Assembly: GCA_017526985.1 (NCBI GenBank)
Contig: JAFXQR010000119.1
Span: forward strand, 1 to 42,909
Length of the DNA: 42,909 bases
Direction: 5' to 3'
Origin: Lachnospiraceae bacterium
GTDB lineage: Bacteria; Bacillota; Clostridia; Lachnospirales; Lachnospiraceae
Shown: positions 1 to 42,909 of the stretch, in pieces
Layout: each line of letters opens with the position of its first letter
How positions within the stretch are numbered: the stretch's first letter is position 1
Notes under the pieces: model-generated
Told to the model about the DNA's origin: nothing
The model's input: the letters and a program-made list of their open reading frames with translations, nothing else
The model's database searches: none
Program-made: the position numbers and the translations under genes

Positions 1-2
1 GC

Positions 3-134
3 GGGCTGCAGGACCTGTATCAGGTGAAGATACCGTATAAGTATTGCAGTGCGGATGAGCGGATCAAAGGCCGTGAGATACCGGGGATCGAGGAGCCGGA
101 GTATCTGCAGCAGGTGATCGCGCGTATCGTGTAG
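3..134 (+). CDS. C-terminal end of an unidentified protein (5' cut by window edge)
   Basis: An open frame enters from the left edge and stops with TAG at 132-134, giving 43 residues that end in EYLQQVIARIV. The other two forward frames close within the first 40 bases. The next gene starts 13 bases later in the same direction, so this is probably the preceding gene of the same operon. No domain can be assigned from so short a tail. Confidence 0.6.
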   Translation, partial: GLQDLYQVKIPYKYCSADERIKGREIPGIEEPEYLQQVIARIV

Positions 135-147
135 AATTACGGGGGAT

Positions 148-966
148 GTGTTATTGAGAAATGTAAGTGTGATCATACCGACCTATAACAGAGCGCAGCT
201 GATCGGAAATGCTTTGAAAAGTGTTTTGCAACAAAAGGGTCAGGGGGAAACTTTTTGTATACAGGAAGTATTGATCGTTGATGACGGATCGGTTGATGAT
301 ACCGAGGCGGTTGTGCGTAAGTTTACGGATGAGCGGGTGCACTTTCATAAACTGGAGAAGAATGGCGGAGCCGGTCATGCCAGAAATGCCGGGGCAGAAC
401 TGGCAAAGGGTGCATGGATCGCATTTCAGGACAGCGATGATCTGTGGGAAGAGAACAAATTGCAGACCCAGATGAAATACCTGGAGGAACATCCGGAGTG
501 TTGTCTGGTAACACATCCGATCCGTGCGGAATTGAGCGGCGGGCGTGAGATCGTAACACAGATGCCCAAAGAGGAAGAGCAGGTAAGTGTGCTGCTGGAA
601 CGGAATTTTGCGGATACGCCGACGATGGTGATCCGACGCGATACCTTTTTGACACTGGGCGGATTTGATGAAAACCTGAGAGCATTGGAAGACTGGGATC
701 TGGCGCTGCGTTTTGCGATGCAGGATCGGATCGGTATCGTTGATCAACCGTTGCTATGGGCAGATATGCGGATCGAAGGGGTATCATCCAATATGGCAAA
801 TTATTATGACGCGCGTTGCAGGATGATCGGAAAGAATCGACAGGCATTGCAGGAAAGAGGATTGCTGAATACGGCAATGGAAAAACTGCTGTTGCACGCA
901 CAGGAAAACGGTGTGTTGGAGCAGACCGGTAAAATGCTGGAACTGTATCTGATCGGTCTCGGATGA
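148..966 (+). CDS. Family 2 glycosyltransferase (GT-A fold)
   Basis: This protein of about 272 aa is a cytoplasmic inverting glycosyltransferase that uses a nucleotide sugar. The N-terminus carries the GT2 signature VSVIIPTYNR (about residues 6-15). VDDGS near residue 44 binds the nucleotide, a DSDD metal-binding motif lies near 95, and EDWDLALRF near 181 is the usual acceptor-side acidic motif. The tail after about residue 220 is variable. There is no signal peptide or membrane segment. The first possible start is GTG at 148, but the GGGGGA ribosome site at 141-146 lies almost against it. TTG at 154, giving MRNVSVIIP, has much better spacing and may be the true start. It leads the glycan-transfer operon here; donor and acceptor cannot be told from sequence. 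Confidence 0.88.
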   Translation: MLLRNVSVIIPTYNRAQLIGNALKSVLQQKGQGETFCIQEVLIVDDGSVDDTEAVVRKFTDERVHFHKLEKNGGAGHARNAGAELAKGAWIAFQDSDDLWEENKLQTQMKYLEEHPECCLVTHPIRAELSGGREIVTQMPKEEEQVSVLLERNFADTPTMVIRRDTFLTLGGFDENLRALEDWDLALRFAMQDRIGIVDQPLLWADMRIEGVSSNMANYYDARCRMIGKNRQALQERGLLNTAMEKLLLHAQENGVLEQTGKMLELYLIGLG

Positions 967-981
967 GAATAGGAAAAGTGT

Positions 982-1971
982 ATGGATAATATTACGGAAT
1001 TGCTATTACAGGCGTATGATCTGATCGAGCTGGACAAACAGGAAGAAGCCTATCAGCTGTTGATGCGGGAAACGCAGGAACATCCGGAATGGGTGGATGC
1101 GCGTTTTCAGGCGGAACTGCGATTGCTCACCAGACAAATGGAGAACCGGATGGCGCTAAACGAATTCGGTTTTTTGAGAAGCATCTCACTGGCCTATCGA
1201 CTGTGTGAGACGGATTACAGTCAGGTTGGCCTTTCGGTAAAAGAACAAAGCGATATCGGAAACATCCTGCCGGAACGGGATACGATCTGGTGGAGTTGGC
1301 TGCAGGGCCTTGAAAATGCTCCGGAGATCGTGCAGTGTTGTTACCGTTCCCTAAAAAAACTGGGAAAAAAGATCGTGATCCTGGATGAGAATACGATGGC
1401 GGACTATGTCAGACTGCCGGAGTATATCGAAGCAAAATACCGTGACGGAAAGATCGGCAAAGCGCATTATGCGGATCTGGTACGACTGGAATTGCTGACC
1501 ACATACGGCGGATGCTGGATCGATGCAACGACATTTATATCCGGGACAAAACAGATATTGCCGGTACTGGAGAACGAAGATCTGTTTTTGTATCGTTCCG
1601 GAAATGTGAGCGAATATATCATTTTTGATAACTGGTTTATGCTGGCCAAACGCAAGAGCGCTATACTGGAAGCAACGAAGCAAATGCTGTTTGCTTTTTG
1701 GAAAAAGGAAGATAAGGTCAGTCACTATTATATCTTCCATCTGATGATGAGCATTGCGTGCAAGCAGTATACGCAGGAGTATGAGCAGATACCGGTGTTC
1801 AGTAACGAGCCGGCGCACATTCTTCAATATGAACTGGGAAAAGCATCGCGGGAGAAGCGCTGGGAGCAGATCCTGGCAATGAGTGATGTGCATAAACTGA
1901 CCTATAAACTGGAAGATACCAAGCAGGATGGAACTTTTCTGGGGGATATCCTGACAGGAAAAGTACAATAA
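982..1971 (+). CDS. Caps_synth/GT32-like glycosyltransferase with helical N-terminal extension
   Basis: This 329-aa protein resembles capsular polysaccharide synthesis proteins (GT32-like, DxD-type retaining transferases). Residues 1 to about 90 form an alpha-helical, TPR-like segment (AYQLLMRETQEHPEWVDARF). The catalytic region begins near PERDTIWWSWLQG (97-109). It continues through AHYADLVRLELLTTYGG (161-177) and WIDATTF (179-185), where D181 is the likely nucleotide/metal aspartate. The ATG follows an AGGAAAA ribosome site and lies 15 bases after the previous stop. A paralogue with the same layout is at 7640-8629, and both end with a KLTYK motif near the C-terminus. Sugar specificity is unknown. 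The setting suggests a part in a flagellin-linked or surface glycan. Confidence 0.82.
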   Translation: MDNITELLLQAYDLIELDKQEEAYQLLMRETQEHPEWVDARFQAELRLLTRQMENRMALNEFGFLRSISLAYRLCETDYSQVGLSVKEQSDIGNILPERDTIWWSWLQGLENAPEIVQCCYRSLKKLGKKIVILDENTMADYVRLPEYIEAKYRDGKIGKAHYADLVRLELLTTYGGCWIDATTFISGTKQILPVLENEDLFLYRSGNVSEYIIFDNWFMLAKRKSAILEATKQMLFAFWKKEDKVSHYYIFHLMMSIACKQYTQEYEQIPVFSNEPAHILQYELGKASREKRWEQILAMSDVHKLTYKLEDTKQDGTFLGDILTGKVQ

Positions 1972-2006
1972 GCAGATTTGAAAGAACATGTATTACGGGA
2001 GATCGG

Positions 2007-3449
2007 ATGCGGGGGCTGGAGTTTTCGGAACAATTCTATGAGCGGGAAACAAGAGACGGATTTGTGGTCGGCGAGGTTATGAAACGCTGCTGGGCAGCAG
2101 GTTTGCAGGCACTCGAAGATGTGAAGGAGTTTTGTAAGTCGCAGGACATTCGTTTTTTTGCCGTGTACGGAACGCTGTTGGGAACCGTCCGGCATGGCGG
2201 TTTTATTCCGTGGGATGATGATATCGATATCGGTATGGTCCGGGATGATTACATCCGTTTTACGGAACTGTTTCCGAAACTGGCGGAGCATACGGGGGAG
2301 GATTATCAGATCTTTAATCCGTATACGCGAGACTGGTATTGCATGAATTTTTCACATATGGTGAACGGCAGGGATCTTTCGTTTGAAAGAGAACATCTGC
2401 AGAAATGGCATGGCTGTCCGTTTCTGGTAGGTCCCGATATCTATCCGTATTATTATATTCCCAGAAATAAAGAGGAAGAAGAATATATTATGGGGCTGTT
2501 GGCCAGGATCGATTCGGCCATAGCGCTGAGCAGACAATCCGCAAAGCAGTCGCAGGAAGAGGGCAAGTTTGTAACCGACAGCCGTTTAAATGAAATGCTG
2601 GCGTATGCCCTGGTGGAACTGCAGCACGAGACCGGGTATGAGTTTTCAACCGACCGGCCCATCGGCAATCAGTTGGAGATACTGTATGATCAGGTGTGCC
2701 GTCTGACACCGTCGGAGGATGCGGATTACCTGACACGATATGATGAATATGCAAAAGACCGCAGTAAGAAATTTCCGAAAGAATGGCTGGAAAATGTAGT
2801 GGAATTGCCATTTGAAAATATCCGTATGCCGGTTCCGGTGGTGTATGATGAGGTATTGAAAAAAAGATTCGGAGATCGTTTTATGATGCCGGCGCGGGAG
2901 CCGTCACTGCATGGCTATCCGTTCTATGCAAAACAGATGCGTGAAGTCGGTAACAAGATCGAAGAGAGAGAGAGGACCATTCAGACCACGGACCAAATTA
3001 ATATTGCGCTGCAGGCGGACGGCAGATGTGTTGTGCTGTTTTATACTGCAGTGCGTGAAATGATCATCAGCAGCGCAGCGGCTGTGGCAAAGATCGAAAA
3101 GATATTGCGCTTCTTTCAAACGCAGCAGGAGCGCTATCTGCTATGGTGGGTGCCGGGAAGATTTATCGAAGAGAAGGATATGGCTATGGATCTGACGGCG
3201 CCGCAAATGAAACGGGCTTATGAAAAACTGATTGACGATTATCGAACGGAAGGATACGGAATCTGTGATCTGTCCGGGGATATGGAGCAGGCCGTGAGGT
3301 GTTGTGATCTTTTTTACGGAGATCAGGGGATGCTTTCGGAAAAAGCGGCAGAAGCAGGAAAACGGGTATACCTGCAGGATTACGGATGCGATGATACGGA
3401 TCTTGTGCTGAAATTTATAGACGAGAAACAAGCGGAGGAGCAGTCATGA
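2007..3449 (+). CDS. LicD-family phosphotransferase with shortened C-terminal domain
   Basis: This 480-aa protein belongs to the LicD/fukutin family, whose members transfer phosphocholine or polyol phosphate from a CDP-activated donor onto a glycan. The family core is clear: YGTLLGTVRHGGFIPWDDDIDI spans about residues 54-75, with the catalytic aspartate cluster at WDDDIDI and RDDYIRF following. The LicD part runs to about residue 310 (GYPFY). The rest (about 330-480) matches the end of the C-terminal domain of the two larger LicD paralogues here, but is much shorter. It keeps a Rossmann-like WWVPGRF, a GICDLSGDME and an LFYGDQG motif. The ATG at 2007 has GGGAG upstream, and the gene overlaps the next one by ATGA. 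The donor could be CDP-ribitol, CDP-glycerol or CDP-choline. Confidence 0.85.
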   Translation: MRGLEFSEQFYERETRDGFVVGEVMKRCWAAGLQALEDVKEFCKSQDIRFFAVYGTLLGTVRHGGFIPWDDDIDIGMVRDDYIRFTELFPKLAEHTGEDYQIFNPYTRDWYCMNFSHMVNGRDLSFEREHLQKWHGCPFLVGPDIYPYYYIPRNKEEEEYIMGLLARIDSAIALSRQSAKQSQEEGKFVTDSRLNEMLAYALVELQHETGYEFSTDRPIGNQLEILYDQVCRLTPSEDADYLTRYDEYAKDRSKKFPKEWLENVVELPFENIRMPVPVVYDEVLKKRFGDRFMMPAREPSLHGYPFYAKQMREVGNKIEERERTIQTTDQINIALQADGRCVVLFYTAVREMIISSAAAVAKIEKILRFFQTQQERYLLWWVPGRFIEEKDMAMDLTAPQMKRAYEKLIDDYRTEGYGICDLSGDMEQAVRCCDLFYGDQGMLSEKAAEAGKRVYLQDYGCDDTDLVLKFIDEKQAEEQS

Positions 3450-5728
3450 CTTTTCCAAAAGAGTATTTCTACGATGAAGTCAGGGAAGGCTTTTATATCA
3501 GCGGAATGATGAAACGCTCTTGGGCAGCGCAGCTGGAAGTGCTGGATGAAGTGGCGCGCGTATGCAAAAAGTACGGGATTCAGTGGTTTGCGGATTGCGG
3601 TACTTTATTGGGAGCGGTGCGTCACGGCGGATATGTGCCGTGGGATGATGATCTGGATATCTGCATGCTGCGGGACGATTATATCAAGTTTCACAAATAT
3701 GCGGTGCCGGAATTGCCGGAGCGGTATGTGACCCTGACCTTTGAAAATGAAGAGTACTGGCAGATGATCACGCGTGTGGTGAATCGCGGCGGTATCAGTT
3801 TTGAAAAAGAAGAGTTGGAAAAGTATCATGGCTTTCCTTATGCAGCGGGGATCGATGTGTTTGTGCTGGATTATGTAGCACCCGATCCGGGAGAGGAAGA
3901 GGTGCGCCGAAAGCTGGTGAACTCGGTACTGGAAGTGGGCGCGATCGAAGGCATCGATGGGGATGATCCTCCGCAGTCCGGACTGGAATTGCTGCAGATG
4001 GTGGAGGAAACCTATCAGGTAAAACTGGATCGAAAGAATCATCTGCGCAGACAGTTGTATCAGATCGGCGAGCGACTGTCATGCCTGTATCCGTCGGAAG
4101 GCGCAAAAGAGGTGGTACTGATGCCGTTCTGGTGTTCGCATCACGATCACAAGTATCCGATCGAATGCGTGAACCGGGTGGTTCAGATCCCCTTTGAGAC
4201 GACGATGATCAATGTACCGGCCGGGTATGATGCGGTATTGAAAGTGGAATACGGAGATTATCTGAGAGTGGTACGAAAAGGCGGAATACACGAATATCCG
4301 CTCTATCAGATACAGGAAGATTATATCGCGGAAAGACTGGAAAGCGGAAATCCGTATGTATACCGCTTTCACAGGGAGGATCTGAACAAAGAACGGGAAC
4401 AGTGTCCGCCGCGCATCAAACAACGGGCATCCGAGTTTTGCGGATTGTTGCGGCAGATCCACGGAATGCTGTCCGCTGCAGCCGGAAACAATCCGGAGCA
4501 GTGTCTGGACTTGCTGGAACAGAGCCAGGAGGGGATCATCCGCATCGGAGAAGAGATCGAAAACCGGGACGGAGAAGGTACGGTTACGGTTTCGTGTATT
4601 GAGCGCTATTGTGAATATATCTATGAGACGGCGCAGGTATTGACCGGGGAGTCAGACCGGGGGATCGATGTGGTGATGCAGGAAATGGGAGCGTCACTGG
4701 ATGCGCTGGAAGACAGTATACAAGCGGATCTGAAGGAGAAAAAAGAAATCCTGTTCCTTCCGTTTCGCAGTGATCTGTGGGAAAGCCTGGATCCGATCTA
4801 CCGAAAGGCGATCGCGGATCCGGATGTGCATGTAACCGTTATGCCCCTGCCGTTCTATGATAAAGACGCCGCCGGCAATCCGGGAGAAATGCATTATGAT
4901 GTGGCAGGCTATCCGCAGGATCTGAATATAACAAACTATCAGAACTATGATATCCGCGCCGTTCATCCGGATGTGATCTATATACAGAATGGTTATGACG
5001 GATTCAATTACACCTATATGTTACCGCCGGCGTATTTTACTTCGGAACTGAAAAAATATACGGAGCAGCTCATCTATGTACCCTATTTTAAATTGGGCGG
5101 GTATGAACCGGAAGATCAGAAACTGCGGCAGACAACACGGTATTTTATGAAGATTCCGGGAGTGATGCACGCGGACAGAGTATGGATCGAAAACGAAGAG
5201 ATCCGTCAGCTCTACATCGAAGAACTGGTAAGCTTTTGCGGAGAGGATACCGCACAGATCTGGGAGGAAAAACTGGAAGTGATGGCGATGCAGCAGGAAG
5301 AGCAAAACAAAAAAGATATTCCCCAGTCTTGGGAGAGTGTGCTGTATAAAGCAAACGGTGAAAAAAAGAAAACCGTTTTGTTTATGAATGCGGTTTGTTC
5401 TTTGTATCAGCATCAGGAACAGGCACTGACCAAACTGAAAGATGTGTTGCGTATCTTTGCGGAGAAGCAGGAAGAGATCGCGCTGATCTGGAGACCGCAT
5501 CCGTCGGTGGCAATTTCTGCGGATCTGTTTGACCGGCAACTGTGGCTGGAATATCGCAGGATCGTGGAAGAGTATAGATCTGCCGGATGGGGGATTCTGG
5601 ATGAAACGCCGGATGCGGATCTTTCCATCGGGCTGGCAGACGCTTATTACGGAGATCCGGATCCGGTAATGCAGCGTTGCAGAGTGGCAGGCAAGCCGGT
5701 GATGATTGCAGATGCAAGGATCATGTAG
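3446..5728 (+). CDS. LicD phosphotransferase fused to a CDP-glycerol-transferase-like domain
   Basis: This 760-aa two-domain protein starts by ATGA overlap with the previous gene. Residues 1 to about 300 are a LicD domain: FADCGTLLGAVRHGGYVPWDD lies near 48-68, followed by DDLDICMLRDDYIKF. A helical linker (about 310-430) joins it to a C-terminal domain (about 433-760). That domain contains ILFLPFRSDLWESLDP, VIYIQNGYDG, LIYVPYF, IWRPHPS and AYYGDPDPV motifs. The RPHP and terminal GD-type motifs recall the GT-B-like poly(glycerophosphate) transferase fold of TagF/TagB proteins, so the protein may carry two phosphotransfer activities. The assignment of the second domain is inference from motifs. 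Closest relative here: the gene at 12362-14311. Confidence 0.82.
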   Translation: MTFPKEYFYDEVREGFYISGMMKRSWAAQLEVLDEVARVCKKYGIQWFADCGTLLGAVRHGGYVPWDDDLDICMLRDDYIKFHKYAVPELPERYVTLTFENEEYWQMITRVVNRGGISFEKEELEKYHGFPYAAGIDVFVLDYVAPDPGEEEVRRKLVNSVLEVGAIEGIDGDDPPQSGLELLQMVEETYQVKLDRKNHLRRQLYQIGERLSCLYPSEGAKEVVLMPFWCSHHDHKYPIECVNRVVQIPFETTMINVPAGYDAVLKVEYGDYLRVVRKGGIHEYPLYQIQEDYIAERLESGNPYVYRFHREDLNKEREQCPPRIKQRASEFCGLLRQIHGMLSAAAGNNPEQCLDLLEQSQEGIIRIGEEIENRDGEGTVTVSCIERYCEYIYETAQVLTGESDRGIDVVMQEMGASLDALEDSIQADLKEKKEILFLPFRSDLWESLDPIYRKAIADPDVHVTVMPLPFYDKDAAGNPGEMHYDVAGYPQDLNITNYQNYDIRAVHPDVIYIQNGYDGFNYTYMLPPAYFTSELKKYTEQLIYVPYFKLGGYEPEDQKLRQTTRYFMKIPGVMHADRVWIENEEIRQLYIEELVSFCGEDTAQIWEEKLEVMAMQQEEQNKKDIPQSWESVLYKANGEKKKTVLFMNAVCSLYQHQEQALTKLKDVLRIFAEKQEEIALIWRPHPSVAISADLFDRQLWLEYRRIVEEYRSAGWGILDETPDADLSIGLADAYYGDPDPVMQRCRVAGKPVMIADARIM

Positions 5729-5743
5729 AAGAGGAGCGGATGT

Positions 5744-7600
5744 ATGATGAAATTGGTATCGCATATTCAGACGCAGGAGGATGCGCTGCTATGTCTTTGG
5801 AATGAGGTGGCAGAGTTCTTTTCGGGTGCCGAGATCGGAGAAGTACAGTTTCTGAAAAGAACTTCGGTAAGCGGGATCGATTCGGAACATTTTTCCGATG
5901 CGGACCATGTGCTTGATTATGCCGAGGTGCATCGCCTTGTAAGTGCGCATAAAGATGCAGCTTTTTTGTCCGAAGCGGATATCCGGGAGACTGCATACCA
6001 ATATTATGATGAATTCCTGAAGCTGGCTTATGCCAAAACTTGCGGGGACAACGATTATCTGTTCTGGGATGCGGATACCGTTCCGTGCAGGTATCTTTCG
6101 CTTTTCGGAAAGCAGGATCTTACACTGCTGGATATACAAACGAAACCCGGAGAGGGCGAAGATGCAGTGCTTGGGCGGCTGATCCCGGGATTGGAAAAAA
6201 AGATAACGAAAAGCTTTTCGACCGGGCATATGTTGATCCGTGGGGCGATCATGCGGGAGATCCTGGAGAAGATCGAAGCAAACGATGCGCTTGCGGGAGA
6301 TACAGTCTGGGAAAAGATCCTGCGTGCAACGGAAGAAGGAATGCTTACCGCCAACGGGTTCAGTGCGTATGAACTGTACGGGAATTATATGCTGGAATAT
6401 TACCCGCAGGAATGTCTGTTGCGGGAGTGGAATACCTTCCGGCAGGGAGGGGATCTGCTGGAACTAAGCGAGCAGACCTTTTCGGATCTGGAATGGATCG
6501 GCATGGATTTTGATTCGATCTGTTTTGAACGGGGGCATCTCGTACGGGAAGATAATAAAGGGCTGTTTACCAATCCGGAATATCGCAGCAAATTAAGACC
6601 GTTGCATATGTTGCAGGCAGCGCAGGGAGAATATGCAGAGAAGCGGGCTGCAGAAAGGCTCGTGGAACCGCAGGCGGCGATCGCAGCGTACCGGGAGAAG
6701 AAAGCATTCGATGAATACCGTTTGTATGAGGCGATCGGAGACGAACGGAGTAAGACCAATCAGAAACAGGCGTGGCTTTCGTATCAGCATGCATGTTATC
6801 TGTGCAAGGACGCTTCGGAAAAACAACGCTTATCGGAAAAGATGGATGCACTGCAAACAAGTGTTGCTCCGGCAGCGATCGTGATCGTATCCTACCAGTC
6901 GCAGAAACTGATCCGCGAGTGCCTGGAGAGTATACGCAGGACTTCCGGTGCGGATGAATACTCTATCATCGTCGTGGATAATGCATCGACGGACGGGGCA
7001 CGGGAATATCTTCAGAAACAAAACGATATTACGCTGGTCTGTAACGAAAAGAATGAGGGCTTCCCCAAGGCGTGCAATCAGGGCATAGAAGTGGCGGCAC
7101 CGGGAGAAGATATTTTCTTTCTGAATAACGATACGCGTATGACACACAATGCATTGTATTGGCTGCGCATGGGATTGTACGAATCGGAAGATACCGGAGC
7201 GGCGGGATGCGTCGGCAATTATGCCGGTGTAGGACAGATCGTCGAACTGATGCTGGCAACACCGGAGAGTTATACCGACTATGCTTATCTGCGAAATCAG
7301 CCGATGCAGAATCCGTATGCGGATGCAAAGATCCTCTGCGGATTTGCCATGCTGGTACGAAGAAGTGTGATCGATGCGTATGGCGGAATGGATGAAGCAT
7401 TTACGCCCGGTTATTATGAAGATACGGATCTGAGTCTGCGGATCCGTTCCAAGGGATACCGTCTGCGGATTTGTCATAATAGTTTTATCTATCATGCCGG
7501 CGGGCAGAGTTTCAACAAGAGAAAAGATCTGGATGAATTTACGGATCGGAATCTGCTTTTGCTGGTCAACCGCTGGGGAACAGATTTTATGGAACGATAA
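5744..7600 (+). CDS. Bimodular glycosyltransferase: DUF6492-like DxD module plus GT2
   Basis: This 618-aa protein has two transferase-like halves. Residues about 85-300 hold a DxD module (NDYLFWDADTVPCR, 103-116, then a long alpha/beta region ending in RGHLVREDNKGLF and a HMLQAAQGE helix). It resembles DUF6492-type putative glycosyltransferases. The same module recurs at the C-terminus of the protein at 8640-11147. After a helical linker, residues about 376-618 form a GT2 domain: AAIVIVSYQSQKLIRECLES, VVDNASTDGA near 410, NNDTR near 461, a CGFAMLVRR acceptor loop and YYEDTDLSLRIRSKGY. The ATG at 5744 follows GAGGAG. It lies 15 bases after the upstream LicD gene, so co-transcription is likely. 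The protein may add two sugars in sequence; this is inference. Confidence 0.8.
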   Translation: MMKLVSHIQTQEDALLCLWNEVAEFFSGAEIGEVQFLKRTSVSGIDSEHFSDADHVLDYAEVHRLVSAHKDAAFLSEADIRETAYQYYDEFLKLAYAKTCGDNDYLFWDADTVPCRYLSLFGKQDLTLLDIQTKPGEGEDAVLGRLIPGLEKKITKSFSTGHMLIRGAIMREILEKIEANDALAGDTVWEKILRATEEGMLTANGFSAYELYGNYMLEYYPQECLLREWNTFRQGGDLLELSEQTFSDLEWIGMDFDSICFERGHLVREDNKGLFTNPEYRSKLRPLHMLQAAQGEYAEKRAAERLVEPQAAIAAYREKKAFDEYRLYEAIGDERSKTNQKQAWLSYQHACYLCKDASEKQRLSEKMDALQTSVAPAAIVIVSYQSQKLIRECLESIRRTSGADEYSIIVVDNASTDGAREYLQKQNDITLVCNEKNEGFPKACNQGIEVAAPGEDIFFLNNDTRMTHNALYWLRMGLYESEDTGAAGCVGNYAGVGQIVELMLATPESYTDYAYLRNQPMQNPYADAKILCGFAMLVRRSVIDAYGGMDEAFTPGYYEDTDLSLRIRSKGYRLRICHNSFIYHAGGQSFNKRKDLDEFTDRNLLLLVNRWGTDFMER

Positions 7601-7639
7601 CGATTGGGGTATTGCAAATAATATTTTGCGGAGGGGTTC

Positions 7640-8629
7640 ATGAGTATTAACGAGAAGGTTGCAAATGTACTGTTGGAGGCGATGGAACAGATCGACAGGG
7701 AAGATTACGGCTCGTTTGTATCTTCGCTGAACCGGATGATGTCGGAGCATCCGGAAGCAGTGGATGCCAGGATGATCGCGGAATACAAAATGATCGAGCG
7801 GCTGGTACAGTACAAAAAAGAACAGACCGAGTGGTATGATCTGAAAGCGACACGGTTGATCTACGAATATCTGGAAGATACTTACGCAAAGGATCTGCCG
7901 GAGTTTGCTGTCGGGAAGGAACTGCCGGATGCAGATGTGATCTGGTGCTGCTGGTTTCAGGGATTGGAGCAGGCACCGGAGGTTGTGAAAAAATGCATCG
8001 CATCACTGGAGCGATTCGGAAAGGAAGTCCGGATACTTACGGCAGATAATTTTTCGGAGTATGTAACGATGCCGGAATCCATGGTTCAAAAATGGAAGGA
8101 AGGCGTGATCAATAACACGCATTTTTCGGATCTGCTGCGTATCGAACTGCTGGCGGAAAGAGGCGGGCTTTGGATCGATGCGACGGTGTTCTGCTCCGAC
8201 GCAACGGATATTTTGAGCGTGTTGGAGGGAACGGATCTGTTTGCTTATAGTTTTGTCATGCGTGTGGATCCGACCAAACATATTTTGTTTGACAGTTGGT
8301 TTTTGTATGCGCCCAAGAGCAATATCCTGATACAGGAAACCAGAGAAATGCTGCGCCGGTATTGGGAGAATGAAGACGGTCTGTTGCATTATTTCCTGTT
8401 CCATCTGTGTTTTTCAAATTGCTGCAGACGGCATTTGGATGCGTGGGCAGAGATCCCGGTGTACAGTATGGAACCGTGTCATGTCCTGCAACAGGAAATG
8501 CTGGGACCCTATTCCGAAAAACGCTGGAGACAGATCATGAAGATGAGCGGGATCCATAAACTGACTTACAAATATGATACGGATACGGATATCACAGGAA
8601 GTATGCTGGAACACTTATTGAGATCGTGA
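7640..8629 (+). CDS. Caps_synth/GT32-like glycosyltransferase, paralogue of the 982-1971 gene
   Basis: This 329-aa protein has the same length and layout as the product of 982-1971. A helical N-terminal segment (LEAMEQIDREDYGSFVSSL, then EHPEAVDAR) is followed by the catalytic part starting at DADVIWCCWFQGLEQAPEVV (98-117). HFSDLLRIELLAERGG and LWIDATVF (178-185, with D180 the likely catalytic/metal residue) correspond exactly to the sister protein. The C-terminus has the same KRWRQIMKMSGIHKLTYK block. A GGAGG ribosome site precedes the ATG. The two copies probably arose by duplication within the locus and may add related sugars at different positions. Specificity cannot be read from sequence. 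Confidence 0.82.
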   Translation: MSINEKVANVLLEAMEQIDREDYGSFVSSLNRMMSEHPEAVDARMIAEYKMIERLVQYKKEQTEWYDLKATRLIYEYLEDTYAKDLPEFAVGKELPDADVIWCCWFQGLEQAPEVVKKCIASLERFGKEVRILTADNFSEYVTMPESMVQKWKEGVINNTHFSDLLRIELLAERGGLWIDATVFCSDATDILSVLEGTDLFAYSFVMRVDPTKHILFDSWFLYAPKSNILIQETREMLRRYWENEDGLLHYFLFHLCFSNCCRRHLDAWAEIPVYSMEPCHVLQQEMLGPYSEKRWRQIMKMSGIHKLTYKYDTDTDITGSMLEHLLRS

Positions 8630-8639
8630 GGTGCAGACT

Positions 8640-11147
8640 ATGGCAGAACAGTTTTTGGAAGAGATCTATGAGGATGCAATGATCATCGAACAGATCCGGG
8701 AGTATGTGGAGTATACGCTGTCGGGAAGAGAGCGGGATGCAAGACGGATCTACAATCAGGCAGCACAGGGAATCGAGCGTATCCTGCCGGGGTTGCAGCA
8801 GGAACAGCCGCAACTGGCGGAGCAGATCGTTACGGCAGCGCTTGCGATCCGGGAGCATTTTGCGGATGTGTCCGACGCGGTAGCCATCACCGAGAGCAGG
8901 CTCCTTCCGGCGCTGTTTTCGTATATGCAGTTCTTTACGGGGATCGAAGTGGAAGAGGGACAGTATTGTCTGAAGAGCGCGGACAGCGGTTTTTTGACGA
9001 TACGGGATCTCGAGAGGAATATCACCTTGCACAGCACCTATGACCCGATGTGGGAGGCGTATGGTATCGCCCGTTCGGTTTTTGCGCCGGAAAAAGAATG
9101 CTATCATATCCTGGGGATGGGCCTGGGGTATCTGCCGTATCAGTTGTGGAATCTGTCGGAAGGTGCCGTTCGTCTGGTGATCTATGAAGAGGATCCGGTG
9201 ATGATCGAATATGCAAAGGCATACGGTGTGCTGGAACGGATCGATGACAAATGTGTGGAACTGGTGCATTGTGCGGATCCGGAGAAACTGGCGGAAACCT
9301 TTCTGCAAAATATCGAGACGGAAAAAGATGCGGTAGTCTATATCTCACCGCAGAAGAAGGAAATTTATCGCAGCGTTTGTGACGGCAGAGTTGCAGTGGC
9401 GGCAGCCAATTATGAACTGGATCGCAGTATGCGGTGCCGCACGGCGATCAATATGCGGATGAACAAACAGCATAAGCAGATCAGCTTTGCGCAGATAAAA
9501 GAACGCTTTGGTCAAAAAAACTGGATCGTAGTATCAGCAGGACCTTCGCTGGACGATTCGCTGGAGTTTTTGCGAGAGAGGAAAGGTGAATACGGGATCA
9601 TTGCGGTCAATACCGTGCTGCGCAGACTGTTTCGGGAAGGCATCCGACCGGATTTGGTGGCGGCAGCAGATCAGTATGTGCAGATGCGGGAGCATATTGA
9701 AGGAATCGGCGAGCAGACGGATGGGATACCGCTGGTTGCGGAGCGACGGCTGAACTGGCAGTACCTGCAGCAGTATCGGGGACCGGTCTGCTTCGTGCGA
9801 TCGGAGGATGAGGAGAATGCTTCGGAAGAGGTGTGGAGCTTCAGTGGCAGTGTAGCAGGACTTGCGCTGGAAACGGCAGTAAGACTGGGAGCGAAAAAGG
9901 TTTACCTGGTGGGGCAGGATCTGGCGTATCCGGATGGCAAGACCTATGCGGAAGGTATGCCGTATCACGCCGATGCGGAATCCAGAGGATCGGTATTGGT
10001 TCCGGCAGTGCACGGGGGGATGGTTCCGACCAGTGAGGCATTTTGCTGGTTTCGAATGGGACTGGAAGAACAGATTGCCCGCTATGATCAGGTAGAGTTT
10101 TTTAATCTCTCAAAAAACGGTGCGTTGATCCGCGGCTGTAAAGAACTGCCGGAGGAAAGAAAAGAGCCGGCAGAAGAGCCGGAGTATGATACCTATATCG
10201 TTATCACACCCAAGGATTTTGAACGACTGAAAACGCAGTACGGATGGATGGTAAAAATGCTGCCGGGGGGCAGACTGATCTTTGTAGGCAGCAGCAGAGT
10301 CGGGGAACTGGTGGAAGAACTGGGACTGGGAGAACGCGTCGGTTTTCTGAACGAAGACAGCCTGTTGCCGTTCCGAAGTGTATGGGATGTGCTCAACGAC
10401 CATATGAGCGGTCTGCTGAACGGTGAGGAAGTTCCGCGTCCGGCTGTGGGATGGTATTATCAGCAGTTTTTAAAACTGGAACTGGCGGAGCAATGTAACG
10501 GCGAGTATTACATGACCTGGGACGGAGATACCATTCCGTGCAGACCGGTAAAGATGTTTGCCGAAGATGGCAGGCCGTATCTGGACAATAAGAATGAGTA
10601 TCATGAATTGTATTTTAAGACGATGGAAAAACTCATTCCGGGATTGCACAAAGTAGTGCGTTCCTCGTTTATTTCCGAGCACCTGATGTTTCATGCACCG
10701 ACGGTAAAAGAGCTGAAGGCGGCGATCGCGGCGAACGCGGCGCTGGAAGGAAAGAACTATTGGGAAAAGATACTGCGTGCGATCGATCCGATGGAGATCC
10801 ATCAGAGTGCGTTCAGTGAATTTGAAACTTACGGTACATTTGTAGCACTGCGGGATTCGGGAAGATACAAGATCCGCAACTGGCATTCCTTCCGACTGGG
10901 CGGGGAATTCTTTGATCCCAATACCATTTGCGAAAGAGATTATGTATGGCTGGGGAAAGATTTTGACGCGATCTCTTTTGAAAAAGGACATAGCGTGAAA
11001 GAAGGCAACGGAAATCTGTTTGATAATCCGGAGTACCAGAAAAAAATGTCTGCCAGAAAGATGCTGGAGGTAGCGCAGGAAGGTGCCGGAGGCGGATACA
11101 TCGAGAGTTGGGACGGATCCACGGTAGGAACGGATCCGCTGGCGTAA
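8640..11147 (+). CDS. Motility-associated (Maf/MptE-like, DUF115) protein fused to a DUF6492-like module
   Basis: The best start is ATG at 8640, because GAGGT at 8628-8632 is correctly spaced for it. An upstream GTG at 8631 would overlap that site. The product is about 835 aa. The middle contains a Maf/DUF115 (6-hydroxymethylpterin pyrophosphokinase MptE-like) domain: NWIVVSAGPSLDDSLEFL near 293, IIAVNTVLRRLFREGIRPDLVAAADQ, then a KKVYLVGQDLAYPDG segment. Members of this family in Campylobacter and relatives are motility accessory factors that glycosylate flagellin. The C-terminal 220 residues are a DUF6492-like DxD module (YYMTWDGDTIPCR near 622, later KGHSVKEGNGNLF). It ends with a short low-complexity tail. 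This is the strongest link between the glycosyltransferase block and the flagellins downstream. The fusion order is the reverse of the 5744-7600 protein. Confidence 0.8.
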   Translation: MAEQFLEEIYEDAMIIEQIREYVEYTLSGRERDARRIYNQAAQGIERILPGLQQEQPQLAEQIVTAALAIREHFADVSDAVAITESRLLPALFSYMQFFTGIEVEEGQYCLKSADSGFLTIRDLERNITLHSTYDPMWEAYGIARSVFAPEKECYHILGMGLGYLPYQLWNLSEGAVRLVIYEEDPVMIEYAKAYGVLERIDDKCVELVHCADPEKLAETFLQNIETEKDAVVYISPQKKEIYRSVCDGRVAVAAANYELDRSMRCRTAINMRMNKQHKQISFAQIKERFGQKNWIVVSAGPSLDDSLEFLRERKGEYGIIAVNTVLRRLFREGIRPDLVAAADQYVQMREHIEGIGEQTDGIPLVAERRLNWQYLQQYRGPVCFVRSEDEENASEEVWSFSGSVAGLALETAVRLGAKKVYLVGQDLAYPDGKTYAEGMPYHADAESRGSVLVPAVHGGMVPTSEAFCWFRMGLEEQIARYDQVEFFNLSKNGALIRGCKELPEERKEPAEEPEYDTYIVITPKDFERLKTQYGWMVKMLPGGRLIFVGSSRVGELVEELGLGERVGFLNEDSLLPFRSVWDVLNDHMSGLLNGEEVPRPAVGWYYQQFLKLELAEQCNGEYYMTWDGDTIPCRPVKMFAEDGRPYLDNKNEYHELYFKTMEKLIPGLHKVVRSSFISEHLMFHAPTVKELKAAIAANAALEGKNYWEKILRAIDPMEIHQSAFSEFETYGTFVALRDSGRYKIRNWHSFRLGGEFFDPNTICERDYVWLGKDFDAISFEKGHSVKEGNGNLFDNPEYQKKMSARKMLEVAQEGAGGGYIESWDGSTVGTDPLA

Positions 11148-11162
11148 GAGGGCTGTTGGGTA

Positions 11163-12350
11163 ATGAATATTCTGGTGATGGACTGGCCGGCATTTGGCAG
11201 CGAAACAATGAAACGGACACTTGCGGAACTGGGGCATACCGTGTCGGTATTTGATTTTCCCTATGACAGTCCGGAAGTAAAAAACGGAGAGGATCTTTGC
11301 AGGCGGATCGCAGAACGGATCTTGCAGGATGCTGCGGATATCGTCTTTTCATTCAATTATTTTCCGGTGATCGCAACGGCGGTGTATGCGTGCAGAAAAA
11401 AATATGTTTCCTGGGTGTATGACAGCCCGGCGATCCATCTGTACTCCATGACGGTTTTTTTGGAGACAAATCATATCTTCCATTTTGATTCTCACGAGGC
11501 AGAGCGGATGCAGAGGGAGGGCGTACCGCATGTTTATTATCTGCCGCTGGCGGCCGATACAGAGGCGTATGACCGGATCGTACCGGGTGAGGAACACAAA
11601 AGAAAGTACGCAGCTGAGGTTGCGATGCTGGGCTCGTTATACAGCGAGAAGTATGGCTATTTTGATAAATACACCCGTTTTGACAAATATATCAAGGGAT
11701 TTCTGGATGGCGTAGTGAATGCGCAGGAGCAGATCCATGGCGTGAACTTTTTGGAACAGACGCTGACGCAGGATATCATGGAACGATTGCTCAAGACCGT
11801 TCCTTTGATCGCGGAAAAAGAGGATAGTTACGATACCCCGGCGTGGGTGTTTGCCAATTACTATCTGGCGATGCGGGTGACGGAGCAGGAACGCAGACGG
11901 ATGCTGGAGAAGATGGCGGAGCATTATGATGTGGCGCTGTATACCGGAAGTGATGCGAGCGGCCTGCGGAATGTCAGAAATATGGGCAGTGTGGAATATT
12001 ACCGGGAAGCACCCTACGCCATCAAATGTGCCAAGATCCATCTGAATGTGACACTGCGCAGTATTCAAAAAGGCATTCCTCTGCGGATTCTGGATATCAT
12101 GGGTTGCGGCGGTTTTGTGCTGTCGAACTATCAGGAGGATCTGTGCAGCGAGTTCGTACCGGATGAGGATTTTGTTTATTACGAAAGTATGGAAGATGCG
12201 GTAGAGAAGGCAGGGTATTATCTGGAACATGAGGATGAGCGCCGGCGCATTGCGGAGAACGGTTATCATAAGGTGAAGGAGTATCACAATTTCAAACAGA
12301 AGTGTTGTCAGATCCTGCAGATGATACAGAGTGCAGACGGAATGGTTTGA
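11163..12350 (+). CDS. CgeB-like GT-B glycosyltransferase
   Basis: This 395-aa protein begins MNILVMDWPAFGSETM, typical of the DUF3880/CgeB-like family, and has a GT-B fold. The N-terminal half carries the acceptor Rossmann domain (VFSFNYFPVIATAV, then YVSWVYDSPAIHLYS). The C-terminal half carries the glycosyltransferase 1-type nucleotide-sugar site: VEYYREAPYAIKCAKIHLNVTLRS followed by IPLRILDIMGCGGFVLSNYQ. In spore-formers such proteins decorate spore surfaces, and several homologues lie in flagellar glycosylation islands. A paralogue with the same motifs is at 40960-42138. It sits 15 bases after the Maf-like gene and 11 bases before the next LicD gene. No membrane segment is seen. Confidence 0.83.
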   Translation: MNILVMDWPAFGSETMKRTLAELGHTVSVFDFPYDSPEVKNGEDLCRRIAERILQDAADIVFSFNYFPVIATAVYACRKKYVSWVYDSPAIHLYSMTVFLETNHIFHFDSHEAERMQREGVPHVYYLPLAADTEAYDRIVPGEEHKRKYAAEVAMLGSLYSEKYGYFDKYTRFDKYIKGFLDGVVNAQEQIHGVNFLEQTLTQDIMERLLKTVPLIAEKEDSYDTPAWVFANYYLAMRVTEQERRRMLEKMAEHYDVALYTGSDASGLRNVRNMGSVEYYREAPYAIKCAKIHLNVTLRSIQKGIPLRILDIMGCGGFVLSNYQEDLCSEFVPDEDFVYYESMEDAVEKAGYYLEHEDERRRIAENGYHKVKEYHNFKQKCCQILQMIQSADGMV

Positions 12351-12361
12351 GGCGGAAATAT

Positions 12362-14311
12362 ATGTCGGAGTTTTCGGTAGATGATTTCAGGGATGAAGTG
12401 CGCTGCGGTTTTTATATCCCGACTGCGGTAAAACAGGCATGGGCAGCCGAATTGGAAGTGCTGGCCGAGATCGACAGGATCTGCGAGAAACACGGGATCC
12501 GTTATTTTGCTGACTGGGGAACGATACTCGGGGCGGTGCGTCATGGCGGATTTGTGCCATGGGATGACGATCTGGATGTCTGTATGCTGCGGGATGATTA
12601 TATTCGTTTCCGACAGGTGGCGGATGCGGAACTGCCGCAGGACTATGTGATCCATGACTATGCTCGACAGGAAGATCACTGGCTTTTCCTGGCGCGCGTC
12701 GTGAATCATCAAAAGATCTGCTTTGCACCGGAGTATCTGAATGCACATCACAATTTTCCGTGGCTGGTGGGCGTGGATATCTTTGTAAAAGATTATCTGT
12801 ATGAAGATCCTGTGAAAGAAAAAGAACGGGATGATGAGATCATGCATATCCTGGCAGTTGCGGACGGGATCGTTGCAGGTAGTATAAAAGCAGAGACCGT
12901 TGCGCAGTGGCTGCAGAAGTTTCGTGAGAAGTATGGGTTTCAAATGGATGCGGAATCGGATCCGAGGCAGCAGGGGATCGCGCTTTATCGGCTGGCAGAA
13001 GAGCAGATGGCGCGGGTAGCTCCGGAAGAAACCGATACAATAGGACAGATCTTTCCGTTTATTCTGAAGGGCGGACAGGGACAGCCGAAGAAGTATTATG
13101 AAGATATCCTGCGGATTCCGTTTGAGAATACGACCATCCCGGTGCCGGCGAGTTATGATACGATCCTGCGCAGCCGATACGGTGATTATCTGAAGATCCA
13201 CAAGGTGTGGGGCGGCCATGGTTATCCGTTTTTTGAAGGACAGAAGGCGGAACTGCTATCCCATGCGGATTTTGCTTTCCCGGAATATCGCTTTGACCGC
13301 AGTCTTATGCAGGCGAGGGATGCATCGGCGTGGCACGAGCCGCATCGCAGGAAGGTGCTGTTTTTGGCAGCAGGACCGATGTGGTGGGAAGGACTGGCGG
13401 ACCGGTATCGGCAGGAAAGGGAACAGCCGGATACCGATGTGTTTGTGATCGCGTTGCCGGTGCTGTTTAAGAACTGTTGCGGAGAGATCGCGGCATCCGA
13501 TGCGGAACTGGCATCCGCGGCGCGGGAGAGTGAATATCCGGAAGATCTGATCATGGCGGCATGGTATGATGTTCAGATCGAGAAGGAACTGCCGGATCGC
13601 GTGTATTTCCAGGATGTATATGACGGGGAGAATCCATGCCTTTGCATTCCGCCCATGTTTTATGCATCCTATGTGCGAAACTATACGAAAGAACTGATCC
13701 TGATGCCGCCGTTCTGTGCGGATGATTTCGGACCGCAGGATCGTAATGATGTGTACGGAATGAAACATTATGTGACCTCGCCGGGCGTGGCTTGTGCGGA
13801 CCGGGTGCTGCTGCAGAGCGAGACGATACGACAACGCTATCTGGAAGCGCTCACGGGTTGGGCAGGAGAGGACACACGGGCATATTGGGAGCATAAGCTG
13901 CAGGTACCGGACAGGGAAAAGGAGAAAATCTCTGACCGACAGGCAACAGAAAAAAAGACGATCCTCTTTATGATCGGTGCCAATGAGGCGGCGGAATATA
14001 AAGAACGGGCCGCGGAACTGCTGCAAAAGAAGCTGGATGTTTTGCAGGAAAAGGCAGATACTCTGGATGTTTTGATCAGTCTGTATCCGCCGGAGCCGGA
14101 AGCCTGGGAGCTGTGTCTTAAGGAGGTTGCACAGTCGTTTTTGGCGCAGGTTGAAAAAGCGCTCGACCGGTGCGGCTACTGTGACCTGCGGGAAAACAGT
14201 ACCCGCGAGATCGTATCGGAATGCGATGCCTATTACGGCAGTGCATCCCCTTTGGTTGTCGAATTTGTGCGGGCCGGAAAGCCGGTTATGATCGCAGATT
14301 ATAAATGTTAA
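12362..14311 (+). CDS. LicD phosphotransferase fused to a CDP-glycerol-transferase-like domain (third LicD copy)
   Basis: The frame is open from 12302, but the first 60 bases overlap the previous gene. ATG at 12362, preceded by GGCGG, gives the family-like start MSEFSVDDFRDEVRCGFYIP, so the product is 649 aa. The LicD core is YFADWGTILGAVRHGGFVPW at about 48-67, then DDDLDVCMLRDDYIRF. The C-terminal domain (about 330-649) begins KVLFLAAGPMWWEGLADRYR and contains RVYFQDVYDGENPC, LILMPPF, LISLYPPEPE and AYYGSASPLVVEF, matching the protein at 3446-5728. The position equivalent to IWRPHPS there is altered to SLYPPEP, so the active site of this second domain may differ or be lost. It is the last gene of the glycan block before the flagellins. 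Confidence 0.83.
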   Translation: MSEFSVDDFRDEVRCGFYIPTAVKQAWAAELEVLAEIDRICEKHGIRYFADWGTILGAVRHGGFVPWDDDLDVCMLRDDYIRFRQVADAELPQDYVIHDYARQEDHWLFLARVVNHQKICFAPEYLNAHHNFPWLVGVDIFVKDYLYEDPVKEKERDDEIMHILAVADGIVAGSIKAETVAQWLQKFREKYGFQMDAESDPRQQGIALYRLAEEQMARVAPEETDTIGQIFPFILKGGQGQPKKYYEDILRIPFENTTIPVPASYDTILRSRYGDYLKIHKVWGGHGYPFFEGQKAELLSHADFAFPEYRFDRSLMQARDASAWHEPHRRKVLFLAAGPMWWEGLADRYRQEREQPDTDVFVIALPVLFKNCCGEIAASDAELASAARESEYPEDLIMAAWYDVQIEKELPDRVYFQDVYDGENPCLCIPPMFYASYVRNYTKELILMPPFCADDFGPQDRNDVYGMKHYVTSPGVACADRVLLQSETIRQRYLEALTGWAGEDTRAYWEHKLQVPDREKEKISDRQATEKKTILFMIGANEAAEYKERAAELLQKKLDVLQEKADTLDVLISLYPPEPEAWELCLKEVAQSFLAQVEKALDRCGYCDLRENSTREIVSECDAYYGSASPLVVEFVRAGKPVMIADYKC

Positions 14312-14367
14312 TGAATAATAACATTTTGCCCAAAGCGTATGGGGAATTTTGAACAGTATGCCGAAAG

Positions 14368-14400
14368 CGGGCGGATGTCACGAATCATCATAGCCGCCCG
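14368..14400 (+). terminator. GC-rich hairpin after the glycan operon
   Basis: CGGGCGG at 14368-14374 pairs perfectly with CCGCCCG at 14394-14400 across a 19-base loop. It lies 57 bases after the LicD stop codon. No run of T follows, so it is either a weak or factor-assisted terminator or an RNA-stabilising/regulatory hairpin. The adjoining CCCGGCCGGG (14397-14406) is itself a 10-bp palindrome. Confidence 0.4.
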
Positions 14401-14410
14401 GCCGGGATTG

Positions 14411-14419
14411 TGCTATACT
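14411..14419 (+). promoter_or_regulatory. Extended -10 promoter for the short flagellin gene
   Basis: TGCTATACT is an extended -10 element (TGn plus TATACT), about 165 bases upstream of the flagellin start. No good -35 box is seen 17 bases before it, which is common for extended -10 promoters. A GCCGAAAG sequence at 14360-14367 partly resembles the sigma-D/FliA -10 box, but I see no matching TAAA box 15 bases upstream. Other regulation is therefore possible. Confidence 0.4.
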
Positions 14420-14468
14420 GTAATTGTAGGTACAGTTTGTCGCATACAGGGACTGATCTGATACAGTT

Positions 14469-14546
14469 GTGTTAAGTACTTGCCGTTCCATTGAGGGGAA
14501 GGCGACCGAATGCCGGATGAGGTGTTCATAAGAGATATTTAACACC
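14469..14546 (+). promoter_or_regulatory. Leader with two competing stems before the short flagellin
   Basis: GTGTTAA (14469-14475) and GGTGTT (14521-14526) can each pair perfectly with the same downstream arm, TTAACACC (14539-14546). The two stems exclude each other. The strong ribosome site AGGAGGTGG follows at 14569-14577. This could be a post-transcriptional control element; the role is inference and no known riboswitch class is recognised. Confidence 0.25.
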
Positions 14547-14581
14547 ATTGGGATAGATCCGGGATCAGAGGAGGTGGAAAT

Positions 14582-15355
14582 ATGAGTAGCATTAATAGCA
14601 TAGGACAACCGGGGAGCGACTATCTGTATAGTTCTCTTTCGAGCGGAAGCAGAGTGAACAGGGCTGCCGATGGCGCAGCACAAATGGCCATCAGTCAGGA
14701 GTTTGACCGTCAGAACGGCGGATACGAGGTGGGCACACGCAACCTGCAGGATGCGCGGAATGCGGCCAATATTGCAGACGGCGGCCTGAGCAATGTGGCG
14801 GATTCTCTGCAGCGAATGCGGGAACTGGCAGTACAGGCTGGAAACGGACTGCTGAGCGATGATGACAAGCAGTATATCCAGGCCGAGATCGACCAGCTCA
14901 AAAAGGGTATCAGCGATATGACGGACAAGACCGACTTTAACGGTATCCCGTTGCTTCAGAATGAAGACGGCAAGGTGCTGTTGATCAATTCGGATACCAA
15001 CGGTACGCAGATGGGGCTGAGCCGTCCGGATACCGGATTGGAGGCTCTTGGGATCGCGGATTTTGATGTGACCGGAGACTTTGATATCAGTAAGCTGGAC
15101 AAAGCGCTGGAAGCCATCGGAGGCAGCCGGGCCACCATCGGTGCGGAAACCAATGCCTTTGATGTGGCCATCGATGTGAATGGTGTGAGCAATTACAATA
15201 CCTATGCGGCAAAGAGCACCATGATGGATACGGAATACGGTGACTATGTATCCAAACTCAAGAATCAGGCGGTGCTGGAGACCGTGAATGCCCAGATGCA
15301 AAAGAAGCGCCAGGAAGACGCTGCCAACCGGATGATGGGTATAATGGGGAACTGA
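14582..15355 (+). CDS. Atypical short flagellin-like protein
   Basis: The 257-aa product has a flagellin N-terminal (D0/D1) region: LYSSLSSGSRVNRAADGAAQ near 16-35, followed by NLQDARNAANIADGGLSNVADSLQRMRELAVQAGNG and a heptad-rich helix ending in FNGIPLL. The usual MxIxxN start is replaced by MSSINSIGQPGSDY. The C-terminus (QAVLETVNAQMQKKRQEDAAN, then MMGIMGN) lacks the canonical block with DTDMATEM and a terminal LLQ. It still has an amphipathic helix that could pack in a filament core. A very strong AGGAGGTGG ribosome site precedes ATG at 14582. It may be a minor filament protein, a cap-proximal or junction-type subunit, or a secreted flagellin relative. A terminator follows directly, so it is transcribed alone. 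Confidence 0.8.
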   Translation: MSSINSIGQPGSDYLYSSLSSGSRVNRAADGAAQMAISQEFDRQNGGYEVGTRNLQDARNAANIADGGLSNVADSLQRMRELAVQAGNGLLSDDDKQYIQAEIDQLKKGISDMTDKTDFNGIPLLQNEDGKVLLINSDTNGTQMGLSRPDTGLEALGIADFDVTGDFDISKLDKALEAIGGSRATIGAETNAFDVAIDVNGVSNYNTYAAKSTMMDTEYGDYVSKLKNQAVLETVNAQMQKKRQEDAANRMMGIMGN

Positions 15356-15390
15356 AAATGTGTGAATCCCAATGATAAGAGGAGACGGAT

Positions 15391-15420
15391 CGAGGCTGCA
15401 CTTATGTGCGGCCTCGTTTT
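15391..15420 (+). terminator. Rho-independent terminator after the short flagellin gene
   Basis: An 11-bp stem CGAGGCTGCAC (15391-15401) pairs with GTGCGGCCTCG (15406-15416) with one G-T wobble and a TTAT loop, and TTTT follows. It lies 35 bases after the stop codon. Confidence 0.9.
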
Positions 15421-15434
15421 ACGAGATTTTGCTT

Positions 15435-15477
15435 AAAATCCTGACGCAAAGTATGAAATATGATGCATCAGGATTTT
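15435..15477 (+). repeat. Solo copy of the Rpn-element 3' hairpin
   Basis: AAAATCCTGACGCA (15435-15448) faces TGCATCAGGATTTT (15464-15477). The 15-base loop AAGTATGAAATATGA is the same as in the copy behind the Rpn remnant at 18305, and nearly so at 19885. Here one stem pair (C opposite A) is broken, and no Rpn coding sequence is attached. It may serve as a second terminator for the short flagellin, or be a scar left by an excised element. The following bases to 15610 show no gene. Confidence 0.75.
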
Positions 15478-15616
15478 TTATACTCGCAAACGCAATTATC
15501 CGCCTTTTCCTATTCCGGATATCCGCGCGTTTGCTCGTTATTCGTTTTACCTATTGGCAGTGATTTATGTTACTGCGTATATATTGTTAATATTTCGCGA
15601 AAACACAAGATATACT

Positions 15617-15656
15617 TGATTTTTCGGAGCATAATGCCGAAAGATATGGTATAATA
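15617..15656 (+). promoter_or_regulatory. Promoter of the main flagellin gene
   Basis: TGGTATAAT (15648-15656) is an extended -10 box. TTGATTTTTC (15617-15626) and ATGCC (15635-15639) lie upstream. The same three blocks occur with identical spacing at 18883-18922, which supports a real regulatory module. TGCCGAAAG at 15636-15644 weakly resembles the sigma-D -10 box, so recognition by a flagellar sigma factor cannot be ruled out. The leader to the ATG at 15719 is about 55 bases, with GAGGG as ribosome site. Confidence 0.55.
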
Positions 15657-15718
15657 AATTTATTATGAATTTTTTGGAGTAGTTTTCATTATAACCCGGT
15701 GCCATAGAGGGCGACTGT

Positions 15719-17719
15719 ATGAATATATCCATTCAAAACAATATATTGGCGATGAATGCGGAACGCATGGTGGGGATCACTTCAGGGAAGAAGTCAAAAT
15801 CCGCTGAGAAGTTGTCTTCCGGATATCGCGTGAACCGGGCCGCTGACGATGCTGCCGGGTTGGCTATTTCTGAGAAAATGCGTAGGCAGATCCGGGGACT
15901 GGATCAGGCGTCCAGGAATATTATGGCCGGCGTAGGGTATGTGCAGACAGCAGAAGGAGCGTTAAATGAGGTAGATGAGATGTTGCACCGAATGACGGAA
16001 TTGTCGGTGCAGGCGGCCAACGACACGAATAGTGATCAGGACCGTGAATATATAGATATGGAGTTTCAACAGATCAAAGGTGAAATGGGCAGGATCTTTG
16101 ACACCACATCTTTTAATGAACAGCTCATATGGGAACCGGATCCGGATAAACTGGTGCAGGTGGGCACGGAACAACAGAATACGATCGCATATCGGGCGAC
16201 AAGCAGCGGAACAGACACTACCTATGCAAATAAAGGAGTGCTGCCTTATCAGAGTATCAAACTGGTGGCGGATGAAGAAGGGATTAAGGCAAGCTGGAAG
16301 GGATATGACGGCAACAGTTATGAGACAACCAAGGCGGACTGGGAAAGTCTGCAAGCGAATAATTATTCCTTCTCTTTGGAGAATTATATGCCGGATAGTA
16401 TAAAAGACGGTAGTGGAAATCCGCCTTTTAACTATACGGTAAAGTTCACGCCCAATCAGTATGCCACGCAGGATGATATTATTGCGGCGATTAACCAGAC
16501 CAGTATCAGCACCGGAGCCGGTTCGTACGCCAGATTGCAATTTGAGGATGCTGCGGGGAACGGGATCGCATTACCGGCAGGAGTGTCTATTTCGAATAGT
16601 GTTTCCCTTTCTTATGCGGCAGCGTATACTTCATCTGTAAACGGGAGTCATGATCTGGATGCGCCGGATGATACATTTATAGAACCGGCTCCGGCGAAGA
16701 ATCTGGTTTCTTATCCTGCAGCAACTACGGTAGAAGAGGCACGAAACAGTACGGATTCTTGGACTTTTAAGTTTAATATGACCGGGATCGGCGGGGTTAC
16801 GGCTTCGTGTACGGGAATCAGTTATTATTCCAATGACAGGGCGGCAGATGACGAAAACTATTGGTGGAAGTGGAATGACGCCTGGTTGGACAATCATACG
16901 CGCTATGAGCCGCATTACAGTCAAAGTACGATATCGCGTTCTGTGGGAAAAACTTTGGGCGGTGTTATGGATGCGCTTACGGGCGCCAAAGGTTCCGCAA
17001 CACCGGGGTTATTGCGCTCTGCTAATGATGGTGATGCCGACAGCGGTGGTTACATCACCATGTCATTTCGGGCAGATGCAGATGCTGCGTTCAGTTCCGG
17101 CAGCGTATCCGGAAAAGACAGGCTGTTTTCTTTCGATATCACGATCCGTGTGGATAGCAGCGATACAGAAGAGTCGGTGCTTGGAAAAATCAATTCCTTC
17201 CTAAATGCCAATACCAGACTGGATGTTTTTTCGCAGTCGCCGAAGGGGGATGAGAGCGTAAGTATCTATAGTCCGAGTACTTCACACAAGATCGAAACAC
17301 CGGTGTATGATTATGATCATTACAGGAAGCATATTCCGATCCAGGCAGGTGTTGAGGCAGGACAGATCATCGACATCAATTATCCGATCCTGAATCTGAA
17401 CAGTCTTGGTCTGGTACAGAGCAATACGCTTACACGGGAAGATGCCGAAAATGCGATCGAAGAGGTCAAGGAGGCACTGGCCACGGTCAATGGTGAACGG
17501 GCAGAGTTTGGAGCGTGGCAAAATCGACTGGAACATGCGTACAATATCAATCAAAACAGTGCGGAAAATACTCAGTATGCAGAGTCACAGATCCGGGATA
17601 CGGATATGGCGACCGAGATGGTGGAATATTCCAACCAAAACATTCTGGAACAGGCAGGGTTATCAATGCTCAGCCAGGCTAATCAGCAGACACAGGGGAT
17701 TTTGAGCTTATTGCAGTGA
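15719..17719 (+). CDS. Flagellin (filament subunit) with large variable domain
   Basis: This is a 666-aa flagellin, secreted by the flagellar type III apparatus and polymerised into the filament. Residues 1 to about 140 form the N-terminal D0/D1 region (MNISIQNNILAMNAERM, then SAEKLSSGYRVNRAADDAAG and ELSVQAANDTNSDQDR). The C-terminal D1/D0 part spans about 580-666 (QNRLEHAYNINQNSAENTQYA, AESQIRDTDMATEMVEYSNQ, ending LLQ). The middle 430 residues are a Ser/Thr/Asn-rich surface-exposed insert that offers many O-glycosylation sites. This fits the glycan operon next door. Most clostridial flagellins are 270-500 aa, so this one is large. The last 132 bases are nearly identical to 18584-18715, which could allow gene conversion. 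The stop is followed within about ten bases by a truncated Rpn-element gene. Confidence 0.95.
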   Translation: MNISIQNNILAMNAERMVGITSGKKSKSAEKLSSGYRVNRAADDAAGLAISEKMRRQIRGLDQASRNIMAGVGYVQTAEGALNEVDEMLHRMTELSVQAANDTNSDQDREYIDMEFQQIKGEMGRIFDTTSFNEQLIWEPDPDKLVQVGTEQQNTIAYRATSSGTDTTYANKGVLPYQSIKLVADEEGIKASWKGYDGNSYETTKADWESLQANNYSFSLENYMPDSIKDGSGNPPFNYTVKFTPNQYATQDDIIAAINQTSISTGAGSYARLQFEDAAGNGIALPAGVSISNSVSLSYAAAYTSSVNGSHDLDAPDDTFIEPAPAKNLVSYPAATTVEEARNSTDSWTFKFNMTGIGGVTASCTGISYYSNDRAADDENYWWKWNDAWLDNHTRYEPHYSQSTISRSVGKTLGGVMDALTGAKGSATPGLLRSANDGDADSGGYITMSFRADADAAFSSGSVSGKDRLFSFDITIRVDSSDTEESVLGKINSFLNANTRLDVFSQSPKGDESVSIYSPSTSHKIETPVYDYDHYRKHIPIQAGVEAGQIIDINYPILNLNSLGLVQSNTLTREDAENAIEEVKEALATVNGERAEFGAWQNRLEHAYNINQNSAENTQYAESQIRDTDMATEMVEYSNQNILEQAGLSMLSQANQQTQGILSLLQ

Positions 17720-17727
17720 CTTGTATA

Positions 17728-18276
17728 GTTGACAGGATCCTGAAACTGAGTGATTCATTTCCAAAAGGGAGGAATATAGAAAAGTCGGATGTGGAAGTGA
17801 CCGTTCATATGTATAATATTCGACCTCTGTGCCGAAGCAATATCCTGGATGGATGCAAGCCACTGATAGAGTATTCCTGGTTTATCGAAAAGGTTCGGAC
17901 GAATCGAAAGTCGATGGAAATGATGGAGGCCGTGGATAAAGCTATCGAAGTTATGCCTGAAGATTACGGGCTTCGTGGTTTCTTAAAACAACATCAGAGC
18001 GAGGTGAAGAATATGTGTATCACAGAATATAATGAAGCAGAAACGATGCAATTGTTTAGAGAAGAGGGGCGAGAGGAAGGGGAAGAACGGTGCCTTATAA
18101 AAATGATTTGCCGTAAACTTCGAAAAGGAAAAGCGCCTGAACAGATTGCGGATGAATTGGAAGAAGATGAAGAGCACATAAAGGAACTCTGTGATGTTGC
18201 AGAAGAGTTCGCACCGGACTATGATGAAGAAAAAGTTATGCAGGCCGTTGGAGTAGGGAAACTGATGCTGATATAG
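17728..18276 (+). pseudogene. 5'-truncated Rpn-family (PD-(D/E)XK) element gene
   Basis: The frame from about 17728 to the stop at 18274-18276 matches the C-terminal two thirds of Rpn-type recombination-promoting nuclease/transposase proteins (VDRILKLSDSFPKG, MYNIRPLCRSN, LIEYSWFIEKVR, AVDKAIEVMPEDYGLRGF, then an EEGREEGEE-type linker and a DELEEDEEHI tail). The nuclease core, including the catalytic residues, is missing. The homology to the sister copy at 19144-19856 begins abruptly about nine bases after the flagellin stop codon, which marks a recombination junction. There is no start codon with a proper ribosome site; a GTG at 17716 overlaps the flagellin stop. It is almost certainly non-functional. 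Confidence 0.8.
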
Positions 18277-18304
18277 ACGCAATAATTGAATGGCATTCTT
18301 ATAT

Positions 18305-18348
18305 AAAATCCTGATGCAAAGTATGAAATATGATGCATCAGGATTTTT
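18305..18348 (+). terminator. Rpn-element 3' hairpin / terminator, copy 2
   Basis: A perfect 14-bp stem is formed by AAAATCCTGATGCA (18305-18318) and TGCATCAGGATTTT (18334-18347), with a 15-base loop and a following T. It lies 28 bases after the Rpn remnant and has the form of a bidirectional terminator. Copies are at 15435-15477 and 19885-19928. Confidence 0.8.
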
Positions 18349-18404
18349 GTATTGTAACGATATTTGATACATTCAGATGAGGTGACGCTGATTGTTTCAA
18401 AATG

Positions 18405-18438
18405 GGTGTAACAATTTTGCGATGGGGGGTGCCCCAAT
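18405..18438 (+). repeat. Rpn-element right end with palindromic terminus, copy A
   Basis: The sequence running from CAAAATGGGTGTAACAATTTTG to GGGGGGTGCCCC (18424-18435) and CAATG aligns without gaps, apart from one base, to the segment ending at 20046. The aligned copy has GTAACAGTTTTG and GGGTCTGACCCC. The G-run/C-run inverted repeat resembles ends seen near Y1/REP-associated or Rpn-type elements. The flagellin fragment begins within ten bases of this end. Confidence 0.6.
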
Positions 18439-18445
18439 GTGAGGG

Positions 18446-18715
18446 ATGGCAATTGCCTCCTTCAAAAGAGCCGGAGCCTATGTTTCGGAGGAGAGAAGTC
18501 GGATGGGAGCTTATCAGAACCGATTGGAACATACGATTAATAATCTGAATAATGTTATTGAAAATACTTCAGCAGCAGAATCGCAGATCCGGGATACGGA
18601 TATGGCGACCGAGATGGTGGAATATTCCAACCAAAACATTCTGGAACAGGCAGGGGTATCGATGCTCAGCCAGGCTAATCAGCAGAAACAAGGGATTTTG
18701 AGCTTATTACAGTGA
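18446..18715 (+). pseudogene. Flagellin C-terminal fragment
   Basis: Eighty-nine codons encode only the C-terminal D1/D0 flagellin region: YVSEERSRMGAYQNRLEHTI, then AAESQIRDTDMATEMVEYSN and the terminal LLQ. The N-terminal region and variable domain are absent. The last 132 bases (18584-18715) differ from the end of the main flagellin gene at only about five positions. The region just upstream (EERSRMGAYQNRLEHTI) is a different and more canonical flagellin sequence. It is therefore the tail of a second flagellin gene, not a simple copy. No good ribosome site precedes ATG at 18446 (GAGGG abuts it). It is probably not expressed alone, but could donate sequence by recombination. Confidence 0.85.
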
Positions 18716-18778
18716 TGATTTGTAGATAATTTATATCACATATGGTATAACGCCAAATATACAGCATAAAACCAACAT

Positions 18779-18813
18779 CTCTCGATAAGTGAAAGCTTAT
18801 CGGGGGATTTTTT
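18779..18813 (+). terminator. Rho-independent terminator after the flagellin fragment
   Basis: CTCTCGATAAG (18779-18789) pairs with CTTATCGGGGG (18796-18806) around a TGAAAG loop, using G-T wobbles at the base. A and TTTTTT follow. It is probably the original terminator of the second flagellin gene. Confidence 0.8.
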
Positions 18814-18882
18814 ATATTTTATATACATATAATGTGATGATATTGGAATTGTAAGTTTTTTACTAAAACAAGAGAAAAAATG

Positions 18883-18922
18883 TTGATTTTTCATGACAAA
18901 ATGCCTAATGGTATGATATAAT
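18883..18922 (+). promoter_or_regulatory. Flagellin-type promoter now upstream of an Rpn remnant
   Basis: TTGATTTTTC (18883-18892), ATGCC (18901-18905) and the extended -10 TGATATAAT (18914-18922) match the main flagellin promoter block for block at the same spacing. ATGACA at 18893-18898 gives a fair sigma-A -35 box 18 bases from TATAAT. The 220-base stretch from here to 19143 contains no gene I can support. Confidence 0.5.
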
Positions 18923-19143
18923 ACCTTTGTTGGGAAGATTTAGGTATGTTTATAAGGATTGATTAATAAGGCTACAGCTTTAAGGTACTTTGATAATTTC
19001 ATATTTCATACTTTAACATTGCTTGAAATGTATGATATTATCCGTCATGCATTTCTGGAAGGCATATCAGGATATTTCATCCGATTTTTTCAAGAATTGT
19101 ACTTGTAACCAATATATAATTCGTATAATGAAAGGAGAAACGG

Positions 19144-19856
19144 GTGGAAACACAGATTAACGCACCTGCGATCCGAATATGCCGGCCCGGCTATTGATGT
19201 ACCTTGGCAGACAGTATGACAAATACATAAAAAAGATCGGACAGAATATCTATGGAAAGAAGCAGATGACGCTTCCCATCCCGAGACTGGTGACGTTTTA
19301 TAATGGTATGGATGATGTCACAGACAGGATCCTAAAACTGAGTGATTCCTTCCCTAAAGGGAAGGATATAGAAAAGCCGGATGTGGAAGTGACCGTTCAT
19401 ATGTATAATATCCGACCTCTGTGCCGAAGCAATATACTGGATGGATGCAAGCCATTGATAGAGTATTCCTGGTTTATCGAAAAGGTTCGGGAGAATCGAA
19501 AGTCGATGGAAATGATGGAGGCCGTGGATAAAGCTATCGAAGTTATGCCTGAAGATTACGGGCTTCGTGGTTTCCTAAAACAACATCAGAGCGAGGTGAA
19601 GAATATGTGTATCACAGAATATAATGAAGCTGAGACGATGCAGCTGTTCAAAAAAGAAGGCAGAGAAGAACAGCTGATCATTCAGGTATGCAGGAAGTTA
19701 CGAAAAGGGAAGAGCGTAGAACAGATTGCGGATGCACTCGAGGAAGATGAGGAATATATACAGAAAATCTGTGATGCTGCGGAAACGTATGCACCGGACT
19801 ATGACGAAGAAAAAGTAATACAGGCTGTTTGGAATGTTCCGATGAAGGCGGTATAG
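19144..19856 (+). pseudogene. Frameshifted, N-terminally truncated Rpn-family (PD-(D/E)XK) element gene
   Basis: GTG at 19144, after the ribosome site AAAGGAG, starts a frame reading VETQINAPAIRI that closes at TGA. The homologous continuation (PARLLMYLGRQYDKYIKK) is in another frame from 19179 and runs 225 codons to 19856. Joining the two frames at about 19179 restores an Rpn-like segment. The ExQ of VETQ may be the end of the PD-(D/E)XK active site, but the earlier part of the nuclease core is absent. Later blocks (LPIPRLVTFYNG, DRILKLSDSFPKG, MYNIRPLCRSN, EYSWFIEKVRENRK and the C-terminal EEDEEYIQKICDAAE) match the copy at 17728-18276. Likely inactive. Confidence 0.8.
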
Positions 19857-19884
19857 GATAAATAATCGAATAGTATTTATTTTC

Positions 19885-19928
19885 AAAATCCTGATGTAAA
19901 GTATGAAATACGATACATCAGGGTTTTT
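19885..19928 (+). terminator. Rpn-element 3' hairpin / terminator, copy 3
   Basis: AAAATCCTGATGTA (19885-19898) pairs with TACATCAGGGTTTT (19914-19927), with one G-T wobble and a T run. Compared with copy 2, a C-G pair has become T-A on both arms, a compensatory change that supports selection on the hairpin. Confidence 0.8.
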
Positions 19929-20002
19929 ATATTGTGACGGTATTAGATACATATAGGTGAGATGACGCAGATTGTTAGATCAAGCGGAGTATATAGAATT
20001 CT

Positions 20003-20046
20003 GCAAAAAGGACGTAACAGTTTTGTAATAGGGTCTGACCCCAATG
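20003..20046 (+). repeat. Rpn-element right end with palindromic terminus, copy B
   Basis: GCAAAAAGGACGTAACAG, TTTTG and then the inverted repeat GGGTC-T-GACCC (20031-20041) followed by CAATG align to 18405-18438. The unit from the Rpn gene through the hairpin to this point is repeated in the same order at 17728-18438, so it appears to be the conserved 3' half of one element. Confidence 0.6.
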
Positions 20047-20117
20047 CGCTCTATTTGCGGGAAGCATCGGATGAGTATGGTGGGCAATATTTTATAGAAT
20101 TTGAGGCTGTAGCGTAG
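20043..20117 (+). pseudogene. Tail of an unidentified gene after the element end
   Basis: Starting exactly at the end of the palindrome, 24 sense codons (NALYLREASDEYGG and then QYFIEFEAVA) run to TAG at 20115-20117. There is no start site. The pattern, element right end followed by an orphan C-terminus, is the same as at the flagellin fragment. The parent protein is not recognised. Confidence 0.35.
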
Positions 20118-20153
20118 GACGGACGCGGAAAAAAGAGGGCATATATTTAGCAG

Positions 20154-20167
20154 GCACTATATAGTGC
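20154..20167 (+). promoter_or_regulatory. Perfect 14-bp palindrome upstream of the AT-rich operon
   Basis: GCACTATATAGTGC is a perfect palindrome 55 bases before the start at 20223. It could be an operator for a dimeric regulator. I could not place a confident -35/-10 pair in the interval 20118-20222. Confidence 0.3.
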
Positions 20168-20222
20168 TTTATGCGGTGTAGAAATAATTGTTTTGCGAAA
20201 AACTATATAGGATGAGGAGATA

Positions 20223-21749
20223 ATGGAATATATAATTGTACAGGCCGGTGGTAAAGGGACACGATTAGGGTACTTGACAAATAATAAACCCAAGGCTCTT
20301 GTGCCGATAGATAATCTGCCAATGCTTTTTTACCTTTTTAAGAAGTATCCGGATAAACGGTTTATAGTTATTGCGGATTACAAAAAAGAAGTGATGAGAG
20401 AATATTTGGCTGTTTTTTCGAATGTGAAGTATCAGATAGTTGATGCATCGGGTACTGGGACATGTGCAGGAGTAAAACAAGCTATAGATTTGTTGCCTGA
20501 TAATAAGCCGTTTATGCTTGTTTGGTCGGATTTAATTTTGCCTGACAGGTTTGAACTGCCAGAGGAGTACTCTGATAAAGCAGATGGAATTCCTGAGCAT
20601 GATTATGTGGGTCTGTCAGAGACGTTTTCATGCAGATGGAAATATGACAAGGGACAGTTCGCAGAAGAGAGATCGACTGAATGTGGTGTAGCTGGATTCT
20701 TCTTGTTTACAGGGAAAGATAAGGTTTCCGGTATTCCGACAAGTGGAGAATTGGTCAGATGGCTAAGTGAACAGGAAATTCAATTTAAGACCGTCGGACT
20801 TGGAGGCACAAGAGAATTCGGTATTCTTGAGGAATTTGAGAAGTTGGTTCAAGTAAAATGTCGACCGTTTAATAAGATTACAGTTGAGGGAGATGTGCTC
20901 ATAAAGGAGCCTATAGACTTACAAGGCGAGAAATTAGCAAAAAGAGAAACTGCTTGGTATGAAAAAGCGAGACTGCTGAATATTCCTGAACTTCCACAAA
21001 TATATGGGACATCACCGTTAAAGATGGAATATATTAATGGTAGAAATATATACGACTGTGATTTTGACTCTGACACTAAAAGACGCATTTTGAAATCTCT
21101 AATAAGCGCCTTGATGGAACTGCATCAGAGCGAGTCGGTAGAGGCGGATTCTTTCAGTATTCAGGAGGCATATTTCAATAAAACAATGGCTCGTCTTTCC
21201 AAGATACAGGACCTTGTTCCGTTTGGAAGAGATAGAGAGATTATTATAAACGGTCGTAAATGTCGAAATGTGTATTATCACCAAAAAGAGCTACAAAAAA
21301 GGCTTGATCAGTTGAAATATAATTGTGATCGCTTTGCGTTCATACACGGTGATTGTACATTCTCAAATCTTATGGTAAGGGAAGATAATTTTCCTGTTCT
21401 CATTGATCCAAGAGGATATTTTGGTTTCACCGAACTATATGGCGATGTCCGATATGACTGGGCAAAGCTATATTATTCTGTAGTTGGTAATTACGACCAG
21501 TTTAATCTTAAAAGATTCAAATTATCAATTGGAGAAACATCCAAACAGGGTGTGGTTCTGTCGATAGATTCTAATCACTGGGAGGAACTTGAAAAAGACT
21601 TCTTTGAGTTAACCAGATCGGATGAACAAGAAATAAGATTGCTTCATGCAGTTATATGGTTATCATTAACTACATATGCATGGCAGGACTATGATTCGAT
21701 ATGTGGCGCATTTTATAATGGACTTTATTACTTGGAGGAAGTATTATGA
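20223..21749 (+). CDS. Bifunctional nucleotidyltransferase-kinase (LicC-like plus LicA/APH-like)
   Basis: This 508-aa fusion has an N-terminal sugar/choline-phosphate nucleotidyltransferase domain (IIVQAGGKGTRLG at 4-16, NNKPKALVPI at 20-29, FMLVWSDLI for the metal aspartate), extending to about residue 230. A choline-kinase/aminoglycoside-phosphotransferase-fold domain follows: FIHGDCTFSNL near 372-382 is the Brenner motif with catalytic D, and VLIDPRGYFG near 392 holds the metal-binding D. In the LicA/LicC pathway these two activities make CDP-choline from choline. Fused in one chain, they would phosphorylate and nucleotidylate the same small alcohol or sugar. The substrate is unknown. ATG at 20223 follows GATGAGGAG. 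It starts an AT-rich operon and overlaps the next gene. Confidence 0.85.
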   Translation: MEYIIVQAGGKGTRLGYLTNNKPKALVPIDNLPMLFYLFKKYPDKRFIVIADYKKEVMREYLAVFSNVKYQIVDASGTGTCAGVKQAIDLLPDNKPFMLVWSDLILPDRFELPEEYSDKADGIPEHDYVGLSETFSCRWKYDKGQFAEERSTECGVAGFFLFTGKDKVSGIPTSGELVRWLSEQEIQFKTVGLGGTREFGILEEFEKLVQVKCRPFNKITVEGDVLIKEPIDLQGEKLAKRETAWYEKARLLNIPELPQIYGTSPLKMEYINGRNIYDCDFDSDTKRRILKSLISALMELHQSESVEADSFSIQEAYFNKTMARLSKIQDLVPFGRDREIIINGRKCRNVYYHQKELQKRLDQLKYNCDRFAFIHGDCTFSNLMVREDNFPVLIDPRGYFGFTELYGDVRYDWAKLYYSVVGNYDQFNLKRFKLSIGETSKQGVVLSIDSNHWEELEKDFFELTRSDEQEIRLLHAVIWLSLTTYAWQDYDSICGAFYNGLYYLEEVL

Positions 21750-22339
21750 TTGGCTATTACAAGGATGTTTTGGATACCATTAAGGATTCTCTGGAATCTA
21801 TAGATGAAAAGTTGTATGAACAGTTAATAGAGGAGTGTATTGAAACGTTAAATAACGGAGGCAAAATCATTGCCAGTGGTTTGGGGAAAAATGTCCCTAT
21901 ATGTGAAAAGTTCGTAGGAACGCTTAATTCTTTAGGTATAGATGCTCGATTTCTCCATACTAACACAGCGGTTCATGGAGATCTTGGAATGGTAGGAAAG
22001 AAGGATATTGTTCTCCTCTTAACGAAGGGAGGAAACACGAATGAAACTGTAGATCTGGGGATGCACTTGAACGAACGCGGCACAAACACATGGTTAATGT
22101 CCTTCTATGGTGATGGAAAAGCCTCAAAAATTATTGAAAAGAAGTTTATAATGCATCTTATTAATGAGGGAGACGAGTGGGATATTGTGCCAAATAATTC
22201 TACAACAGTATACTTGATAGTTCTTCAAGGAATTGCAATTGAAATTGGGAAAAGAATGAATATATCTTTGGATGATTTTCGAGTTAATCATCCGGGAGGT
22301 GGAATAGGAGCAAGATTATCAGGGAAAGAATTGCTGTGA
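21746..22339 (+). CDS. SIS-domain sugar-phosphate isomerase (KpsF/GutQ-like core)
   Basis: This 197-aa single-domain protein has a SIS fold: GGKIIASGLGKNVPICEKFVG is the phosphosugar-binding loop, FLHTNTAVHGDLGMV (residues about 70-84) and VLLLTKGGNTNET follow, and NHPGGGIGARL closes the domain. The HGDLGMV and NHPGG motifs are those of arabinose-5-phosphate isomerases (KpsF/GutQ), which interconvert ribulose-5-P and arabinose-5-P. The C-terminal CBS pair of full KpsF is missing. GmhA (sedoheptulose-7-P isomerase) is the main alternative. It overlaps the upstream fusion gene by ATGA, so the isomerase probably supplies or rearranges the sugar phosphate used by the neighbouring nucleotidyltransferases. 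Confidence 0.85.
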   Translation: MIGYYKDVLDTIKDSLESIDEKLYEQLIEECIETLNNGGKIIASGLGKNVPICEKFVGTLNSLGIDARFLHTNTAVHGDLGMVGKKDIVLLLTKGGNTNETVDLGMHLNERGTNTWLMSFYGDGKASKIIEKKFIMHLINEGDEWDIVPNNSTTVYLIVLQGIAIEIGKRMNISLDDFRVNHPGGGIGARLSGKELL

Positions 22340-22347
22340 GGGGAAGG

Positions 22348-23193
22348 ATGGAATTAAGAGGATACTCAGGGTGTGATTTGGAAATCATTACTAATAGTGG
22401 AATTAAGCAAGTGAGAAAAACAGCTGCTGACATTTCATATAATACTAGATTGAGTGAACAGAAGCGCAAGCAAGAGACTGTGAAACTCGGTAAATTACGT
22501 AATTGTAAAACCTATGATTGTGGGTTTAGAGATGGTTTATATTTCTTCACAATGGAATATATAAATGGTAATACGCTGGCAGAGCAAGTAGAGAATATAC
22601 AGCTATCAGACATGAAACATGTTGTTGATTGTCTTACTAGTCATTTTTCTGATTTTGAAAAGATTGATGCAGATGTAAATAATATGTTTATTGAAAAGAT
22701 AAAACAAGTAAAGGAAATGATTAGGAAAAGGGAAATAATTGAAAAGAATTGTACAGAAATTAATGAATCAATACAGATATTAGAGAATTATAATTGGGAT
22801 TGGGTTATACATTCTCAATGCCATGGAGATATGACTTTAGAAAACATTCTAGTAGCTTCAGATGGATTATATCTGATAGATTTCCTGGATTCATTTTATG
22901 ATACTTGGATGATAGATGCAGCAAAATTATTGCAGGATTGCGAATGCTTTTGGTCATATAGAAAAAAAGAGATTAGTACAAATATGAAGGTAAGACTTCT
23001 CGTGTTTAAGGATTTGTGTGTTGAGCGAATCGTCAGTATGAAAAATGGTAAAGAATTAATGGATACGGTTTATCATATTTTGCTTCTGAACTTGTTAAGA
23101 ATACTGCCTTATACGAAGACAGAAGAGGATTATATTTTTTTGAAATCAAATATTGCTTCAACAAATAAAAAATTGAGAGGTTATGGATTATGA
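22348..23193 (+). CDS. APH/choline-kinase-fold phosphotransferase
   Basis: The frame is open from a GTG at 22336 that overlaps the previous stop. ATG at 22348 with GAGGGG just upstream is the more natural start, giving about 281 aa. The protein is kinase-like: YFFTMEYINGNTLAEQVEN is the hinge segment, HSQCHGDMTLENILV near 155-169 is the Brenner motif with catalytic D and N, and LYLIDFLDSFYDTWMID holds the metal-binding D. The closest relatives phosphorylate small alcohols, sugars or aminoglycosides. In this operon a sugar or polyol substrate is more likely than a drug. It overlaps the next gene by ATGA. Confidence 0.75.
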   Translation: MELRGYSGCDLEIITNSGIKQVRKTAADISYNTRLSEQKRKQETVKLGKLRNCKTYDCGFRDGLYFFTMEYINGNTLAEQVENIQLSDMKHVVDCLTSHFSDFEKIDADVNNMFIEKIKQVKEMIRKREIIEKNCTEINESIQILENYNWDWVIHSQCHGDMTLENILVASDGLYLIDFLDSFYDTWMIDAAKLLQDCECFWSYRKKEISTNMKVRLLVFKDLCVERIVSMKNGKELMDTVYHILLLNLLRILPYTKTEEDYIFLKSNIASTNKKLRGYGL

Positions 23194-24248
23194 AAACATT
23201 AATTGTACCTTGCGCTGGAAAATCTTCACGCTTTTCGGGAATGCCTCCAAAATGGTTGTTAAAATATCCTGATGGCAGTCTTATGGTCAGGAAGGCAATG
23301 GATGGGTTGCCCTTAAATGCCTATGACAGAATAATTGTTACGGCTGTCAAAGAGCACGTCGAAGCATATGATGTAAATAATAAACTTGATATTGCGCTGC
23401 AGGGGCTGCCGTGTGACTACGAACTATGTGTTTTGGAAGAATTTACATCGTGTCAGGCGGAAACTGTATATAAGACACTTAAAAAATTCTCTGTGACAGG
23501 AAGTTTTTCTGTAAAGGATTCGGATAATTATATAAAAATAAAGGATTCAGATAATGCGGATTTCGTCGCGGGAGTTGATATGCATAAGTTCCCGCGTGAG
23601 ATAGAAAGACTGTCATCAAAGAGTTTTCTGATGGTTAATGATCAAGGCATTATTACTGATATTATTGAAAAGAAGATAGTATCACAATTTATCAGTATCG
23701 GGATGTATGGTTTTAGCAGTACAGATCTGTTTTGTGAGGCGTTTGAACATCTCGCGGAAACAAAAGGGATGGCTAATGAAATCTATTTAAGTCATGTCAT
23801 CTCTTATCTTATTGGCACAAAGAAAAGTGTTTATTCATATAACGAAGCAGATGATTATGAGGATTGGGGAACCAAGAAAGACTGGTATAAAGTACTTAAA
23901 GATAAGAGTACTTATTTTGTAAATGTTGAGGATATTATCGTCAAAAAGAATAGTGATGATGAAACGAGTATTATACTGAACGATGAAAATGTTGAATTTT
24001 TGAAGACGATTTTCCAAAAAGGATCTCAGATCATTTTGCTGTCAGCGCAAGATCAAGATTACCTTTCAAAGATAGAGAGAAAATTAGGTGAATCAGGAAT
24101 TGATATACATGCATCGGTTTCGGGGTGTTATTTGTCACATCAAAGACTTTTTAAGAGTTTTTCTGAAGAAATCCCATACCCATCGTGCGAGGCATATAAC
24201 ATAAAAGCCGACGACAGAATAGGAGCTCTGATCCGTGAAGAAGAATAG
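23190..24248 (+). CDS. Sugar-phosphate nucleotidyltransferase with HAD-like C-terminal tail
   Basis: This 352-aa protein starts with a variant nucleotidyltransferase signature, LIVPCAGKSSRFSGMPPKWLLKYPDG (residues 4-29). FVAGVDMHKFP follows, and a GMYGFSSTDLFCEAF block typical of glucose-1-phosphate thymidylyl/uridylyl-type enzymes. EDWGTKKDW ends the domain near 235. Residues about 250-352 (IILLSAQDQDYLSKIERKL, HQRLFKSFSEEIPYPSCEAYN) look like the C-terminal part of a capsule-type HAD phosphatase with no catalytic DxD seen. It is thus a fusion, or a nucleotidyltransferase with a regulatory pseudo-phosphatase. The product would be an NDP-sugar for the glycosyltransferases downstream. It overlaps both neighbours. 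Confidence 0.75.
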   Translation: MKTLIVPCAGKSSRFSGMPPKWLLKYPDGSLMVRKAMDGLPLNAYDRIIVTAVKEHVEAYDVNNKLDIALQGLPCDYELCVLEEFTSCQAETVYKTLKKFSVTGSFSVKDSDNYIKIKDSDNADFVAGVDMHKFPREIERLSSKSFLMVNDQGIITDIIEKKIVSQFISIGMYGFSSTDLFCEAFEHLAETKGMANEIYLSHVISYLIGTKKSVYSYNEADDYEDWGTKKDWYKVLKDKSTYFVNVEDIIVKKNSDDETSIILNDENVEFLKTIFQKGSQIILLSAQDQDYLSKIERKLGESGIDIHASVSGCYLSHQRLFKSFSEEIPYPSCEAYNIKADDRIGALIREEE

Positions 24249-24807
24249 ACTTGCTATATTTGATATGGATGGTACGTTATTCGATACTGTTAGGGCGAAT
24301 TATGAATCATACAAAGATGCTGTCATAAAAACAGTGGGAGATTGTGGAATTTTACTGGATGATTTTAAGGACAAGTGCTTTGGAAAGAATTATAAGGTAT
24401 TTTTGCGGGATATATTCAAAGTAGACGACTCTTTATTTGAAACGATCCATGATGCCAAATGTGCATCATATATGGATTATATAAAGGAATATGTCGTTGA
24501 AAATACGTTCCTTTTTGATGTTATTTGCGGATTAAAGGACACGTATTATATAGCTTTGCTGACTACCGCTTCTAAAAAAAATACTTATGAATTACTGGAT
24601 GTATTTAATAAAAGAGATGTGTTTGATCTGATATTGACAAGTGAGGATGTTCATAAACTGAAACCAGATGGAGAAGGATTTATAAAGTCAATGCAGTATT
24701 TTGGGGTTGATCCATGTGACACTGTTATTTTTGATGATTCGGATGATTGCTTGAATACTGCGAGAGAGTTAAATATTGATTGCTACAAGGTTATAGGGGA
24801 AAAGTGA
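24235..24807 (+). CDS. HAD-superfamily phosphatase
   Basis: This 190-aa protein has HAD motif I at IFDMDGTLFDT (D10 nucleophile, D12), motif II at LLTTASKKNT, motif III lysine at HKLKPDGEGF, and motif IV at VIFDDSDDCLNTA. A helical cap is inserted after motif I, as in phosphoglycolate-phosphatase and beta-phosphoglucomutase-type enzymes. It starts with GTG and overlaps the previous gene by 14 bases. In an operon with an isomerase, kinases and nucleotidyltransferases it probably removes a phosphate from a sugar-phosphate intermediate, as GmhB does in heptose synthesis. The exact substrate is unknown. Confidence 0.85.
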   Translation: MKKNRLAIFDMDGTLFDTVRANYESYKDAVIKTVGDCGILLDDFKDKCFGKNYKVFLRDIFKVDDSLFETIHDAKCASYMDYIKEYVVENTFLFDVICGLKDTYYIALLTTASKKNTYELLDVFNKRDVFDLILTSEDVHKLKPDGEGFIKSMQYFGVDPCDTVIFDDSDDCLNTARELNIDCYKVIGEK

Positions 24808-24810
24808 TTT

Positions 24811-26124
24811 ATGAAACATTTTCGTATTGATGATATGCATCTGGGTTTTTTTGTCGGCGATTTTGAGCCTACGGTTTTTCGTACGAATGCAGTTGAGATG
24901 GCAATCAAACAAATCGCAAAAGGAACTTTGGACGGTGGCTATTACAGAGAAATTGATACAGAAATAATAAATGTATTATCAGGTGAAGTCGAATGTAATG
25001 GCGAGCACTTTCAAAAGGGTGATATTTTGCTTTTTACCCAAGGAGAGATGATCAGTATATTTGCATTGGAGGATTCGAATGTATTGATCTCCAAATTGCC
25101 GGGAACAAAAGGAGATGTAAAAAAAGCTAAATGGGATGACTATAATTCTTTCGATGCATATTATTCGTCCTATCTGGCAAAACTTAAAACCCTTATGAAA
25201 AATGGGGGCATTGATGATGCTCCGCTCATAAATGATACAGCAAGGCATATTGATAATTCGGATATTTCAGTAGTTGTGCAAGGATATGCTGATGATTCCA
25301 CGAGTTATTTGCTTAACAGTATTAGGAAATATCTGCCCGGTTCAACGATCATTCTTTCCACCTGGGACTATTGTGAAGTATCGAAGCTTGATTATGACAC
25401 GTTGGTTATAAGCGATGATCCGGGGGCTGTACCGTGTGAAATATGGTCAAATTTTGATCGCGGAAACAATGGAAACAGGCAGATTGTTTCCACTAAATCC
25501 GCTTTAAATAAGGTTGAAACAAAATATGTACTCAAGTTAAGGAGCGATCTTGTACTTTTAGGAGATGGATTTAAGGATTACTTATATCTTTTGGCAGGAA
25601 GAGATAATGATCATTCGGTATTTAGTGAACGAATAGTGATCGGTGAACTCTTTTCAAGACATGATTTTGTTTACCACAGAAACGGCAAGGAATACGATGT
25701 TCCCAAACCGTTCCATCCGTCTGATTGGTTTGCTTTCGGATTGACAGAAGATGTTAAAAAACTGTATGGAAATGTAAATATAATCCCGGACAATGAAATA
25801 CAGTATGATAAGCTTGTGCATCAGGATTATGTGGAGAAATATGATTACAAGTATTCTTGGAGATATACGACTGAACAACATATTCTTTTGGAAGCGTTAA
25901 AGGATAAGATGCCACGGGATATGTTCAGGGATTGGACTGATTGGAACGAAGAAAATATAGAGTATTCAAGAAAGATCATGCTTAATAATTTCGTTTTTTT
26001 GGATATGGCTCGAAGCGATATTTTGAACATGAAATATATAACCGCAAGTTTTGCGAACAATGGTTTAAGACATCCTGAAAAAAAATTATACATTTTTGAA
26101 GAATTGAAGAATGGAACATTTTAG
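24811..26124 (+). CDS. Cupin domain fused to a WavE-like glycan-synthesis domain
   Basis: In this 437-aa protein, residues about 20-105 form a small cupin-like beta-barrel: GGYYREIDTEIINVLSGEVE, then GEHFQKGDILLFTQGE. From about 148 the sequence matches WavE-type LPS/capsule synthesis proteins: DISVVVQGYADDSTSYLLNS, LPGSTIILSTWD, VISDDPGAVP, NRQIVSTKSALNK, YVLKLRSDLVLLGDGF and HPSDWFAFG. The WavE part has a GT-A-like nucleotide-binding start and an LRSD metal motif. A cupin on such a protein suggests an attached epimerase or binding function, or sensing of the sugar. Cupin metal ligands are not all obvious (few histidines), so it may be a binding domain only. It overlaps the next gene by 14 bases. 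Confidence 0.72.
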   Translation: MKHFRIDDMHLGFFVGDFEPTVFRTNAVEMAIKQIAKGTLDGGYYREIDTEIINVLSGEVECNGEHFQKGDILLFTQGEMISIFALEDSNVLISKLPGTKGDVKKAKWDDYNSFDAYYSSYLAKLKTLMKNGGIDDAPLINDTARHIDNSDISVVVQGYADDSTSYLLNSIRKYLPGSTIILSTWDYCEVSKLDYDTLVISDDPGAVPCEIWSNFDRGNNGNRQIVSTKSALNKVETKYVLKLRSDLVLLGDGFKDYLYLLAGRDNDHSVFSERIVIGELFSRHDFVYHRNGKEYDVPKPFHPSDWFAFGLTEDVKKLYGNVNIIPDNEIQYDKLVHQDYVEKYDYKYSWRYTTEQHILLEALKDKMPRDMFRDWTDWNEENIEYSRKIMLNNFVFLDMARSDILNMKYITASFANNGLRHPEKKLYIFEELKNGTF

Positions 26125-27274
26125 GAATCTGAGTATCGATAATAGATATGCGTACATTTATTCGCCATACGGAATTGGGGATCTTGTGATCATTTGCGGC
26201 TTAAAAAAATCCGTTGAAGAAAAATATAATGTCAACATCAGGTTTATTGTAAAGCCGGCCCATATTATCGTGATGAAAGCATATAAGGAGGAAGAGTATT
26301 TAATACACTCATTCTCTGACTCAGAGTTGAAGCGGTATGGTGAAGATGCAGCTAAACCGACTCCGGGTAAAATTTTTATAGCGCATCCGTTTTATCACGG
26401 CAATGGAAAAGTAAATAACGATTTCTTGAATTACTGCATTACATTTAAGCAATTGTTTATGATCGGTTTAGGAATATCGGACAAAAGCAAATTGGAATTG
26501 CCTGCATTTTCCCCTTCGGTTTCTGGAGATTTGTTGGAAAGAACAAATATTAAGGATTTAGAACGTGCTGTATTGATATTGCCTGAAATGAAAAGCGCGT
26601 CTTCATACGAAAATATGCCGGTTGAGTTGTTTGAGGACTTGATCAAGACGCTAAAAGAAAAAAAGTATTATCCTATAGTTAATATATCGGATGATACATA
26701 TATTGATCTGAAACCATACAGTGTGGAGATGTCTCTTGAAGAAGTTGCTGCTTTGGCGTGCTCATGCAGATATGTCATTTCGATGAGGTCGGGTTTATGT
26801 GATCTGATCTTTCCGTGCGTGAAGATGCTGAATATAATTTATCCGAATTATTCTTTTTGGAAACTGTTTAATTTAGAAGATTCCTATGGCGCAGTTTCAA
26901 ACAGCAACATAAAAGAAACTGTATTGAGTATTTCAAAGTCACTGTTTAATATGGGGTATCGTTCCTGCGCATTATACGGTTATGGAAATGTTGGGAAAAG
27001 AATACTGTATTCGCTGACTACGGAGGGTTTTCCAGTCGAATATATAATTGATCAAAACAAGAATGATATTTTGAGCCCCATTGACGTATATGGATCAGAA
27101 GATGAATTGCCGGGTGTTGATGTTGTGCTTATTACTTTAAGTTGTCAGATAAATGAAATAAAGAAAGGGTTATCCCGAAAAATTGATGGCGATGTAATTG
27201 ATCTGCATGAGTTGTGGATGAAGAGCGGAATTTTAAAGGAACTGGGATTTTATGAAGATAATTCAGATTGTTAG
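26111..27274 (+). CDS. GT9-like glycosyltransferase with C-terminal Rossmann-like module
   Basis: In this 387-aa protein, residues about 8-260 resemble the GT9/heptosyltransferase GT-B family in reduced form: IYSPYGIGDLVIICGLKKS at the start, IFIAHPFYHG, ILPEMKSASSYE for the C-domain start, and ALACSCRYVISMRSGLCDLIF, where the SGLCD motif is characteristic. From about 280 there is a separate Rossmann-like unit, CALYGYGNVGKRILYSLTTE, then VEYIIDQNK and VLITLSCQINEIKK. Similar units occur on four other proteins of this island. Sister GT9-like proteins are at 28705 and 32492, where the Rossmann unit is N-terminal. The acceptor and sugar are unknown. Confidence 0.7.
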   Translation: MEHFRNLSIDNRYAYIYSPYGIGDLVIICGLKKSVEEKYNVNIRFIVKPAHIIVMKAYKEEEYLIHSFSDSELKRYGEDAAKPTPGKIFIAHPFYHGNGKVNNDFLNYCITFKQLFMIGLGISDKSKLELPAFSPSVSGDLLERTNIKDLERAVLILPEMKSASSYENMPVELFEDLIKTLKEKKYYPIVNISDDTYIDLKPYSVEMSLEEVAALACSCRYVISMRSGLCDLIFPCVKMLNIIYPNYSFWKLFNLEDSYGAVSNSNIKETVLSISKSLFNMGYRSCALYGYGNVGKRILYSLTTEGFPVEYIIDQNKNDILSPIDVYGSEDELPGVDVVLITLSCQINEIKKGLSRKIDGDVIDLHELWMKSGILKELGFYEDNSDC

Positions 27275-28703
27275 CAATTATATGCGTGGAGATGCTGTTT
27301 CAAAAGTCGCGGATACAATAGAAAATAGTATCCGGAGTATTGGTATTGAAACGGAATTGCTGAGCGGTTTACTAACCGAAGAGATGGTTGATAGCGGAAT
27401 TTTCAATGATGATACTATAGTTATGTATCATCTTTCGGTCAGGATGGATCCGTTGCTCCCATATGTTAATTGTAATAAGGTTCTCGTTTTTCATAACATA
27501 ACAACACCGGAATTATTAACTGGATTTAATATTGAGTCGCTTAGAACAGATTGTGAAGCGGGGCTCTATGAGTTGAGTAAAACGGCAGAGTGTTTTGATC
27601 ATGCAATAGCATTCTCTGAATACAGCAGAAATACTTTGATTAAGCAGGGCTGGAATGATGACAAGATAATCACCTTGCCTATCATTGTAAAGTTTGATGA
27701 ACTGAGCGGAGAATCATCCGACCGTGTAATTGACAGATTCTCAGACGGGAAAAAGAATTTTACTTTTTTTGGCCGGCTGTTTCCAAACAAAAAACAGGAA
27801 GATATCATCAGGTGCTTTGAACGATATAAAAGAAAGTATAACAACGATTCAAGACTTATCCTGGTTGGATCGGGAAAGGCACCAAAATATGAAATGCTTT
27901 TAAAAAAATTGGTCGAAGACTTGGATATTTGTGATGATGTTGTTTTCACAGGATTTGTCAACCAAGAGGAGTACATTTCATATTATAAAGTATCGGATTG
28001 TTTTGTATGTTTGAGTGAACATGAGGGATTTTGCATACCTTTAGTGGAGGCCATGTATTTTGATGTTCCTATAATTGCCTATTCATCAACAGCTATACCC
28101 AATACATTGGAAGGAGCAGGAATCCTATTAGACTCAAAAGATCCCGATGTTGTTTCTGGCTATATGAACAAGGTTATAACTGAAAAGGAATACAGAGATA
28201 AGATCATTGAAGGACAGAGAAAGAGACTGGAACAACTAAAACTGGATACACTTGGATCAGAATATACGAAAGCGATCAAAAAAATCACAGAAAAACCTTA
28301 CGTGAAGGATGATAAGCAAGACATTGGAAAGCACATATATTTTGGGCAAAGCATTTTTTCGATGACAGTTCCGGAATGTATAGAAAAATCCTGTGATCCG
28401 ATAGTGATCTATGGAATGGGTAAGTGGGGAAAGCAATTGTGTTATCATCTTTCCGTCAGCCCCCTGTCAAACAGAAAGGTGTTATGCGACAGTAACTGCT
28501 CAGATGGTGATCATAATGGATATGAGATCAAGTCGTTTGAGGAGGCTATTCAATTTAATGCGGATGCATATTGGATTGTTACACCGGAAAAGAAAGAAAC
28601 TGCTATTGAAATGATCGTCATACTGATCAACAAAGGAGTTCCGTTAAGCAGAATAGCTACATATGATGGGTATTTAAATATTATTTCCATGATCGAAGGT
28701 TGA
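27252..28703 (+). CDS. GT4-type glycosyltransferase with C-terminal Rossmann-like module
   Basis: The first 360 residues of this 483-aa protein are a retaining GT-B (GT4, glycosyl transferases group 1) enzyme: MKIIQIVSNYMRGDAVSKVA at the start, FTFFGRLFPNKKQEDII, LILVGSGKAPKYE, and VVFTGFVNQEEYISYY. The EX7E nucleotide-sugar motif is SEHEGFCIPLVEA near 254-266. A second unit begins at about 380 (DPIVIYGMGKWGKQLCYHL, then KVLCDSNCSDG and AYWIVTPEKKE). It resembles the Rossmann modules of the neighbours at 26111, 28705, 29895 and 32492. It overlaps the previous gene by 23 bases. Confidence 0.82.
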   Translation: MKIIQIVSNYMRGDAVSKVADTIENSIRSIGIETELLSGLLTEEMVDSGIFNDDTIVMYHLSVRMDPLLPYVNCNKVLVFHNITTPELLTGFNIESLRTDCEAGLYELSKTAECFDHAIAFSEYSRNTLIKQGWNDDKIITLPIIVKFDELSGESSDRVIDRFSDGKKNFTFFGRLFPNKKQEDIIRCFERYKRKYNNDSRLILVGSGKAPKYEMLLKKLVEDLDICDDVVFTGFVNQEEYISYYKVSDCFVCLSEHEGFCIPLVEAMYFDVPIIAYSSTAIPNTLEGAGILLDSKDPDVVSGYMNKVITEKEYRDKIIEGQRKRLEQLKLDTLGSEYTKAIKKITEKPYVKDDKQDIGKHIYFGQSIFSMTVPECIEKSCDPIVIYGMGKWGKQLCYHLSVSPLSNRKVLCDSNCSDGDHNGYEIKSFEEAIQFNADAYWIVTPEKKETAIEMIVILINKGVPLSRIATYDGYLNIISMIEG

Positions 28704-28704
28704 T

Positions 28705-29877
28705 ATGAAGATTAATAAACCAAACAAGAATCTAATAGATAATGCTGAAGAAATATGCATATTCGGAACAGGGAAAAATGCATGCCAGACATATATTGAA
28801 TGCGTGCAAAACGGTATTTGTGTTACTTGTTTTGTCGACAGAGATGATTCTCCGGCAGTAGGAAGGGAGTTGTACTGTAAAAAAATCATCAGTGAAACAG
28901 ACTTTTCTAAAAGTCGGATGAAAATTATTATCGCATCCAAGTATTGGAGAGATATATGCAAAAGGCTGGAAAGTAAAGGCGTTGAGGAAGTATATGTTGA
29001 CGAGGAACGGTATTCGTCAAGTATTATTTGCGATGATTATTTGATCGGACTTGAAGACTATGAGTTTTCAAGAGAACGATATTATATCGTGTGTCCTTAT
29101 GGATTGGGAGATACATTATATGTTTCAGCGTTTGTCAAAGAATTGAAGAAACAGCATGGTATTAAAAATGTCAGTTTAATTGTAAAAGAAGCGCACGCAC
29201 CGATAGCCGAGATGTTTGATGCGGTTGATGAAATAATCAGATCGGATAAATTGGTAGAAAAACTTAATGTGTTTTCGATAGCGACTGAAACATGGCGGCT
29301 TAAAAACTATCTATACGGGCATTTCAAGAAAAACATACAGCAGATCAGCCACGATGAATATGATGAAAAAAAGTACTCCATGTTAGGGCTGTACAGGAAA
29401 TTTGTTATGAACATCTCGGAAGATTCCCCATTGGATCTGATCACATATAAAAACAAAAATGGTGATCATTCGATTCCTATGTCCGATGCTTCTGTAATTA
29501 TTGCTCCTTATGCGCATACAGCAAAACTGTTGCCGGTCACATTTTGGGAAAAACTTGTCGATGTTCTGTCGGATAAAGGATATGAAGTATATACAAATAT
29601 AGCTAAAAATGAGAAAGCGATCAAAGGGACGCGTGAACTGTATGTAACCCTGGCGGATATTGCCAAGTGTGCGGAAATTGCTAAATGTGTTGTATCAATC
29701 CGTAGTGGTTTATGTGATATGCTGGCTTTCACAAAAGCAAAAATGATCGTAATAGATACTGACAGTGGTTTGAGCGACGGATGGCGTCTTGATGTAATAC
29801 GAAATGATATTATCTGTACAGAATCCTATAACAAAAGTGAAACGGAATTACTGGATGAAGTGATTTCCGAAGTGTAG
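28705..29877 (+). CDS. GT9-like glycosyltransferase with N-terminal Rossmann-like module
   Basis: This 390-aa protein has at its N-terminus (about 1-105) the Rossmann unit ICIFGTGKNACQTYIECV, then VTCFVDRDDSPAVGREL and IIIASKYWRDICKRL. The GT9-like part begins at about 128 (YYIVCPYGLGDTLYVSAFVK) and ends with AEIAKCVVSIRSGLCDMLAF and KMIVIDTDSGLSDGW. The SGLCD motif and the YxLGD start are shared with 26111 and 32492. The module order is reversed relative to 26111-27274, which indicates domain shuffling. One base separates it from the stop of the previous gene, so they are co-translated. Confidence 0.68.
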   Translation: MKINKPNKNLIDNAEEICIFGTGKNACQTYIECVQNGICVTCFVDRDDSPAVGRELYCKKIISETDFSKSRMKIIIASKYWRDICKRLESKGVEEVYVDEERYSSSIICDDYLIGLEDYEFSRERYYIVCPYGLGDTLYVSAFVKELKKQHGIKNVSLIVKEAHAPIAEMFDAVDEIIRSDKLVEKLNVFSIATETWRLKNYLYGHFKKNIQQISHDEYDEKKYSMLGLYRKFVMNISEDSPLDLITYKNKNGDHSIPMSDASVIIAPYAHTAKLLPVTFWEKLVDVLSDKGYEVYTNIAKNEKAIKGTRELYVTLADIAKCAEIAKCVVSIRSGLCDMLAFTKAKMIVIDTDSGLSDGWRLDVIRNDIICTESYNKSETELLDEVISEV

Positions 29878-29894
29878 TTTCAAGGGGGCTTGTT

Positions 29895-31013
29895 ATGCTA
29901 AAGATAACTGTTTGGGGTACAGGAATACGTGCGAACAATTTTATAAAAATGTTAGTATCAAGGTATTCCTGTGTTGCGGAAATTGTTGCAGTAACATCAA
30001 ATGAAAAAATAGATGAAGGAAGGGTGACCGTTGGCAATGATCTATACACTTTTGTCAGCCCGAATAGATTATCTGAAGTAGAATTTGATCTGTGTTTTAT
30101 TTGCAGCAGCGCGTCTGAAGAGATCATTGAACAGATAAGGGATAATGATTTAATTGATATCCAAAAAGTTTATAACGAGACAGATGCCTGGCCGCTTTTG
30201 TTGAAACATAAGTTCCTATATTATTACAAAGATGATCAGGAATTAAAACAAAACGGTATTTATCAATATGTTGAAGAACATGGATTGACGATGTATCCAT
30301 ACAGTTGGTTCGATAAGCTTCAGGACGAGATCAAAGAAGTTTATGAGGAGGATGGCTATAAGTACATTTTCTATAAGGGGAAGAAGTGTTTTTATCCGAA
30401 AGAGTATTCAACAGATGAAGTATTGAACAGTGCTAATTTTTTTATTAAAGAGCAGCAGTTGATGAGCCCGCATTGCTATATGCCAAATGATGAATGGAAG
30501 ATCCGCGGCGGTGTAGTTGTTGATTGCGGGAGCGCGGAGGCTAATTTCACATTGGATGTTATTGACGATGTAGATAAAATCTATGTGGTTGAAGGAGATC
30601 CTATGTGGTGGAAACCACTGGAGAAAACATTCAAAGATTATAATGGCAAAGTGAAAATTATAAAAAAATACCTTGATTCGTACCGGCATGAAGGCTATGA
30701 CACAATAGACAGTTTTGTCGTGGAGGACAAAATAGACTTCATAAAAATGGATATTGAGGGATATGAATTAAAAGCACTATATGGTGCCCGAGAGCATATT
30801 AAAAAAAGCGACGATCTTAAATTGTCCGTTTGTACTTATCATAATCACGAAGATCATGAAACAATAAAGATTTATCTTGAATCCTTGGGGTGTGAATGTA
30901 CATATAGTAATGGCTATTTGTTCAGGATGGATGAAAGCATATGGACCGGTTTGTTTCCTGAAATAAGAAAGGGGATGCTATATGGAAAAAGAGTATCTAA
31001 AAACGATATATAA
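29895..31013 (+). CDS. FkbM-family methyltransferase with N-terminal Rossmann-like module
   Basis: In this 372-aa protein, residues 1-105 are the GxG Rossmann unit (ITVWGTGIRANNFIKMLVSR, then EIVAVTSNEK and FDLCFICSSASEEII). The catalytic C-terminal part is an S-adenosylmethionine-dependent O-methyltransferase of the FkbM type. It has VVDCGSAEANFTLDV near 204 as the SAM-binding loop, IYVVEGDPMWWKPLEKTF, and the family hallmark DFIKMDIEGYELKALYGA near 280-297. FkbM enzymes commonly methylate sugars of surface glycans and flagella. GGGGG precedes ATG at 29895. The gene overlaps the next by 32 bases. Confidence 0.85.
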   Translation: MLKITVWGTGIRANNFIKMLVSRYSCVAEIVAVTSNEKIDEGRVTVGNDLYTFVSPNRLSEVEFDLCFICSSASEEIIEQIRDNDLIDIQKVYNETDAWPLLLKHKFLYYYKDDQELKQNGIYQYVEEHGLTMYPYSWFDKLQDEIKEVYEEDGYKYIFYKGKKCFYPKEYSTDEVLNSANFFIKEQQLMSPHCYMPNDEWKIRGGVVVDCGSAEANFTLDVIDDVDKIYVVEGDPMWWKPLEKTFKDYNGKVKIIKKYLDSYRHEGYDTIDSFVVEDKIDFIKMDIEGYELKALYGAREHIKKSDDLKLSVCTYHNHEDHETIKIYLESLGCECTYSNGYLFRMDESIWTGLFPEIRKGMLYGKRVSKNDI

Positions 31014-32088
31014 AAACAGCATTGTTTTTGATGGATTCGAATACTTCATGGCCTACAATGAGAATGGGCTTTGTAAAAGAAAACCCGGCGATAATAAGGC
31101 TGAAAAAATCAGATTCATAGAGGGCTATAATGCTAATGAAATAAATTTATTCAGTAAGGTGGAATTATATAAAGACAGTATAATTATGATTCCCGCGAAA
31201 GCCCATCATGTCGTTTTTTATAACATCACGAAAGACGAAGAATATAGGGTGGATTTATATGACTATTTACCTGAATGTTCGGGAATAGATTATTATTTTG
31301 AAACCGCTTTTATCATTAACGATTATTTATATATGATCGGTTGTTTTTATCCGGGTATGATCAAAATAGATTTAAAAACACGTTCCGTGAGTGTTATAGA
31401 TATAAACGAATCAATCTGTTCCTGTGTGCCAATCGATGTATTGAAAAATGGGTTGTGTTATAAAGGAATTATAAAGGATGATCATATCTGGATGCCGTGT
31501 ATGTCAGCCCCATATATTTTCAAATTGGATACTGTTACTGATGAAATCACAAGTATTAAATTGTCAACAAAAGTCAGTGGATTTAACAGTATACTGATTG
31601 ACGCGGACAAAGCATTTTTGACTGGGCGTGGACCGGTATCAGGTTATCTGGTTGAGTTTGAGATGAACAACTGTAATTCAACCGATCTATATATCCCGGT
31701 AGAAGGAGAATTAAATAATCCGTTTGGTGATATAAGAAAAGTAGAAAATAAATACTATTTGCTTCCGGAATCCGCAGATAATGTTTTTTGTTTTGAACCG
31801 GGAAAGGATATCCGCGGGGTTGATGTTTTGAAGAGTGTTTTTACGGAAGGACGTTCTTTTACAGTTGGATGTCGTGCTGAAGATGATAACCTTTCTTTTT
31901 TTACTACAGATAACAATATTTTATGGCGTTTTGATGTTAATTATATACAGGTTTATCAATCAGAGATTGAATTAACCAGTAGTGATGCAGTTCAAAGAGA
32001 GGAAATAAAAGCATTGATGAACTCAAACCAAATAATCAGCGAAGGCAGGTATTCGTTGAATAACTACATCTCTGCCATCTGTTGCTAA
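30982..32088 (+). CDS. Uncharacterised beta-rich (propeller-like) protein
   Basis: This 368-aa protein is not assigned to a family. It shows a repeating pattern of beta-strand segments with a hydrophobic, often aromatic core (SIIMIPAKAHHVVFYNI, YFETAFIINDYLYMIG, DHIWMPCMSAPYIFKLD, FLTGRGPVSGYLVEFEM, NKYYLLPESADNVFCFE, DNLSFFTTDNNILWRFD), about 50 residues apart. This suggests a six- or seven-bladed propeller. No signal peptide is seen, so it is probably cytoplasmic. AAGGGGA upstream supports ATG at 30982, inside the end of the methyltransferase gene. It could bind a glycan intermediate or scaffold the neighbouring transferases; this is inference. Confidence 0.55.
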   Translation: MEKEYLKTIYKNSIVFDGFEYFMAYNENGLCKRKPGDNKAEKIRFIEGYNANEINLFSKVELYKDSIIMIPAKAHHVVFYNITKDEEYRVDLYDYLPECSGIDYYFETAFIINDYLYMIGCFYPGMIKIDLKTRSVSVIDINESICSCVPIDVLKNGLCYKGIIKDDHIWMPCMSAPYIFKLDTVTDEITSIKLSTKVSGFNSILIDADKAFLTGRGPVSGYLVEFEMNNCNSTDLYIPVEGELNNPFGDIRKVENKYYLLPESADNVFCFEPGKDIRGVDVLKSVFTEGRSFTVGCRAEDDNLSFFTTDNNILWRFDVNYIQVYQSEIELTSSDAVQREEIKALMNSNQIISEGRYSLNNYISAICC

Positions 32089-32117
32089 ACTGTTTTTGAG
32101 AGAAACATATAGACAAA

Positions 32118-32471
32118 ATGAACAGAAAAATACTATATGAAATCAATAAAATAGTAAGATCAAAGGTTCTTGTGGTTATTGATCAGGTCGAGCCCGGTTA
32201 TATGGAGAACTTTTTTTGTGACTTGTGGCTTATGAGGCATGATGATATTGAAGTTTGGCACAACAATGAGCTGTTTCCGAACAATGAAATTGTCAGGTTT
32301 GTTTCAAGAGAAGAGTTGGATGCCGCATTGGATCTGTATCGTTTATATGATTTTTCGGACAAAGTAATAGTTATGTCTGACACAGAACTGTATGGTACAT
32401 TATTTAATTATATAAAAACTCAAATCATAACTCCTAAAGAATTGGCCGAGATATTACTGCTAAAGGACTGA
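32118..32471 (+). CDS. Small uncharacterised protein
   Basis: This 117-aa soluble protein has alternating strands and helices (KVLVVIDQVEPGYMENFFCD, DDIEVWHNNELFPNN, SDKVIVMSDTELYGTLFNYI) that suggest a small alpha/beta fold. No catalytic motif is recognised. It lies 29 bases after the propeller-like gene and 20 bases before the next GT9-like gene in the same direction. Its ribosome site is weak. It is probably a real operon member, because the spacing and codon use fit its neighbours. Confidence 0.5.
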   Translation: MNRKILYEINKIVRSKVLVVIDQVEPGYMENFFCDLWLMRHDDIEVWHNNELFPNNEIVRFVSREELDAALDLYRLYDFSDKVIVMSDTELYGTLFNYIKTQIITPKELAEILLLKD

Positions 32472-32491
32472 GTTTGACCGGAGATATATAG

Positions 32492-33748
32492 ATGGAAAAG
32501 TCTTTATTTGATGAAATGGTACATAATGTTGAATTGATCGATCATGGGATCGATCTGGCATCAAAGAAGATTTTTTTGTTTGGTCATTGCAATGCGACTT
32601 TGGAATTGATAGATCTTTTGGAGAAGAAAGGCTTAAAAACGACAGCCATTCTGGATAATAGTGCTGCAAAACAGGGGCAGGAATATAAAGGGGCGGTAGT
32701 TGTTTTGCCCAACCGGATAATGACGATGGCAGGGAAAAAAACCGAAGCAGATTCGGTTGTTCTTATTACCTCAAGATTCTATGCGTCCATGCTGCAGCAG
32801 CTTCGCGAATTGGGATATGAAGGCCCGGTTCGAAAGGTAATAGATTACAACACATATGCAGAGTATTCTCTTTCGGATGACACAGTTGCGAGAATGAAAG
32901 AGAGAGAGAATCATGGGGAGAGATTGCTTGAGCGAGTGTCTGCTAAATTCGATCATCATTTTAAGGTTTTATGTCCGTTTAATGCTTTAGGGGATATCTA
33001 TTTTATGATGTCATATTGGCCGGCATATGCTAAGAAGAGAAATATTGATCAGGTTGTATTTTGTGTTCCGAGTAATGTGCTTGCAGATGTGATCCATATG
33101 TTTGGTGATTATCTAGTAGAGGTCCTCAAACAGAATGAACTGGATGCAATGATCCAGGCAGTGATCTATACAAAGGACGAAAGCTGTTTTATCGCACATC
33201 AGGACAGGCCGTATGTTGTAAATCTTTCAAAAGTACTTTATAAAAAAAGAATTCCTTTAGAGCAGATCTATTGCTGCGGGGTATATGGTCTACCGGTAAA
33301 TACAAGACCTGTTAAACCAAATGCAAACAAACATATATATAAAGATATACAATCCATTCCGGAAGGGAAGGCAGTTGTGTTTTCGCCCTATGCAAAGTCA
33401 GTCACATCAATAGATCGGAAGGTGTGGGAAGAAGCAGTGAACTACTATGTGAGTGCCGGATATAAGTGCTACACCAATGTAGTGGGTGATGAAAAGGCAC
33501 TGGATAAAACAGAAGCAATATCACCATCCTTACTGGAATTAAAGTCAGTTGTAGAAAGAGCCGGAACCTTTGTGGGTATCAGGAGTGGACTTTGCGACAT
33601 CCTTAGGGAAGCGAATGCAAAGAAGATTGCATTGTATCCGGATTATAACTACTGCGATACAAAATGGAAGTCTATCGAGATGTATTACATAGAACAATTT
33701 GAATATAATCTGCTGGCAACGGAGGTGATCGAGTGGGAGAAACTTTGA
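32492..33748 (+). CDS. GT9-like glycosyltransferase with N-terminal Rossmann-like module
   Basis: In this 418-aa protein, residues about 25-125 contain the Rossmann unit KKIFLFGHCNATLELIDLLE, then TTAILDNSAAKQGQEY and SVVLITSRFYASMLQQL. The GT9-like region starts near 155 (FKVLCPFNALGDIYFMMSYW) and ends with VVERAGTFVGIRSGLCDILR, with a final KIALYPDYNYCDTKW block. It has the same architecture as 28705-29877. The LGD and SGLCD motifs are kept, so it is probably active. It overlaps the next gene by 16 bases. Donor and acceptor are unknown. Confidence 0.68.
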   Translation: MEKSLFDEMVHNVELIDHGIDLASKKIFLFGHCNATLELIDLLEKKGLKTTAILDNSAAKQGQEYKGAVVVLPNRIMTMAGKKTEADSVVLITSRFYASMLQQLRELGYEGPVRKVIDYNTYAEYSLSDDTVARMKERENHGERLLERVSAKFDHHFKVLCPFNALGDIYFMMSYWPAYAKKRNIDQVVFCVPSNVLADVIHMFGDYLVEVLKQNELDAMIQAVIYTKDESCFIAHQDRPYVVNLSKVLYKKRIPLEQIYCCGVYGLPVNTRPVKPNANKHIYKDIQSIPEGKAVVFSPYAKSVTSIDRKVWEEAVNYYVSAGYKCYTNVVGDEKALDKTEAISPSLLELKSVVERAGTFVGIRSGLCDILREANAKKIALYPDYNYCDTKWKSIEMYYIEQFEYNLLATEVIEWEKL

Positions 33749-34104
33749 AATTATCAACACTTCCCAAAACTTGGATATTTGATCTGGATGGCACTTTGCT
33801 GAAACACAACGGTTATAAGATTGATGGGATAGATACACTTCTTGACGGGGTAAAGGAATACGTTGATGCCATCCCAGATGAAGATTATATTCTGATTCTT
33901 ACTTCCAGAACGAATGAATATCGAGATATGACGATAGAATTTCTGAAAGAAAACGAGATCCGGTATGATGAAATCTTGTTCAACATACCGATGGGTGAGC
34001 GTATCGTGATAAATGATAGAAAACCATCTGGGATTGACATGGCAGTTGCGATTAATTTGAATCGAGATAAGTTCAAACTACCGGATATAAAGCGAGAACT
34101 ATAG
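33733..34104 (+). CDS. Small capsule-type HAD phosphatase
   Basis: This 123-aa protein has motif I at WIFDLDGTLLKHNGY (D17 and D19), motif II at ILILTSRTNEYRDMT, and a late VINDRKPSGIDMAVAINLNR segment. The latter is typical of small capsule-biosynthesis HAD enzymes without a cap domain. It starts with GTG at 33733, supported by GGAGGTG at 33721-33727, inside the upstream gene. It is the last intact gene of the AT-rich operon. It probably dephosphorylates a sugar-phosphate intermediate. A similar domain seems to form the tail of the protein at 23190-24248. Confidence 0.72.
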   Translation: MGETLKLSTLPKTWIFDLDGTLLKHNGYKIDGIDTLLDGVKEYVDAIPDEDYILILTSRTNEYRDMTIEFLKENEIRYDEILFNIPMGERIVINDRKPSGIDMAVAINLNRDKFKLPDIKREL

Positions 34105-34130
34105 TAATAGGAATACATATGGCATGAATT

Positions 34131-34707
34131 GGCGAAAACATATACAGAAGAAAAGACGGTCGTTATGAAGCCCGTTATATTGCTGAACGAGATAAGGACG
34201 GAAAGGCGATATATAAGTCCGTCTATGGCAGCAGTAAGGCTGAAGTACGTGAAAAAGTTGAGCAAGCTGAGAAGGTAATCCGTGCTGATTCTTCTATAGA
34301 AGGCAAATCATTTGGGCAGGTGGCGGAGGCATACCTTGAAGAATCCAGAGGAACGATTGCCCCCACAACGTATGATAGATATCTGGATGCATTGGAAAGG
34401 GACGTTTATCCCGAGTATGCTGATACCCCTATAGCAGATGTGACAGCTGCTGAGATTAACAGGTTTCTTAAGGTCGCAACAAATATTGCAGCTAAACGTG
34501 GCAGGGCTTACAAACAGTGGTCTACTGGTTGTTAAGGCCGTGATGAGTAATGTGATAAACTATGCAAATTCTGTATCCGGTATGGAGAATGCTGAAATTG
34601 TACTAGATTGCACAGCTTATGAGGAGCTGACTCAACAGGAACTTGAAATGATCTGCTTGAAGGCGAATCATAACCATTGTCCAGAGATGTTGGCGGCTTT
34701 GTTATGA
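34131..34707 (+). pseudogene. Tyrosine recombinase (integrase) remnant
   Basis: The frame from 34131 reads GENIYRRKDGRYEARYIAE, the arm-type DNA-binding start of Tn916/ICE-type integrases. It goes on through KSFGQVAEAYLEESRGTIAP and ITAAEINRFLK-like core-binding sequence to a stop at 34535. The homologous continuation is in a second frame (34486-34707: VMSNVINYANSVSGMENAE, TQQELEMICLKANHNHCPEM), so a frameshift lies between about 34486 and 34530. The second frame stops just before the catalytic domain with the Arg-His-Arg-Tyr residues. The start is also lost, since an in-frame TGA precedes 34131. It is a dead integrase marking the right edge of the AT-rich island. Confidence 0.82.
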
Positions 34708-34747
34708 TATTGTCAATAATGGTTGGCGAAGTTTCTTTTTGAGAAAT

Positions 34748-34780
34748 AATACTAGGTTGCCATACACGAATACTAGGTTG
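34748..34780 (+). repeat. Two direct repeats 21 bp apart (putative operator)
   Basis: AATACTAGGTTG occurs at 34748-34759 and again at 34769-34780, exactly 21 bp apart, two turns of the helix. The second copy overlaps the -35 box of the promoter for the downstream HTH gene. Confidence 0.6.
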
Positions 34781-34806
34781 ACACCTCGTGTGCATTCGAG
34801 CATACT
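34778..34806 (+). promoter_or_regulatory. Sigma-A promoter of the pRiA4b-like gene
   Basis: TTGACA (34778-34783) and CATACT (34801-34806) are separated by 17 bases. The predicted leader is short, and AAGGAG (34815-34820) lies 10 bases before ATG at 34831. Overlap of the -35 box with the repeated AATACTAGGTTG suggests repression. Confidence 0.6.
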
Positions 34807-34830
34807 GAAACCATAAGGAGAAACAAGTCG

Positions 34831-36477
34831 ATGGCCAAAGACGAATTGTATCAAAGGATAATAGAGGACTACAAGATTACCGGATCTGTGAAACGGACAG
34901 CGGAGAATCTGGGGACAACACTGGTGAGGGCACAAAGGGTGCTGATCACGGAAGGTTTATGGAGCAGTGACACTTCGGAAGAGATATGGCGTTTGTATCA
35001 GAAGGGACTTAATGTGAAGGAGATTGCTGAGAAACTCTTTATCACGGAAAAGACTGTGCAGGCATATTTGCCATATACAAAGGGTTATTACAGTGACACG
35101 ATAAAAAGCGATGAGGCTCTTCGCAGCAGTGAGTACCGCGGACGGAAACAGAGTGCCGCTAACAGCCGGGTACACTATGTGCAGAATGGAGAGAAAATGA
35201 AAGAGGTTAAGTTTTATACAGCTATGAAGGATGGGATGCGACCGATAGAGCTGCCGGAGAGGCATGTGGTCAAAGAACCATCGGTGTTTCAGCTTCATTT
35301 GGAACTGGATTTAGGACGTCCGAATGAAGATAACAGGGAGATTCTTAGGAAGTATGGGAAGGCTCTTCAGGGTATCAGCCGGGATATCTTTGTGAGAGGT
35401 GATATGACGCTTCATGCATTGCATTATGCGATCCAGAGAGCTTTTGGATGGGAGAATTCTCATCTGCACAGGTTTTCTTTTACCACGGATACCTTCAATA
35501 TGCTGACCGGTGGGAAGCAAAAGGATGACCCGCATAAGACATGGACGGAAAACTATGATGGATCACTTCGGATGTGGACGGAGCTTGTGGGGACATATTT
35601 CCGTTTTCCGACGGAGGATATGGATGATCTGTACTGGGACGATGATTATAATGGCGAGGTAAGCATCAAGAGCTGGCTGAGACGGAAATATACACGAAAT
35701 TATTATTACGGTGGGGACAGTGAGCATTTTGTTATTGCTAGAAGATCGGCAATTCGTTATGCATGGGAGAATAAGGATTTAATTGAAAGCGGCATTACGA
35801 TAGCAGAAGCGGGAGCGAAGGGCATTCTGGAGCAGGAACCGAATGAGCTATTGGAAAGGCTAAAGATTGAAGAGGTATTGTATCCGATTGGTGTCAAAGA
35901 TCCGGATGGTTCTCTCCTTGATGAACAGATTGAAACCAGAGAAGAGCTTTTTAAAAAAGCAAATGCCAAATATGATGAGGACGGTTTCCCTAAGGTAGTA
36001 AGAAAGTCATATAGAGTCTACGATGAGATGCCCTGGGTCGAGGATGATAAGCGTGTATTGCCGGTTACTAATAATCTGGTATATTCCTATGACTATGGTG
36101 ATGGCTGGGAAGTGAAGATCACCTGCACGGACGGGTTTTATATTAATGACAGATATGATGACAATCCCGGTGGACTGGTAGTAGGACTACTTGATGATAA
36201 GCGTGCGATGGAAGAGATGCGTATTTACAACATTAGGGATGAACGCATTGAGGGAGAACAGGCTGCTGATATAGCGAAGGTTATGGTATATAGTAAACCG
36301 GAGTGCATCGCGGTGGATGGACTTCCTGTTATGGACGATGTGGGCGGACCGTATGGATATATCAATTTCCTTCAGGAGCTGCACGAGGGAGAACCTGATG
36401 AAAGAGAAGAGAATAAGACCTGGGCAAGAGGCATGGGCTGGACAGGAAGAATGCCGAAGGCAAAGAGCGTGCTTTAA
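34831..36477 (+). CDS. pRiA4b ORF-3-like protein with N-terminal helix-turn-helix
   Basis: In this 548-aa protein, residues about 10-85 contain two helix-turn-helix-like segments (SVKRTAENLGTTLVRAQRVL and GLNVKEIAEKLFITEKTVQA), like those of resolvases. The main part (about 148-480) is a plasmid pRiA4b ORF-3-like domain (IS1096-passenger-like). It shows VFQLHLELDLGRPNED, DMTLHALHYAIQRAFGWEN, HLHRFSFTTD, then LVYSYDYGDGWEVKITC and the closing VDGLPVMDDVGGPYGYINFL. Such proteins are common cargo of plasmids and integrative elements, and their biochemical role is not established. The neighbours are an integrase remnant and a relaxase remnant, so it is probably residual mobile-element cargo. The HTH and the repeats over its promoter suggest autoregulation. 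Confidence 0.8.
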   Translation: MAKDELYQRIIEDYKITGSVKRTAENLGTTLVRAQRVLITEGLWSSDTSEEIWRLYQKGLNVKEIAEKLFITEKTVQAYLPYTKGYYSDTIKSDEALRSSEYRGRKQSAANSRVHYVQNGEKMKEVKFYTAMKDGMRPIELPERHVVKEPSVFQLHLELDLGRPNEDNREILRKYGKALQGISRDIFVRGDMTLHALHYAIQRAFGWENSHLHRFSFTTDTFNMLTGGKQKDDPHKTWTENYDGSLRMWTELVGTYFRFPTEDMDDLYWDDDYNGEVSIKSWLRRKYTRNYYYGGDSEHFVIARRSAIRYAWENKDLIESGITIAEAGAKGILEQEPNELLERLKIEEVLYPIGVKDPDGSLLDEQIETREELFKKANAKYDEDGFPKVVRKSYRVYDEMPWVEDDKRVLPVTNNLVYSYDYGDGWEVKITCTDGFYINDRYDDNPGGLVVGLLDDKRAMEEMRIYNIRDERIEGEQAADIAKVMVYSKPECIAVDGLPVMDDVGGPYGYINFLQELHEGEPDEREENKTWARGMGWTGRMPKAKSVL

Positions 36478-36512
36478 GGTAATCCGATTGATATGAGTGT
36501 TTACCTCCTTAT

Positions 36513-36547
36513 CCCCGACTTCTGTATTATGAAGCCGGGGAGTTTTT
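36513..36547 (+). terminator. Rho-independent terminator after the pRiA4b-like gene
   Basis: CCCCGACTTC (36513-36522) pairs with GAAGCCGGGG (36531-36540) with one mismatch and an 8-base loop. AGTTTTT follows. Confidence 0.85.
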
Positions 36548-36863
36548 ATGAGCGTGAAGGTTTATTCGGATGATCAGGATTCTCTCTATCATCCTGCGAA
36601 GATTGCTTTGGCTCCTTTTGCCGGTCTGGCTGAGTTCGGTAAAGATCATGCCCGACATACTGCTCTACATTGGAGAGCTTTTGCTGAAGGTCCTTTGCAT
36701 CTTTTTCTGCAGATTTGTATTTTTTCTCGAGATCGGCTTTGCAAGCTTGCATCGCCTCATAGTCGGCACGTATTTCAGCGGCATTGACGGATTTGGGATC
36801 AAGTCCCATTTTGAGAAGCATACGTTCAGCACCGTCATAGCAGACATTGGTGCCTGGCACCAA
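36546..36863 (-). pseudogene. Relaxase C-terminal remnant
   Basis: The minus-strand frame encodes about 70 residues (VCYDGAERMLLKMGLDPKSV, EIRADYEAMQACKADLEKKY, AKDLQQKLSNVEQYVG) that match the coiled-coil C-terminus of MobA/VirD2-type relaxases of clostridial integrative elements. The frame then drifts into unrelated Lys/Asp/Pro-rich sequence. The first codons (MVPGTN) lie inside a palindrome at 36845-36865, so they are not native. The nuclease domain is absent. It indicates decay of an integrative and mobilizable element. Confidence 0.55.
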
Positions 36864-36865
36864 TG
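36845..36865. repeat. Perfect 21-bp palindrome at the relaxase break point
   Basis: CATTGGTGCC and GGCACCAATG flank a single T. The relaxase homology starts directly beside it on the minus strand. Like the ends at 18438 and 20046, it carries a G/C-rich inverted repeat followed by AATG. The same kind of terminal palindrome may be involved. Confidence 0.55.
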
Positions 36866-36904
36866 TGAGGGGGTGTTGGATTTATACATGCTATTCCTTT
36901 GGAA

Positions 36905-37342
36905 TCACATGTATTTTCCCACAGTCAGTAACAAATCCTTCCGGTTTGTAACGACCTTATCTTCATTCAATACTTTTATTTCATAATCTCCGTCGCCGAA
37001 GTTCATTAGGTGACGGAGATTTATGGTTATATCCATCATTTCTCCCAGCTTTAACAGCCATTTGGCGCAATTGTCCCCGCAATTGGAGGCATTGAACACT
37101 CTTTCGGGCTGCTTATAGATCAAGATCAGTGTTTTAACTCCACCGGAGAGTGTATTTGGTGCAATCACACCCAAAACGGGGCTTTTGATGGCACCGTTTC
37201 CCAATACTTCAGAATTATCTACATCCTTGATCATTTTAATTACAAGAGGATCTTCCAGCCATTCATTACGGAAGGTGTTCTTAAAGTATATTGAAGTATT
37301 ATAAATAGCTTCCTGCATATCACCATAATAGATAGACAGCAT
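36905..37342 (-). CDS. DUF4869-like protein, partner of the P-loop ATPase
   Basis: This 145-aa protein resembles DUF4869 proteins of Firmicutes: MLSIYYGDMQEAIYNTSIYF at the start, a FNASNCGDNCAKWLLKLGEM centre and ITINLRHLMNFGDGDYEIKV near the end. The function of the family is not known. Its ATG lies two bases after the stop of the upstream P-loop gene (TAACTATG), which implies translational coupling and a joint function. It is probably soluble, with no signal peptide. The region downstream on this strand has no clear T-rich terminator. Confidence 0.75.
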   Translation of the reverse strand: MLSIYYGDMQEAIYNTSIYFKNTFRNEWLEDPLVIKMIKDVDNSEVLGNGAIKSPVLGVIAPNTLSGGVKTLILIYKQPERVFNASNCGDNCAKWLLKLGEMMDITINLRHLMNFGDGDYEIKVLNEDKVVTNRKDLLLTVGKYM

Positions 37343-37344
37343 AG

Positions 37345-38340
37345 TTAATTCTCACTTTCGTAGTTGAAATCAACGCCTTTGATCGTTGCCAATATCCTTT
37401 TAATGATATTGGAAGATCTGTAAGCGCTGGCCAAATGTTCTTTTGTGTATGCCATCGGTGTGTGGATGGTTCTTTGTATCAGAAGATTTGTGAAATAGCG
37501 TTCCCAGCTGAAGTATTTTTCGGAATCGGCATAGTTTTCGGCATGCTCGATCTCATCTTTCGAAATATCTTTTATGATTCCGGAATTCAGGATCAGCCAT
37601 TCGAAAGATTCCGGAAGGAATAGATGAAGTTCGGCTCCGGAATAGATCAATTCGCAGATACGTTCCATTTCCGGGCCAAAAGCAGCGCCATCGGCTATGA
37701 TCAGAATAGGATGCTCCGAGCGCTTCTGAACAGCAGAGTATACGTTGGATTTGCCTCCTGCGGTACAGCACTTCATTTCGCTGCGGCTATTTTGGGCAAT
37801 GGAACAGAAGAAATCATAGCCGGAATTGGAATCCTCTATAATGATTTCGTTCGGTGAGATGTTCTCGCCGACAGCAAGATTATGAAGATATTCTTCGTAG
37901 ATATGGTAGGTTTCGTGATAGACCGGTACCGGATCGTTGTACTTTCCGGTGCTGCGTATTCCGTAGATTTCGGAAACGCTATACGGCAAATTGCTCAGCT
38001 TCTCGCGGGTGACAAGTACATAATAGTTTTTGCCCTCGCGGACATAATGCGCGAAAGCTTCGGAGGAAACAAAACGGTTTCCCTCATCAATGAAAACAAT
38101 ACTTCCCTTGATCGGTGTGAGTTGTTCTTCCCAAGTGTTGCCTTCAATGACACGGCATGGGATATCACAGCTGAAAGTAATGCCACTGTCCGGTCCGTTC
38201 TGAACATAGTCGCGGATCATGTCAACAAGCACCGTCTTTCCGGAGGCACTGTCGCCCTTTAAGATGGTGATGTTGCGTTTGATATTCAGTTCATATTTGC
38301 AGGTAGCATTGGCTACCAGGATATGGTGTGAGCCGATCAT
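37345..38340 (-). CDS. P-loop NTPase of a poorly known family (often mislabelled translation initiation factor)
   Basis: The frame extends to a TTG at 38406, but that codon is the -35 box of a promoter on the same strand. ATG at 38340, giving MIGSHHILVANATCKYELNI, fits better, with about 331 aa. Walker A is ILKGDSASGKTVLVDMIRDY, and Walker B is GSIVFIDEGNRF. Later blocks are YYVLVTREKLSNLPYSVSEI, EDSNSGYDFF, AGGKSNVYSAV, IADGAAFGPEMERI and LPESFEWLIL. I recall this family from Lachnospiraceae, where automated labels call it translation initiation factor 2. Nothing here supports that role. The ADGAAFG and ESFEWLIL segments recall Toprim or ATPase-associated folds, but this is a guess. It forms an operon with the DUF4869-like gene. 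Confidence 0.75.
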   Translation of the reverse strand: MIGSHHILVANATCKYELNIKRNITILKGDSASGKTVLVDMIRDYVQNGPDSGITFSCDIPCRVIEGNTWEEQLTPIKGSIVFIDEGNRFVSSEAFAHYVREGKNYYVLVTREKLSNLPYSVSEIYGIRSTGKYNDPVPVYHETYHIYEEYLHNLAVGENISPNEIIIEDSNSGYDFFCSIAQNSRSEMKCCTAGGKSNVYSAVQKRSEHPILIIADGAAFGPEMERICELIYSGAELHLFLPESFEWLILNSGIIKDISKDEIEHAENYADSEKYFSWERYFTNLLIQRTIHTPMAYTKEHLASAYRSSNIIKRILATIKGVDFNYESEN

Positions 38341-38377
38341 GATTCTTTGGTTTAAACCTCTAGCGTTTGCTTTAGAT

Positions 38378-38406
38378 AGTATAGCATATTTGTTGTTTTT
38401 TTCCAA
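38378..38406 (-). promoter_or_regulatory. Sigma-A promoter of the P-loop/DUF4869 operon
   Basis: On the minus strand TTGGAA (38406-38401) and TATACT (38383-38378) are 17 bases apart, with TGC before the -10 box. The transcript would start near 38371, upstream of ATG at 38340. GGTTTAAACC, a 10-bp palindrome, lies in the short leader. Confidence 0.65.
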
Positions 38407-38427
38407 CGAAAAAAGATGGGGATTTCA

Positions 38428-38456
38428 TTGTAAAATGGAGCATTTCCCGATATAAT
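38428..38456 (+). promoter_or_regulatory. Sigma-A promoter of the CDP-polyol operon
   Basis: TTGTAA (38428-38433) and TATAAT (38451-38456) are separated by 17 bases, about 50 bases before ATG at 38504. It is divergent from the minus-strand promoter at 38378-38406, with about 20 bases between the two -35 boxes. Confidence 0.75.
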
Positions 38457-38503
38457 AGATATTATTAATGGCAGCTATAATGTAGCAGAAAGATGGGGGT
38501 GGG

Positions 38504-39169
38504 ATGATGCAGTTTGAATTGATGGCATCGATGATGTGTGCAAACTACGGACACCTGGCAAAAGAGGTCCGGACATTGGATGAAGCGGGGATTGATTCGT
38601 TTCATATCGATATTATGGACGGGCGATATGTACCGAACTTTGCGATGTCCTTAAACGATATGCGCTGCATCCGCAGGTATACCGACAAACCGATGGATGT
38701 GCATTTGATGGTGGAACATCCGAATAATACGATAGGATTGTTTTTGGATAATTTGCGCCCGGGGGATACGGTCTATATCCATCCGGAGGCAGAGTATCAT
38801 CCTTCCACGACTTTGCAAAAGATCATCAATGCAGGAATGATCCCGGGGATTGCGATCAATCCGGGTACCAGTGTGGAGACGATCTATGAGATGTTGCGGA
38901 TCGTGGATAAGGTATTGGTGATGTCGGTAAATCCCGGCAATGCAGGCCAGATGTATCTGGAATATGTCGGTGAGAAGTATAAGAAACTGCTGCCGATGCA
39001 AAAGGAAATGGGTTTTGATGTGTATTGGGACGGCGCCTGCAGTGCGGAAAAGATCAAGACCTTTGCGCCGATGGGAGTAAAAGGCTTTGTTCTGGGCACG
39101 ACACTTCTGTTTGGCAAGGAGACGCCCTATGCGGACACGATCAAGGCAATCCGGGAGCTGGATATATGA
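38504..39169 (+). CDS. Ribulose-phosphate 3-epimerase-like protein
   Basis: This 221-aa TIM-barrel protein has the epimerase motifs FHIDIMDGRYVPNFA (metal His and catalytic Asp, about 32-46) and MDVHLMVEHP (metal His). SVNPGNAGQMYLE replaces the usual VNPGFGGQ, and VYWDGACSAEKI replaces the usual DGGI block that carries the second catalytic Asp. The aspartate is kept, but nearby residues differ, so the substrate may be another pentulose or hexulose phosphate. ATG at 38504 (or the adjacent 38507) follows GGGGGTGGG. It overlaps the next gene by ATGA. In this operon the likely role is to supply D-ribulose-5-phosphate or a related ketose phosphate to the TarJ-like dehydrogenase. Confidence 0.82.
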   Translation: MMQFELMASMMCANYGHLAKEVRTLDEAGIDSFHIDIMDGRYVPNFAMSLNDMRCIRRYTDKPMDVHLMVEHPNNTIGLFLDNLRPGDTVYIHPEAEYHPSTTLQKIINAGMIPGIAINPGTSVETIYEMLRIVDKVLVMSVNPGNAGQMYLEYVGEKYKKLLPMQKEMGFDVYWDGACSAEKIKTFAPMGVKGFVLGTTLLFGKETPYADTIKAIRELDI

Positions 39170-39888
39170 GACATTGTGTAGCGGTGTTATTATCGGGGGG
39201 TACGGGAACACGGCTGGGAGCCGAGATCCCGAAACAGTATATCAGAACGGGCGGCAGAATGATGATCACACGCAGTCTGCACGCCCTGTTTTTGTGTCCG
39301 CAGATCGAGGCGGTACAGATCGTGGCGGATGCGGCATGGCATTCGGAGATTGCAGAAGATTGGAAGGCTATGTGTGCGGACGGGGATCCGAAGGGGCGGA
39401 TCGCGGGCTTTTCAGCACCGGGCGAGACCAGGCAGCTGTCCATTTTAAACGGGCTGGAGGATATTGCGGTGCAGTACGGTGAGGATACCGTGGTATTGGT
39501 TCACGACGCGGCGCGGCCTTTTGTATCCGTGGGGATGTTGGAAAAATGCATCACAGCCTGCGCAGATCATGACGGGGCGATGCCGGTACTGCCGATGAAA
39601 GATACGGTATATTACAGTGACAACGGGCGCACGGTCACCAGGCTCCTGGAACGGGAGTGTATATACGCGGGGCAGGCGCCGGAGGCATTTGTGCTGGGCA
39701 AGTATCTGGCTGCGAACCGGACACTGCTGCCGGAGCGGATCCTGCTGATCAAGGGATCAACGGAGCCGGCGGTGATGGCAGGGATGGATATCGCAATGAT
39801 CCCCGGCGAAGAGAGCAATTTCAAGGTGACTACGCGGGCGGATCTGGAGAGGTATGAGACAATTGTGATGAATGGGGGCAAGGCATGA
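39166..39888 (+). CDS. IspD/TarI-like cytidylyltransferase (ribitol-5-phosphate type)
   Basis: The frame is open further upstream, but ATG at 39166 (MRHCVAVLLSGGTGTRLGAE) overlaps the stop of the epimerase gene and gives the family start; the length is 240 aa. Motifs: LSGGTGTRLGAEIPKQY (9-25, CTP binding), TVVLVHDAARPFVSVGMLEK (metal Asp), MPVLPMKDTVY, GQAPEAFVLGKYL and NFKVTTRADLERYE. IspD makes CDP-methylerythritol, while TarI/Bcs1 makes CDP-ribitol. Coupling by ATGA overlap to a TarJ-like dehydrogenase strongly favours the polyol-phosphate role over the isoprenoid role. Confidence 0.85.
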   Translation: MRHCVAVLLSGGTGTRLGAEIPKQYIRTGGRMMITRSLHALFLCPQIEAVQIVADAAWHSEIAEDWKAMCADGDPKGRIAGFSAPGETRQLSILNGLEDIAVQYGEDTVVLVHDAARPFVSVGMLEKCITACADHDGAMPVLPMKDTVYYSDNGRTVTRLLERECIYAGQAPEAFVLGKYLAANRTLLPERILLIKGSTEPAVMAGMDIAMIPGEESNFKVTTRADLERYETIVMNGGKA

Positions 39889-40937
39889 AGGCTTGGGTAT
39901 TGCACGGTGTAAATGATATTCGATATGAAGATGTAGAGCGACCGCAGCCGGCGCCGGGGGAGGTGCTGGTGAAGGTGAGTGCCTGCGGGATCTGCGGCTC
40001 CGATATTCCGCGCATCTATGATACCGGGGCGCACCGCCATCCGTTGATCCCGGGACACGAGTTTTCCGGGCAGGTGGAAGCGCTTGGAGAAGGCGTGGAG
40101 GCAGGCTGGCAGGGCAAGCGAGTCGGTATTTTCCCGCTGATCCCCTGCAAAGAATGTGCACAATGCAGGAAACAGCGTTACGAAATGTGCTCAAACTACA
40201 ATTATCTGGGATCGCGCCGGGATGGCGGATTTGCGGAATATGTCTGCGTGCCGGAATGGAATCTGCTGCCATTGCCGGATGGTGTGAGTGATGCAGCGGC
40301 GGCAATGCTGGAGCCGATGGCGGTAGCGGTACATGCGATGCGTATCGGAGCGCCGGAAAAGGTTGAGAAGATTGTGGTCTGCGGGCTGGGGACGATCGGG
40401 CTGTTGCTCACGATGTTTTTGAAAGGGCAGGGGCTTTCGGATATTCTGGTGATCGGCAATAAGGAATTCCAGCGGCAGCAGGCGATGAAGTTAGGCATTC
40501 CTGCGGAGGATTATTGCGACAGCAGGCAGACGGAAGTGCGCGACTGGATTCGCGAGCGGACGGATGGCGCAGGGGTAGATCTGTATTTTGAATGCGTAGG
40601 GCGCAACGAGACGGCGGCTCTCGGGCTGGATGTGGCAGCGGCTGGCGGGCGCGTGGTCTTTATGGGCAATCCCCATTCGGATATGGCCTTCTCGCGCGAC
40701 ACCTATTGGAAGATCCTGCGGAAACAGCTGACCGTCCGGGGAACCTGGAATTCGTCCTATACCAAGTCGGAGGATGACGACTGGCACTTTGTACTGCGAT
40801 GCCTGGAATCGGGAAGTGTTGCGCCGGAAGCGTTGGTCACACACCGGCTGAACCTTGCAGAGCTGGAACGGGGGCTGCACATTATGCGAGACAAAACGGA
40901 AGACTATTGCAAGATTATGGTGAATTTTGGGGAATAA
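39885..40937 (+). CDS. Zinc-dependent alcohol dehydrogenase, TarJ-like (ribulose-5-phosphate reductase type)
   Basis: This 350-aa medium-chain dehydrogenase has its catalytic zinc site at ACGICGSDIPR and GHEFSGQVEALGEGVE. The structural zinc site is PCKECAQCRKQRYEMCSNYN (four cysteines). The Rossmann coenzyme site is VVCGLGTIGLLLTMFLKG, followed by NKEFQRQQAMKLG. It could be sorbitol/threonine-dehydrogenase-like, but the ATGA overlap with the TarI-like gene matches the TarI-TarJ pair that makes CDP-ribitol from ribulose-5-phosphate. With the epimerase this forms a three-gene CDP-pentitol pathway. It lies 22 bases before the CgeB-like glycosyltransferase. Confidence 0.82.
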   Translation: MKAWVLHGVNDIRYEDVERPQPAPGEVLVKVSACGICGSDIPRIYDTGAHRHPLIPGHEFSGQVEALGEGVEAGWQGKRVGIFPLIPCKECAQCRKQRYEMCSNYNYLGSRRDGGFAEYVCVPEWNLLPLPDGVSDAAAAMLEPMAVAVHAMRIGAPEKVEKIVVCGLGTIGLLLTMFLKGQGLSDILVIGNKEFQRQQAMKLGIPAEDYCDSRQTEVRDWIRERTDGAGVDLYFECVGRNETAALGLDVAAAGGRVVFMGNPHSDMAFSRDTYWKILRKQLTVRGTWNSSYTKSEDDDWHFVLRCLESGSVAPEALVTHRLNLAELERGLHIMRDKTEDYCKIMVNFGE

Positions 40938-40959
40938 CTGAGTTTTCTAGAGCGTTATT

Positions 40960-42138
40960 ATGGAAATCCTATTTTATCGATACAATTCCATCTGTGAGCC
41001 GGATGTGATCGCGGCATTTGAGAAGCTTGGACTGACCGTGGTGCAGGAACGGACGCAGATGACGGAGAAGGGAACGACGGGAGCACAGCTGGTGGATCAG
41101 GTGAGCAGGCTGCTGATGGAACATCGTTTCCTTTTTGTATTCTCCATCAATTTCTTTCCTGCACTCTCGGAAGTGTGCGAGATCGCGCAGGTGCCGTATG
41201 TGTGCTGGACGGTAGATGTGCCGGTGCAGGAGTTGTTTTCGCCGGCGCTTAAGAACAAGTGCAACCGGGTATTTATGTTTGACCGGTCACAGTATGAGTA
41301 CTTTAAGGGCCGCAATCCGGAGGGGATCTTTCATTTGCCGCTGGCGACCAATGTAGAGCGGTGGGATGCCGTGATCGGGAAGGCGGCGGATCGGCAAAAG
41401 TATGCGGCGGATATTTCGTTTGTGGGTTCTTTGTACAGCGAGAAGAATGCCTACAGGAAGATCGCCGGGATGAGTGAATATTCCAAGGGCTATGTGCGGG
41501 GGCTGATCGAGGCGCAGCTGCAGGTATACGGAGTGAACTTTATCGAAAGTATGCTGACGGATGCGTTGATGCAGGAACTGGATCCGCTGGTGCCGGAGCT
41601 TCATCATCCTTTGTGTGAAGGGGATACGGCGGCGCAGAGATATCTGATCGCGCATTCTTATATCGGATCGGAACTGGCGGAGACGGAGCGGATACGGCTG
41701 CTGAATGCGCTTGCGGAGTATTATGAGGTGGATCTGTATACCTATAGTGACACATCGGTCGTGCCGAAGGTTCGTGCGCATAAAGGGGTTAATACACTCA
41801 CGGAAATGCCGCTGGTATTTCACAAGAGCCGGATCAATCTGAATATCACCATGCGGCCCATCGCGACGGGATTGTCGTTGCGGCTATTTGACGTGTGTGG
41901 GTGCGGCGGATTTCTGCTGACCAACTGGCAGGAGGAACTGCCGGAACTTTACGAGCCGGGCGTGGAAGCAGAATACTTCGGTTCGAAAGAGGAGCTTTTG
42001 GATAAGGCCGGGTATTATCTCGAGCACGATGAGAAACGGGCGGAGATCGCAATACTCGGGTATAAGCGGACGAAGGCAGAGCATACCTACGACCGGCGTA
42101 TCGCGGAGATGATACGTATCGTGAACGGGACGATCTGA
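40960..42138 (+). CDS. CgeB-like GT-B glycosyltransferase, paralogue of the 11163-12350 gene
   Basis: This 392-aa protein begins MEILFYRYNSICEPDVIAAF and continues VFSINFFPALSEVCEIAQVP and YVCWTVDVPVQELFSPALKN. A central block ISFVGSLYSEKNAY is also in the paralogue (VAMLGSLYSEKYGY). The nucleotide-sugar site is FHKSRINLNITMRPIATGLSL followed by LRLFDVCGCGGFLLTNWQEE. It probably adds a sugar to the polyol-phosphate-bearing glycan, or to the flagellin itself. Having one copy on each side of the AT-rich island suggests that regions 1 and 5 once formed one locus. Confidence 0.83.
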   Translation: MEILFYRYNSICEPDVIAAFEKLGLTVVQERTQMTEKGTTGAQLVDQVSRLLMEHRFLFVFSINFFPALSEVCEIAQVPYVCWTVDVPVQELFSPALKNKCNRVFMFDRSQYEYFKGRNPEGIFHLPLATNVERWDAVIGKAADRQKYAADISFVGSLYSEKNAYRKIAGMSEYSKGYVRGLIEAQLQVYGVNFIESMLTDALMQELDPLVPELHHPLCEGDTAAQRYLIAHSYIGSELAETERIRLLNALAEYYEVDLYTYSDTSVVPKVRAHKGVNTLTEMPLVFHKSRINLNITMRPIATGLSLRLFDVCGCGGFLLTNWQEELPELYEPGVEAEYFGSKEELLDKAGYYLEHDEKRAEIAILGYKRTKAEHTYDRRIAEMIRIVNGTI

Positions 42139-42154
42139 AATTTTTTTACTTGAA

Positions 42155-42343
42155 TTTAAGGATCGTATGTGGCCGTTTTTATCTTTAAGTGGTATTTTGA
42201 TCGCGTTAAAGATAAAAACAGATCGCGACTTTATCCTTAACTGTATAAAAGAGGGGCTTAAAGATAAAAATGAATCAGTCTTGTTTTGCTCTATAAATAA
42301 TATTGGTAATTTGCTGTTTTGGTAGTTGTGTGATAGGATAAAG
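42155..42343. repeat. Array of TTAARGATAAA motifs
   Basis: TTAAAGATAAAAA occurs at 42206-42218 and 42258-42270, and inverted at 42176-42188. A variant (TTTATCCTTAA, inverted TTAAGGATAAA) is at 42230-42240. Half-matches are at 42155-42164 and 42335-42343. The first inverted pair (42176-42188 with 42206-42218) forms a 13-bp AT-only stem. The spacing suggests several binding sites for one regulator. No gene is seen in 42139-42386. Confidence 0.55.
42311..42339 (+). promoter_or_regulatory. Possible promoter of the DUF5674-like gene
   Basis: TTGCTG (42311-42316) and TAGGAT (42334-42339) are 17 bases apart. The -10 box overlaps the last half-match of the TTAARGATAAA array. GGAGG (42372-42376) is the ribosome site. 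The match to consensus is moderate. Confidence 0.35.
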
Positions 42344-42386
42344 TATAAAGCGCTAAGGCACAGGCGATTTCGGAGGAATAATAAAT

Positions 42387-42728
42387 ATGGTTTTAAAAGA
42401 AAAAATACCATTTGACACGATGGTAACGGATCTGAATCACTGGTTTCCGGACCGTATTAAGTTCTGCTTGGATCGAAAGCGACGGGTAATAGCACTGGAT
42501 CGGGAAATGCATATCGAGATGGAGCACGAATTATATGATGATGGTTCCGAATATAAAGATATCTTCGGTGGCGATATTTTGACAGATGAAGATGAAATCC
42601 GGATCATCTGGGAATCGCATCCGAATATAGAGCGAAATCGGGAACTGGGGATCGGCGCCGGACGTGAATTGACAGATCAGGCTACAATTGAAGATCTTAC
42701 GGAAATCGTAAGAGAATGGATCTTGTAA
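42387..42728 (+). CDS. Small DUF5674-like protein
   Basis: This 113-aa protein (RRVIALDREMHIEMEHELYD, DGSEYKDIFGGDILTD, IIWESHPNIERNRELGIGAG, TIEDLTEIVREWIL) has the pattern of DUF5674 family proteins: a VxALDxEMHxD-like strand pair, a central 'N-RP'-like loop and a C-terminal helix. The function is not known; relatives often lie beside a second small gene, as here. ATG at 42387 is preceded by GGAGG at the right distance. The 248-base upstream gap contains the TTAARGATAAA array, so the gene is probably regulated separately from the glycan operon. Confidence 0.6.
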   Translation: MVLKEKIPFDTMVTDLNHWFPDRIKFCLDRKRRVIALDREMHIEMEHELYDDGSEYKDIFGGDILTDEDEIRIIWESHPNIERNRELGIGAGRELTDQATIEDLTEIVREWIL

Positions 42729-42739
42729 GGATGGAAACG

Positions 42740-42909
42740 ATGGATTGGAATGAGTTGACTTTGTTTGAACAGTTATCCAACATTGCTGGAGAGGTGAAGC
42801 GGCTGGTAGATTGCAGGACGCGTTTTGCCGAGGGAAAGGCGAAAAAGGATTATTATGATTTTTATCTTGCGAAAGTGAAAGAACTTGTCGGCAGGACGAT
42901 CGATGATCC
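42740..42909 (+). CDS. N-terminus of an unidentified protein (3' cut by window edge)
   Basis: ATG at 42740 (AAGG at 42727-42730 upstream; ATG at 42731 is the alternative) opens a frame that leaves the window. It reads MDWNELTLFEQLSNIAGEVK, then RLVDCRTRFAEGKAKKDYYD. It looks all-helical and lies 11 bases after the DUF5674-like gene, so the two are probably a pair. No family is recognised. Confidence 0.5.
   Translation, partial: MDWNELTLFEQLSNIAGEVKRLVDCRTRFAEGKAKKDYYDFYLAKVKELVGRTIDD

Follow-up and report, generated by a model that had tools for sequence, protein, structure and literature searches.

Three overlapping genes on the plus strand of a Lachnospiraceae genome, at 38504-40937 of the 42,909-nucleotide stretch analysed here (the window), form a real, conserved module encoding an epimerase, a cytidylyltransferase and a dehydrogenase, and their sequences make it probable that this cassette is self-contained and makes a CDP-activated hexitol. 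The open reading frames, the ATGA overlap at both gene junctions and the Pfam families all agree with an earlier note on this DNA, which had read the trio as a CDP-pentitol pathway. That reading is not well supported by the sequences, and its more general proposal of a dedicated CDP-alditol-type pathway linked to LicD proteins and flagellin is upheld by the analyses below.

Organization of the locus

The features of the window discussed here are as follows.

2007..3449, plus strand: LicD-family protein 1 (Pfam LicD, PF04991)
3446..5728, plus strand: LicD-family protein 2 (Pfam LicD), with a long C-terminal part of no known family
8631..11147, plus strand: MptE-like protein (PF01973), which we take to be of the Maf type, fused to DUF6492
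12302..14311, plus strand: LicD-family protein 3 (Pfam LicD), with a long C-terminal part of no known family
14582..15355, plus strand: short flagellin-like protein (family match)
15719..17719, plus strand: flagellin, 666 aa (family match)
38428..38456, plus strand: promoter-like site TTGTAA-17-TATAAT ahead of the cassette (consensus match only)
38504..39169, plus strand: hexulose-6-phosphate 3-epimerase-like protein, 221 aa, in a subfamily of its own within the RPE/AlsE superfamily (PF00834, alignment, loop and motifs)
39166..39888, plus strand: IspD/TarI-superfamily cytidylyltransferase, 240 aa, placed outside both named families (PF01128, tree, residues)
39885..40937, plus strand: zinc-dependent medium-chain dehydrogenase/reductase (MDR), 350 aa, GatD-like and presumed to be a ketose-phosphate reductase (PF08240/PF00107, GatD match)
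40960..42138, plus strand: glycosyltransferase-like protein (DUF3880 and Glyco_trans_1_2)

Flagellin, a Maf-type gene and transferases lie side by side at 0.1-17.7 kb, as would be expected of a flagellin glycosylation locus, and the three LicD proteins that had been noted there score 109.1-120.2 bits against a Pfam cut-off of 22.6. The cassette starts 20.8 kb downstream of the flagellin end and is separated from it by an AT-rich block (GC 0.34-0.39 at 18-34 kb and 0.44 at 34-38 kb, compared with 0.47-0.52 before the block and 0.51-0.55 at the cassette) and by a minus-strand gene at 37345-38406. Downstream, the glycosyltransferase-like gene starts 22 bases past the cassette end, and its product is 35% identical to that of 11163-12350 in the flagellin cluster. 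Promoter-like sites numbered 10 in the region, compared with 6.1 expected in shuffles, and an NTP-transferase/APH fusion at 20223 matched LicC weakly (21 bits), so that a LicC-LicA (choline) reading of it is at best tentative. A TagF-like domain, guessed by eye in the C-terminal parts of LicD proteins 2 and 3, was rejected: two fragments from the window matched nothing in Pfam up to E 10, three C-terminal fragments from relatives gave chance-level Pfam matches only, and hhalign against three PF04464 regions of this genome returned a probability of 0.5%.

An allulose-6-phosphate-type signature in the epimerase

The cassette epimerases form a subfamily with 66-67% identity or more, the next listed matches lying at or below 60% in one search and 53% in another. 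The window protein is a clear member of Pfam Ribul_P_3_epim (161.9 bits; cut-off 21.1). Among NCBIfam models the ribulose-phosphate 3-epimerase (RPE) model TIGR01163 scored best, at 170.5 of the 212.6 bits required, while the AlsE model PRK09722 reached 146.8 of 271 bits, and a subfamily profile run against the PDB placed AlsE fifth of 15 matches, behind four RPEs (121 bits, versus 134 for the best), and aligned gap-free with the AlsE structure 3ct7. Since epimerases from allose operons also score best as RPE, these models may not discriminate RPE from AlsE; the higher whole-sequence scores for RPE nevertheless leave room for use of a pentulose by the cassette enzyme. AlsE is itself a promiscuous enzyme.

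The residues around the phosphate site were compared directly. Four residues lie between G and F after strand 8 in 71/71 cassette epimerases, in 11/11 relatives and in E. coli AlsE, compared with three in all four RPEs examined. The RPEs carry FGGQ and DGG motifs, in place of which the 71 cassette epimerases have NAGQ (57), NASQ (8), NAAQ (3), SAGQ (2) or HAGQ (1), and DGA (70) or DGS (1); the RPE combination of short loop, FGGQ and DGG occurs in none of the 71. The altered DGGI block to which the earlier note drew attention is thus real, reading WDGAC in the window, and the suggestion that it leaves room for an unusual ketose proved a good lead. Two changes (F to N and V to W) are peculiar to the cassette proteins, being absent from both RPE and AlsE, and H34, D36, H67 and D176, presumably the metal ligands, are invariant in the subfamily alignment.

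In a tree, the cassette epimerases group with those of three allose-operon loci (L147-L149) and not with E. coli AlsE, which pairs on long branches with the other epimerase of a further locus, L152, so that the common loop may be convergent. These relatives (50-52% identity) adjoin an allose kinase in L147 and L149 (326 and 343 bits; cut-off 253) and RpiB in L148, and a Listeria locus with the lmo0734-0738 gene order encodes an epimerase 52% identical to that of the cassette; lmo0735 is reported to be essential for growth on D-allose (PMC5893763). A 49% identical relative with the same loop adjoins L-ribulokinase in L152, and a relative from Staphylococcus has a ribokinase gene in its vicinity. 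From its loop and motifs, the cassette epimerase is assigned an allulose-6-phosphate-epimerase type of phosphate site; this and its grouping with D-allose operon epimerases speak against the ribulose-5-phosphate substrate and ribitol product proposed earlier.

Public records give relatives of the cassette epimerase the name ribulose-phosphate 3-epimerase. Those with the longer loop may be hexulose-type enzymes, which would have a bearing on their annotation.

A cytidylyltransferase outside TarI and IspD and a GatD-like dehydrogenase

The second protein belongs to the IspD superfamily (PF01128, 119.5 bits; cut-off 27) and falls short of the models for both named families, scoring 119.2 bits against a cut-off of 166 for TarI (NF001183) and 148.2 against 181.3 for IspD (TIGR00453). 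Its description as TarI-like holds in so far as its scores against TarI-type proteins (97-119 bits) exceed that against the IspD of its own genome (71 bits), but membership of the TarI family does not follow: both cut-offs are missed, and a tree places it in a clade of 14 rows (100/99) that excludes this IspD as well as five TarI or TarI-like rows. Of the 16 cytidylyltransferase rows taken from cassette loci, two (L079 and L146) are exceptions and join TarI/IspD by long branches. Identity to three TarI chains is 26-31%. Among 57 sequences, the GG-G-R, PKQ, HD-RP, DT, R163 and N-K-T positions, which we take to be nucleotide-binding, are retained in 91-100%, while QTPQ and TD, common to IspD and five TarI-type references, are altered in 84-93%. 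The closest PDB chains were 3f1c, 2vsh and 4jis (100, 99 and 79 bits); the PDB names only 4jis as a ribitol-5-phosphate enzyme, and the other two are, we assume, TarI. On this evidence the cassette cytidylyltransferase is placed outside both TarI and IspD.

The third protein contains ADH_N (PF08240, 107.1 bits) and ADH_zinc_N (PF00107, 73.2 bits) domains. Although it had been called TarJ-like, GatD is far closer: its nearest solved structure is GatD (PDB 4a2c; 33% identity, 188 bits), ahead of threonine dehydrogenase (148 bits) and of a TarJ-like protein (L163; 27% identity, 68 bits) whose label rests on its TarI-like neighbour gene. The GatD model PRK10309 is the best-scoring family, yet its equivalog cut-off is missed (209.8 of 550 bits), and a tree leaves the order of the GatD, threonine dehydrogenase and TarJ-like outgroups unsettled.

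These data bear on the strongest alternative, a CDP-pentitol module in which the epimerase yields xylulose-5-phosphate and CDP-arabinitol or CDP-xylitol is made in place of CDP-ribitol, by a logic comparable to that of pneumococcal Abp1/Abp2. Conversion of ribulose-5-phosphate to xylulose-5-phosphate is the commonest reaction of the epimerase superfamily, and the whole-sequence epimerase scores, the PDB chains closest to the cytidylyltransferase and the L-ribulokinase neighbour in L152 all fit such a module. We nonetheless regard it as unlikely, given the AlsE-type loop in 82/82 epimerases, the allose-operon relatives, a reductase that resembles GatD rather than TarJ and the altered QTPQ and TD motifs.

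LicD and flagellin genes near the cassette and the question of teichoic acid

The cytidylyltransferase is present at 45% identity or more in 21 of 35 genomes of the same genus. A survey of these 21 revealed LicD within 5 kb of the cassette in seven (0.15 expected) and flagellin in four (0.23 expected), while 14 have no flagellin within 25 kb, a view restricted by contig ends. The cassette therefore clusters with LicD and flagellin above chance, though not universally, and we infer that flagellin may be the target of the activated alditol. A LicD profile finds FKRP in the PDB (E 1.7e-7). Since a LicD match was absent from three of the 21 cassette genomes searched, LicD cannot be the sole transferase.

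Could the cassette instead supply a precursor, ribitol or another alditol, for wall teichoic acid, with no connection to flagella? The earlier note had argued against this from the lack of TagO, TagA and TagGH in the window, but absence of TagO there does not exclude it, because the genome encodes one PF00953 (TagO/WecA-type) and four PF04464 matches elsewhere. Such a role is also in keeping with the many genomes in which flagellin is not seen nearby. We consider it unlikely, about as much so as a pentitol module: the cassette enzymes are distant from TarI and TarJ, a TarI query matched only 2/398 genomes of the phylum at a strict E of 1e-45, and the LicD and flagellin neighbours exceed chance.

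Conservation and co-inheritance of the module

Of 70 named cassette-type loci, 43 have the cytidylyltransferase gene immediately after that of the epimerase and 53 have it somewhere in the locus; the dehydrogenase belongs to the locus in 49, and 48 loci contain both. In 14 of the 17 genomes whose locus is without the cytidylyltransferase, it is encoded elsewhere. Within the genus, the epimerase is found in 19/21 genomes with the cytidylyltransferase and, at E 1e-40, in 0/14 without it, the two exceptions (G001 and G031) retaining cytidylyltransferase and dehydrogenase. The dehydrogenase adjoins the cytidylyltransferase in 17/21 genomes (16 and the window) and is encoded elsewhere in the three others examined, which do not include G012.

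In three genomes (G026, G013 and G024) the dehydrogenase is not beside the other two genes. This would suit a CDP-ketose module, in which the epimerised ketose phosphate is activated and the ketose transferred, the dehydrogenase serving another or an optional step, as would the Campylobacter HS:5 cytidylyltransferase, described as acting first, on fructose-6-phosphate (PMC10918830). As all three genomes carry a 56-59% identical dehydrogenase elsewhere, we think this improbable, more so than either alternative above. That the genes are housekeeping duplicates from the pentose-phosphate and isoprenoid pathways brought together by chance, as the family names of the first two might suggest, can be dismissed with near certainty, as the same genome encodes RPE (31% identical to the cassette epimerase) and IspD (contig C210, E 3.6e-59) separately, the epimerases form a distinct subfamily, and the co-inheritance across genomes already contradicts it. 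These observations support the trio as a dedicated CDP-alditol-type pathway, apparently distinct from isoprenoid and pentose-phosphate metabolism.

Neighbouring genes were rejected as further pathway members. Among 10 neighbour proteins scanned, from eight other loci, the products of downstream genes had no relation to the pathway (PEP carboxykinase, GGDEF/EAL, histidine phosphatase, MutS, Wzy_C-like and YgjP-like), so the module consists of three genes. A phage or plasmid origin was likewise rejected: the epimerase matched 39 records among plasmids (E 1e-30) and 37 in a phage collection (E 1e-20), all below 60% identity and none of them a cassette-type copy.

A proposed route to a CDP-hexitol

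The observed genes, families and co-inheritance, the hexulose-type active-site signature and, in some genomes, the clustering with LicD and flagellin lead us to propose that the favoured CDP-hexitol pathway would run from fructose-6-phosphate through allulose-6-phosphate and hexitol-6-phosphate to CDP-hexitol. The epimerase would convert fructose-6-phosphate to allulose-6-phosphate; the GatD-like zinc dehydrogenase would then act on the keto group at C2, giving a reduced product, hexitol-6-phosphate, of allitol or altritol type; and the IspD/TarI-superfamily enzyme, judging by its family, would join this to CMP from CTP. The last two steps may be reversed, as in Campylobacter. More speculatively, a LicD-family or other transferase might pass hexitol-phosphate to a flagellin glycan or another surface glycan.

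The fullest version of this model, that gut and rumen Lachnospiraceae make an undescribed CDP-hexitol of the allitol or altritol type through prior C3-epimerisation of fructose-6-phosphate and that LicD-type transferases place the rare hexitol-phosphate on flagellin glycans, is offered tentatively, as a conjecture more likely wrong than right. If true, it would provide a bacterial analogue, with a different alditol, of ribitol-phosphate addition by fukutin/FKRP. The conserved epimerase-reductase-cytidylyltransferase set predicts one more CDP-alditol, in bacteria of the gut and rumen with flagellins that the host can sense. The mass prediction for the glycan is sharp: +244.03 Da for hexitol-phosphate versus +214.02 Da for pentitol-phosphate.

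Comparison with known systems

CDP-glycerol and CDP-arabinitol are known CDP-alditols. To these can be added the ribitol, mannitol and glucitol forms (PMC10918830). Among the literature matches listed, drawn from outside subscription journals, we found no description of the three-gene set. For two Enterobacteriaceae strains, ribitol biosynthesis is listed in the flagellin glycosylation islands (PMC4875605), so that the idea of connecting such islands with a pentitol is not new, and a LicD-family protein acting in the synthesis of polyol-phosphate polymers has also been published (PMC11666461).

TarI/TarJ, which supply CDP-ribitol for Gram-positive wall teichoic acid, share the cytidylyltransferase and zinc MDR superfamilies with the cassette, but its proteins resemble them weakly (the TarJ-like protein less than GatD), and it has an extra epimerase. 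GatD differs from the cassette dehydrogenase in pathway context as well as in the missed equivalog cut-off. The epimerase shares loop length and AGQ/DGA motifs with AlsE/Lmo0735, but adds the NAGQ and YWDGAC changes and has biosynthetic neighbours in place of allose kinase and isomerase. The LicD proteins of the window belong to the same Pfam family as fukutin-related protein, two of them bearing in addition a long C-terminal part without a Pfam match.

Close parallels in described function are the route to CDP-6-D-glucitol in Campylobacter jejuni HS:5 (HS5.18 and HS5.17) and the pneumococcal CDP-mannitol pathway (Mnp1 and Mnp2; PMC10918830). Their reductases are of the short-chain type (SDR, PF01370), unlike the zinc MDR of the cassette, and their hexitol branch as set out in the available text of that source includes no epimerase, whereas the cassette has one. 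Like the route proposed for the cassette, both pair a PF01128 cytidylyltransferase with a reductase to convert a hexulose-6-phosphate into a CDP-hexitol for a surface glycan.

A three-gene cassette separate from housekeeping copies

As the earlier note had claimed, three adjoining genes lie on the plus strand of the window, with ATGA at both overlaps. Each encodes a protein that scores well over the cut-off of its Pfam family or families:

38504-39169, +, epimerase gene (ribulose-phosphate 3-epimerase family)
39166-39888, +, cytidylyltransferase gene (IspD family)
39885-40937, +, dehydrogenase gene (zinc alcohol dehydrogenase families)

A glycosyltransferase-like gene starts 22 bases past this cassette. 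The genome encodes another IspD (methylerythritol-4-phosphate cytidylyltransferase; E 3.6e-59 to Pfam) and another ribulose-5-phosphate 3-epimerase (RPE), which is 31% identical to the cassette epimerase, and the window proteins fall under the NCBIfam cut-offs for IspD, TarI, RPE, allulose-6-phosphate 3-epimerase (AlsE) and galactitol-1-phosphate 5-dehydrogenase (GatD). Judged from sequence, the cassette genes are other than housekeeping genes.

Co-inheritance of the three genes

The three genes form a real module. In a sample of 60 genomes, 35 of the genus (that of the window included) and 25 others, cytidylyltransferase orthologues of at least 45% identity were found in 21 of the 35 genus genomes; the 25 others had none, and the matches listed for them (E 1e-10) reached at most 32%. 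Of these 21 genomes, 19 have the epimerase. In 18 of them (16 fetched loci, the window and genome G012) the two genes are neighbours; in G003 the epimerase lies away from the cytidylyltransferase. At E 1e-40, no epimerase was found in the 14 genus genomes without the cytidylyltransferase, nor in two that carry it (G001 and G031). The dehydrogenase adjoins the cytidylyltransferase in 17 of the 21, window included and with G012 outside the test, and is located elsewhere in the genome, at 56-59% identity, in G013, G024 and G026.

Across the family, a subfamily epimerase of at least 67% identity was found in 47 of 397 genomes, and the remaining seven listed (E 1e-60) have matches at 45-53%. A scan of named genomes took in the best 80 of 584 confirmed loci, hence the real total is larger; ten of these, with epimerases at or below 365 bits in the subfamily profile, were set apart as distant relatives, two of which keep partners (cytidylyltransferase and dehydrogenase in L141, cytidylyltransferase in L146). 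Of the other 70, 43 have the cytidylyltransferase immediately downstream and on the same strand. Counted anywhere in the fetched loci, whose flanks are unequal in length, 53 have the cytidylyltransferase, 49 the dehydrogenase and 48 the two together. Seventeen named genomes have no cytidylyltransferase nearby: 14 carry it elsewhere (best matches 49-59% identity), one yielded a 41-residue piece at 71%, and two gave no match better than 26-27%.

Two variants were also seen. G001 and G031 (loci L024 and L025) have the cytidylyltransferase and dehydrogenase with no subfamily epimerase found in the genome, and this variant may make a non-epimerised alditol, while locus L113 carries two cassette-type epimerase genes in tandem (3990-5440).

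Predicted substrates of the cassette enzymes

The epimerase subfamily keeps H34, D36, H67 and D176, which we take to be the metal ligands of RPE and AlsE, and its phosphate site is altered. The loop after strand 6 is mostly NPGNAGQ rather than NPGFGGQ, the strand-7 block is DGA rather than DGG, and in the loop after strand 8 G and F are separated by four residues (GTTLLF) rather than three (GSAVF). All 71 cassette epimerases, 11 of 11 relatives and E. coli AlsE have the four-residue form; the four RPEs compared, the genome's own housekeeping copy among them, all lack it. In the printed alignments AlsE runs gap-free across the loop; gaps fall there in three RPE alignments, and the fourth RPE alignment stops there. 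Chan and colleagues (2008) reportedly ascribed the hexulose specificity of E. coli AlsE to this one-residue difference. Because E. coli AlsE sits outside the cassette clade in the tree, on a long branch, the shared loop could be convergent.

The neighbours of relatives of 50-52% identity are proteins that score over the cut-off of the NCBIfam model for allose kinase in L147 and L149, and RpiB in L148. A Listeria plasmid record, whose epimerase is 52% identical to that of the window, has the order LacI, epimerase, RpiB, hypothetical, PTS, glycosidase, in agreement with lmo0734-0738 in excerpts of PMC5893763, which give lmo0735 as essential for growth on D-allose and regarded as having alsE function. 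Against a hexulose substrate stand a relative adjoining L-ribulokinase (L152), another close to ribokinase, and NCBIfam and PDB profile searches, which score the window epimerase higher as RPE than as AlsE.

The closest solved relative of the dehydrogenase in a PDB search is GatD, an enzyme of a hexulose-6-phosphate pair. The protein scores 188 bits against GatD, 148 against threonine dehydrogenase and only 68 against a TarJ-like protein that adjoins a TarI-like gene (L163), and its tree gives no settled order among these outgroups. With that score, and with the NCBIfam TarI cut-off missed by its partner, the identification of the pair as TarI/TarJ, the CDP-ribitol pair of the earlier note, was not upheld.

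In pairwise comparisons the cytidylyltransferase is nearer TarI-type proteins (97-119 bits) than the genome's own IspD (71 bits). A tree of 22 rows (the window, 15 of 58 named-locus sequences and six references) places the window and 13 of those 15 in one clade (100/99); the other two, the long-branched L079 and L146 proteins, join the TarI-type rows and the genome's IspD. Across 57 sequences, made up of the window protein and all of the 58 except the two lowest-scoring, the conserved nucleotide-site motifs are retained, QTPQ has become QAPE (84% and 93%), and in 88% a G replaces the D of the TD motif. The changed positions are identical across five TarI-type references and IspD, and we read them as pointing to a different alditol- or ketose-phosphate pocket.

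LicD, flagellin and the likely target

Within 5 kb of the cassette, LicD occurs in 7 of the 21 genomes (0.15 expected) and flagellin in 4 (0.23 expected); within 25 kb, flagellin occurs in 7 (0.78 expected). The clustering probabilities are too small because the genomes are related; the excess is large despite this kinship. Among the 70 named loci from the best 80 of 584, 18 have LicD within 3 kb, 8 have flagellin within 11 kb, and 4 have Maf. Flagellin directly adjoins the cassette in L030, L033, L035, L041 and L123, and sits inside it in L106. No LicD match was found in 3 of the 21 cassette genomes, and therefore other transferases must serve there. We infer that the cassette is a general supplier to surface glycans, with flagellin glycans served in a subset.

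LicD2 (3446-5728) and LicD3 (12302-14311) share a C-terminal part of 330-400 residues with LicD proteins of other loci, without a match in the Pfam scan; LicD1 has only its last portion. Outside the window, the genome has long proteins with a PF04464 (TagF-type) domain (L167, L168), whose N-terminal part resembles, by eye, a YidC-type membrane insertase.

Arrangement of the window

Three LicD proteins, a Maf-type protein and two flagellins lie at 2-18 kb, and the flagellin cluster is 20.8 kb from the cassette, separated by a low-GC block (GC 0.34-0.39 at 18-34 kb). G006, the closest genome, matches the window DNA up to 17875, where the G006 contig ends, and around the cassette only from 36936 on; the intervening block has no counterpart adjoining the cassette there.

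Bordering the start of this block is a gene pair (17716-18276 and 19179-19856), near-duplicate by eye and of no assigned family. DNA near the pair is repeated and occurs at the end of G006 contig C11 too, perhaps an assembly or recombination boundary. The block holds a second sugar-nucleotide-like operon (20223-24807), between flagellins and cassette, encoding an NTP-transferase-APH kinase fusion, a KdsD-like SIS isomerase, an APH-like kinase, a weak MobA-like protein and a HAD phosphatase. Homologues of the fusion gene lie near an epimerase relative of 49-51% identity in L144, L150 and L151, with a mannose-6-phosphate-isomerase-like gene between the two in L144.

The product of 37345-38406, on the minus strand, is 353 residues long, gave no match in the Pfam scan and contains, by eye, a Walker-A-like motif (GDSASGKT); such genes also adjoin the cassette or sit within a few kb of it in L026, L034 and L074. 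In the 97%-identical relative (L074/L023, G006 contig C34), an insert of roughly 1.8 kb that contains a 318-residue ORF separates this gene from the epimerase.

Comparison with known CDP-alditol pathways

The closest described pathways, in excerpts of PMC10918830, pair a PF01128 cytidylyltransferase with an SDR reductase: C. jejuni HS:5 makes CDP-6-glucitol in this way, and pneumococcus 35A makes CDP-mannitol. The predicted cassette pathway works like a CDP-alditol pathway. It differs from these two, as the excerpts describe them, in that its reductase is a zinc-dependent medium-chain dehydrogenase/reductase whereas theirs is an SDR, and in that it adds a dedicated epimerase.
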